In this document: positions 1 to 64,000 of the stretch, piece after piece
Layout: the number at the start of each line of letters is the position of its first letter
Numbering within the stretch: position 1 is the first letter of the stretch
Source of the DNA: Apostichopus japonicus
Taxonomy: Eukaryota > Echinodermata > Holothuroidea > Aspidochirotida > Stichopodidae
DNA: 64,000 nt
NCBI RefSeq assembly: GCF_037975245.1
Contig: NC_092579.1
Coordinates: forward strand, 7,191,001 to 7,255,000
Direction of reading: 5' to 3'
Translations under genes and position numbers: made by a program
Notes under the pieces: generated by a model
The model's database searches: none
Seen by the model: the letters and a program-made list of their open reading frames with translations, nothing else
Told to the model about the DNA's origin: nothing

Positions 1-77
1 ACTAAAATTAAATTTACATGATACGAGGGGGACGGTGGGTGGGTGGGTGGGAGAGGGGGAGGTAGTATTGTACTGAC

Positions 78-332
78 CTGGAATAGCAGCTTCTCCTTGT
101 TGCCCAGCTTGCGCCCCTCAGCCGGTGTTAAAGCCTGTTTTATCAGCAGTCTCTGCTGCTCTTCTTTATTGTGAGGTTGGACTTGGTCATCTTCCACTCT
201 GTGGCACTCCAAGACATCTGGGTTCTCCCTATCCTTCATACCCATGTCAGCAGACGACAAAACCACAATCTTCGGAGTCAAATGGCGGAGATCTGCGTTG
301 TTGCACACAGGGTCAACAGCCATTGTTCCCAT
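78..332 (-). CDS. Coding exon of an unrecognised gene, partial at the left edge
   Basis: On the minus strand an ATG at 332 opens 85 codons without a stop. They end exactly at a good splice donor (CAG|GTCAGT) at 78/77, phase 0. A splice acceptor (CCTTCCCAG) sits 7 bases upstream of the ATG, so this would be a second exon carrying the start codon, with a 5' untranslated exon further right. The peptide begins MGTMAVDPVCNNADLRHLTP and ends in a charged, probably helical stretch rich in E, K, Q and L (EEQQRLLIKQA then GNKEKLLFQ). No signal peptide or membrane segment is visible. The rest of the gene lies left of the window. I do not recognise the family; splice sites plus a long open frame are the only support. 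Confidence 0.5.
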
Positions 333-339
333 CTTCTGA

Positions 340-3300
340 CTGGGAAGGTTGTAGGTAACAAAGCCTGCAACAGAAACAGTTACCATGTATTGCATTAAAA
401 AAAGAGGACAATATGCTTGAAACTTCTCAATGATGTTTCTCAAACAAGTGTGACTGATCTTTACTAGCCTAGCCTAACCAAGCCTAGCCTAGCCAAAATA
501 TATGATGGAATCACACCAATTAGCCTTGTTGATCTTCTCCAGTTAGCACAACTAATCCCGCTGGTCGTACTGTGGTTCCTCCTCTCACTGGCCCAACTGA
601 TTGCAAAGCCAATCAACTGGACCCTTCTCATAATCGACCCCCCACACACCAAATTGCTATAATGAGCACATTCTTCTGTTAACATGTTCCCTGTTGACCA
701 CTCTGCTCGTTGACATCGCATGCAACATTACCTTCCTGTGATCAGATATGTGTTACGGCTGCAAAATTTTATTTTGTGAAAGGCCACACACTGATGACTG
801 CCTGTCGGGGAATGGTCACATGTTCAGTTTTAGGATACAAAATATTTGCTACTGCAGTCACTAAAAGCATTACTTTACGAAAGTGTGATATTTTTAATTG
901 AAGCATATAGTAAATTAAGGTCCAGGTCAACATTAAATTTGATACTGTATTTTAAATCTATTGTCTTACGGTAAATAGCAGTATTTCGGACTATTTTCCA
1001 AACAGTAACACATTTGAACCTATTGGTCAACTAAAGGGATGGGGCATGCATGCCTCACTGTTCAATGAAAACCTAACAGACCAGCAATTAACACCAATTG
1101 CTATCCACTTCATGCAAAAGAAATTCTCAATTTCTGATACTTTTAATACACAACACATTTGGAAGAGGGACAAAACAATTATAACTAATATATTATTATC
1201 TGGGGAAAAATAAAACTATATGCACCCTTTTATAGAATTTGAAAAGTATGAGGTACCAATATAGGCACCTACATATATAAAACTGATAAAAGCTAAATTT
1301 ACAGTTCAAATGAACAGTTGATACATACTATACTAAATAACAAAAAGATTTGAAGGCAGCTATACAAGATTCTTAATGGACCTCACTTCATGATCAAACA
1401 TATTTTTTATATATATCTCCTAACATTAGATATAAAATGGCTCAATCACTTGTATTATAAGTTTCCTTAATAAGATACTGAGAGTAAAATACATTGCCTT
1501 TTAACTGCTAGGGCATAATAGCTCTCTATGGAACTCAAGTACAATATTTTATACTTTCACTATATGAGTGAAGAGGCTATACTTTGTAAACAGATCTGAA
1601 TGCTACAGGTAATTGGAATCCCCAACTCAATTACTGAGAAATTTGGATAATAATTAAGAGAAAACCACAATATCAACCTAAACTTCAGTGAAAAGTTGTT
1701 ATGTGGCATTTACAGCAGTTGGCTTCATATACTGTAGCAGCAATCCACGATCAAGAGCTGTAAATTCAATGCATATTTTGATAGGCCAGGGTTTCCTTTA
1801 GGGGATGAGAATAATTCTCCCAGGAGTTGGCGGTGTCAGTTGAAGGATTATGGAAAGAATATTTGAATGACAGAAACAGCCTTCTACGTTCATGAGATCA
1901 TAGCATGTACTAGACAATTATCAGTTGCGTAGGACTGTAAAAGATAAAGCTTCAAGATGATTACATTTTGAAATAGACTTGGGTTAATGATAAGAAAATT
2001 AATCCAATTTTTGCAATGGGGGTGTCTGGGAAACTAAGTCACTCAATGGTCTGTGCTGGTAGATGTAGCTTATATAGTACAATCAGGAAGGTGAAACATT
2101 ATCTCCTTCTTGAACTATTATTTTCTACTTTTTCATTCCTCTTTTATTATTTGTGTTTTGCTTTCATGTTTTGAGGTAGAAGGGAGATCGTGATGATTTG
2201 GTTGTTCTTCTTCTTATTATTGCGACTACTATGAAATTTCTTTGGAATGCAGTTTGATGAGCTAGTGCATGTTTGTAAACTGATAATAAACCAATGAACA
2301 GTAAAATGCAAATACTGACACAGAAAATATATACCAAATTAAATATCAACATGAGATGCAGCTCTTCAATTAAAGCTGCATAAAATCCAAGCTTTACTTA
2401 ATAATAACTAAAACATAGCTGTTGGAACTATCTATACACATGACTGTGCCTTTTGGACAGAATTTCGAAGGAAGATTCTTAGCTTCAATGGCATTTCTGT
2501 AGGATTCAAAGTATACATGATAGTATAGACTGCAGTACCCCAAGTAAATCTTGTACTCGACATGTCAGCCTGTTAATAGACTGTAGTTAATACAGAGCAC
2601 AAGTACGTTTGACAGACCTATAGGTCTTATTCTATATTTGGTTGTTAGTGTACGGATGAACTGTGACTTTTCAAACCGTTCCTTTTGTTGCAAAGATCAC
2701 TCAAAGATATGAGATATTATTTTATTATCTCCCTCTTTTGAAAGCATAACAGGCTTTTCACAATTAAATAAGCCTTATAGGTGCCTCTGGGGCCAAACAC
2801 TTGGCATGTCAACATATTGCAATCTCTGTTACAGAAGCGAGGCAATACTATAGTTAACAGCAAAAAAAACTTACTCAAAATGAATGTACATGTTTAAGTG
2901 GTGAAGTTGGGGTAGGCCTATTTTTTCTAAGGTACTTGGCCAATACATGCAGAGTGTTCAATATATGTAACATGGTTAAGTAATGCAATATTTGGATAAA
3001 TGATTCAGTTGACTTGATTATATGAAGAGTGGTTGACAACTTTAAAGGGAAACATGTATGATATCTCAAAGTTGTAACTTTGGATCAAATAAGACCATTA
3101 AAAATAATTAAAACAATTATCAGTTAAGAAGGTGTTCATTCTATACATGAAACCATGTACAAGTACCATAGGCAATTAACCTTTATCCAGTTCAATGGAG
3201 GAAGTCCCATGATAGCAATGATTCCATCACCTACGGACCCTTTTTCCCCTTTTCTAGTTATAACAGGGGGTAATGGATCTCAAAGTTGTAGCTTTTGATT

Positions 3301-5450
3301 AATAAACCCTAGAAATGTGTATCAGTTAAGACTGTGTTCATTATCTACATGAAACTATGTGCATTACAATAGGCATTAAATTAAGTTAACCTTTATCTAG
3401 TTCAATGGAGGAAGTCCAAAATGCCAGGTAGCAACAATTCCATCACATATGGACTATTTTCCCCTTTCCAAGTAATATAGTGCCACGTAATGGATAATGG
3501 TAATGGCAAGTTTGCCTATGTCTTTCAAACAGTGATTATGAGGGATAGATATTTTAAACACATAAATTGCAAATAATTCAATCCCTTGTAACTACTGCCA
3601 CTGGTGCCAATTATTAAATGACTGCCATTTTCTTAATTAACATCCCACAATTTCACTCAACATTTGAATTCAATTAGTGCATATAATTCATGCAAATGAT
3701 ATGAAGAATTTCTCCTTGGCCTAACCAGCTAATGAGGCCTGATGACATTACCTTCAGTTTCTTTGGAATTGTATAATTAAGATTTTCAACAGTTTCAATG
3801 ACATGTATTTTACAATGTATGCCAGCTGCTAGGTATCACAGATGCTTGCATCATCCAGAACATGCTGCAATTTATAGCATGACATCGACAATGCTTGGTG
3901 ACCAGATTTGCTAAAGTCTTGCCAGCCATGTCTGCTTCAGTTATTGAACAGAGCATCATATAGTACAATCATTACAATTTGTAGCCATTTTATTTGGCTG
4001 TTTAGTAAACTGGTTCTGGCTATCATACTTTTCTAAATATAGTCACATTACCAATACTAATAGGGGCCCATACTGTAGTTTGCAGTTACTTGTGTGCAAT
4101 CTTTTACCTTTTTAGTACAGTGTGTCATACCTTGGGAGTGGCTATGCTCAGACATGGGGGGAGTTGTAGTCTAATATTAGTCTTATGGTAATGACAATGC
4201 TGGGTAACCTCAAATTAACCTTAATATGGCCAGCCAAATTTAGCTCATCTGTACGTGTACTGTAAGAGGAATCGTAACAAATAACATAGGCCTACTGAAA
4301 AAAAAATTCTTCTAGGCCTAGGCCTAGGCCTAATTTAACATATAAACTTTATTACCATTTTGCAAGTTTTTGAAACAATGTGGTGTAAGTAATCATGTTT
4401 AATAAAATAGGGGTTAGACCTAGCAAAGCAAGTTACACCCGGCGATTATTAACTAGCTAGGCTACGTAATGAGTTACAAATACAAGTTCATGGATAATGC
4501 TTGGCTTTACCCGGGTTAGGCTACACCCTCAGGCCCACATTGCCTAACATTATTAAGTTCTTTGGCCTAACCTTACCTAACATTATTGTAGTTTAGGCAA
4601 CTTTTACTCTGCAATTAACGCCGTTACTAACTGAGAGGCAGTTTCGGAGGGATGAAAGACATTTACATTGAACTTACAAGATATTTTACCGTCCGTCCGT
4701 CAACAGCATTATGACCCTTTGAAGTACTGTAGGAAGATCTTACTCTAGCTTGAGTGTAGACTGTCGTTACCTAGGATAGGCCTACGTTCATGACCCCGAT
4801 CATGCGAGAAGAAATTACAGGGTCCCCAATGTCACACAATACTTGTGTGGTACACGCCGGGACTTCAGAGCGCCAATGAGTAAAGTCTGCTTCACAACCA
4901 TTCTAGACTCTCACTAAATTTAGTTAAAACCCAACCTCAATACATTTTTCCAAACAATAGATAGCCTTTTTTGTTAGTGTCAATTATTTTTACGGCATAA
5001 ACCCTTCCTTACTCCAGTAACTGTATCATCGTCAGCGGTCTCTGAAGTGTGATGTCATCTTGATAGAAGTAGCCTACTTCCTATAGTTATAATACTGTTG
5101 TTGATTTGTCAGTGGAATATCATCGTTTAGAATTGCATTCACTACGCAACATTTTTAAAGCATAATAATAAATAAACAATTATTTTACGTTATAAAGAAA
5201 CATTAAAGATTTTTTTATCTCGCTTTCATGATGGCGTCACTAACTCTGTTGTTGCCAGATGCATTCATAAACTTTCAACAAATTGCAGAAATGTATCTCC
5301 CCGGACACAAAATGCTCTTACGATTTTGTACAACAATGAATGTTAGTCATCTCAATATTCTCTAATTTTTACATCATGTAATGTTATACTCACTCATTTC
5401 CACATCCAAATATAGAAAGTCGGGAGAGTACCTGCTTTTGTTCCAAAGTC
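340..5450. other. Gene-poor stretch, probably 5' intron or upstream region of the left-edge gene
   Basis: I see no convincing coding exon on either strand; the short open frames lack family resemblance and paired splice sites. The stretch holds a two-copy tandem duplication at 3064-3494 and AGGCCT-rich runs near 4310-4335. The most CpG-containing part is about 4600-5250, which would be a plausible first exon or promoter for the left-edge minus-strand gene. That last point is inference only. Confidence 0.4.
3064..3494. repeat. Two-copy tandem duplication, about 214 bp per unit
   Basis: Unit 1 begins TCTCAAAGTTGTAACTTT at 3064 and unit 2 begins TCTCAAAGTTGTAGCTTT at 3278. Both contain, in the same order, ATCAGTTAAGA, GTGTTCATT, an ACATGAAAC block, AACCTTTATC(C/T)AGTTCAATGG with AGGAAGTCC, ATTCCATCAC and TTTTCCCCTTT, and both end at GTAATGGAT. 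Scattered substitutions and small indels show the duplication is not recent. Confidence 0.8.
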
Positions 5451-5456
5451 CCACCA

Positions 5457-5487
5457 GGGAGCTGCTACTCTAACAGTAGCAGTTCCC
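5457..5487. repeat. Short hairpin, 13-bp arms with 5-nt loop
   Basis: GGGAGCTGCTACT (5457-5469), loop CTAAC, then AGTAGCAGTTCCC (5475-5487); 12 of 13 pairs match. Related ACCAGGGAGTT palindromic pieces occur near 29465-29505 and 39160-39195, so this may be one member of a very small foldback family. Confidence 0.55.
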
Positions 5488-5714
5488 TGTTCCCACTGAA
5501 TGGAAAATAATTGTGTTAGACCTACATTATTACCTGAACTTTTAAAACTCAAAACCATCATCGCATCTGTCATAATTAATAAGACTAACGTACCTAATTC
5601 AATGTATATATAGTTACCTTTCACTGTATACATGAATCTGGTCGGAAGTTTATATGTTTGCCATAGCTATAGGCTACTTATCAGCATATTCCAGCCTGCT
5701 TGACAGGAAGGACC

Positions 5715-7066
5715 ATGGGCGGGATTACGGGGGGGCAAGAGGGGGCATTTGCCCCCCCCCCCACTTTTCCCCAAATCTTAGTTCACTTTTTTTGTCGTTT
5801 TTGCAGACAAATGTGCTCAACCCTAATCGAAATTATACCCCCACAACAGCCCTATCAAATAGGCCTATTTGTTTCGAATCTAAGTCGAATTTGTATTTAA
5901 GATCGTAACATGTAGCATGCAGAATAACTGGAGCTGGAGCTAGCACATGGTTCGCAGCACAGGTTACGAATCCTGGAGCTAACACACTAGCGATTCAATT
6001 CTGCATGTGATGAATCCGCGGCATGTGCTACAGTGCTAACTTCAGGAATTGATTTTCAACGTTGCTGCTCTACTGAATGCGTTGAATAACTAAATCCAGA
6101 GAAACGATTTACGAAGGCCAGATTTGCATATTGGGTATATCAATAATTAAATTCAATATACTGACACATGACACCCCCCCCCCCTCCCGTGTCATTCAAC
6201 AATATGCAATGGCAATGCCGATGTAATTTCTTTACTGCTCGAAATCACCCCTCCTCGACTTCGGTGGCGACGGAACCGGTGGACTTGAGGGGCTTATCCC
6301 CCATGAAAAAAGTGTGGGGGGGGGGGGGGTAAAGGTATGTTCAGCCCCAATATTTGCCAAGTGCTCCAAGAAGTGGGGAGAATTTCGAAGTGGGTGCTGA
6401 ACATATTCTTGATCGGTCCAAATGCACAATATACCAATAATTTTAGGGGGAAAGAACTGTCTAGATGCGATTTATTGTTACCAGAGGTGTCATTTTTGCT
6501 GATCTAGGATTTCCTTTTTGCTTAAATTTCGACGCGCCGCGCCAACTGATGGTGGTGCACCGCCTAAATAGTGACGTATAAGCTTCAGTTGTACATCACC
6601 ATATAAGTTCTTCTATCCGTCCTCCCTTAATTTCAACACGTTCATTAATTGTTTAGATGCAATTTAAAGCCTACATGGGTGTTAATTTAACCGATCTAAG
6701 GGTACCTTTCATCGAAAATTTCGACGCTCCTTGCCAACCGATGATGGCGCTCCGCTTAGATAGTGACGTATAACAAAAGTTGTACATCGCCATCTGACCA
6801 TATGTTCTACTATCAATCCTCTTCAAATTTTTAAACAATAATTAACTATCTAGATACAAATTGTAGACATGAGATCCATATTTCAAGGATGGGTACATGC
6901 AGCTTAGAGCACTCGGGAAGTGCCGTTTCCGGTCATCTGGAGGGTTTGTAAAGCCAAAAAATTTCTTGTACGCTCCGCGCCAACCGATGGTGGCGCTCCG
7001 CTTAGATAGTCTTGCTGGCAGGTTTGCCCCCCCCCCCCCACTTTCACAACTCAAATCCCGCCCCTG
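5715..7066. mobile_element. 1.35-kb non-autonomous DNA transposon with perfect 9-bp target-site duplication
   Basis: The element is flanked by GGAAGGACC at 5706-5714 and again at 7067-7075. The ends carry an inverted GGGCGGGATT (5717-5726) and AATCCCGCCC (7054-7063). Just inside each end is a poly-C block followed by CACTTT (from about 5750 and 7027). The right half contains about three degenerate direct copies of a block reading roughly CGCCAACYGATGGTGGCGCTCCGC then TTAGATAGT, near 6530, 6725 and 6975. The same block, in opposite orientation, occurs in fragments at about 43421 and 62700. No transposase frame is visible, so it is non-autonomous. A 9-bp duplication would fit Mutator-like elements; the CAGGGGCGG-like right end also resembles hAT-type ends. 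The superfamily is left open. Confidence 0.8.
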
Positions 7067-7075
7067 GGAAGGACC

Positions 7076-10000
7076 GTAGGAAACTTGATATAGTTAGAGT
7101 TAAGATTTTCACAAAATATCGCTAAAAGTGCATGCTTTGGTTTCAGCCATCGTTGGGATTGCGAAAATATCATGGATGATTTTGTTGGGTGATTTAAGTA
7201 TACAGATATGCTCACTATAAATTTGTTGATGTTTAATCTATAGCAACCTGCGACTTGATTATTTTCTAAATGGTCCATACATCATTCACTGGGCAAGTTC
7301 ATAAACGGTTAACGGTGCACGGCGGGTGGGGGAGTATTGCAAAAACTTACGTCCAATCACCAACTTGATACTTTATATTGTGTTTGAAGATTTTGTCTAT
7401 GTTTTTTCTCATTACATGGTAACGCTTTGGAGCCGTGATCAGCTTCATCACAATATGGTGGTACCATAGCATATAGGCCTATAGGCCTAGGCTAAATTTA
7501 AGACAATTAAAGTAGGCTACATGGAAACCAATTAAGTTATCGGTTTATAGTTAGTTTACAGACACTGCTCCAGGCGCGATTGTATCAGGCACAGATTTCA
7601 AAGGTTTTGTGGACACCGCACATTAAAATAGTGGAAAGCAAAATTCAGCGTATACGGAGAGGTCACGTGGTCACCAGTGTAAGCTTGTGTGGCTTGAATA
7701 CCCCAACACATCTCGCAACTTGCCAACCCAGCTTATATGCCCTGCCCGCAAATACACCTACGGCTCACTTTCCTTTCTTTTCTTTTTGTGGTACAGGAGC
7801 TATGCTTAAGCGAAGAGATGGGACGCTCACATCAAATTCAATGGGGCTACTTTCAACCATGCGAGCGTAACGTCTAAATTGAGACTTTGATCCGAGGTTT
7901 CACTTGGGTGGCGCCGCTGTTTCTGAATTATAGTTAGCTTTGACCCACCAGAGGTAGCAGCCACTGTACGGCTCTAGAATAATAATGATCCTGCGATTTA
8001 TCTATATCAATTAAATAAATGTTTCCCAAATGAATGGCCCGCTGCATCACATGTTATGATATCAAGCACATTCTCTTAGACACTATTTCTACTATATGTT
8101 GTGACGCAAAGTATGGTCCCGTCACAAAACGCTAACATGCCGTACACGACAAGCCGCCAATATACTCACGTGCTTGCTTATTCCTTGAGACCCTTAGCAC
8201 TCGATGCGTTTTCTCAGTCGGTAAGCAAAGAGGACTGTCCTATCGGAACTCGGAGTTTATACTCCTACAGTAATGTCAGGAAAATAATATGTACCTGAAA
8301 TCGACGACGTTAAGGTATCCTTTTGTTGGTCTAACGACGTTTAATGTGTCCACTTACGAGCTCCCACGTAGAATAACACCTCCCTCATAGTAACACCATA
8401 CTAAAGTTTTTAACGCGAACTTGGCTACGAGATTATCAAAGCAATTTCTTCCGTGATAAATTTCACGTTATAAACTCCTCCACAGATGCGCACTTATGTA
8501 TCCGCTGGTGCGTGGATGCATGCGAGCATAATGCCCTATTTCCGGTTACTCTGGAAACTGCAGCTCATCGGTTGCAGTGCATCAGTTCACAGAAGCAATT
8601 TTTTTGTATTGATTTACGTTATATATTCATTCGATTTTTTTTAAATGATTTTCTGCTTAAAACTAAAACCACTCTGAAATTAGTCAAGAATACTCATTTG
8701 AGTGACTTCTTTGGTTTTGATCTTGAATTAAAGTGAAAATTTATCTTGTCGATTAAATAATTAAATAATAATAACGATAGGCTGTAACCTTTTACGATAA
8801 GGGGTGGCAGGAGTAAAGGAGTAAATGTGTGGGAGTAATTGGGGTAAGGAGGGGGTGGGGTGTATACGTTGGGGGAGAGGTGGTTGAAGAGTTGGCAGTT
8901 GCTGCAGGATGAGGGGAAGGGGTGGGTCCAAAGATGAGATGGTGACATATTGGAAGAGGGGCACCGCCATTCACATCCCCGCTTTCAAATATCCACAGGA
9001 ATTGTTCTTGTTTGTGAATGATATATCCTAATGTGTTTATTTGTTGTTTGTATTATACACAGAATGCGTTTTGCTTCGAATGGAGCTTTAGATTATGCGT
9101 TCAGGGTGGGGGTGGGTGGGGTTAGAGGGGATGACGGGTGAGGATGGTGGATTGCTCTTTATTAGAGTGTACTTGGGCCTTTTCGCTTTTGTGGTATGTA
9201 ATTGATGACAATAATAAAGACAACTGAATGGCTTACTTCTTGATGAAATTGTTTTATTATTATTATGTTTTATTATGTATTTAGGTAATTTGCAGGTAAA
9301 GTATAGTTTGGTCGCAAACTGCAATATTTTGTCTCTCCAATAACCCTTTGTATCATGTTCTGTGTAATTGCAAACCCTTTTGTTATAAAATATATAATTC
9401 GTGTTGCGGTATCCACGGGATAAGGCTAACAGTATTTAAGAAATAAGCAAAACAGATGTATATATATCATTTTCGGAATCTTCCACCCTTCCCCATTTTT
9501 CTTCTTGGCAAAATTTTCAAATGAAACGATAGCAGTCATTTATTTGGATCTGAATGTATATATAAAGATATATATAGAACATAATGATTGCATCAACATG
9601 CCCCAAATTTAACCCCTTTAGATCTAACCTATTTACATGTTAAATATTCTTCTGATGACTAATTATCAGTTGTATCTCGCTAAATAAGAAAACAAAATTG
9701 GCCTATATAGTGTTGTCACCTGACAATTACTTTTGCATTTGAAATTGAAATTGAAAATCAGCTTTTGTCATAAAGTCTGCATGAGTTATCGAGGGGAGAG
9801 GCCTTGCAGCTATAAGATATGAATTTGAATTTGAATTGCCTACGTAGAAGTTTGATTTAATCATGTCTATTTTCTGTCGACATACATACTCTCATAATTT
9901 TTCCACTGAAGTCTCCCTTATAGGTTTATATATATACCGTCGAGAAACCGGTTCGGTCCCCGCTGTAATAACTTCACTGGGCCCCTTGTTTGAAGTATCA

Positions 10001-11539
10001 TCCCTTTTTCTTAAGAACATGGATATACAATATTCTTTTCTCATATTTCACAGGGCCCCCTGGATATTCCTCCTTGACCCTCCTCTCGCCAGGTCTCCTC
10101 TCACCCCAAATATACTGAAGGATCAAAAGTTGTCAGCGATGGTCAAACTTTCACTTTACACACTTTCTATCACATGCAGCCTGCGTCTATATCTACAGTT
10201 GATATATCTAAGTGTTATTTGATATTACAAAATCACATAATTGACTAAAACTATAGGCAGCTGTTTGCGTTTACTCAACAATTTAACAAACCCCAAGTTG
10301 TTAACTCAGTGTATTTATAAGGAGTTGTAATTGAGGATAACCAACAAGCTGTTTTCACCAAATGAAGTTTAATGTACAAGACATTAATGAATTTGATTAC
10401 AATCCAATCAGCAATTATCTTAAAAGCTGCGTTAATCCCATGCAGCGGCGTGCACACGATTTCAAAGGAGCTGGAGGGGTGGGGGAGGGGGAGGTACCAC
10501 TGATTATGAAGAGGGCGTGACTTTGGGGTCGTTGAAACTGATACCCATACAAAGGGTGTAGAGGTCTAGCCCACAAAAAACATCCCCCAGAAGAAAAAAA
10601 AGTTTCGACGCTTAACAAGGCATTCCGAGGCATAATTAGACTATAAAGTAAAGCTCTTTATAACTCTTCTTGATGTTCTTGGAGACCCCAAGCTTTGGAG
10701 AGAAAGAATCAACCAGAAAATAATTTATTTGAAATTTGAGGGGTATTTCCGGTGACCATAAATGCAATAATATCTGCACTTACTCAGGGCGGGTCAGGAG
10801 AGGACAGGTTAGGGGGGGGGGGTGGACTCCACTTCTGAAATGTTTGGCACTACAATCTTACCTTAATACACAGTTATTCACAACAAGATAAATAGTTAAA
10901 AACTTTAGTACGCTTGCAGCAATTTCCCACTAATTACCGTTGTTTTCTTAGATGCTCCGCTATACTTCTATACTTGTCTTGATCTCCCCCTCCCCCTACC
11001 CACCTTCCGAGTTATTCCGGATCCATCACATTTTCTCTCTGTTGACGCGAAGACGTGCGGGTGTTTGGATTACCGGTATTATCATCTGGTGGCTTTGGAG
11101 ACAGAAATTCGTGCTGCCTGTCATGTATGGACTAATACCACAAACTGATTTTGGTCTTCCGTTAATGGATCACTCTAGGCACATAATTAAATTTAATTAT
11201 GTTATACAGACCTTTAAAAACTACTGCTATCAGTTCAGGTTGCATTTCTATAACACTATTAGTTTCGAGATGTGACAGATGAGTGTGACTCAAAATGACA
11301 TATATTTCTACTTTGCAGTTATGTTTGTCATGTATATAAGTCGTATACAAAGATGCGTGCTATGTTGTTTATACCAAGCTAAAAGACCATGTTCTGCTTC
11401 AGATATTAAAATTTATAGAATAATATATTCATTAAGGCCTGCACTGAGGAGCCGACATCATCAGCAATTCAGCATTAAAGGAGCATTCCACATACATTTA
11501 GCATATTTTAAATGTGAATATCTTGAAAACCAATATAGA
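7076..11539. other. Gene-poor region with G/C homopolymers
   Basis: No open frame here looks like a real protein, including the 119-codon frame at 9863-10222, which is low-complexity hydrophobic without a motif. The region holds AT-rich DNA, several poly-G runs (for example 10811-10820) and a short repeat at 10505-10575 (GCGTGACTTTGGGGTCGTTG) that recurs near 14005-14075. Nothing else is supported. Confidence 0.4.
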
Positions 11540-11636
11540 GCAAAGAAAAAAAAGAAGGGGGGGGGGATGAAGGGAAATTACATTAGTCGGTTAATATTTC
11601 TAGGATATGAAACTTAAGAGAATATCATAGAGAATG

Positions 11637-11679
<43 letters not shown>

Positions 11680-11784
11680 TTGTTACATTCTACGGCATGG
11701 TACACACTTAAGTTTCATATCCTAGAAATATAAACCGACTAATGCATTTTCCCTTCATCCCCCCCCCCCCGTTTTTTTCTTTGC
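11540..11784. mobile_element. Foldback (long inverted repeat) element with AT-repeat loop
   Basis: The left arm 11540-11618 and right arm 11707-11784 are inverted copies. Each contains GCAAAG, an A-rich tract, a poly-G run, GATGAAGGGAAA, TTAGTCGGTT, ATTTCTAGGATATGAAAC and CTTAAG. The roughly 88-bp spacer includes an (AT)n run at 11641-11671. Arms of this length with few mismatches are typical of a foldback or MITE element and should form a stable cruciform. No target-site duplication could be assigned. Confidence 0.75.
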
Positions 11785-14700
11785 TACATACATGTATACG
11801 TTTCATTAATTATTAGTGCTCCCTTTTTCGTTTGAAAGTGCTTTTCGTTAATAATTAGCAAAAACAAACGTAAGTACAGAAAAGTGCCCTTTCCTTGGAG
11901 AACATTCAAATACTACATAAGTTGTCGTATATGTAAAGGTTCATTTCGTCGGAAATGTTTAAAGTAACTACGTGATTTGCCTCATGAAACCAAAGTCACA
12001 TGTCCCGATGCCCTCGAAGTTTTAACCTTCCTCCCCCTCCCTTCTCGGGTGAAACCACTTATGCCATGCATCGATGCGTAACGGTATACTGCGATATGAT
12101 TAGTCGTTATTTCTATCCTCTTGCGGTTACCGAAAAGTTTGAAAGCCAACGGAATTGGTAAAATATCGAGGCGCTGTTTTGTTTTAGACTTTAAGGAATT
12201 CTCTGTCATTGAACTACTGAAATGTAGTTGACTCACACGCTCAAGTCATAATTTTGGAAGTTTTTAACAAGGATGTAACCTATTAAATTTGATGAGTTCA
12301 CATCATAGAAACTTGACAGCTTAATTAACAAAAGGACCGTGAGAGAAAATAATTTAAAAAAGAATATGTTCGGTACGAACAGAGAAGTACAAAGAAACCC
12401 TTTCTTTTTTGGCTTGTAGTCCTTCAAATCTGACAATTCTGTCATTCGTCAAATTAAAAAACAAAATTAACAGACAAATGAAACTTGATATATGTCTTTT
12501 ATTGCTGTTAGAAACTTGTTGTTTGAAAATTATCGCTGTCATGTTATTTATAGCCTTCATATTAATAATGGAGACGTTACAACCATTGTATTGGATTTAA
12601 TTTTAAGTAAGGAGCTCATCAGACTGGTTTTAAGTTGTCGCGGATCAAATTTGATTCGATTCTAGTCAGATTTGATCATCTTAATTTAGAGTATGTGCCG
12701 CCTTTCTTTTCTCATGATCACCCAGTGTTTATGACTTAGCGTGAACTTTTGGCGTAAGGCATGCGCTCTCGCCTACTCCCTTTCAATCACTCCCGAATTA
12801 CGGCAGGTGGGCCTGATTAAAACTGTCACGATATGCTAACCAGTATCGGGCTCCTCTATAAGGAACTTTTCATAAACTTAGAATATCACAATCATAGCGA
12901 CACAGTTACAATAAAATAGAGGTCGCTCTGTCAGAATGAGTTTCATCGAAAATTACTCCCTCTATTTCTCCAGTATGTTCAAAGTGAGGGAACATCAATA
13001 AACCAGAGGGACATGGGAACCTCTGAATGTTATTAAAATAGTGCAAGCGTATATAGTTTTTTTCAATCAATTTCATCATGCCCAGAACGATGCAGATAAT
13101 CAGTTATTTTAATTAGCATTACTTGGCTAAAACAATAGTAATCCTTATTCGCGTTTTATATGCAAATTGCAGTTGGCTTATTGCCAAAATTGGCTACGAA
13201 ATCTTTAGGTTATACATTCATATGCTAGCCTTTTAATGGTGACATTTATATAACTATTGAAACGGCCAGACATTTTATGAGTATACTTTATATTAGCCTC
13301 TTGTTACAAATTTACTAATGCATCAACAACCGATACAACATTTATTTGTTTATTTTGCCCTGGATTGTAATTTCGTGTAATTGTGATATGTACGTGGATA
13401 CTCGGCATCAACTTAAATATGAAATCTATTCGGATCAGTCCCTCATTATATATGCAACATTCCTCGATCATTATCTCTGAATAATTTGGAAAGTCAGACC
13501 CTCTACGAAAGTATCGTATACTTTCTGAAAGTTTTAGAAGTTTTAAACTTAATTTAACAAGTCAACTAAAATGTTTTAACAATATTTACTTACAGTAAAG
13601 GCTTTTACGTGGCTATATATAAATGATTTGTGATGACTAGCTAGTTCAAGGTACTTTTCAAGGATCATTGATAGCATAAGGGGCTATAGGTAAGGAAACC
13701 TGTATTCGATGCAACTTGGAGGGGAGGGGAGGATGACGAAATATTTTATAACCTGACCCGGAATTGACACAGATTTATACTTAGATAAGAATGCACTTAG
13801 CTTTGAGATACACATCGAGACCACCATTCATAATATTGTCGTAATCACACGCTCCACGTAACGTTAACATGATATTGTAACGTGGGCAGAGGGAGGGGAG
13901 GGGGGGCAATTAATATATTTACCCCAACTGATTTAGGTATAGGAGCATGAACCTATATATGGACGGGTTGAAATCGGATACAAAATCTTGCGGATGATCG
14001 AGGGGTGTGACTTTGGGGTCTGGGTCGTTGAATGCGGCTCCGATGCCAGCGGATCTGGGGGTATAGCCAGCTCTACGTACGACACTCGCCTGTGTCCATG
14101 TCTCAAGCTCCTGTGACTCATCTGTGAGACATAATTATGCACACTATACGCAATACTTAACATTAAGTTTTATGATTGTGTGATTTATACGGGTGTTTGG
14201 TACCATCATATATACTGCTTGATCATATCGATAACATGCGGATGAGTTTTTTCACGGAACAAATTCACGGGAATGTCTCATTGAAGGCCGAATCTGTTGA
14301 ATGAATAACGAGATGTATGTATAGGCCTGGCGGATGGGGACCCAGTTCGAGCTGCACGGTGTGCGGCCATTTTTGGAGGCCAAAATTGTAAGTATAGGGT
14401 ACGCCCAAAAAAAGAAAGCATATGATGAAAAGAATAACGAGAGAGTAAAATAAGGCCTATTTATAACTTATAAACATGCACGGAGTCAGGCCGGGGCAGG
14501 CAAGAAGTAAGTGACCGCCCCCCCCCCTCTATGGAGACTATACATTGCCCCATCCTCCTGTGCCTACATATGTTACAGGACGCGATTATTGTGTCCCCGT
14601 GTCTCCTTAAATTGTTGGTACCCCTCCAGCATGGAATTCCTGACCGTATAATTCTACAGGCGTGAACTTGCTTTATAATATGCTGACAATGATACCCGTT

Positions 14701-17200
14701 TGAATTTTAATTGTGAGTATATAGGCCTATGTATAATTTCCCATATCAGTGTTTCCCAAATGAAATTTATTCACTACGTTTATAGATCCCATTTAATTTT
14801 ATGCTACACCCAATAATCACTGTCGAACATCAGGCAAGAATGAAGTGATACAAGCCCCACCCCACCCCCCCCCCCCCGACCCCCGACCCGCCAATAAAAA
14901 TCAATATGAATTTGGCAGTTAAAAACTGTTTACAGTATATATAGGCCTACTAAAGAAATAGAAGTCATGCTGATGCAATACCATGCACACCTATGAATAA
15001 CTTTACCATATTATTACCGACAGGAAATGAGGAGAGAGCTAATGGGCATGGCTTGCTACGTTGCTGACATTTAAAATCCCATCCAGAACCGGGACCGTGA
15101 TCAGCGGCCATATAGGCTATAGTGTAAATTTAAATTTTCAGTTCGGGATCATATGATGATCGGAAAAGCATATATTCGTAGGCTATATACACTGCTTCCG
15201 AAACTGGGTTCATTATAAACTGAGTGCGTATATATAGATGTTGGCCTTTATCACGTCCATATGCAGTATCGAGACCCGACCGCCTAACGGGCGGCGATCA
15301 TGGTGATCGGCCCTGTCGCGTACCTTATACATACAAATCATGTAATTCTGTTAAAGTGACTCGAAAATTTCATTTGGGTTGATCATGACATGTGTCGGGC
15401 GCTCGGTATATATAAGTGACGAGTCGGTTATTTTTTGGACAACACCGATATGCACTTATCACTAACATTCTGACAGAGGCCTGCATTATGAGCTTAATTG
15501 GTTCATCATGGTACCGTACAATATCCCGCGTAGGTCATTAACGTTCGCGAGAGGTCGACGAATCGATATGTGCCGGGTAGCTGCGTTATTGTACTTGCAC
15601 GTACACTGCCAAAAACGCCGTTCCTCGAAACGTCAAAATAATATGCGTTCGTACTTTTGTCTCGAACTATATATCTGTGTGTGTAACTCAAGAAAGCGCA
15701 CAACTGTTGATGGTTATTGCATGTACCACATGACGACCCTAATGTGGAATTTATATTTGCCATTAAAAATGGCGTATATGCTGACTGTCGGGGCGTCAGG
15801 ATGGGAATTTTCCATCACGTCGATCCCGCTGACACAGTGCGCAACAATTGACTCCCGCGGTCTGTGTCGAACCGACGCCATCGTTCGCTATGCCTAAAGA
15901 TTGACTTACCTTGGTCGCTGTAGAAATTATGCAATGGCGGTTCCGATCGAGCATAATTAGTTGCGTTCCCCAGTAAAGAAATTATAGCAACATATTTAGA
16001 ATTGATTTTTTTGATTTCCTAGCAAGTTCGCAATAAAACCGCAAAACTGATCTTGTTTCGCTTCCCATTCCATTTAGAGATTTAGAGACTCGTGAATTCA
16101 GACAGTTGCACGATCGCACGTATCGTATATACATTGCACTTACATCATTAGTTTCATTTCAAATTTACCAAATGTTAGGGAATGATGTTACAGAATGCAC
16201 GTATAGTTGGTTAATAAAAGTGAATCTGAGTGATTTTGTTTGTAATTAGAATGAAGAAAGACGCAAGTCGATACTGTTTTAGGACGTCAAATGAACCTTT
16301 CATATTGTTATTAAGGTTTTAATTTTGACGTCACGAGTTCGGACTGAGTCTGCCATTGAAATCTATAAATACACACGCTTGTTATGACAAATTCATTTGG
16401 GGAAATGTGTCTTTTTACTAGTTACAGAGAAAAGAATAGCACTGAATACTGTTGGGATCTCTCTGAAAGATAACGTTTCGTGTAATTTACTTCATCTCAT
16501 ATACATAGCAGCATATTTGAAAGGAAAAGTCTAGGTCCGCAATAGAAACAGACACAGCTGTATATACGAGACAAGGTCAATTCTGAGAATGAAGTGCGAA
16601 CATGAAAAACCTTGTAAAAATGCTATTTTTAAGTGTTACGCTCAAGTTTGAGGTGAACTTTGTAGAAGATTATATTCATTAAGCTTTGCGGTTGCCTTAA
16701 GTTAAGAAAACACGTTTTAAACAGGTGAAATAAGAGTATATCTTACGTGACCTGGCTGTGAAATGACGTCAGCGCTGCAAATTTTGTGCTAGTTGACTTC
16801 TCATTAAGTCTTAATATTTACAAATGTACCATTAAAACAGCAAAATTAGATAATTTCTTGGCTATTTTAATAATTTCTCAATGTATTGCTTAGCATTTTA
16901 CGTTGATTATTTACTCAATGGTCTCGTAAGAGCTTCTGTAATTTGCTGACAAGGAATTGTTATGTTTCTTCTGTTCTAGTAGGTTAGGTCACTAACTAAT
17001 TGAAATATTTTTCCCAGATAAAAAATGAGATCATCAAAAGGAAAAATTAATATTCTTTGCAACTGAGTAGTTTTTATGCATGCAAAAACGAGACTAAGTA
17101 AGGAAAATGGTAAAAGAAAATGACAACTAGCACAATTTTGTTCGAAAACCCCTTTGAACGACTAAAGCAAGTTTATTGTTTGGTATTCTCTGTCACGTCC
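11785..17200. other. Gene-poor region upstream of histone H1
   Basis: I see no supported gene. A 129-codon frame at 15508-15897 has no recognisable domain and I regard it as chance. Poly-G/C runs occur at 14518-14527 and 14868-14877. TAGGCCTA-type motifs recur. A TATA-like TATAAATA lies at 16364 without a coding region after it. Confidence 0.4.
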
Positions 17201-17211
17201 GTTAGTTTGCA

Positions 17212-17220
17212 TATATATAA
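17212..17220 (+). promoter_or_regulatory. TATA box of the histone H1 gene
   Basis: TATATATAA lies 123-131 bases before the H1 start codon and is immediately preceded by TTTGCAT, which resembles the octamer element of many histone promoters. The expected transcription start is about 25-30 bases downstream, giving a leader of about 100 bases. I infer function from position; no H1-specific AAACACA box was found close by. Confidence 0.6.
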
Positions 17221-17342
17221 ACGCGTCACCGTGAACTTCAATCGTTAACGTTTGTATTCTGTTAATTGCTACGTTCATGTACATTTTGTGCAAATACCTA
17301 TACTGCTATTAATCTTGTATACATTGACCGTGAACTTTCAAA

Positions 17343-17822
17343 ATGTCTGACGATCAAGCAAAGAAGAAGACTGCGGCGAAACCGCCACAACACCCTAAAT
17401 ATAAAGAGATGATAACTGCTGCTATCGAAAGCTTGAAAGAAAGGAATGGTTCGTCAAGGCAGGCAATTTCTAAATACATAAAGGAAAACTATACAGTTGG
17501 TGATAGTTGCGATGTACATATTAAAGTGGAACTGAAGAGGCTCGCTGCAAACAATGTGTTGGTGCACACAAAAGGTACTGGCGCATCAGGGAGTTTTAAA
17601 GTCAACAAGAAGGCCCCAGAGAAACCTGGAAAGAAGACACCGCAAAAGAAGAAGCCGGCTGCTAAAAAGACAAAGAAACCAGTCGCGAAGAAAGCAGCAA
17701 AGAAGGTTACACCGAAGAAGACCGCGAGGAAGGTTGTGAAAAAGAAGCCAGTAGCAGCTAAGAAACCAGTAGCGAAGACTGCTGCAAAGAAGAAGAAGGT
17801 TACGAAGAAGGGAAAGAAATAA
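17343..17822 (+). CDS. H1: Linker histone H1, intronless
   Basis: This 159-residue protein is a linker histone, which binds nucleosomal DNA at the entry/exit point and compacts chromatin. Residues 1-14 are a short N-terminal tail. Residues about 15-90 are the winged-helix H1/H5 globular domain, opening HPKYKEMITAAIESLKERNG, followed by SSRQAISKYIKENY and ending GASGSFKVNKK. Residues 91-159 are a Lys/Ala/Pro-rich tail of KKP, AAKK and TPKK units. It is shorter than most animal H1 proteins (about 190-220 residues), mainly in the tail. ATG at 17343 is the first in frame after the TATA box. No canonical histone 3' stem-loop is visible just after the stop and no core histone genes lie nearby, so it looks like a solitary, possibly replacement-type or orphon H1 rather than part of a replication-dependent cluster. 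Confidence 0.95.
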   Translation: MSDDQAKKKTAAKPPQHPKYKEMITAAIESLKERNGSSRQAISKYIKENYTVGDSCDVHIKVELKRLAANNVLVHTKGTGASGSFKVNKKAPEKPGKKTPQKKKPAAKKTKKPVAKKAAKKVTPKKTARKVVKKKPVAAKKPVAKTAAKKKKVTKKGKK

Positions 17823-19399
17823 GGGACATCACGTTTGTGTTTTTTTAACCCGGAACAATAACGTGTACAGTATAACTGCAGACTGATTCCGCGCCCCGTG
17901 GAAGTAGGACTTTCCGTATTTTTTCTGAATATGTAGATATGCTTGTTTATATATAGATAAATTATACGCGATTTGGACGTGCATCGGGGAAGCCCCGAAA
18001 TTTCACCTATAGGACTACACGACCGAATGGACCAGAAACATTGCAGTCTTGGAATTCGACATTATTGTTATCTTCAATTCACTACAAACTACGCACCACA
18101 GTTTAGGTTATACCATGTATACGACGTCTTTTGCAAGGTTACAATGATGAATTAAGCTCGGAAATTTGACGGATTTTGTTGAACAGGTGAAGTAGCTCGA
18201 TACGAAGTGCTGTACTGTGGGATTAAATATTTTTTAGAAGTCCTTGCCATTTATTTTCGATCGGTCGTTGGTGTAATGGTCATCCGCTGTGGAAGTTACT
18301 ACACATTGACTTTGTGTTCATCGATTCAGCCGTTTGTGACTCCCATTTCTTATTGTTCTCACTTTGAAAATCCGAGAGACCTATTTTAACAATACATATA
18401 CGATATAAATCCTACTTATACCTTGTGTTTGTTTTGAACCTTTGTCCAGATGCTTCGAGTTTCTCTTTTCAATTTTACTTATTTATTAATAGAACCGATT
18501 GTCATGATTGACTTAATGTAGCTTATTAAATGACTTTATTGCTGAATTTCAGGGGATACCTAGGAAAAGTTGTAGTTTTAACATATTCTAAGCATCCTGG
18601 TGAGATTTATATAGTGCTTTCGAATTATCGGTACTTGGAATTGACATAATTTGTACATTAAGTGAACGTCAAGGAAACGGATTTGTTGTTACATTTTGAC
18701 ATCGCTTCTGTTTTTTCTCAAGTCCACTTCTGCTACAAAAGTGTCAATTTCAAAGCGATACATTTGAACTGAATGAAAATTTCTGTAGGGGGTGTGTAAT
18801 TTTTCTGCTCTGTTGATGGTTGGGAGATATATTTGATCTGAAACATCCTCTTGAACTTGAAGTGATTCGTTTAGTGCGTCCATTTCGTGGTCAACTACCA
18901 TTCATGTACCCACCCCCCCCCCCCGCCCACCTACCTCCACTCATCATGAGCAAGTTAAATTTAACGAACTTAAGACAAATTATTCCGTCGGGCAAAATCT
19001 GTTTTACTATACTTGCATAGGAATCGACAATTCGACAATTGTTTTTAAACAGACCATTCCGAACTGTAAATTATCATATTAAAACATGAACCTTCCCCGT
19101 CCCACACCACATTAATTAACTGCAGGTTACTACCGCTGTCCCTATTGTCTGCACTACCAGAGTGATGAGGAGGTGAAGTGGATAACAAGCAAACAGTTTC
19201 TGGGAGGTGTTTTGGAAGTGCAAGATCGCACCTGTACCAAGTATGCGTATCACGGACAAATTTAGTGAGGGGGGTAAGATCATTGGTGCCGTCACAGTCT
19301 TTACTGCATGCAGCAAAACGACTTCCGTAACTTATTTATTTAAACTTAAACTTATTCTTTTATTTGCCAACATTTACTGCAGCAGAATGACAAAAGCAC
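17823..19399. other. No gene seen downstream of H1
   Basis: AT-rich sequence with a poly-C run at 18913-18924 and only short chance open frames. It should contain the H1 3' untranslated region, but I could not place a convincing histone stem-loop or a clear polyadenylation signal. Confidence 0.4.
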
Positions 19400-19904
19400 T
19401 CGCCAAAACGGACATTTACTTTATGCGGCGGCGACGCTGTTCAAGAAACACGGGATTTCTGCTTTGCTGCAATTACACATCGATATGAGAATTTTGTATG
19501 ATCAGCATTAATGCGCAACGTAGAAACACATGCTGCCCCATATTGAACCTAACGTCCTTGTGTAGTCTATGCCTTCGTGAGTTCTCCTGTGGTTGGCCTG
19601 AGGTATCATTCAGGTATGAATGGGCTAACTTCGTTAACCATGAATTCTAAACAATTCACATATATGTATAGCCTACTGACATCACAAATAAAATGACATT
19701 TGACATCAAAATTAGACAAGTAGATTGTCACCATTTACTTTCGAGAGATCCCTGACTTATGCCCCTCCCCCAACCTTTAGATCTGACCCTCCTATTCACA
19801 CTTAATTTCGTGGCCCGACAGAGTATATCGATCATAGCGGTATAGTTAAGTGCAAGACGTAGGCCTAATGCACATACAAGACACTTGATATAAGCTAGGC
19901 CTTA

Positions 19905-20120
19905 GGGCCACAGTCGTTACGCCAAGTAGGACTTCTACATGTAACCGTAGAGTAAACGTCTTTCATACGCAAGTCATTGGCCTTTCTGTACCACTCAACC
20001 GTCTTCTGCGATACGCCAAAACGTCTTGCTATTAGAGCAGGCTTTAATCCTATTGAATGAAGTACCATACGGTACTACATGGAAAGGCCATTGCTAACAG
20101 GACGCCCGCGACTTTCGTGG
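19905..20120 (-). pseudogene. Decayed transposase or integrase HTH fragment
   Basis: On the minus strand a readable segment gives HESRGRPVSNGL, a stop, then YRMVLHSIGLKPALIARRFG followed by VSQKTVEWYRKANDL. The GRP lead-in and the IARRFGVSQKTV core have the pattern of a helix-turn-helix DNA-binding region, as in transposases and in animal transposon-encoded integrase-core proteins. The in-frame stop and the lack of any catalytic domain make it a remnant. It lies inside the inverted-repeat element 19400-20573 and probably derives from that element's transposase. The family assignment is uncertain. Confidence 0.4.
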
Positions 20121-20302
20121 ACCTATTCAATATCAATCGCTGCCGTTTTTAAGGTCGATGATTGGAGAGTAATTCGAGAATTCTTGCGCTGATTTCTGAG
20201 ATATTCTCCTAACGTCTGCATTCAACAAATAAACAACTGAGTTGTCTTGAACAGCGTCGCCGTCGCATAAAATAATGATCATAATGTGACTGTAAAAATA
20301 AC

Positions 20303-20342
20303 CGCATAATGACTACAATTTTTCGTGAAGTCATTATGCGGC
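20303..20342. repeat. Perfect 13-bp hairpin
   Basis: CCGCATAATGACT, a 14-nt spacer, then AGTCATTATGCGG. It lies in the right part of the 19400-20573 element, between direct copies of ATCATAATGTGAC at about 20277 and 20493, suggesting a small nested element with its own palindromic structure. Confidence 0.7.
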
Positions 20343-20646
20343 AATAAAACTGCACAATAAAGACGAATTGTCCGAATAAATTGTCCGAAACGGCGACCTT
20401 TCTGTGACAGCTGACAAACTGCGCAATAAATATTAAAGCCTTGGTCACTGTGCTGCGTAAAAAGAACCTCACATAATGACTTGTAATTGTTTATCATAAT
20501 GTGACACAAAATTTACTACTGTAGAAGCATATAAGCTGCATAAAAAGTTACTGAATAATGTCCGTTTTGGCGTTCCATACGAAATCGTTAGCAAGGAGAG
20601 GGGGAGGAATTACGACAATTATATATATAGATTGGATGCGTCGTCG

Positions 20647-20695
20647 CCACTGATCTGTACACTAACTCCAATCCAGTTAGTGTACAGATCAGTGG
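20647..20695. repeat. Perfect 21-bp palindrome with 7-nt loop
   Basis: The left arm 20647-20667 (CCACTGATCTGTACACTAAC plus T) is matched exactly by the right arm 20675-20695, around the loop CCAATCC. Both sides are flanked by TCGTCG. There are no mismatches in 21 pairs. It could be a foldback element remnant or a cruciform site; function is unknown. Confidence 0.9.
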
Positions 20696-20699
20696 TCGT

Positions 20700-22217
20700 C
20701 GCATGCGTTGAGTTTGGGTTACTTTTCGACGTTCTTCAATATCGCCCTCACTTATTTTTGACTGCGACGTTAGTGTGTAAATCAGAATGTCTATTATTAC
20801 GGATTCAGTAACATGTGTTAGGTGCTTCAGGGACCCGAGTAATTCTCAACATATCGCGGCCTTTGGGCAGTTCGCTTCTTCACCCAAGCAACCGCTAGAA
20901 TCGCGTGTGTAGGTCAGGTATGGTTGAAGGGGGCGGGGAGCCCAGGGCGTGCCAATTATGACACATTTCAATTTGTTTTGTCGCGTTTCAGGTACAACTG
21001 TGCGCGTCCTTCGAACATGCAAATCCCGTTCAATGGAAGATTGTACAGACATGAACTTTGGGGCGCTCGTGTGATGTCGTGCATTAATGATATTATTTCA
21101 TACATGGATTTTCATGTACACCCAAGTGTACACTACTGGGGGAAAAGAACAATTTAGCAATGAAAGTTGTACATAGGGACCTGGATGGATTTCCAGGTCA
21201 TGTTTTTTCTACAGTAAACAATAGGGTTGAACTTTTGACCACGCGGTGTTAATTAAACTGTCTGGATTGACATAATAAATGGCCGACTGAATACGTCATA
21301 GTGTAAACTAGCCAATGATATCATTTTGTTTGCATTTCCGACACTCACACATAGGGATCTCACTCAATTAAACACCCTTGTAAAAAACGCCCCCCAAAAT
21401 CACTATTCATAGATCACGCGCACTCCCCAATTAGTAGCATGCGCTTGAATACCCGTGTACATTGCATGTGCGTTCGTACAGTGCAGAGCCGTATATTTAG
21501 ACGGCTCTGGTATACCGTGTACGTAGGTGTACACGCGCATGATATCAATACTGCGTACGTACATATATACATACACAACCGTACAAGCCCCGCCCATTCA
21601 ACCAATCGGGATACAGAATGAGGCAATAGACACATTATTCACTGGGTTGGCAGGACTAATGACAGCTGTGACATTGACAGTGAACTTGCGAATCCTCCAT
21701 TGAAAAAAATTGATATGTGCACCGATTGATAGTACAAACACTACAGTCTGGGCGTACATAGCTGCTGTCATCGCATTTACCTCCCAACCTCACCAGAAGT
21801 GCAGTAACAGCAGTATGTTTAAAGTCTGCCACAGGGGTTCTATGTGTATCCCCGAATGCCTGCACACACAAAATGACACACAATATTCGCAATGGGATAT
21901 ATGGACCCTTAAGGCCTAAGCTTAGACTTGAACGCCCTGTTGATTAACATGCATGCATGTGGCTTACTTATAGGTTATTAACCTGGAATAGCGGTGTGAT
22001 TGTAATCTATCTGATACTTCGTTTACCATCCAATCTTTTCTCTGGTCATAGAAAATTCAATGAGAATTCCCGGTCTACGAATATAGCGGCTATTCAGAAA
22101 TAACATTCTTTTAGCGGCAGATTTATCGAACAACACTAAAATAGAATTTAAAAAAGCATTTTGTTATAAATCTATGTATAGTATGTACAAGCAATACAGC
22201 TCTTTCGTTTTAGTGTC
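20700..22217. other. No gene seen
   Basis: Only short chance open frames. Many ACGTAC/GTACAC-type dinucleotide-biased words at 21400-21600 but no structured repeat. A few AGGCCT motifs. Confidence 0.35.
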
Positions 22218-22225
22218 GTCTATCC

Positions 22226-22478
22226 CAGTGGCGTAGGAAGGTACTTTTGACTGGGGGGGGGGGGCTGAAGACTGATGGCCGGCCTGGGGAGGGGTCTAAG
22301 GGGAGGGGTGTCCCCCTCCTCTTTTGAATTTTTTTTGCATTTCCAGGTGGCCTCAGATGCAATTTGGTACAATATTGCACACTTCAGCCCACCCACTCCA
22401 TTTTGTATATAATTTTGCATTTTCACCTGGCCTTAGATGCAATTTGGTGCTCCCAGCCCCCCGGTTCCTACGCCCTTG
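22226..22478. mobile_element. hAT-type MITE (family A), 253 bp, with perfect 8-bp TSD
   Basis: GTCTATCC lies at 22218-22225 and again at 22479-22486. The ends are CAGTGGCGTAGGAAGG on the left and, in complement, CAAGGGCGTAGGAACCGG on the right. The 8-bp duplication with CA..G-type ends is the hAT signature. The interior matches the copy at 32783-33153 (poly-G, CTGAAGACTGATGGCCGGC, the repeated CAGATGCAATTTGGT and TTAGATGCAATTTGGTGCTC). It lacks the roughly 115-bp segment present before the right end of that copy. Confidence 0.9.
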
Positions 22479-22486
22479 GTCTATCC

Positions 22487-24265
22487 AATGTATAGGGATA
22501 ACGTCACGCAACCGTATTGCTGCAAAACAATAGGCCTTTCGTTTCGGAGGTGAACAAATGAAACGAATGCAATCAGTTATTCACATTATGCCCCTACTTC
22601 CAGTTCCCGGTTTTATAAGGTTGAAATAATGTGTGGATCTTACGGTTGCAGCTATTATATCTATACGCAGCCACTGGAGGTTCTTGTGGCTATGTTATGC
22701 TATACACCTCCATTAGTAACGTTAGTACGGCTAGGCTATGTAGCCTATCAAGTAATTACTTCGTTCATAAAATGAACTTGCTTTTGGGATGTAATCTATT
22801 TATGATTATTTTGTTGTTGTTGTTGTTAGAAACGGTTTAAGCAAAAGGTTAATTGATGGCTATCAAATTGCTCCTGACGTTTCATGTCAAAATTTTAATA
22901 ATGTTAATAATCTTAAAGTTTTGTTGAGTGTTATCTCATTTAATTTCAGCCGAACTTTTGACGTTTTATCTCAAAAATGTATTTCTTTTTAGGCAATATT
23001 CCAAATTTTGACAGATTACGAGATTACAATCGGATCACTTGATTGTTCAATTGCTCATGGTCCGCTGTCAGCTTCATGAGTATTTTTTTATTATGGGAAA
23101 TTCGAGACTTTGTCTGAATCTACACACATAGACCATTCGTATCGTAAAATGTTGAACCATTAAATTTTATTATTATTATTTTTGAAACAATAAACCATTT
23201 ATATATGATGTTGCGTGAAACAGAGTTGTATTTACATAAATTATAGAAGCAAATCAATATATATCTACAAAAATAGTGAAATCGGACGAGGCTCTCTTCA
23301 TAAGAAGAGAGCAATACACGAAAAAACATCTACCCCGTACCATTACCATTTTGGTAAGCAGTTTGTTAAAAAAAAATATTAAAAAATCTCTTTGATATCC
23401 CTAAGAAAATTATAGTTTATTTAATTACCGATATAACCACTTAGAACTTTGTTTGTTTTCTTAGTGTAAATTTACAACTTAATTATTTATGACTTGTTTA
23501 TGACAAATTGTTTAAATATTCCTTCATGCATATTCAATTGAAACCCAAATCTGTAACATAGCTCGCTTAAAACTATACTTGAGCGATGCCTCACCGTGTT
23601 CTTGACGGAACAAACGCAGGCTATTGAGAATTCGTCGGCGGATTTGAAAAGGCTCCTCCATCAGTATCGCACGTAGGAAATATTTCACCCCCATCACCCC
23701 CCTCCCCCACCCGCCCTCTCAGTTGAAGGGACATAGCCAGGGGGAGCAATGGAAGCAACCCCCCCCCCCTTGAAGTATCACGAAAAATAACATTTAACTA
23801 AAAGCAGGAAATATTATTAACTCTACAGCCTTGCAGTATGACCCACTTTAGCAGAAAGTGCTTTTCTTGGACTCAATTTACATCAATTCAGAGGAATATT
23901 TTGTAAAAGAACATTTTTATCAATGGAAAGGGTAACAGTTGTTGATTTCATATCTGATAAATTTAACTAATTTTGGGTAAATTATGTATGCAAATATGCA
24001 AACTAGGTGCCAAAATAGCTTATTTTGGAATACATACTACTAATAGTAATAAACTTTTTAGCTTATTTGGAATACAAACTACCAATAGTAATAAACTGTT
24101 TGATTTTTGTGTATTTTAAGATATTTTAAAATAGTTTTATCTAAAATATTTTCTATCATTTGAGGCCAAATTTGTGGAAATTGGTTGGAAACTGATCGAG
24201 ATATAAGGATTGGCATAAGAATTGGAGGAACGCCCCCTTCTCCAGGCTATACCATACATAAACAA
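22487..24265. other. No gene seen
   Basis: AT-rich sequence with poly-C at 23761-23769. A short direct duplication of about 43 bp lies at 24016-24100 (AGCTTATTTTGGAATACATA and AGCTTATTTGGAATACAAAC, each followed by AATAGTAATAAACT). No coding signal. Confidence 0.35.
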
Positions 24266-24268
24266 TAC

Positions 24269-24728
24269 ACGTATATGGCAAGCCATGTGGGACAAACACC
24301 GCATAATATATCCGCGTATTAATTCGAATATATACGCGTATTAATTGTACATGTGTAAAGTTTCGCTTTTTGAAGCGATCTCGCGAACCCGCCAAAACAT
24401 TTATCATTGGTATATGTACACAGCAAGAGCGGAATTGTTTTTTCGTGTATGTTCTAATTAATCCGTGCATATATTGGATTTAATCACCATATGTATTTTA
24501 TTTAATACGTGTATATTTTCGAATTAATACGTGTATATATTCGAATTAATACGTGTATATATTCGAATTAATACGTGGATATATTGGAATTAATACGCGG
24601 ATATATTTAAGCCATATGATTGGCTCATAATATATTCGCGTATGCATTCCAATTAATACGCGTATGAATTCCAATTAATACGCGGATATATTATGCAGTG
24701 TTTGTCCCATATGGCTTGCCATACACGT
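24269..24728. mobile_element. Inverted-repeat element with ~57-bp termini and internal 22-bp tandem repeats
   Basis: The left terminus (24269-24333) and the inverse of the right terminus (24670-24728) share ATGGCAAGCCAT, GGGACAAACAC, GCATAATATATCCGCG and TATTAATT with few differences. Between them lie about five copies of a 22-bp unit around GAATTAATACGTGTATATAT (24497-24605). Long termini and no coding capacity fit a MITE or foldback element. No target-site duplication could be assigned with certainty. Confidence 0.75.
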
Positions 24729-25503
24729 ATGTACAATACACGTATATACACACATAATGTGCCCATATCGAAAATATTTCTTACAACGGATTGGTGGCGC
24801 TATGCCGATATTCGTTGCTTTATTTTTGTAAGGAAGCTTGTAAAGAACTTAATAATTATTACATTATTGCAAAAGGGTGTAGGGTGACCGACAAGAGCTT
24901 TTCAACTTTTTTTCGGTTTTTGGACGGGTTTTTGGCAATATTCCGATGATAATTTAAATTTCCAACTCTCCGTAGCCATAGCTCATCGCCAGGGTAGTTT
25001 TTATATGTGTTGGGCTTGTTCTAGAACATTTATGAAGGTACTGGCCTGTTTCTAAGTGGAGCCTAGATTTTCTTAATAAAAAAAAAGTTCCTTTGTAAAT
25101 TTCTTTGTACATAATGGCGCTCCGTTAAGTGTAATAATGCTCCCGTTGTGAAAGTTGCCCCTTTTAAAATTCTCCACCCACCCCTCTTTCAAAATTCCCG
25201 GCTTCGTCCCTGCCCAATTGAAGTTGGTCGAGCAATGATGTGTCACAACGTCCGTAGTTTTGCAGTTTATGAAAACAACTTTACTCTACCCTATTTATTT
25301 ACATGATAGGGCAGTTCCTCCAAAATCCAAGGTCACTAGGTGACTTTGTTCCATCAGTTCCCAAATGACACCATAAAACATTGATCCACATTAATATTCT
25401 CCATCGCTTTTGTACATACAATATTAAATATTTAAAGTCCATCACCTCTGTAGTTAGTACTAGTACTGCTGATATTTCATAATGCTTTGGTCATCGTTCA
25501 TAC

Positions 25504-28500
25504 TCATGGCATAGAAGCTAACAGTGCCCGTAATTCTTCAATTCCCTTTACTTCAGCAGTCCCAGTGTCATCATCGTTCACCTTCTCCTCAAAATGAACA
25601 AGTTCTTTTAATTCTTCAATTGCTGGGCTCGATTTTCTCCTCAGTTTTTCTGGCTGTCTGAAATTTTCATACATTGGGTCATTTGTTTCATCCGAGTTCG
25701 GTTCTCCCGTTGTTTCACTGATGCCTTCGTCCTCGCTGTGCGCATGCGTAGCAGGGACGTCATAATCTGGTGACTCATCAACAGAAGTCGAGTCCACACC
25801 GGAACTGGCCGAAATTGGCCGAGCGTCTACCATATGGTCTGCTAAATCTTGATCGTGGTCTCCATCATTGAATACATCCCCCTCCTCCTCCTCCTGCTTC
25901 TCCTGATTAGCCAGAAAATCGAATGAATTTATCGCATCTTCTTCATCTGAAAAATGTCTCGATGAACTCTGTGATGAATTTCTCCAGAATTTAAGATTTG
26001 ACTTCCGTCTCTGTAGTTCATCTCTGTAACAAATAAACATAGACGTTACCATAGAAACCTCGAATACAGAGGTGGTATGACAGAGGCAAGTTCGTGTCAC
26101 ACCTTTTTTTTGTTGCAAACATAAAGTCAGAAAAATGAAATTTTTGACCCTAAAATGGTCAAGTCCACCTCATACATACCTTATGGTCCAACCCATCCCC
26201 ATACACACACACACCAACCCATATTGTTAGCTCAGTAGTTAACACCAGTGCCTTTCAATCGTAAGGTCCCGAGTCCGAGTCACTCCAAGGTTAATGTAGG
26301 CCTATGTCGAGTTGTTGACAATTGACAATAATAATCATGGACGATATGAATCTAAGAGACTGACTTCGATCAGCTTGCGGCTATGATAAGCCAATGATGG
26401 CTTCTTCGCGAGTTCATGCTTGCAGGAGCATCTAAAACACATACATACATACATACATACATACATACATACATACATACATACATACATACATACATAC
26501 ATACATACATACATACATACATACATACATACATACATACATACATACATACATACATACATACATACATACATACATACATACATACATACATACATAC
26601 ATACATACATACATACATACATACATACATACATACATACATACATACATACATACATACATACATACATACATACATACATACATACATACATACATAC
26701 ATACATACATACATACATACATACATACATACATACATACATACATACATACATACATACATACATACATACATACATACATACATACATAACACAACAC
26801 ATTTCAGTTCAGTGCCCCCAAGGGATATGAGGCGGGTACCAGTTCAAATACCATATAAATGTGCAATAAATGGTCCAAGAATTACAATATCTCATATCTC
26901 TCTTTCTTTTCCTTGATTAATGCTAAATCTAAACATTTGATAATTACTCTATTTTCTTTGTTTCTTCTTCTTTTTCTGGTAATTCTGCTGTGTCTGAAAA
27001 TCGTTGCATCATCACTTCCTTCAAAGCGTCCAGCCATTGGAGTGACTGCTCCTGGGATGGTGATTGCTGTATGGACAATATATAGAAACCACATGAAAGT
27101 ATCGCTACCATATGATATTACACAGTTATCATGTCACAGTTGCATTTCGTGTTAAACATAATACATAGAACAATTTGCATAATGCAGTTAAACTTGCTCA
27201 ATGTGTATATGGTCATTTACATAGAACAATCAAAAATCAAAATGACTATATAGACTACCCAGTACGAGCGCAACCACGCATACTTCTGGGGGGGGGGGGG
27301 CTTTAAAATAATTTCCTCACTGACAGACAGAATATTACAAACAATCCTAGTGTACAATACATTCGACCCTGAGCCCTTCCCCTCGACGACATAACACCTT
27401 AGCTCCCCCTCCCCCAGTACAAAAAAGTGGTTGCGCGTACAAAATTTAGCTATGCAGTCCTTTCATCAAAAGTAACAATGAATTCGACATGAAGTCACAC
27501 GACTGCGCAGTTTTCAAATAACATATTTATATTGCATTACAATTGTCTGCATGTCACGGACAAAATGATGGTGTAAAAATGCCTACGTTGCGTGATCAGT
27601 TATTGAAATGAAGCTAAACTTAGCCGATGGCTGAGTTCGTGCAACATTGGAACATATAGTGGAACATTAGACTTGAAATAAGGGAGCTGATGTCAACATG
27701 AAATTGGTGTAAAAGGAGTGTTCCATATATTTAACATACTCAAAAGGTGATACATCTGACAAACATTAACAGTTATCACCTGTAATTAATTTAATAACGT
27801 TAGTATACATATCAATATTGAAACTGCCGAAATTTATTGTGAGGTACGTTGGTTTCAATGTAACTCCCTGGCATGAATTATCTCGACGTGTTTATGACGT
27901 CAGAGAAATATTAATATATAGAGTAGAACCTAAGAGAGGAATCTTTATTCATTCTAGTATTATACTAGAGGGCGTTAACAATTAATTTACATGTTACTGG
28001 TAAACTGTGTAAGTTGTATGACAAAAGTTTTAGTATTGAGGTTACGGAATGCAATAATGGGATATGGGATAGGGGAGGGGGGGGGGTGTTTAGCTTCCGT
28101 TAAAATTCTCGCAGTTGCTAAATTACTGCCAGCTTTCACTTGTAGATGCAGTATTTGCTCAAAGTGACCTTTGATCGTCCAATTTACAACGTGATTATTC
28201 ATTATACCGAGAAAAAAGGTGGGCATAATATATTCATTATAACGTAGGTGTACTGACATGCGCAGAGAGATAAAATTGACATATTTTATGTGAGATTAAA
28301 TGTGAGACAGTTCCGTATGTAGTAAAGGTGGTAATACTTACGAAAACTATTGATTTATTCATGGTGACGATTTCGAAAGCGTTCTTAGCATGCCCCTGAG
28401 AAGTGAGAGCTCTCACCGCCTGTAACTGCATCAGGTCAAAACAATCTATGAAAACATTGTCCTATGCAGGAAAAAGGAAATAAAATATTTGAAAAATACA

Positions 28501-31053
28501 CCTTTGTCATGAGGATTAGAATTGCCCTTTCAAGTATAGAAACCCTCTGATGGCAATTTTATTGGTGAAATTTACATTGAAATACTTTTCAGTCCGTAGC
28601 GTGGTCAGTTTTTTTGCAATGAGGAACAGTTGGAACGGGTGGTGGGTGAAGATGGTGTGGGAGGGGTCATCAAACGGGTTTGCCGTGTTGACATCACCCT
28701 GTTTTCGTGTGGATGTCTCTATACATGTGACTATAAGGAAGAGCCATGCGTGTGCTATGTTCTTCAGTAGTTAATCTTCCCTACATCATTTTAATAATCT
28801 GGTTGTTTGACGTCTGCCAAGAGACTTTAGCCCTTTCTTATCAAGTAAGTATTTATAGTACTGACTTTATTATATGTCGGGGAATCATCGATGTTTAGTA
28901 GAGGTAAATAATATTTCTAATCGACAGTAAACATAATCTATTTAGATATCAGGCTATGGGCTTCGTAACGCTGTAGAACTGAGGTAAAAGAGGTGGTCCC
29001 TTGGGCTGCAGGAATTCACCGGGATAGATCAGCCAAGTCGATGCTGTACGAGCGAATAGTACGTGGAAAACCGTGTAGGTTCGTATAGAACGTGACAGTG
29101 ACGAAGGGAATCGTGATACACACGTGACAATGATCACACAGTCACAGTATCGATGCAAGATGACCGGGGTTGAGAGCGTATCAGTCGTTCGGTTGTTTGG
29201 TTTTTCGTGCCCCAGGTTCTTTCCTGGGTGACTGTTCTTAAAAAGTACATACTTCGTGACAGTGGCGGAGACAAAGGAATAGGGGGCGTAGTGCTAAAAT
29301 GTTACAAAGTTAGTTAGTATACGTTAGGTTTAGGAGAGGTGAAGTGCGTAAGCACACTGGAGACACAGATAAGAGGGTAGCGAGGTAAAACGTTTACTGC
29401 GACGCTATATAATCCTCACGTATATAAGGAAGTGATAATTGGAGTAGGCAGTGATTGTTGGAGCAGGCAGTTGTTCCACAACAACTCCCTGGTTGGAGTA
29501 AACAAACGACATATTTTACTGCAGGTAATAAAAGGTCATTTATGATCGAACCAAGAAAAGGGCTGTACTGATATAGTTTATCACTATGTACAAATACTGG
29601 TATAGATCCCGGTACTTACGTTTTTGAAAGCTTGTTCGCTTTTGAAACTTAGTAGCCGCCTTCCTGTTAAGACGAACCACTTTTTCTTGCTCTGCAAAAT
29701 ATAAAAAAAATTATACAGGATGTGAATGCCAAAATTATTGCATGGGGGAAAATCATCGAGAACTTAGTGCAATTGAACCAACAAAGTACCAAACATGTGC
29801 AAATATACATTATATACATGGACTTTGTTTCGATATGATCGCACTTTCTGAACGAAACATCACTTAGGACCGTACAATAAGAAGGTTTTTATAGTGAAAT
29901 AAATATACAATAAATACGATAAATTTGCGATCAACACAAGCCATTCGAAGCCGTTAATTCATAGGCATGTTCAACAGTTTAAAATGCAGACGGAAAAACC
30001 ACCACGTATGCCTATTTATTGGCTTTTAAATGATCATTTCTGGCCCGGAATTAAGTCTTGAAATGTAGTAGTTCAAGAGAAATGTAGAAGGAAAAAAATG
30101 GCAAATGTTGAGTAATGCTTCAACGGCCATTCCATATTGCGAGATACGGCTCTAAAATATTTGCGTCGTTAGGCGTCAACAACACCCTACCCCCCTCCCA
30201 CCCCCACCCACCCCCCCCCCCCCATACACGTACGCCATCACCATTGCAAAGATTCATTTTGCCTCTTGCAAGCAATAGAAAACACACAAACCAAAACAAG
30301 CCAGGTTGTAACACTTTCTATTCATACAGTTCACTTCCTCATATTTGCTGGTTAACGAATGACTGAATACGGTACCGTAGTTTATAACTGTTAAGTTTCT
30401 CTTGATTTACGATCGACCTATTGACAATGCGCAAGAATTATTAGTCACAGGCCATTAACCATTAACTCGCCAGAAAATATGTACATTTTTGTTCAACCCT
30501 TTTTTCAACCGATCCCAGTCACCGGTCTGGAAAATGGAACAGACCTTGGGAGAAGGACACGAGGATCCGTCTGAGTGAACTTACATTGTACTGCACTCTG
30601 ATACATGTGTCATGATGTGTGTACATTAATTTATGTAGTGACGATTTCCTCGTGTAGTTTGATACAATGATCTAAATGCATTAGGTCCTATTTCCAGAGT
30701 AATGTTATCCCAAAGTGTGTTTGTTTTAACCTTTTACATCGCACAGTCACATAGTAGGCTAGAAATGGATGTTCATGGGGTCATACCAGAGAAACCAATG
30801 CTTGTTTTGGGGTATGGATGGTGCCACTGCAGGGTATAGGCAGTTGTAGCAGGTGGTAGTGTAGGCTATTAGTGGGAGACCGCACAGGGTGGTAGCATGC
30901 AATACAACTCCTCAGTGTGTACTATCATTGCTTTGCAGACTAGTTGTATGTACCTGCAAGCAGGAACTTGCGAAGAAGCCATCATTGCGTATTGACGATT
31001 CGATTTCATCCTGGTTTTGCCCCATGTTTTGCCCCACGGACAATCAGGGGTAG

Positions 31054-31133
<80 letters not shown>

Positions 31134-33310
31134 TCTAGGTAAATGGTTATTCTTGAACTGTATTTAATCTGCACAAAATACTGTACACACCCAAATTACT
31201 TTACACACCCAATGTGTGTACACAACTCCTCCATTAATGACACACACATTTGGTACACACCCGCATACAGTTCAATAGAACCTATTGTTATTTTGGCTTG
31301 TCATATTTTCAAGTGAATACTAACAGTGTTGACACTGAAACAAATGCCAGTATTACGTCATGTTTACGACAATGTTAACGTCATGTTCACGTCAATATTT
31401 TAAATTCCCTATTTGCATAGTGGTTAACGCCGGTGCCTTTCAATCATAAGGGCCCGAGTTCGAGTCACTCCAAGATTAATGTATGTCGTCCAGTTACAGA
31501 GTTGTTGACAATTCATAATCATGGCCGTTAAAATATGAATCTAAGAGACTGACTTCGTTCAGCTTGCGTCGTTGATAAGCCAATTATGGTTTCTTCGCGA
31601 GTTCCTGGAGGATCTAAAATACATACAATACATACAATGTAACCTGTACTATTACCTATGTGATTTGTGACATTTTACGTAGTTACTGTTAACCCACCCC
31701 CCCCCCTCCACCTTGCAGCACGTTAGACCATTTTCTACACGGAAAAATTGTGAATCTTTGGAAACAAACGCCCCCCCCTCCCGCCCCCCCCTCTTACCTT
31801 ACCCAGCGCTCGAGCCTGTGTGTTGTCATGAGCAACAATCTGAATGCCTTAAACCAAAAAAAAGCTCGGTTGTTTATCAAATTAAACAAGTTAAAAAAAA
31901 CACAAGTAACTTTGGAATCGACAATTAAAGTCAAACATTAAAAAACTAATTAACACCTATCTAAAGTCCTGGGTTTGCCTAAATAACACCATGACTGTAT
32001 GACGTTTTGCGATCGTGACATTGAAGGCACTTGCTTGGATATATGATACGCTAACACGGAGTACGTCACGTGCTCCTTCGTGGTTGGTATATGTTTTGTG
32101 TCTCTTAGTTGATATAAACGGCTAATTCTTTTATAAACATGTCTATAAATATGCCATACAAGAAGTTAGTACAACAAACCTTTGATCTATAGGTCACGCA
32201 GGCCGAGTATCTCAACGATATATATGAAGTGTTTTCTTTTATTATCTTTTTACTATAATCTTTTTAACTGGGTAATAACTATTAATATTTAGATTTAATA
32301 TTTCTTTCACTTTCAAAGACGTTGTTATGTAGTTTTCTTCATCCCCTAAGTCATATAAGTTTATAGCGTAAAAGGCGAAGAAAACACGACCACAAGATAA
32401 CCCTATATATTCATATATATTCATATTGCTCGCCCCCCCCCCCTCCCGACTTCCCACACCACCCCCCCCCTCTTTTGCTAGAGAATCAAATTGTTGTCAC
32501 CCGACAGTTCCTCTAACTTTAACACTGAAACATGCAGTGTCCGACCCTCGACCTAGCATTTTCCAGCACTGATGCATTAAGAAGTCTCATTTTATCTATC
32601 TTATTCGCTCTCAACAATGTAGAGGATCTGAACATGTTTGCTAGTTTTTAAGATCCATCTTGCATAGCGTTTTTAGCAGACTAAATTTACAGGTAATCCT
32701 GATAACCTTTGACTACACCACCCTATAAGACTACCAGTATAACTACTATACATCTGACTATACGGCTCTATAAGACTATACACAGTGGCGTAGGAAGGTA
32801 CTTTTGAGTGGGGGGGGGGGCTGAAGACTGATGGCCGGCATGGGGGAGGGGTCTAAGGGGAGGGGGCGTCCCCCTACCCTTTGGATTTTTTTTGCGTTTC
32901 CAGGTGGCCTCAGATGCAATTTGGTGCAATATAGCACACTTCAACACCCACTCCATTTTGTAAATAATTTTGCATTTTCACCTGGCCTTAGATGCAATTT
33001 GGTGCTCCAAATGAGATTTTTTTCTCATTTGGAAATGAAAAAGGGGTTTTCTGACTTGCGAAGCGGGGGGGGGGGGGCGGAATGATACTTCCGCCCCACC
33101 ATAATTTTCACTGGGGGGCTGGCGCCCCCAGCCCCCCGGTTCCTACGCCCTTGACTATACATCTGTTTACGTAGCCTATGTTTAGTTAATATATTGTATA
33201 TAGATAACTGCGTTTCAAAGAAGACTTACCTTCATGCTACCGCCCATTATGCGTCGACTTAAGAAACCCTGCATCAAAGGACCGTTTGATTTCGTCTGAG
33301 CACCTTCCAT
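25504..33310 (-). CDS. PH-domain docking/adaptor protein, five coding exons
   Basis: Coding exons on the minus strand are 33310-33230, 29691-29620, 28461-28342, 27066-26948 and 26022-25504, plus one split-codon base at 26023. All junctions are GT-AG with matching phases (0,0,0,2), giving 303 residues. ATG at 33310 has an in-frame TAA 36 bases upstream, and a further 5' untranslated exon is implied by an acceptor at 33376. Residues about 12-115 form a pleckstrin-homology domain: MQGFLSRRIMGG, KKKWFVLTGRRLLSFKS, AFEIVTMNKSIVF, and the C-terminal helix LQWLDALKEVM with its conserved Trp. PH domains bind phosphoinositides or proteins at membranes. Residues 131-303 are acidic, Ser-rich and probably disordered. 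They carry Y218 in YDVP (YxxP, Crk-type) and Y249 in YENF (YxN, Grb2-type), so I infer an SH2-docking adaptor. The exact orthologue is not recognised. Introns hold SINEs, a microsatellite and a MITE. Confidence 0.85.
26220..26438 (+). mobile_element. tRNA-derived SINE (copy 1)
   Basis: It starts with a tRNA-like head: box A resembling TTAGCTCAGTAGTTAACACC and box B GGTCCCGAGTCCGAGTCACT (B-box consensus GGTTCGANTCC). A unique body follows (ATGAATCTAAGAGACTGACT, TCAGCTTGCGGC, GATAAGCCAATGATGG, TTCTTCGCGAGTTC). The 3' end runs straight into a long (ATAC)n tail. The same head and body occur at 31411-31640 and, inverted, at 62214-62438. It lies in intron 4 of the PH-domain gene. Confidence 0.85.
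26439..26790. repeat. (ATAC)n tetranucleotide microsatellite, about 88 uninterrupted copies
   Basis: Roughly 350 bp of essentially pure ACAT/ATAC repeat. It begins exactly at the 3' end of SINE copy 1, so it is best read as a greatly expanded SINE tail. The YVCM and THIH open frames that cross it are artefacts. Confidence 0.98.
30945..31005 (-). mobile_element. 3' fragment of the tRNA-derived SINE
   Basis: GCAAGCAGGAACTTGCGAAG followed by AAGCCATCATTG matches, in minus orientation, the 3' part of the SINE at 62214-62260 (GCAAGCAGGAACTCGCGAAA, GAAGCCATGG). The tRNA-like head is absent, so this is a truncated or decayed copy within intron 1 of the PH-domain gene. Confidence 0.55.
31056..31130. 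repeat. (TA)n palindrome
   Basis: Two (TA)n runs separated by ATTACTACATATA, with TAGTAATATAT on the left mirrored by ATATATTACTA in the centre. Simple-sequence DNA able to form a hairpin. Confidence 0.8.
31411..31640 (+). mobile_element. tRNA-derived SINE (copy 2) with short tail
   Basis: The head reads TTTGCATAGTGGTTAACGCC (box A) and GGGCCCGAGTTCGAGTCACT (box B, GTTCGAGTC). The body is the same as copy 1 (ATGAATCTAAGAGACTGACT, TCAGCTTGCGTC, GATAAGCCAATTATGG, TTCTTCGCGAGTTCC), ending in a short ATACATACAATACATAC tail. This copy shows the ATAC tail before expansion and supports reading the long microsatellites as SINE tails. Confidence 0.85.
32783..33153. mobile_element. hAT-type MITE (family A), 371 bp, with perfect 8-bp TSD
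   Basis: ACTATACA lies at 32775-32782 and 33154-33161. The ends are CAGTGGCGTAGGAAGG and, in complement, CAAGGGCGTAGGAACCGG. It is the longer version of the 22226-22478 element and keeps an extra segment at about 33010-33135, which contains a hairpin around ATGAGATTTTTTTCTCAT and two poly-G runs. It sits in intron 1 of the PH-domain gene, about 75 bp from the end of the exon carrying the start codon. Confidence 0.9.
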
Positions 33311-33375
33311 TTTGGGAAAACCCCGAACGAAGTTCGGCAACTTTTAGGTTTAATAACAGCTCTGACTTCTTCTCC

Positions 33376-36300
33376 CTGTAAGTAAATAGAGTCACACTTA
33401 ATCGTTTTGTAATGGATGAACTTCCGGCTTCAATTTTAGTATTGTTCATGAAAGTTTATTGCGCTTCGGTAAATAATACTTTAAAGTACATATAGTGTAT
33501 ACTCAAAACTTCCCAAGGATACTTGGAGCGATAGGCAGTCATTGCTATATTTAACTAAATATACGTAGACAAGAATCTAACCAGTGATCTTTGGCTAATA
33601 AAAACAAAATTACCTCTATTTGCGACCAAAATAATTAAAACCATGTGTCATGGCTCATGGAGGCAGACGTTTATTGTCCACTCATTGTTGATCAATATTT
33701 CGGGGGAAATCCCAAAATTTTGCGATAGATGTGGAATTACAAGTCACCGTCTGATACCAAAAATAGGAAGTTTCGGGTTTTGATGTGGTTCAGTGGTTGT
33801 ATATATGACAATGGTACTGCAACGTTGTAACGATCTCCTGCAACAGTCCACTTATGGTTAACCATTATAGACTTGGACGAATCGTCACATCATGTATTGT
33901 TCATTTCATGAGTTCTGAGACAAACTTGTGACAGTGTCTCCTGCGTGATGCATCTATATACAAATTGAATCAGTAACACATTTAACTATAGGAATATAAC
34001 CTTAATAATACAAGTAAGTGGAAATGTCTCTCAACACAACAGATATTCTCATTATATAGTGATGCAATAGTGATCATAATTTACCAATTTTCAATTACAA
34101 TGGTAAGGCATGCACAGTCGTTAATGAATGTCACAAACTCGGCCTCCTTATTTCTGTACTGGAAAATGACTTATATCTGTACAAATGCCAACGATAAGAA
34201 AACTATAGCACCAAAAATTTAGCGACAAGGCGCACATACATGTAAGGTAATAATGGAATCACTGTATTGCACAAGCGCGCGAGAATTAGCACGCGCACAT
34301 ACACACAGACACCAATACTTCTGTCACACTTCTGCGTTAAAAAATATTTCCTTGTTCTCTATAGGCTATAAAATATGTAACGGTATATTCAACAGCGTGA
34401 CGTCAAATTCTTCAATGCCATTTCGCTTAACTTAATAATTTCACTCGTTTTAAAAAAAAATAATTACACAGCAGTTTCGAATTCATACTTATTTCAGTGA
34501 AATTATAAATGAGCGTTCAAAGCAAATGCAATGAATACTCTCATCGAGTTTCCTGGTTGATAAAGTCACCAATTTAGGTATTACTCATCTAGTTCGAAAT
34601 TGAAAGTTTCTATACATGTGAGGTCAACAATTATCTGATTATATAGCAGACAAAAACACTACTTTCAAATTTGAACAAAAAGGGTTTATCTGAAGCTCTT
34701 TACCGACGCGGAAAAAAATTACTGAAAAACATGTTCTATTTTACTCCATATCTTTTAAAGACCTCTTATTTATATAAAGTAGCGACGGATGTCAACTTTC
34801 ATTTATTTGGTTGTTTTTCTTTCTTATTGGTTCTGAAATTTAAAGCAGGGGGAACAGTTCCGAAAAGAATAAAAAGATCCATTCATCTCTAAGAGGAAAA
34901 ACTAACGTAGAAAGTACACGTACAGCAGTAGTGTTTTGTTCATAGATCTATGTTCCATGGAACACACAGATATAAATCACCAAGGTATGGGTTTGATGGT
35001 TTCATTGTTAGACGAAAGCGAAACCATGATGCAGATAACAAATGTAATTATTCCAAATTAAGAAGATATTCTGAATTCATAGACTGCGTAGAGTCCTATA
35101 GTAGTTTAAACGTGATGGTAACTTTGCTGTACAGGCTAGCTCAGTATGTCTAGTACAGGGGTTTTATCACTATAGGTGAAAACTATTTTCTTGTATAGGC
35201 TATAAAAAAAGTCTGAATTATGAACGTGGTAATTTTTGTGGAAATACTCCATACTGTGTGCACTAAAGTTGAATTTATATATTTAATGTTGTGATTTCAG
35301 TATAAACCGTAGAGGTGAACTATATGTAGTATGAGAGCGAGCGTTAGTTGATCCGTGGCTCTATAGTTATTATAGGCTATAGCCTATACTTTGTAGGCCA
35401 ACAGGAAAACCAATATATCGGAAAGCCTTGAAAGTGACACGTGGAAATGGTTTAATAAGAAATGACCGGTCAAATTTTCACAATGTCAGTTTCATTACCC
35501 CCCCCCCCCCAAGAATAAGGAGGAAATTATTACTATAACGGACCGCAGGCTTTTGTATTTTGACGGCCGAAATGTAACAAGCCACTGCATTCATACAATG
35601 ATACCAAGAAATGGACATTACTTAACTTTACAATGTATATAATGAAATGAGACGGCAAATCCTGCCTACAAAAAATATGACCCAGCAGGAAATTACTACA
35701 TATAGGGGCAAAGCAACGGTCGTGCTAATGTGTAGTGCTAGATGTATTGTGACGCATATAACTGTATAATATTCGCGTATAACGGGATAGCTTTATGAGC
35801 ATACGCCATATATATACCTATTGCTAACAAAGTGGTTAACTTATAATAATATTAAATAATAATAATATATTATTATTATAATAATAAAATGATTAATATT
35901 TGACAGACTTAATTCTAAAACATTCATCATCATTCTAAGAGGCAGCTACTTTGGTAGCGTGTTCACCATATATAAACAGCGTTTGCAATTCAACTAACGT
36001 ATACAAGTATGGCCGTTCAAATGTAGGCCTATATACCGTAGGCTTTCTACAGTAAAACATGTGGATTATCTTATTATCAATGTATATAGAGGAAAACATA
36101 AATAAATAAAAGAAGTGGAACTTTTCAGTGAATAATCCAAAGATTTGAGATGTAGCCTATACAAGTCCCAAAGCTAGGGATAAAACAGCCGAAATCTAGA
36201 CATAAAGTATCGAAATTGAAGTCTAAGCACCAGTCATTTTTTTTATTTCCTATATATTATATCACAATATAATTAAGCCAACAGGTAATTTGAGCAGGTA

Positions 36301-37700
36301 ATTTAACAAGTCTATCATTTCCATTATCCACTTGTCAAACACGGTATTTCCGGGAATATTAATTTGAAAAATTACAATGTATAAACTGTAGGTTGTTTAT
36401 TATACGATAACTCGTCCTGCTGTGAGGGTGCATGCTCCTGAAACTTACAAGTGTTATAGTATGTTACACATATGCTACTGTAATAATAATATAAAAAAAA
36501 GTCTAGCTGAATGAGTCTGCAACCCCGTGCCGGGGTGCATCACGGATTTATAGTCAGAAAGAAATGAAAAAAAAATTCAGTTTGTCTTTAGGTTAGAAAT
36601 TTGGACATAAAATAGTCACAATTTGCGGTGTCCCGTCTGGGAAATCGTAGCATCTACAAACCTAAAATTCCCTCGGTGAAGATTTCAAATCCCTTTACCC
36701 GGGTTTTTCTGCCCCCCCCCTCCCCTCACTTTTTGAACAGTGCTAGATGACCGCGAATATATATATTGTAAAGTTCGAATGCTCGTTATACGGTAGGAGG
36801 ACCATACATAGTGATCCTAATACCGCTATAGCACTTAACGAATATTTCATTGAGGAAGTATTCGCAACGAGCAAACAGTATTCCAACAAATTAAGCTTAC
36901 TTCATGATTTAGTCAACTCTTACAATGATACCATAAAATCAACGAAGTAGAATAAAACTTACAAGGATAAACTGTGAACGTATTTTAGTGTCCGATAAAA
37001 CTGTTACCAAATTGAAGTTTAAGTGACTGCTGATATGGATTCCACAAAACGTCCTGCTACGATGAAGGCCTTGTTGCTGTGATAACGCGACTAAGTTCAT
37101 ATCATGTATATATAGCTCAACCGCTGCAGTTGTCTGGTGTCAAACAGGTCACAATGTGTCCCGTTGGGATGACGGATATAACCTGTACACGGTATGGGAA
37201 GTTATAGCCCTGTGTTGTAAAACCGAAGAGGAAGTTCAGAAAATCTGGTAAAACGCAAACAAATGCGATCAAAGTTCTTACCACGTATATAATGCAAAGT
37301 TGAATTGGCTGATGTGCTTCAGTAGTTATGTATAGGCTAACTGCACGGGTAACGGTGACCTTCAATGCCTTGCACCCGAGCTCAGACTGTACGGTGGCTG
37401 TTACGAAATGCATTGACATGCGAAGCTACCCAAGCAAACGTTTCCTTGTTACTAAACACGAAACAGCAGCTTGGAAGATTACAGCAGAGAGGAGATGATT
37501 ATTATTATTATTATTGTATCTACTATATCCTGCATTTCTTTTTTTTTATAAATGATCTTGGCTCAAGATCATGTTCTTCCCAATAGAATTAATGCACGGT
37601 TCTGCACAACAGGTCTACTATAGACAAACTACAGTACTCTGTCGGAGCCAATCTGTCGGAGCCAAATACATACATACACACATAGGCCTACATACATGCA
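33376..37700. other. Gene-poor region upstream of the PH-domain gene
   Basis: Possible 5' untranslated exon and promoter territory of the PH-domain gene; I could not place them. It holds (TAA/TTA)n at 35847-35890, poly-C at 35499-35510 and several TAGGCC motifs. One 67-codon frame at 36747-36950 is listed separately. Confidence 0.35.
36747..36950 (+). CDS. Possible small or degenerate coding fragment
   Basis: A 67-codon frame starting at ATG has balanced, protein-like composition (KFECSLYGRRTIHSDPNTAI, ALNEYFIEEVFATSKQYSNK). The NEYF-type motif vaguely recalls linker regions of LINE reverse-transcriptase proteins, but this is too short to assign. No splice sites or neighbours support it. It may be a retrotransposon remnant or chance. 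Confidence 0.15.
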   Translation: MTANIYIVKFECSLYGRRTIHSDPNTAIALNEYFIEEVFATSKQYSNKLSLLHDLVNSYNDTIKSTK

Positions 37701-38074
37701 CATAGGAGTAGGAGGCGGGGGGGCTGGGGGTTGCAGCCCCGACCAAAACTTTTTGTGAAAATTCGGGCAATATGCTGAGAATTTTTCGGGCACCTACTGA
37801 AAGAAAAATTATTTGCAATGTGTTTTTCAATGGTTAAACTGATATTATTATGATCATTAATATTGTAACGACTTGCCTAATAATTATAACCAATATAGAG
37901 GGGTAATAACACGGCAAATGATTGTATGTTATTGGCATGCGATGTTATAACCGATGCATGCCCATATGATATGCACATTAATATGCTGAACGCGCGCGGA
38001 AGGCGCGAAAAATTTGGGTTATATTTTTCGGGCAAGTCGAGACCCCCAAATCAAATTGGGCTCCTACGCCTATG
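37701..38074. mobile_element. hAT-type MITE (family B), intact 374-bp reference copy
   Basis: The ends are CATAGGAGTAGGAG on the left and, in complement, CATAGGCGTAGGAG on the right. The flanking 8-mers TACATGCA (37693-37700) and TACATACA (38075-38082) match 7 of 8. The interior includes GAAAATTCGGGCAATATGCT, CATGCGATG, CCATATGATATG, ACATTAATATGCTGAACG, a GCGCGCGGAAGGCGCG hairpin and GGTTATATTTTTCGGGCAAG. This unbroken copy shows which sequence should be contiguous in the split copy at 44047 and 62546. Confidence 0.85.
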
Positions 38075-40080
38075 TACATACATACATGCATGTAAGGGAC
38101 TGACTCGGGGTGTTGAGGTGGGGGAAGGGGACGGGTTTGAGTGACAAAAGGGACGTTGTGGTGGGCAGTGTTGGGATAAATAAGTCACCGCATGCAATGT
38201 TTAAGCTTATATGTGTACGCAACCACGATACGTTGACGTCATTCATTGTTTACCAGAATGTTATTTTTACCCAGAATTCCATGTGCCATCACTCAAAAAA
38301 CAAAAAAAACGCACCGTGAATAAATTGTTGTGTCGATAAATAGAACAGTTAATTTACTTATTTACTTCTTTCCTGCAACATAAATGGAGTATGGCTACAA
38401 ATTCAACAGGAAGGGGTTTTGGGGAAGGGGAATGTGTTTGGTATAGGGGAAGGGGAGGGGAAGTGTGTGCAAGAGCCAGCTGGTTAAGCCCCTGAGGGAA
38501 AAAGTCACCAGGAATAAATTCTAAGATCAGTTTTCAATTTCTTACTTATGTTATGAAAATGCTAATAAAAAATTTACCTCACATTACTCAGGGTCCCTAA
38601 TATTTTTTACTGCGGGACCAGTAGCAGTAGCTCCTGAATCCAGCGCATCATCTCGTCAGGCCTAGGTCAAGGTGATATGGCGCCCACCAACAGTTTGGTC
38701 GATCATAGATTTTCCGTAAAGGAGCCACAAACCCAATTAACCGTCTCCATCAGGTAATTGTTATGAACAACAACCCCAGACAGCTAAGGAAAATGATATT
38801 CCATTCGGGAGATATTACAAACACACGGCTAAAGACTTAATCAAGTCTAAATATGACGTCATCGAGTCATATATGCTTAAATAGGCTGTTTATTTTCTGT
38901 AATGAAGATGGGGTTTTTTGGCAAATGGTGAAGCTAAGTTTATACATCACGATAACGATGGTATTGGTTTCAGTATCAACATTGTTAACATAATAAATGG
39001 AAAACTGGACAGGAAAAACAAATATAAAATAAAAGGTTTCAGAACTTAATGGCAATATGACATCACAGGTTTACAAAATGTCAGCCCCCAGATATAAGTA
39101 TATACGATATCTCTTTGGCACCTCCCAATAGACCACCATGGATCCGCTATCAACCCTCTCTAACCAGGGAGTTCCATAACAACTCCCTGTTCTAACGGTC
39201 CTGTTCTGGACGGGTGACAGTGTCGGTTCGTAAAATGATGTTTTCTTTTCCTTGGCCAATCTCTAAATTGACGATTTTGGATCGTGTTACGTCATAGTAA
39301 ACAGAATTTCCCCACGTCTTTGGTAACAGACTTTGCCCGGCTCTACGACGACAACTCAGCACAGCAGACACCGTGGTTGTTTATTAATTATTTAATATCC
39401 GCCTTATACAGAGATCATATGTATCTGTAATATGTATTAGATGGACTCCCTGGAGTGACTGTACAATTGCATCCTCCCCCAGCCACTCTTTGAAGATTCT
39501 CTCCGGAGGGATTCCTAATCCTCCGACCCCCCCCCCCCCACACACACCCCAGCATAATTTACCTACCAAATGGATATATATATATAATTATCTAAAATCG
39601 TTAGATTCTAGATGGAGACTTTGATCTATACTATTATTTTTGATGACATTCAGTGACAGTTTCTTGGCAATATAAGCAGTCCGTGTATGTGACATAGTTC
39701 GCTATTTATATTATGTTCGATCCTTTCCGTCTTGTACGGAAAGGAATGTATTTGTATCATTTGATTTTCAGAGAAATATATATTACAATGTACTCGCACA
39801 GTCGCACTCATGCTGTTGTACTCTTGCTGTTGTTGTTCAGTGTACTATGCAAGTCTTGTAAATACCAACGCTGAATGTGAAGAACCAAATGTTGTTTGTT
39901 GGAATGAGAGGACGAACGGAAGGGGAGCGGGTGGTGGGGTGGGGGGGGGGGTAGGGGGTATTGTCCATACAATGACTTCTTGTCTTTCCGTTCCGTTGTC
40001 TTGTTTTCTTTCCTTTCTATATAATATTCCAGAGACGTTCGAGCACACAACTCTCTTCGATCTAATTATCTCATATATTT

Positions 40081-40131
40081 TCTCCTCCTCCTCCTCCTCC
40101 TCCTCCTCCTCCTCCTCCTCCTCCTCCTCCT
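40081..40131. repeat. (TCC)n trinucleotide microsatellite, about 17 copies
   Basis: Pure CTC/TCC repeat, purine/pyrimidine asymmetric. The poly-Ser open frame across it is an artefact. Confidence 0.95.
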
Positions 40132-40654
40132 TGTTTTCTAGACATCTAGACTATCATTAGTTTGCCTCAGGTTCTTCAAGGCGTACATAATTGTCTCTAT
40201 CTTTCCTTTGCATTCTGCTAAGATTGAAGTAACTTGATTTGCATTAAAATTGAAAAGGTCATGTCAGTAAAGTGTAAGATATAACTCTCGGTGAAAGACA
40301 CTGGCATCCCACCCCTCCCTCTCCCCTTCCTTTCTCCTAGTAAGTTAATTGCAATCGGGACCTTTGGGTGCAAAGGTTGGGATGACGTCACTGGAAGTAA
40401 TGAAGAGGAACTATAGGTCAACGCATGGCTACATAATATGTTGCTTTTATTACCTTCTGCATCTCTGTGTGTTGGTACTAAATTATATTGGTATATATGA
40501 TGCAAATATCTATACCAAAAGAAAGAAACTATACTTTAGGGATTAAATGAGATGTCTGACTGAATGAGCTGTCTGTGGCTTAAATGTGGTGTTATTTTAT
40601 TCTAACTCCACGTATACTCATAAATAATTACGAATATGTATATAAAGGTCGCTC

Positions 40655-40850
40655 TTTTTGTTATAGTTATACACACACATCATAATTATAACTTTATAAT
40701 ATATATATATATAGTTATATATATATATATAGTTATAGTTATAGTTATATATATAGTTAAATATAGTTATATAGTTTGAGTCATATACATAGTTATATAT
40801 AGTATATACAACTATACATATAGCTATATAAAGATAGATATAGTTTCTCA
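40655..40850. repeat. TA-rich (TATAGT)n simple-sequence block
   Basis: Interleaved (TA)n and ATAGTT/TATAGT units over about 200 bp. Low-complexity DNA downstream of the K2P stop codon. Confidence 0.85.
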
Positions 40851-41047
40851 AGTAAATCCTTCATGGAGAACTTGGCGTAAATACATAAGCCTACATATAA
40901 CAAATAACCTTGATGAACCGGTAACTAGGTGATACTTCCATGCTGACAGTATAGTCCAACAGAACTACGTACTCTGAATCTAAGTTTACCATTCAAACGC
41001 CAGTCTGTATCAACTGTATCAAAGCATTCCTACCTCGACACTACGAA

Positions 41048-42691
41048 CTATGATGAATTTATACCGGCTTCTCTTTCGGTGCTAAACTTTGTTATCGACA
41101 ATGCATTGGATTTGATATTTGTAACAAGTTTAATAAACCTGGCCTGTAACAAGGTGATACACATTGACAAACAGCAGAGACCTACCAGTGTGTATATCAT
41201 ACAAGGAAACAGAGAGTTATTCTCGATATGTTTTATGGGATAAAAGTCGCCGAATCCAATCGTAGTCAGCGTGATAAATGTGAAATAAAACGCTTCTAGG
41301 TAACTCCATCCTTCAGAGAGCGAAAAACTTAAAGCACCAATGCACATGTAACTCACTATGAAAAGAATAATGACCGGGAAAGGGACGTTCCCATTGTCGT
41401 ACTCTTCTAATACGCTTGCCAAGTAACTCGGTTGTTTCTGAAGGATGATCCGCGATTCCCTTTTATTCACAGGAGACGTTGTAGATCCGTCGAATATCCC
41501 GTCGTCATTTCCTCCCTCCACGGCATTGTTATCACCTGCAGTGTCGCGATAAACCGCATGAGAGTCTTGGTGCACCGCGGTAGAATCACTAGACTCGGTG
41601 TCCCCGAACGACATGAAACCTGCCCGAGCCATCTTACCACGACACCTCAATCGGATAGATGAAGCGATGAAGGAGGCCAGTCGGGCGAGCAAGCCACCCA
41701 TATCGGCAAAGAGGAGAAAGGAAAGGGGTACCCCAATAGCGCTATAGATGACTACTGCAATCTTTCCCATTGTCGTCGCTGGAACCGATACACCGTATCC
41801 TGTATGAGAAAATATTTCAGAGTGTAACAATAACAGGCAAATTATTCAAGCATGCCATAACTTGAAAATTATCAAATTTAAACAAACCAATGTTATCTTT
41901 CCCACTGCTAAACTGATAAAGCCGTTAAACACGCAAAATAATTTGTGTCTGTCTTAGTGCTTACATTACGTTTACATTAGTAAACATATTCAGTCTCGAA
42001 ATAATGTTGATCCAACCTTAAGTATAGCATGATTTCAAAAGTAGTTCCTACTGAATAAGGTTTTACCTAATGGGGTCCCTGCAGTCACAATCACTCCGAA
42101 AAGTGTATAGGAAAGGTATAACATATCGTACGAAACTGTTCAAGGTATCCCATGGACCCCACCCCACTCTAATATCAGAAGTCGTTCAAATTGCAGTAAT
42201 GATTGATTATGTAATCCTAACGTGGTTATTAAATTTCTGAAATCACCAGGCTTCGACGTAATCTGTTCAATGCAATTTCTTGTTGTAAATATTTATCATA
42301 TAATAAACTCACCTATGGTTGTGATCGTGGTAAAACAGAACAGCAAGGACGAAGATATCGACCACTCATTGCCAGATTCCATTACATCATAGCGCCCTCC
42401 TTCCCAATCGGGATGGGTTACAGTATCCACTAGCTCCTGTAACAGAGTATCTAGTAGAGTCGCCTGCTCGGGTGCTGCCTCGGAGCAGTTCATGAGCAGT
42501 GTCTTGATCTCTTCACGTAAGGACTCTTCTCTATTGTCAAACTGAGCAACGGCCTTTTTTTCCGATGTGTTCTCCAGGAAGTGGAAGAGCAAGCTGCCTG
42601 CGAACAGGTAACTGAAGTAAAAGATGACCAGCGCCACATGAGGGACAGATAGCTTTAGAAGGGCCGTCGTCCTTGGAGATAAACAAGCCAT
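41048..42691 (-). CDS. Two-pore-domain (K2P) potassium channel, two coding exons
   Basis: Exon 1 is 42691-42313 and exon 2 is 41799-41048, joined at a phase-1 GT-AG intron inside the first selectivity filter (TTIG|YG). The protein is 376 residues. Order: M1 at about residues 13-38; an extracellular cap helix region with Cys (NCSEAAPE, about residue 68) that could form the dimer disulfide; P1 with FCFTTITTIGYG (about 117-129); M2; an intracellular loop of about 85 residues; M3; P2 with TLTTIGFGDFYP; M4; and a short C-tail. K2P dimers carry background K+ leak current in the plasma membrane. The long M2-M3 loop and short tail are TRESK-like (KCNK18), but invertebrate TWIK-type channels vary and I do not assign a symbol. 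An acceptor 18 bases before the ATG implies a 5' untranslated exon. Confidence 0.93.
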
Positions 42692-42774
42692 ATTTGTTCC
42701 GCAATCTACTTAGAATAAAAGGAAAAGAAAGGAAATACGTCAAGTCAACTTACATACAATGCTACCGTGACCGG

Positions 42775-43055
42775 ACAAATACCCCCCAGACAAATACCCC
42801 CCGGACGATTACCCCCCAGACAATAACCCCCCGGACGATTACCACCCGGACAGATACCCCCGGGACAAATACCATCCCGGACAATTACCCCCCAGGACAA
42901 CTACCACCCGGACAGAAACCCCCCGGACAATTACCCCCGAGGACAAAAACCCCCCGGACAAGTACCCACCCGGACAACTACCCCCTCGGACGAATACCCC
43001 CTAGACAATTACCCCCCCCCCCCGGATGAATAACCCCCGGACGAATATACCCCTG
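42775..43055. repeat. Degenerate C-rich minisatellite, about 14-16 bp unit
   Basis: About 18 imperfect copies of a unit like CCCGGACAAATACCCC, with ACAAATAC, ACGATTACC and ACAATTACC variants. It starts about 85 bp upstream of the K2P start codon on the opposite side, so it may lie in that gene's 5' untranslated intron or promoter. Confidence 0.9.
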
Positions 43056-43375
43056 GACATATGCCGTTAACTTTAGGAGACGGATACAGCGACGGATACG
43101 CCCGTCTTTTTTCGAGTTTAGTTTCCCGCGGGCCTCAGCATATACACTGGTCCCTCGGGCAACTCCGAGAGCATATTTACAATTGGGTCAGGGTGACGGT
43201 TAAACTGGCACCACTAGGTCGTCGTGTGCCCTGGCCCTTATAACCTCCTCCCGACTTTTAAAAAGATTCGAGCTTTTCATATATAAGCCCCCAAAACTCC
43301 TGGATAGGGTTTGACAATGGACCGAGGCCCGGGGGTTGGGTTGGGAATTGCTCACTGCTGGTAGTAACCAGGGGC

Positions 43376-43505
43376 GTATCCAGGATTTTCTAACCGGGGG
43401 GGCGCGAATTACTATCTAAGCGGAGCGCCACCATCGGTTGGCGCGGAGCGTAAAAGAAAATTTCAGGTTTTGATACCCCCTAGATCACCGGAAATGGCAC
43501 TTCTC
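43376..43505. mobile_element. Fragment of the CGGAGCGCCACC repeat family
   Basis: It starts GGGGCGTATCCAGGATTTTC, then a poly-G, then ACTATCTAAGCGGAGCGCCA, CCATCGGTTGGCGCGGAGCG and ATCACCGGAAATGGCACTTC. The core is shared, inverted, with the right part of the 5715-7066 element (about 6905-7014) and directly with 62690-62810. Only one end is recognisable. Confidence 0.6.
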
Positions 43506-44046
43506 GGGCTTGAAAATGAGCAACCAGATGTACACTTTTGCCTGAGAACCAAGTATTTCCCAATATTTTTTTTTCCATCCATAACCTTTTTGAAGATTGT
43601 AACCAGTCACACATCATGTTCGACCTCATTGCATGTCCTGTTGATCATTGCTTTTGTAGGTGATTCTACGTCACGGCCCACAATATCCGAAAGCCCCACT
43701 TTTCAAAGTTTAAAGCCCATTATTTGTTCAGAATTTGAAAATTCACATTTCTCGTGAAGAAAATCATATCAAAACATATACATAATGTTGCACAAAATTC
43801 AATCTATGGATAACCAATATAGAAAAACCTCCTTCAACCCCTAACAGACCGGTCAAAATTGCTACGAGTAGAGGGAAGTATGATGAAGAATGTTGGTCAG
43901 GAAGTTTTCGAAAATTCAGACACAGTTAATTTATTGGTGTACAAATATTACAACCTCTTATAACGGCAATTATAAAACTTCGTTGAAGGAAATGAAAAAT
44001 AGCAGATATTTCCGATATCAGATATTTCGAAACCGAACACTACACA

Positions 44047-44373
44047 CATAGGCGTAGGAGGCGGGGCTGCAGCCCCCCCCCCCCAACCAAACTTGTTCCC
44101 CTGAAAATTCGGGCAATATGCTGAGAATAAATGAATAGTTTAAAAATGATCTCCTTGGTAATTAAAATAAAGTTCTAGGCTTGGCAGACTAATTCGCCAT
44201 TACTACTGTAAAAGAGAGTTTTGACATAATTGGACCTGCATGCTTTTTCTCCATCTACATAAGACATTTCGTTGTTTACATTAGCATCCTGCGGATGACT
44301 GCGCAACTTTCACGGACCGTACGGTACACGATGCCATGCGATGTAATGACCTATGCTTGCTTATATGATATTG
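44047..44373. mobile_element. Left half of a split hAT-type MITE (family B)
   Basis: It begins CATAGGCGTAGGAGGCGG with the 8-mer ACTACACA just outside (44039-44046). The interior follows the intact copy at 37701: GAAAATTCGGGCAATATGCT, CATGCGATGTAATGACC, ATATGATATTG. It stops at the point equivalent to about 37970 in the reference copy, where a (GTAT)n run begins. The missing right half, starting in register, is at 62439-62546. Confidence 0.85.
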
Positions 44374-44601
44374 TATGTATGTATGTATGTATGTATGTGT
44401 GTATGTATGTATGTATGTATGTATGTATGTATGTATGTATGTATGTATGTATGTATGTATGTATGTATGTATGTATGTATGTATGTATGTATGTATGTAT
44501 GTATGTATGTATGTATGTATGTATGTATGTATGTATGTATGTATGTATGTATGTATGTATGTATGTATGTATGTATGTATGTATGTATGTATGTATGTAT
44601 G
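44374..44601. repeat. (GTAT)n microsatellite, left part of a split SINE tail
   Basis: About 57 copies of GTAT with a single GTGT variant near 44397. It starts right after the TATTG shared with the other MITE half. No SINE body adjoins it here; the body with the rest of the tail is at 62047-62438. I read it as the distal tail of that minus-strand SINE. Confidence 0.9.
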
Positions 44602-44606
44602 ATTAA

Positions 44607-44935
44607 GTGCCTTATGGAGACAAATTTGAGCATACAACTATCCTTATGGCGACACAAATCCTTGTGGAGACAAAAAGTAGGTCTCCACAAGAAATAGTTT
44701 TCCCGCTAACTTCTCAGACCACCACAAACCTACTGGAGACGTTTGAGAAAGGTCACCATAGGGATACCCTTGTGGAGACCATCATAGGTATGCAGACGAT
44801 GTATACAAACAAAAACAAATGTAATGTAAGTGCTAGGGCGCCCTCATTTCTTAAGCCTCCACAAGGCTGTTTAAAATACTGCACAGTGAACTGTGAGTTG
44901 GAGTCTCCACATGGTCAGTTATACCGCCCTTGAAT
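44607..44935. repeat. Left subterminal TGGAGAC motifs
   Basis: TATGGAGACAAA, TGTGGAGACAAAA, GGTCTCCACAAG, CTGGAGACG, TGTGGAGACC and AGTCTCCACATGG occur within about 300 bp, in mixed orientation. The same GGAGAC/GTCTCC core, often with CCACAAG or CCAGAAG beside it, dominates the opposite end of the 17.4-kb unit. Such clustered subterminal motifs are typical transposase or recombinase binding arrays in other DNA transposons; binding here is inference. Confidence 0.55.
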
Positions 44936-45885
44936 ACTGACCACAAAATGAGGAAGAGAGAAATGGTCAAGATAGCTATCACCAAAGTGAGTACAATGTT
45001 TAAGCCTTTTTTTGTACCATTTAAAGTTGCACCATTTTTGAAAGTTTAGTTTCGGAATTTTATATCATTCTGCAAGGCCGAACAACATGACTATACAGTC
45101 AGTTATATTAAGTAGTAAGTACCAGTTCTGCGAAGGCTACAACAGTTCCACAGGATCTTGGATTGAAAAAAAAAGACCTAGCCTACTGTATTCTTCCCTT
45201 GATTAAACCAGGAACAACAGCATTGCATTGTTATTTATGCCCAAAGCTATATTTGCATGTCGAGGGTGGGAGGAGGGGGGGGGGGGGGTCTTTCATGTGT
45301 AACATTATTCCACTTATTTCTGTGCTAACTACATGCATTGTAATTTGTATGTGTCTCGATTGGCTTTGGACATAATCTGATTCGCTCTTTAACAACTGTT
45401 CAGGTTAGATAAATTTAAAATATCAAAGAGTGTTTGACAAAGCCATGTCAACACATTAATAACTTCAATGGAATTGAGCAGAAATAAAGACTCAATACTA
45501 GACCATTCTTTTTTATGTTTTTTTATTAACTGCAGATCACAAGTTTCAATTATTTTTTGAATTTGTATCAAGTCATTTTCTTTTTCTTTTCAGCCTTTCT
45601 TGCCCCATCCTACAGTATTAGCTGCATTCTCCAGAGGGATTACCCTGTCAAAGTAAACCAAAATACTTATTCGTGAAAGATTGCAAAAGATGCATTAAAC
45701 AACTTGTATTACAAACATTGTTGGGAATAACTTAGCATGTTAATGAGGAGGAGAACTTCGGTTAAAGCAAGTCGCATGTTAAAACAGACACTATGAGGCT
45801 GTTTGAACATTACAATCAGATATTTGATAGTGTGTGTTAACATACAGTGGCCAAATACTGTATTCATTACTTCCTACTTACACAG

Positions 45886-48021
45886 TTAGGGTACATGTAG
45901 AATGCTCCAAACCAAATACCCAAGACTAAAAAGAAAAGTGAAGAGGAGAGTTCCAAGTACAACAGCGATAATTGCAACATGTTTTGCATCTCTTGGTTCT
46001 GTGACTTGCACCAACGAAATTGTGCGCCTCACTGGATTCACTGGATTCATTCTTGCTGTTGGAATGGACTAAGGAGATAAAGTATATAACAAAATGCTGA
46101 AGTTCATTACTCGTTGGGAAAAGAGATTTTTTTACCAGGGGCTAATGTGAGTTTGTACATATGAACATTCCAGATTGAAAATTGTGTATCCGACATTCAA
46201 GAGTTTGCTTTCTGTATAAGAGAGTAACTTCCCATTGGACTTGTGAATGCAAACTGTGGGAAAAGAAGATGGTAGGGTGACAGATGCAACATGTTAGGGG
46301 CTTGCTGTTTCAGCACTTATTGATGAACTGTTAGAACACATCAGATGATTAGTGATTTGGTAAGCAAGCTATCCAATAACTGAAAATATTTAATTCCTTT
46401 TGTTAATAACATGTGAAAACTATATGAAGGGCACATAGCAGTATAGCACAATTATTGTGAAACTTTGTTCAGGCTTGCAACCACTTGGTTTTGGAATTTG
46501 GGTTTGGAGGTAAATGTTTTACTTCAGTGATCAGTTCTTGTGTGTGTGTGTGTGTGTGTGTGCAGTTTAAGGATGGTTTACCGGTTATCCGAGTAAAATA
46601 TTTGACTGGTTATAATTTGATGTAAATATGAAACTGCACATATACCTACTGCATGTACAGGCCTTTGAGCCACTACGGTTTGTGAGCATTTAGCTTTGTG
46701 AGATGCACACATGATTGTTTATACTTCTTTGCCTCAAATGCAGTTCAGTATTAATTACATAGGTATTTTTATTTAACATGGGATTTAAGAATGCAAACAA
46801 TTTGTAATATTTGGTATAATTAAGTGGCATTATTGTGAAACAAGATAAATAAGATTACAAGTTAGGTAGAGTTTCTCTTTAAATCTTCAAATATAAAACA
46901 CTACCATTACTATTGTTATGGGTTGTGCCTTTAGAAGACATTCTATGTAGTCTTAGAAGAGGTAGGGTGAGAGGGAAGATAACGGTCATGAGCTGAAATA
47001 AAGAATTATCACACATATTTTGCACCTTCCTTGTAAAGTTCTTTCTTCTTTTATTAAAACCTGTGGTCCTACACTCTGCAGCTGTACACTAAGGCCTATA
47101 TAGTCTTCTATGCCTTTCAGTAATCTTGCACATAACCAGAAAATGATAGGCCAGCCACTATACCTAAATGTTATTATTTGGGCAAAACAGCTAGTTCACT
47201 TGGCGCATATAGTATTACTCAACAAAAATATCTCACTAAACCTACCTTCCAAGTCTTTAAAATGTGTACTATCTTAATTGATGAGCCAAATGTAGCATGA
47301 GAGCCGTCTGGAGACATGTATTTGGCCTGTTTAGTGCACAAGCCTCCACAAGACTGGTCTGTATAGAGTGTTGAATACACTACTGTATATGTACAGCACA
47401 CAGGTCATTATAATTACTCTGAGTGGCAAAGTGCATGGGGAATCCCCTTTTTTGTGGACAATAATCTGAGAGGGCAATTAAGGGCAGTGGATATGTGAGA
47501 ATAACACTTTTTTCTTTAATGCTTTCTTTTGATGGACTGCTGATATTCAAGAGAAAGAAAAAACAATTGCAACAAACAAGCACTTAGCATATAGTGAAAA
47601 GTTAAGCCTTTATCAGTTTTGCAATTTGCCCCAAATGTGGTACCACCTTTGCAAGAGTTATCCTGCAACTTTACCTCAATTGTTAGCCATGCCAATCCCA
47701 AAATTTCCAATTTTTAAAAGTGAAGGTTACTCCTTGAGTGTCTCCATTTGGCTTGTAAACATATGGGCAACATCTGGCAGATGTAGCCAATAAATTACTT
47801 TTATTCCATTTAATTTCCTCCTCAGTCATATATGGCTCTCCCTGTCCTCTGGCCACAGTTTCAATCTTGTCATACCATGTAGGCCTGTGCATGGACAATC
47901 TGAACCCCCCCCCCCCCACCCTTAAACAAAGAAAGGAAACATCATTGAAATCCTTACATATGAGTTTGAATTGTTCGATGGATTCAGCTGCCAATGACTC
48001 AAGCTCAGCTTTGACTGTGAT
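45886..48021 (-). CDS. Candidate single-pass membrane protein, at least three exons, incomplete
   Basis: Three minus-strand segments join with compatible phases: 48021-47958 (ITVKAELESLAAESIEQFKL plus I, phase-1 donor GTAAGG), 47358-47246 (SCGGLCTKQAKYMSPDGSHA then FGSSIKIVHILKTWK, phase-0 donor GTAGGT) and 46068-45886. The last encodes a basic segment (NPVNPVRRTISLVQVTEPRD) followed by one strong transmembrane helix (HVAIIAVVLGTLLFTFLFSL then GYLVW), ending in TAA at 45888-45886. A GTAAGT donor about 6 bases after the stop suggests an intron in the 3' untranslated region. The 5' start is not found. It is divergent to the SET/recombinase gene, about 1.1 kb away, inside the candidate 17.4-kb element. 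The family is not recognised. Confidence 0.35.
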
Positions 48022-49152
48022 CTATACTGTAAGTTGTTGACTTGTCAAGAAGAAGCAGAATGCACAGATAAATACATTGCTTTCGTCTTTTGATGATATG
48101 AATATTTTTTTCAATCTGACATACTAATGAGATGCAGCAGTACCTGCATGGTGATAGCAAGTCTTCAAAAATTACATATAGGTATATATTTTATTATGGT
48201 CCCTGTTGACCCTTACAATCTTTGACCAGCTTTAAACGTAAAAGGCTCATGGGGCTCAAAGTAGTACACCCGTACACACCAAGAATCAAATTCTACCAAG
48301 CCTCACTTCTTGAGATTTATTTTTTGCAAGGTTATTTGACCCAAAAAGCACCTGTCCAAAAAGCTAGCAACGCGCTTTGAGGCTACGTGACCATATTTGA
48401 ATGGGGATGATAACTGTACTCGTACCGACACTGTTATTAGTTTACTGGCACCGACAGCGATTTCAACAAAATGTGTTCATCAAATTCGAGTGATTGATGC
48501 AGATCGTACTGTTCTGTACATCGCATTAAAAATCCACACGTGTATAATAGATGTAATGTGCTAGTACATAGACTGGTATGCTGCAACGTTACACCGAAGA
48601 GGGAACTCCAGCAGGTCTCCAATAGGAAAACCCATAGCAATTCCCCCGCGCTCTTCCTTATGTAGCGACGGAATGTCACAACAGTTACTTCCCATACCCC
48701 CGTTGACTTACTGTTAGGCCATGTTTTTCTTCACCGATAACAGTTCTTTCCTCATTTCATTACACTTTGTCTTAAAATCTTAAGAAAGGTGGAATAAATC
48801 TCTTCATATCTCAGTGGTTTTCTAGTTTCTATTTAGTATGGCACAATCGGACTTTGGGGGTTAAAAATGTAGAGCTACGCAATTTTTGAAAACCAAAATT
48901 CACGCGTAAAACACATTACTGAAAGTTCAATTGTGTCTCTATAACACTGGCCCTCCTCTTTCTCTGTATTGAATATGCATTACAAATGAATGACAGATTC
49001 TTTACATTTAAAACTATTGTGATTGGTTAAAATTCTCAATCGGACCTAGAGGTAACAAATGAGAGTTATCGTTAGAAAATATCGACCTTCGTGCCCAACC
49101 TCGAAAGACGCTATTGTAAACCATTGATCATTACTATCCTAGCTAGGTAACA

Positions 49153-52100
49153 ATGAAGACTCGTGGAAAGAGGGTGAGTAAATACATCAATCTGTAATAT
49201 TTTCAATTTAGCTGTCCATTGCTTAGGCATATGAGCCAGGGAGTTGAGGGGGACTGCAGCCTCTTCCTCCTTGGAGTTGGCCAAAGCAAATTTCTCTGGC
49301 AAATTACTGGAAAAGCCAGGAGAAATCTCAATAGTAATAGGTGGGTGATGATTTCATTTGTGCTTTGTTTCTTCCCTACTGTTTGGCTGTTATGTAGAAT
49401 TTTTTAGGTTATATTTATATACAAGTGGGTACAATGCAAGAAGAGAATTACCTCTTCGGGTTGTCATAAACCAAATTTTTCACCCATTTGAATGTGAAGC
49501 TTTCGGTGTAGGTCAAAGGGCATAGGGATCAACAGGAGTCAACATGTGAAAACGTTTGTTAATTTAATATTCCATGAATGTATCAAGGAGGAATTCTCAT
49601 GTTTAGTTGCTGAGGTACTAAATTGAGTTGAATCATCTGTATGGGTTATGGTTTACCCCTCTCATGTATTGACCCTGAATTATCTTACAGTGGTAGTATA
49701 TTACATAGTTTGCCAATTAGTTAAATTTCACAATGCGTCTTGTGCATTCACCTTGCTGAATGTGAGAAAATTGAAGTATGCAAAAAGAGAAATATGCAAG
49801 AATTAAATATAAATTTGACCAGATTGCTAATTTTGAATCCCTTGTACATTAAATTAGCTTTAGGGCCTTTCTGTATACTTGCACCTCTACACTGTGTTCT
49901 GCATAAGCACAAACAACTTGCAATAAAGTAAACTGGCATGGTGGCTGGAGCCCATTGCGGTGCACCCTAGCTACTGATTGTACATGCAGTGCAATGCACA
50001 TTGTCTCTCTTGACACTGACATACTGTTACATGTATCCATATTGTTGAACACATGTTAGAGCTTTAATTTGCAGTATTCAGTAATTGTGTTGTCACTGTG
50101 TTAACTTTTGATATCTTTTAATCTTCCCAAAGGATACAGATGTACCCAACTATGAGCAGGATCACCCTGGTCTTGAGAAGAAGTTCATCAGTGAAAGGAT
50201 TGGTGAGTGCTTTACTAGTAATAACATACATGCATGGCTAAGCAACAAGATATTTTTAGTGGTATTAGAGAAATTATATATTGGAGAGTTGTGTTTGCTG
50301 TTATTCATTTTTAAAGGAAATTGTTCATAGTTTTTCATTTATTTTTTTTAAGATATGGAGTGTTTGCAACACAATCAATTGAGAATGGGGAGTTCTTGCT
50401 GCAGTACAAGGGGGAGAGAATTACAACAGAAGAGGCAGAGGAAAGGGAGGTTGATTACATAAATCGTCAGCTGAGGCACTGCTATCAGTATTTTTATTCT
50501 GATAGAGGCAAGACATTATGGTAAGTTAAATTTCTTTTCGAAGTTTCCTGACCATGTCAGCCAGGCTGATCTGTCAGTGAAAAGTCAATTAGTCTGCTAG
50601 CCTAACATCATTTGTCAGTTGGATTAAAACTACAATTCTGTTTGAGTTAGGTGTCAAATAAAGCTCACTTGATGTAGGTTGGTGCAAGTCAGTTTCCAAT
50701 TTGTACTTCATACTGAAATATGCCAGAAGTCAAACAGAAGTCTCTAGAACTTTTGCTAATGGATCAGTTACCTTACTTCATCCTTTGAACTATGTTGTTG
50801 GCAAATTTTGGGTCGAATTGTGAAAACCTTGTAAACACATTATCTCAAGAGGAAAACCTTGGGCATAACTCATATGTTAGTGTGTTGAAGTACCATATAA
50901 AGGACAAGGAGCCTATTAATTTTGGTAGAGGTCAAAGGTCATTTGGGGTCACCGACGGTCAAATTGTGAAAACCTTGTAAAAACAATATCTCAAGAAGGA
51001 AAGCTTGAGCATACCTCTTGTTTAATGTGTAGGAGTACCATATTGAGGACAAGAAGCCTATTGATTTTGGTTGAGGTCAAAGGTTATTTGTGGTCAAATT
51101 GTGGAAAACCTTGTAAACATGATACCTCAAGAAGGAAAGCTTAGACAGACCTCATACTGTACTTAGTGTGTAGAAGTCACACATTTAATACAAGAAGCCT
51201 AGTGTTTTTTAAGGAGGTCAAAGGTCATTTGGGCTCACCAGGGGTCAACTTGTGAAACCTTGTAAATGAGACATCTCAAGAAGGGAATCATGGGCAGACT
51301 TCATATTTGGTTTGTAGAAGTACCACATAAAGTACAATAAAGCCAATTTGATTTTGATGGAGGTCAATATCATTTGGGGTCACCAGGGGTCAAATTGTGG
51401 AAACCTTGTAAAATGTTGCAAGAAAGGAACCTTGGACAGATCTCATATTTTGTTATTAGATATGCCATATCAAATTTAATTAACTTCATTCCCCTCTTAC
51501 CTGCCTCTCTTCACTAAGGCACCTTCCTTAACATAACATCACAAGGGTAGCTTTGGACATGTCTATCACATATTTGGTATGTAATTGTACCACATTGAGT
51601 ACAAGAAGCCTAATGTTGGCGGAGGTCAGTGGTTGAGTTCATGAGGGGTGAAATTGTGAAAAGTAGGACATTAAATTTAGTTGCTGATGTATCACTCTTA
51701 GTACAAGAAGCCTGTTGTTGAGGTCAATGGTCATTTCAGGACAGCCCGTGCCTTTGTGAATTTATTGTTTGTCACAACACAATGCGTTGCACTGTAATAC
51801 AAAGATCAAGTATGTTGTACACCCTCAGTATACATTACGTCAGATTCATGAAGAAAAGTGCTCATATTACATCATTGGTAGCACAATGCATTTTTGCATT
51901 CTGGTTAAGGATTAGTGTTATTTCACTGTGAGTTATTAATGATCATGATTTTGGAATAATCATGTCCTCCATGATAAGGTACTTGTTGGTAGTAATTGTA
52001 ATGATACAGGTATTTATAAGTAGAGTGTTAATATTATATTAAAAGTAAGGTATTTATCAGTAGTAGAGTACTCACCATTCCGCAAGATCGCGCTCATGCT

Positions 52101-55100
52101 TTGTAGCGCCTGTAAATTCCAACTGAGGAACACAATTAGTAGCTCCTGTCAAGAGCTATCAAGGAAATTATCTACAGCCATAATACAGTGTGTAGTGTGC
52201 TAAAGCCACTCACTTCAGTACTACATAGGGGTGCTACTGAAGCAATACATGAACTTCTTTAAAACTCAAAAGAAAATCTTTGTCAGTCAAGCTTTAACTC
52301 ATCACATTGCAAACAAGGTGAGATTTGTAATAACATGAATCTCTTACTTGTTGACTTTGTAGTTTTTGAAAGGAATTTGGAAGGGATATACGGGAAGGGT
52401 TTTGCTTATTTTAATTTTAATTAATTGGTCAGGGGATAAGGCTAGGAGAAGCTTACTGTTGGGTTTGGGCAAGAGTAATGGTAGTGACAGGTCTATAGGC
52501 ATTGTGGGAGTTACCACCACAAAGAATGAGATTTTGAAGGAAGATATTCATGGGAGACTTTTCTCTTCATTTTGTACATGGAGAAAGTTTAATTCATTGG
52601 GCATAAAAGGTTGCCTTCCTTTAATGATTGCAATCATTTAATGAAATACACAATAATTGTACATGTTTTTTTTTAATTTTATATCTTTCAGCATTGATGC
52701 AACCCATGTGAAAAAGTCACTTGGAAAATTTGTCAATGATGAAAAACCCCAAAAAGCAAACTGCAGAATGAAGAAGATAATTCACAATGAAGAAGTTATT
52801 CTTTGCTTGTTTTCAACAAAGGAAATTAATATTGGTGACGAGATACGGTATGACTATGGTTTAAAAAATCTTCCTTGGCGAACAGACAAGGATGGCAAGA
52901 GTACCCAACAGGAAGTTCAGGACAAAACTGAAGACAAACTGGATATAGAGTGTTGTGAACAATTACCTAGTATGATGGTGCTCAACACAACTCTTCACAG
53001 GGAAGATGATGAGGAAATTGTTGAGGGATCTTCCAATGAGATGTTGAGAGATGTTGGTTGCAGTAAAGAAGATCAAGCTTGTGAACAGAATAATAATGCA
53101 AAAGACCATTCACAGCAAGAAATACTGACCACTGCTAAAGACCCTAAAGAAGAAACTGGTGACAAACCTGATAAAGATGGTTGGGAACAGTTAAACAACA
53201 TGGCGATGCATAATACAGCACTTCAGAGAGAGGATGATGAGGAAATGGTTGAGGTATCTTCCATTGAAGATAGTGGTGACAAAATTTCAGATCAAGCTTG
53301 TAAGCAGAATACTAATGCAAAAGACCACTCACAGCAAGAAATACTGACCACTGCTAAAGACCCTAAAGAAGAAACTGGTGACAAACCTGATAAAGATGGT
53401 TGGGAACAGTTAACCAACATGGCGATGCATAATACAGCACTTCAGAGAGAGGATGATGAGGAAATGGTTGAGGTATCTTTCATTGAAGATAGTGGTGACA
53501 AAATTTCAGATCAAGCTTGTAAGCAGAATACTAATGCAAAAGGCCACTCACAGCAAGAAATACTGACCACTGCTAAAGACCCTAAAGAAGAAACTGGTGA
53601 CAAACCTGATAAAGATGGTTGGGAACAGTTAACCAACATGGCGATGCATAATACAGCACTTCAGAGAGAGGATGATGAGGAAATGGTTGAGGTATCTTCC
53701 ATTGAAGATAGTGGTGACAAAATTTCAGATCAAGCTTGTAAGCAGAATACTAATGCAGAGGACCACTCACAGCAAGAAAAATTGACCGCTGCTGGATACA
53801 CAAAAGAAGAAACTGGTAACAAACCTGATAAAGAGGATAGGGAACAATTACCTAACATGGCGATGCATAATACAGCACGTCGGAGAGAAGATGATGAGGA
53901 AATGGTTGAGGGATCTCCCATTGAAGAATGTGGTGACTGGAAAGCAAATAAAGCTATTGAACAGAAACCTAATGCAGAGGACAGCTCACAGCAAAATCAG
54001 ACATTAGACACTAGGTCTGATCTGGAGAAGGAACTTGCTAAGATAAGATCCATTCTTAGAGATACACACGTTTTTCCTATTATGGCAGCAGAGGTAGACT
54101 GTGAAACAGCCCTATTAAGTGATATTGAAAGTACTCATGAATATGAAGTTGCTGATGACATGAGTGATGCTTCTGAACATGAAGCCGATTCAGATTATCA
54201 TCCAGACCCTGGTGATTCAGAAAAGAACAGTGATCTTGAAAAGGATGATGACACATGTGACTTACCCAAAGATGTCCCTGGGACTTCAGGGACATGTTAC
54301 AATAAAGTGATTGATGCTAAAATGGATGCAGGCTACTGTGAAGATAATTCATCAGGTTGTGAACGGGAGCAGTTGGATGATGAAGAACAGGAGGAAGAAG
54401 AAGTCCATGTCAAATGTGCTCAAAGGAAACAAACAGAGAAAGGTTCCAAACGAGTCTACGATAAAAGAAATGCATGCTTGTTTTGTGGGAAGTTGTTAAA
54501 AGTTGTTATCGGTCGACACTATCTAAGTCAACATAAAGATGAAGTTGCTGTTGCACAGATAATGGCACTGCCTGTGGGATCAAGGGAGCGGAAAGTTAAA
54601 CTAGACCTTCTGCGAAACAAAGGAAATTTCTTTCACAATGAAGAAGTGATACAAACACAGACTGGAGAGATAATTTTGATGCGAAGACCATCAACTGGAG
54701 CCTACTTTGACTTGGATGATTACGGCCCCTGTCCACAGTGTTTGGGATATGTTAGTAAGGATGATTTGTGGAGGCATGTGCGGTATAGATGCATTGCCAA
54801 AGAATCAGAATCCAAGGGAGAAAGTAAAAAGAGATCACGAGTTCGCATGGAAAGTGACATCCTTATGAAACGGTACAACGGAGCAAGTGACAAATTGAAA
54901 AGAATGGTCTTATCTTCAATGAAGAGAGATGAGCTGTTTGATGTTCTTAGCAATGACATACTCATACTTGAATATGGAAACCAAGTGCTTCGCAACCAGC
55001 AAACCAGAAAGCATATTGTGTCCCAAAAAATGAGAGCACTTGCTAGTGTCTTACTAGAACTAAGGAAATCTGATCCTAATGGTGGCCAGAACATCAGTGA

Positions 55101-58100
55101 TTTCATAAAACCATCCAAGTTTGATATGGTAGTTGAGGCAGTGGAAAAAAGATGTGCCATAGTTGAAAATGATAATGGTGGAAATTGTCAGTATAAGTTT
55201 CCATCATTCGCTATAAAGTCAGGGCATGACTTGGTCTGGATCACAAGAATCAAGCGTAGCCAGGCAATAAGGCAAGGTGATGCTAAAGCTGAAGAAGAAG
55301 CAAACATATTTGCAACTTCATCAAGCAGAATGGCATGTGAAAGTTGCTTCAGCAGCTGCTTCCACATTGAATGTAAGAAAGTGTGAAAAAGTAGTCAGCC
55401 TCCCAAGTGCTTCTGATCTGAAGAAAGTTTCTGAGCACACACGATCTCAGATTAAAAGTTTGACCAGTAAACTGATGAGTGCTAAACCTGAGTTCAGAGA
55501 TTATCGTCTATTGCAGAAAATGACCCTAGCAAGACTGATCGTCTTTAACAAACGCAGACCAGCTGAAATGGCAAAATTGCCTGTAGCTTCCATCTTAAAC
55601 CGGCCGCAGTGGGAGAAATGTCAGATTGATGAATTAGCTCATAATCTAAATGCTTTGGAGAAAGAGCTGTCTAAGCGGTACCAGCTAGTTAAAATTGTGG
55701 GAAAACGTGGCCGTCCAGTCGCAGTTATTATTCCACCAGAATGTTCTGAATCTCTTAAGTTGATCATTGATCAAAGGGAATCATTTGGCATACCAGCCGG
55801 CAACCCATATGTGTTTGCTAGGTCTACTTCAGCATCATTTCTTGATGGAGGAGAGTGCCTTTCTGAAGTAATTACTGGTCTGGATTTAGAAGCACCAGAG
55901 ACCATAAAGAGCACCAAAATGAGACAGTATGCTGCAACTGTCTCACAAGTCTTAAGTCTTGGTAGTCAGGAGGTAGAGTGGCTGGCAAGCCATCTTGGTC
56001 ATGATGTGGCAATTCACAAGCAATATTATAGACTCCAGGAGTCAACAGTTGAACTGTGCAAAGTTTCCAAATTGCTCCTTGCCATGGATCGAGGCAAAGT
56101 TTCTAACTTAAGAGGAAAGACGTTGGATGAAATCAGTGTTGATGGTAAGAATTTATTTAAGTAGTTCAATTAGCAGGAGTAAGCTACTTATGACAAGAAA
56201 TGTAAAGAACATTTAACATCTTCTCTAATAAAATGACTTAATATGCCAATGTTACTTAACTTAGGTTATGTTCACAAACTGGAGTTATTCAGCATCCATG
56301 ACTCTAGGTCAGATCAGTGCAAGCATATTAGTACCTTGACCATTTCAGTAAAAAAAGGCTGGTTTTGGCTGGCATTCTACCTAATTTCTCTAAAGGTTGC
56401 CCCAAGATTGCTTTGGCTACATTTTGTCATCAATTATAAGACAAATTTTTTGAACTTCACAATCCAACAGACATTCCTGTGTTTGAAGATGAACAAATTG
56501 AAGAATCTGTTGCAATGCATCAGCTTGAGGGTGGTGAGTCTCTTTTGTATTATGTTGCATGTCTTATCTAGACATCTCATATTAAAGGGTAGATATATCA
56601 GAGAAACAAGGTAAATTATTTCTTGGGTATACTTTCTTGTAACACAAAGCTTACTATATAGGGCTGAAAAGGAATTGTCATGTTGGTAAACATGGCAAAT
56701 GAAAGTACCTGTAGAATTGAACGGACATAGGCATCATATTAAACAGATGTTCAAAGGTATTGCCTGTAATTAAGGAAAAACAACAAACCAACTCTTACTT
56801 AACTCTCCAGCCCCCATTTGTTCTCACGTCTTTCAGGGAACATTGGATGATAGATAACATGTTCCGAATAAGTAGAATTGTTATTACTTTTAGTTGCGTA
56901 AACTTGTGACCATTGCTTATCAACTAATCTACACATTTGGCATTTGTCTGTCTTATAGATAACCATTCAGATGAGGAGGGGAAGCAGAGCCATCATGATC
57001 CACCTGTACTGGAAAACACTTCCTCTGGTGAGTTTTTTGTGGAGATAATGCAAGTGATATCTGAGACTTATGTTGTATTCCAGCCCTGCCATTTAAGATA
57101 AAAAACATAAGTATGTTAACCTTGATCTATATACCCCTGGATGAGTCCATATCTTTGTTTCTTTCATGGGATTCAATTGCAGCCAAACTCACATACTTGT
57201 CAAATTGACTCCCTAGGTATGTTCCACCTTCGGCCAATACCTTTATCTTGAATTAGTGCCAAATCAATCCTTACCAAAATAGGTTTTATTGATACAGTTT
57301 TTAATATTTTAAAAACATTTACAGTGCAGTTCAGTTCAAAAGGGACTACAGAAAGATGAGTGTGATTTATTACCTTAAGCTGCTTTAGTGTGCTAGGCCA
57401 GGATCCTAACAAAGGATTGTGTTAGCTTGCACTCACAACAATACCGTAGAAAACTGATTAATAAATTGCTATTTACAGTCATCAAGGAATTTATGTGGCC
57501 TCACAAAAATCTGACAGGAGGACATTGATACAGAGCAAGCATTTCTTGCAGTCCATTGTCCCGATAAGACCACATATTTTGATGTTCAAATTAGGTGAAA
57601 GTATTCTTAGAATCAATGTTTAGGAAGATATTTTTTAGTTATTAACTTATTGCCCAGACTTAAACCGTTCCAAGAAATGAAAAATGTTAATACCATGTAG
57701 ACATGTAACATTGATGGACTTATCAAACGTAATATGGCACCCTTCTGCCTTTTATTTATAAGTTTCTCTGCTATAAGCTAGAGATCATGATTGAAAGAGT
57801 GAAAGTTGGTTTGAAGTTTAGCCTTGTATTGTATTGGCACCCATTGACAATTACTGCAAGGCAATTGTACAATATTGGCCATTTTTGTTGAGTAACACCG
57901 AATGTTGGTATCTTCTGTCTAAAGTTGCCTCTCATTTGCAAGGAATCACTTAGCTATTTGATTTCCTGGTTTATTTGGTATCATATTGCACTTTTTGTCT
58001 ATGATCTTATATAAAAGCCAAGGTATCAAAGACACAGGGTAAATTATTAAAAGCAATTTGCCTGGAATACAAAGAAGCTACTGTATCAGGCTTCATGAAG

Positions 58101-59278
58101 GAAATGTCAAGTAGATGCAATTTGGTAGAAATGAGGGAACATAGGCTTGATATTTAGCAGATTTTCTGAGGCATTGTCTAAAGGGAAAAACCACAAACCA
58201 ATTTGACATCTGTCCTGTTACTCAAGTCTTCATTCCCCCACATGTTACCTGATTGAAATAAAATTGCTAGTACTTTTGCCATGCAAACTTGTGACCATTG
58301 TTTTTTATTAACCTAATCATTTGGCATTTGTCTGTCTTACAGATAACAATTCAGATGATGAAATGGGAATACAGGGCTCTCAAGATCAATTGGTACTGGA
58401 AAACACCTCATCTGGTGAGTTTTTGGTAGAGATAATGCAAGTTATATCTGAGAAAGATGAGTGTAATTTAAGACCCTAAGCTGGTTAATTGAATGTCCAT
58501 TTTTTGGATCCCAGTTGTGAGGTACCCTTCTCAATGCAAGTCTTTGTGCACTACATGCCAACATGCAGTCACTCCAACTTCGATAGTGTCAAGGACTTTC
58601 AAATCCCCGCTGGATTCCATCGCCTATATGAGTATTATCCAGCCAAGGGTTCCTGTTTGGAACCAACTGGAGTCCAAGATGGCCCCCACTTCTGCCCTGA
58701 CTGACAATTCACATCTTAGCTAGGCTTTTGCAACATCATTGTGCTTGTTTTGTTGTGAATTTGTAATTTTGTGATTGAAGGCATACTTAAAAGAGTTACA
58801 AATTCCAGTGTGCATCAGGTATATCTAGTCAAACTTTTTATGTCATACATACCGACAAGGAAGTGTTGTCAAAGAGAAGCCCTTGTTATAGCATTTTAGA
58901 AGAACCTATAATTACTCGTTAGTGGATGTGTATATATATTTATCATTTAAAAAGCACTAGAGGGAAGGAAGCAAGTTCACAGAAAATGTTTTTTATTCAA
59001 TAAAGAGTTTAACCAGGTTACATAAACTTTGCGTTTTACTATTACCTCCTGCAGGTAAACGATTTTTCCGAAAGCAAAAGAAAAAAGTCCCTTGGACAGC
59101 TGAGGAAAAAAAGACCATCTTCAAGCATTTTCAAAAGAACATAAAGCAAGGAAAAAACCCTGGCAGAGATGCCTGCAGGTCTGCTGTTGAAAAATTTCCA
59201 TGTCTCGCCAGAAGGACTCCTGACAACGTAAAAGACTATGTCCGGAACCAAATTGTAAGATTGGCAAAAGGAATTTAA
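49153..59278 (+). CDS. SET-domain / tyrosine-recombinase fusion gene, eight exons, frameshifted
   Basis: Predicted exons: 49153-49173, 50133-50206, 50353-50520, 52692-56144, 56471-56533, 56959-57027, 58343-58414, 59055-59278. Exons 2-4 encode a KMT5A-like SET domain (YGVFATQSIENGEFLLQYKG; CIDATHVKKSLGKFVND; INIGDEIRYDYG), but the NHS motif reads N-D. Five acidic 73-residue repeats follow, then CxxC/H-type motifs (CLFCGK...HYLSQH at 54475; CPQC...RHVRYRC at 54730). Next is a tyrosine-recombinase-like domain: Arg of NKRRPAEM (55553), KRGRP hairpin, Arg of KMRQYAAT (55922), LGHD His (56000), and Tyr of KQYYRL (56024-56029). The last exon is a Myb-like basic segment (VPWTAEEKKTIFKHF). Between about 55295 and 55330 the frame shifts +1 within one exon. 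Exon 2 needs the weaker donor GA|GTGC at 50207 to stay in frame; the stronger GTGAGT at 50203 breaks it. The ATG has an in-frame upstream TAG. Whole-protein architecture matches uncharacterised fish and invertebrate proteins I recall; I infer a transposon-borne or domesticated recombinase. Confidence 0.8.
50800..51680. repeat. Intronic minisatellite, about 145-bp unit, about six degenerate copies
   Basis: GGTCAAATTGTGAAAACCTT followed by GTAAA recurs near 50815, 50958, 51095, 51245, 51388 and, in decayed form, 51648. In between are TCAAGAAGGAAAGCTTGGGC, TAGAAGTACCA, ACAAGAAGCCTA and GAGGTCAAAGGTCATTTGGG. It lies in intron 3 of the SET/recombinase gene. Confidence 0.85.
52885..53979 (+). repeat. 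Coding tandem repeat, 219 bp (73 residues) x five
   Basis: Unit boundaries at GACCA(T/C)TCACAGCAAGAA fall at 53104, 53323, 53542 and 53761, with the next at 53980, exactly 219 bp apart. Units 53104, 53323 and 53542 are nearly identical; the first (from about 52885) and last (53761-53979) are diverged. Each encodes HSQQEILTTAKDPKEETGDK, GWEQL.NMAMHNTALQREDD and EEMVEVSSIEDSGDK-type acidic sequence. The exact period keeps the frame, and the homogeneity of the central units points to recent amplification. It forms a flexible acidic spacer between the SET and zinc-finger/recombinase parts. Confidence 0.95.
56959..58414 (+). repeat. Duplicated exon pair with flanking introns
   Basis: Exon 56959-57027 (DNHSDEEGKQ...PPVLENTSS) and exon 58343-58414 (DNNSDDEMGIQ...QLVLENTSS) are 1384 bp apart. 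Their flanking introns are also similar: TTTGGCATTTGTCTGTCTTA before each, and GTGAGTTTTT, GAGATAATGCAAGT, ATATCTGAGA after each. Both exons are phase 1-1, so the duplication preserves the reading frame. It is a tandem genomic duplication of exon plus intron. Confidence 0.9.
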
Positions 59279-59499
59279 GTGAGTTCCTGCTGCATATGGT
59301 CAATAAGATGAACATTATTTTTGCAGGCAAAAACAGGTATTGCATGTTAGGCAAGTGAAAAAGCTAAATGATTCAATATAAATCAGCCTTTTGTGTGAAA
59401 CAATTCAATATTTTTGATTGCATATGTTTATTGGCCTTGCTTCCTTCTTAAGGTTACTGCTTAATCTTTTTCAGCTGAAGAGCTCAGTTTGTAAGGCAA

Positions 59500-60310
59500 T
59501 ATTCATGTCTTTCTTGCATTCTTAATCTGTTCCAAAAGAACATTAGGGAAGGCAGAGTCCCTGACAGATATCACTCCTGCTCTCCCTACAATACAAAGAA
59601 TATGTTTAGAGGTAAGATGTTGTAAGGTAAGATGGTAAGATTACAACGAAAGGAATATAGGGTTTCAAGCACATTAACGGGAGAACAGTTTCCGACTGAA
59701 AACCCTGCTGTATCAGGTCCATAATGCAAAAAAAAAGGAATGATTTTATCCAAATGACCTGTTTGTGTTAAATGTAAATGTGTTTCTGATAGAAATGTTT
59801 GTTTAGTGTGGTTATTAGGAAATGAGGTCAAAAAGAGATACAAATCTGTATCATAATTTTTAAGAATTTCTTTAGATTGAGGAGAGCTTTTACAGTATTT
59901 TGGGAAGAACATATAAGTGAGGAGATTTCCTGGTGGATAGGCCTACTACATCAGGTCAGTCAGATGTATTTTTACAAGCAAAGAACAGTGTGAGTTATGC
60001 AAAAGAAAAGTTAAAGGGTTTCATTTTAATGAATTTTTTGTGTTTAACAGTTCTTTACTTCCGATAGCAAATGTCTGTTAGTTCTTTTTAGGAACTGAGA
60101 TTTTAGTCAGAAACCAAACTTCAAAATCAGTTTAGCTTAAGTGCTTCATTTATAAGAAAATTTAAAAACTTCTTTGAGAGGCTATTTAACAGTATATGTT
60201 GACAAGAACAAAGTTATTTTGAGAGTAAAGGACAGGCAATATCAGTTATCAAAAAAGAGACATGATCTTCTTAAAATTACCTTTTTGTGTTCAATATTTC
60301 TATGTTTTAA
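59500..60310. repeat. Decayed tandem duplicates of the last exon and its 3' flank
   Basis: About 59530-59660 resembles the last exon (CCAAAAGAACATTAGGGAAG, CCCTGACAGAGATATC-like, AAGATTACAACGAAAGGAAT), and 59690-59780, 59950-60060 and 60220-60310 resemble its 3' flank (TGCTGTATCAGGTC, TTTACAAGCAAAGAACAG, GTTATGCAAAAGAAAAG, TTTTTGTGTTTAACA). Frames are broken. Successive tandem duplications appear to have extended the 3' end, most now pseudo-exonic. A possible polyadenylation signal AATAAA lies at about 60541. Confidence 0.5.
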
Positions 60311-61473
60311 AGCAGGTGTTTGTTGAAACTACTTAGTAGATAGTGAGATCATCAAAAAGTTCCAAGGTTTAAACTCATTTACTCATAAACTCAATAAACT
60401 CAGCTAAAAAGCTTCATTTCTGGGTAATTTTGAAATCATACTTTGTTTGTATTTTGGTTGTGTTATCAAGTTAAACAAATGGCTTTCCCTTTTAATGTTA
60501 CTATTGACAGTATTACAAGGCTTAGTTTCATCAAGGAGAATAAATAACAGAATTCATTTATGTTCCAATTCGTACAGCTAATGATCTTTGAGAGTCAGAG
60601 GGTGGGTGAAAAAGATTTGAGATGTTAACCACGTGTAAAAAAATCTGAAGAAGAAAATATTCCAGATGCCAAGTACCTGATAATTTCGGACATCGGAAAT
60701 TATGTTGGTTCATATTTGCTGTACTAGTGCATGTGCTCCTTCTTGTTATATTCAGTGAAAGGTTAGCAACAGTGAAGATATTTTAGTTTTGATGCAACTA
60801 ATACACCAATGCAAACATGATGGAAATCATGTTCCATTATCAAGACCAAAGTACATATTTGCATTCTATTTTCTTATCTCTAATAGAGTAAAAAAGAAAA
60901 TGGTGTCCACTGTCATTTTACTTCTGTACATTGATTCAGCCCATGTTGTGTTGTCAGTATTACTGTTATTATGTTACTAGTTGTAAGTTCAAACTTGCTT
61001 AAAATTTTTAGAAATAATTTGAACATTTGTTAACATTAATTTAACATGTTGTAATGTTTACTTGTTTTAATTAAATGGTGTTCATATAATGTCTGTCCCT
61101 TTTCATATTTGTATGCATTTCTGTTGAAGGACCTGAGAGAATATGCCGGATGATCAGGGCAATAAACTGTAGTTAAAAACTGAACTTTGTTGTTTGAGAT
61201 AAACTAAAACTTCTATGAAAGCTTCACTTGGCTTGTCTACTGGAGAAGTGGGAATGAATACATGTAAAAAAAGTAATGAAAAGTAATAACTTTTCTAAAA
61301 ATTTAAGCATGGCCAACTGTATTTTTCTTGATAATTCCCTTGTGAAATTTAAAATGCAGTCATTACAAGCTTGCAAGGGGCAAGATGAAATAATAAGAAC
61401 AGTACTGGACTTAAACCAAGCAGGTTGGGTATTACAGCATTTGGAAGGTTTGGTTTTTGAGAATGTATAAAGT

Positions 61474-61970
61474 GGTCTCCAGAGGGATGATTCATAAAGA
61501 TGGTACTGAACTTCGGTCCAATACCAACTTATGTAAACTTGTCTCCAGAAGGAAGGATGATTCATTAGGATGGTACTGATCTGCAGTCCAATACCAACTT
61601 ATGTAAACTTGTCTCCAGAAGGAAGGATGATTCATAAGGATGGTACTGAATTGCAGTCCAATACCAACTTATGTAAACTAGTCTCCAGAAGGAAGGATGA
61701 TTCATTAGGATGGTACTGAACTGCAGTCCAATACCAACTTATGTAAACTAGTCTCCAGAAGGAATGGTGATTCATAAGGATGGTACTGAACTGCAGTCCA
61801 ATACCAACTTATGTAAACTAGTCTCCAGAAGGAATGGTGATTCATAAGGATGGTACTGAACTGCAGTCCAATACCAACTTATGTAAACTAGTCTCCAGAA
61901 GGAATGGTGATTCATAAGGATGGTACTGAACTGCAGTCCAATACCAACTTGTGTAATCAAGTCTCCAAAG
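61474..61970. repeat. 70-bp tandem array, about seven copies
   Basis: GTCTCCAGAAGGAA starts units at 61541, 61611, 61681, 61751, 61821 and 61891, exactly 70 bp apart. A first, slightly shorter unit starts at 61474, and GTCTCCAAAGG at 61961 begins a partial one. Each unit contains GATTCATAAGGATGGTACTG, TGCAGTCCAATACCAACTT and ATGTAAACTAG. It lies just inside the right end of the 17.4-kb candidate element and carries the same GTCTCC core as the left end. Confidence 0.97.
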
Positions 61971-62046
61971 GGTATGTTTGATAAGGATGATGGGAGTCTC
62001 ACAAGTTGTCTCCACAGGGAAAGTCTCCATTAGGCCCACAACATGA

Positions 62047-62125
62047 GTATGTATGTATGCGTGTATGTATGTATGTATGTATGTATGTGTGTATGTATGT
62101 ATGTATGTATGTATGTATGTATGTA

Positions 62126-62174
<49 letters not shown>

Positions 62175-62213
62175 ATGTATGTATGTATGTGTGTATGTAT
62201 GTATGTATATGTG
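62047..62213. repeat. (GTAT)n/(GT)n microsatellite, right part of the split SINE tail
   Basis: GTAT repeats with GTGT variants and a (GT)n core at 62131-62158, running directly into the 3' end of the minus-strand SINE at 62214. It is more heterogeneous than the left part at 44374-44601. Confidence 0.95.
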
Positions 62214-62438
62214 ATCTTCCCGCAAGCAGGAACTCGCGAAAGAAGCCATGGAGGCTTATAGACTCCCAAGCTGACCGAAGCCAATCTCTCGGCACACATC
62301 CATTTAACGTCCATGTCGGGAAGTTGTTATTGAACAACACCCTTGCCAGACGACACACCTTGCTGTCGGCGGGGAATCGAACCGGGGATCTCATGACTGG
62401 GAGACGCCGGCGTTAACCACTAGGCTATACACTCCGCC
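62214..62438 (-). mobile_element. tRNA-derived SINE (copy 3), minus orientation
   Basis: Read on the minus strand it begins GGCGGAGTGTATAGCCTAGT, followed by GGTTAACGCC (box A) and GGTTCGATTCC (a near-perfect B box at about 62375-62385). The body contains TTGGCTTCGGTCAGCTTGGG, TATAAGCCTCCATGG, TTCTTTCGCGAGTTCC and GCTTGCGGGAAGATC, and then ATAC repeats. The 5' end abuts TATTG (62439-62443), the same pentamer found at 44369-44373 before the distal tail. That fits a target-site duplication from insertion into the MITE. Confidence 0.85.
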
Positions 62439-62546
62439 TATTGACATTAACATGTTGAACGCGCGCTGTGCGCGCGAAAAATTTTGGTTATATTTTTCGG
62501 GCAAGTCGTTACAGCCCCCAAATCCAATTGGGCTCCTACGCCTTTG
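62439..62546. mobile_element. Right half of the split hAT-type MITE (family B)
   Basis: It begins TATTGACATTAACATG, then TTGAACGCGCG, GCGCGCGAAAAATT, GGTTATATTTTTCGGGCAAG, CCAATTGGGCTCCTACGCC and TTTG, matching the right end of the intact copy at 37701-38074. The 8-mer ACTACACA follows at 62547-62554 and equals the 8-mer left of the other half (44039-44046). Joined at TATTG, the two halves align with the intact copy without gap across the junction. Confidence 0.85.
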
Positions 62547-62649
62547 ACTACACACATAGACAGTTTTGAGGCTGTTCATTTTTGAACATGCATTTTCATG
62601 CTCACTGATATTATGTGATGTCTGCTCTTTGCTTTACAAATTCGAACAG

Positions 62650-62815
62650 GCGTGTAGCGAGTAATTTGCCAACGGAAGGGCGAAGCCTGTAGGCAAACTA
62701 TCTAAGCGAAGCGCCACCATGGTTTGGCGCGAAGCGTACAAGAAAATTTTGGCCGAAAAAGCCTCCCAGATCGCTGGAAATGACACTTCCCAGGCCTTGT
62801 AAGTTGCATTTAAGC
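62650..62815. mobile_element. Fragment of the CGGAGCGCCACC repeat family
   Basis: AACTATCTAAGCGAAGCGCC, ACCATGGTTTGGCGCGAAGC, GTACAAGAAAATTTTGG, then AGATCGCTGGAAATGACACT and TCCCAGGCCTTGTAAGTTGC. It is related to 43421-43505 and, inverted, to 6895-7014. The ends are unclear. Confidence 0.6.
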
Positions 62816-63363
62816 ATTGTCTATTTTTAAATTACTAGCGATATCATAGAGAAAATTTGCTCGGGGGGGGCGGTCGCCCCTTCCCGAAATGCGTCATGTT
62901 CCCCGACGACTCGGTCGAGTTCAAGACCAGCCACAGTTGGTTCCATTGCACAATTGAACAATTGTTCAAGGCGTCCATACACACACACGCGTTATGCTAG
63001 ACCATATATAGTATATATATATAGATACATTAGTGAGAGAGGAAAAATGGAAACGTCAACTAGAGCACCAATGGTGCAGAAGCTCATACCTTTTCGAGCT
63101 TAAAAATGTAGGGCCCACAAAACTTTATGGCCCACCAAATTTCCGGCCATTTTTCAGATTCCACCAATTTTGGGCGCATGAGGGATACCCCCCCCCCCCC
63201 CCTCCGTTAGCAGAATACTGGCCACACCACTGGCTATAATTCCTATTTCCCCCCTTTAAATCCTGTTTTACCCACTCTCTCAAACAATACCACTGACATA
63301 CCCTATTAAACTTTCTCCCCTCTACCTGAGCAGACTTGAAGTATGGAACGCGAAAAGGTCAAC

Positions 63364-63670
63364 CGTATTTCGTTGCCTAAACTAAGTTTGTTTCGTTGCC
63401 TAAACTAAGTTTGTTGCTGTCTAAACTAAAGCTGTTGCTGCTAGTTTACCATGTTGCTGTTGTTCGTTGATGTCTAAACTTACGTTGATGTCTAAAGTCA
63501 CGTTGACGACTAAACGCGCCTTAATGTCTAAACTCACGTTGATTTATAAACCTTACGGTTGATGTCTAAACTCACGTTGATGTCTAAAACTTTCGTTGCT
63601 AATTTAACTGCGGTTGATGTCTAAACTCACGTTGATGTCTACACTTTCGTTGCTATCTAAAGTTCCGTTG
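63364..63670. repeat. Degenerate minisatellite, about 18-20 bp unit
   Basis: About 15 variants of GTTGATGTCTAAACTCAC, including GTTGCCTAAACTAAGTTT, GTTGACGACTAAACGCG and GTTGCTATCTAAAGTTCC. No coding meaning. Confidence 0.85.
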
Positions 63671-64000
63671 TGAACACATTGTGAACGAACATCATTCTTT
63701 CTTTTCAAAAAAATTATAACAATCAACCGCAAGTTGCTTCCGTGCAGTGCTAACAACATATCTATTACAGAGATTTTCATGCTAAATACAGCCAATGATG
63801 TTTTCTCAAATTTCCCGAGATTTGTTTGGTTAATAGTCCCTTATCCATTGTCTGCAAACATGCTTGCATCTTCAGTGCTCAACGAACGCAAAGTATGATG
63901 GTTTAACTATGTAACGCGAAAAAAAGGGGGGGGGGGGGTAATCGTTAATGTCATGCCGGATTTGTAGCAACAGCCATGTAAATATCCTTGACAACCTGAT
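63671..64000. other. No gene seen at right edge
   Basis: AT-rich sequence with a poly-G run at 63925-63937. No open frame or repeat of note. Confidence 0.35.

Follow-up and report, generated by a model that had tools for sequence, protein, structure and literature searches.

The window analyzed here is a 64,000-nucleotide stretch of the Apostichopus japonicus genome (G000:C19:7191001-7255000; 671.6 Mb in 35 contigs), and it holds a 17.4-kb unit set within a series of nested repeats (Table 1). The unit lies in the (GTAT)n tail of a minus-strand SINE that carries TATTG at both of its edges, and the SINE in turn splits a MITE. This outer MITE has the features of a hAT MITE, namely the 8-bp target site duplication ACTACACA on both sides and short terminal inverted repeats, with termini that read CATAGGCGTAGGAG and, reverse-complemented, CAAAGGCGTAGGAG. 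The 8-mer, the MITE halves, the (GTAT)n blocks, the minus-strand SINE, and TATTG had all been listed in a first-pass annotation, and each was recovered where that annotation had placed it. The annotation had counted three levels of nesting; we read the locus as four (outer repeat, MITE, SINE, and 17.4-kb unit), the MITE and SINE already lying within a larger amplified repeat. It had also compared the split MITE with an unbroken one at 37701-38074. The split itself was confirmed, whereas the comparator proved to belong to a distant subfamily (75-76% identity over 85 bp and 84-85% over 103 bp against the left-half loci, with the middle unaligned).

Table 1. Features of the nested locus and of the 17.4-kb unit, in window coordinates.
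Feature	Position	Strand	Basis
Outer amplified repeat, left part (holds the MITE)	42766..44046	.	5/7 paralogues from about 42766, 96-99%; other 2 from about 43365
8-bp MITE target duplication ACTACACA, left	44039..44046	+	Read in sequence
MITE left half, TATTG at its end	44047..44373	+	
(GTAT)n, left portion of SINE tail, putative integration target	44374..44601	+	
Putative SET-YR transposon, 17.4 kb, window copy	44602..62046	+	8 two-ended genomic copies
Left subterminal TGGAGAC motifs (n = 4)	44615..44779	+	
Coding exon, SET domain start	50133..50202	+	tblastn of P0032, AG/GT sites
Coding exon, SET domain	50353..50520	+	100% to P0032, 55 aa
Large exon: SET end, acidic coding repeats, Cys/His region, YR; frameshift near 55305 in window copy	52692..56144	+	
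In-frame 219-bp tandem repeat, between SET and YR	53070..53937	+	
YR domain	55307..56144	+	R84, K133, T203, R206, H232, Y241 of 285-aa piece 55307-56161
Coding exon	56471..56533	+	P0032 mapping
Coding exon	56959..57027	+	P0032 mapping
Coding exon, resembles 56959..57027	58343..58414	+	Added by P0001
Last exon, Myb-like C-terminal domain	59055..59278	+	P0001, P0033; Amphiura P0033 47%, 77 aa
Right subterminal array, 10 GTCTCCA, inverted vs left TGGAGAC; 70-bp tandem repeat 61485-61989	61475..62029	+	
(GTAT)n, right portion of SINE tail	62047..62213	+	
SINE body	62214..62438	-	
MITE right half	62439..62546	+	
8-bp MITE target duplication ACTACACA, right	62547..62554	+	
Outer amplified repeat, right part (63636, provisional end)	62547..63636	.	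0.5-1.2 kb at 92-99% in 7/7 paralogues

Empty paralogues and the order of insertion

A search with the left MITE half yielded 40 scored matches (the window and the C16 copy included) from 2426 first-look candidates. All 40 stopped at base 327, and 39 began at base 1. In each of the seven other loci that were fetched (L002-L008), the left half continued through (GTAT)n and the SINE into the right half with no interruption, for a total MITE-SINE-MITE length of 0.69-1.34 kb; compared with the window, the SINE was 98.7-99.6% identical and the right MITE half 98.1%. We read these seven loci as paralogous empty sites. They bear out the proposed order of MITE, then SINE, then 17.4-kb unit. The concern that the halves might be independent truncations is answered by the other element copies, which have the same boundaries.

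The outer flanks of the window locus also aligned to all seven paralogues at 92-99% identity. The aligned stretch was 0.7-1.3 kb long on the left side and 0.5-1.2 kb long on the right side, where some alignments stop because the fetched locus ends. Since these flanks are common to all seven, the MITE and SINE nested a single time, within a larger repeat that spread later; the 8-bp duplication and TATTG thus go back to a single founder and give no date for the window locus. The C16 element copy sits in this same outer repeat, which it apparently entered independently, because a tree of 7.3 kb of the right half separates the two, placing the window copy with those on C4 and C17 (C17a; bootstrap 100) and C16 with C6 (96). 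Gene conversion is an alternative reading of this tree for the window and C16 copies.

Element copies and their microsatellite flanks

The first 399 bases of the unit had eight matches in the genome, and the last 647 bases gave 14 match rows that correspond to nine places. The element is thus present as eight two-ended copies, with 17.1-19.0 kb between the terminal motifs, plus one right-end fragment on C15 that kept only about the last 2.3 kb. The window and C4 copies were 99.5% identical along their whole length (17,465 columns), and six copies were less than 1% divergent in the right half, though located on different chromosomes or far apart. The existence of a mobile element with eight two-ended copies supports the earlier claim that 44602-62046 came as one insertion, and the recurrence of the unit elsewhere with identical boundaries rules out an assembly misjoin of two microsatellites, a caveat that had been attached to that claim. 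Internal indels were observed in some two-ended copies, C17c most of all. Internal insertions of about 1 kb or more occurred in the copies at C6:17015159-17033726, C17:12554716-12573687, and C17:22416181-22433282, the last of which also lacked several internal stretches.

(GTAT)n adjoined 8/8 left ends and 9/9 right ends, with the GTAT strand fixed relative to the element. Seven of the eight left ends read ...GTATGT TTTCAC ATTTA GTGCC, the window copy ...ATG ATTAA GTGCC, and the right ends ...CCCACAACATGA GTATGTATG. The microsatellite, for which an accidental join had been considered, is read instead as the target of the element. In addition to the inverted subterminal arrays (Table 1), two oppositely oriented GTCTCCA motifs occur near the left end, and three further motifs are interior.

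Two other accounts of these boundaries were weighed. That the unit is not mobile by itself, and was carried along by segmental duplications or by the outer repeat, is extremely improbable: two of the eight two-ended copies (window and C16) do lie within the same outer repeat, but they are not each other's closest relatives, and the other six keep the same boundaries with flanks that differ on at least one side each, where the fetched flank passes the microsatellite. It is also unlikely, if less so, that the element has no site preference and that the microsatellite flanks arose after insertion or that microsatellite recombination moved the unit. Long microsatellites do recombine and slip, and (GTAT)n or (ACAT)n arrays occur elsewhere in the window; against this, every end that was found meets the same repeat in the same orientation, the empty paralogues show the SINE with its microsatellite tail where there is no insert, and a related family adjoins a different simple repeat at 4/4 right ends. 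A perfect (ACAT)88 array at 26439-26791 of the window would be an unoccupied potential target.

The SET-YR gene

The unit had been thought to carry several genes; one recombinase gene, with at least seven coding exons, is recognizable. It encodes, in order, a KMT5A-like SET domain, coding repeats, a Cys/His region, a tyrosine recombinase (YR), and a Myb-like tail. Exons were mapped by tblastn of the host proteins P0032 (1366 aa) and P0001 and of Amphiura P0033, and exon edges showed AG/GT; no exon was found in the unit for the start of P0032. The SET domain of P0032 is complete (Pfam E 1.6e-15), the SET match of the window ORF alone reached 22.3 bits against a cut-off of 22.4, and the Myb match in the last exon fell below the Pfam cut-off. 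For the SET part of the large exon in the C17b copy, 14/14 nearest solved chains were KMT5A/SET8 (E about 1e-4 to 1e-3). The NH pair of the KMT5A motif is ND in the element, as it is in the Amphiura and fish relatives. Exons with flanking intron at 56925-57066 and 58309-58453 appear duplicated (80-89% alike), and both are used in the annotated Apostichopus P0001.

Sequence searches of the PDB returned one weak, unrelated match for the YR piece and four for the alignment, so a fold search was needed, in which the YR structure model matched Xer recombinases. The model predicts a YR-fold catalytic domain with conserved R, K, R, H, and Y, which we take to be the residues in catalytic roles, and with His-II replaced by Thr; the position three before the second R was T in 31/33 YR members. 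Of the 33 members, 6 matched the Pfam Phage_integrase profile with E no higher than 1 (best, 8e-4); the match in P0045 was below the cut-off, covered only 47 residues, and lay upstream of the region of the active-site Tyr.

Large open frames were found in six copies, where they encode 1022-1263 aa. Length varies among copies, the non-repeat part is constant at 716 aa, and 6/8 copies are open to the same stop; the frame is broken in the window copy (frameshift near 55305) and in C17c, where it closes early. Across all 15 pairs of the six open copies, with 1-25 differences a pair, pN/pS was 0.00-0.63; these values are descriptive, and raw replacements outnumbered silent changes in pairs with C17b and some others. 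The low pN/pS and the presence of gene models in the host annotation are what would be seen if the SET-YR gene were a host multigene family whose surrounding DNA was co-duplicated. This is very unlikely given that the copies are 17-19-kb units whose ends fall exactly in microsatellites, that the large frame is broken in two of them, and that six right halves are nearly identical although on different chromosomes or far apart.

Besides SET-YR, none of the 30 ORFs of at least 80 aa in the unit had the length of a DDE transposase or a reverse transcriptase (RT), and a Pfam scan of 18 of the 30 detected only SET near or above its cut-off. On the lengths of these ORFs and the scan of 18 of them, a DDE or RT element is ruled out. 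DIRS, Ngaro, and PAT retroelements carry a tyrosine recombinase as well; the unit differs from them in having no ORF of RT length other than SET-YR.

Affinities, relatives, and a proposed mechanism

We consider, with a probability of roughly 0.85, that 44602-62046 is a low-copy, recently mobile YR DNA transposon that integrates site-specifically into (GTAT)n. It shows dispersed copies, constant ends, and, as judged from ORF lengths and the Pfam scan of 18 of the 30 ORFs, no RT or DDE gene. Cryptons, for which PMC3212892 gives a YR with an R-H-R-Y tetrad, a proposed circular intermediate, and short terminal direct repeats as the likely recombination substrate, are likewise YR-encoding DNA transposons (CryptonA of animals). 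Unlike them, the sea cucumber element is 17.4 kb long, has a SET-YR gene of at least seven coding exons, lands in microsatellites, and carries T where the tetrad has H. Both of its ends adjoin GTAT repeats, which are also the target. The terms "SET domain" and "microsatellite" do not occur in the main text of PMC3212892, and DUF3504 was absent among the matches listed for the YR members (best 25 of 38 families).

Starships, described in PMC12134995 as giant fungal YR elements from 15 kb upward with site preferences and a DUF3435 captain as the leading 5' gene, are similarly large, YR-mobilized, and selective of site. The present element differs in its animal host and in carrying no recognized cargo gene: no Pfam family exceeded the cut-off in the other scanned ORFs, with the 5-kb left part partly resolved. 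SET-YR is the first recognized gene from the 5' end, its first located exon lying about 5.5 kb inside the element. DUF3435 (PF11917) was absent among the Pfam matches, in a setting where the general YR profile itself matches weakly. The element would work like Cryptons and Starships, and we class it only as a YR DNA transposon because the Crypton tetrad is incomplete and no DUF3435 match was seen. No description of a SET-YR transposon was found in the titles and abstract openings returned by searches of open-licence PMC papers, and the element may already have a name, for example in Repbase.

A virus-like origin was suggested by endogenous nimaviruses, whose YRs have a C2H2 region and are tied to insertion into telomere repeats (PMC10871703). 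Those are large viral genomes in crustaceans, whereas the unit is 17 kb with one recognized gene, no recognized viral gene, and only SET near or above the Pfam cut-off among 18 ORFs; a scan of viral contigs that used a single peptide pattern returned 14 stretches, none of them a confirmed relative. That the unit is an endogenous virus-like element is accordingly a highly improbable reading.

For a YR DNA transposon, we propose that the recombinase cuts the element out as a circle, with a GTATGT-like core where its ends are joined, and that this circle would recombine with the same sequence in a microsatellite by conservative site-specific recombination. Such a circle fits because a YR is combined with fixed orientation and with ends that merge into the target repeat, and no duplication would be visible beyond the repeat itself because circle core and microsatellite share sequence. 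The inverted subterminal TGGAGAC/GTCTCCA motifs are plausible protein binding sites, and the SET domain could, as a guess, mark chromatin at the element or target. In the window, the element entered the ATAC tail of a SINE, in a hAT-like MITE, in an older amplified repeat.

A protein search of the same genome gave 142 YR matches from 148 scored candidates. A second family, about 40% identical to the present element in the YR, has four copies, of which those on C15 and C16 share more than 15 kb. Its right ends (4/4) read TTACATG, then TATG and (TG)n, with small differences, and the flanks beyond are not identical. At the C15 copy, another dispersed repeat has (TG)n as its edge, and the flank at C21:8121100 resembles that repeat by eye, so that for this family (TG)n and this repeat are not separable as the target. 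The left end of the family was not reached over 5.5 kb, the C15 and C16 copies being similar throughout. A 2.7-kb repeat (L052:199-2934; 3252 first-look candidates) starts at the same (TG)n that adjoins a related YR element. A 258-bp repeat of the second family (L049:3040-3818) resembles the 219-bp repeat that lies between SET and YR in the present element. C17, which makes up 37.2 of the 671.6 Mb, held 38 of the 142 YR matches, 32 of them within 9.3 Mb at about 15.6-24.9 Mb (hand count); many were partial or had stops, and some rows are possibly pieces of one copy. This cluster may be a YR graveyard in a low-recombination region.

Similarity to both SET and YR was found in proteins of Apostichopus, Amphiura, Patiria, Acropora, and fishes, and YR relatives without a listed SET also in other cnidarians, molluscs, and an isopod. 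A YR tree of 23 sequences, in which several inner nodes had low support, placed echinoderms in more than one clade: the window YR grouped with Amphiura, and another Apostichopus protein lay near Diadema and Patiria. This suggests several old lineages and is compatible with vertical or horizontal spread. Somewhat short of an even chance, in our estimate, is the broader proposal that SET-YR elements form an unrecognized animal-wide superfamily, with every family homing to a simple repeat of its own and using the fused KMT5A-like methyltransferase to act on chromatin at the integration site or on itself.

Fungi (Starships) and endogenous crustacean viruses provide the known large YR elements with site preferences, and the window adds an animal case that offers exact ends, empty sites, copies with open frames, and a clear target. 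In this case a recombinase is coupled to a histone-methyltransferase-like domain, as it is in echinoderm, coral, and fish proteins, and such elements could explain SET proteins that animal annotations leave uncharacterized. The window also opens to testing the question of how a recombinase can read a tetranucleotide repeat as its attachment site.
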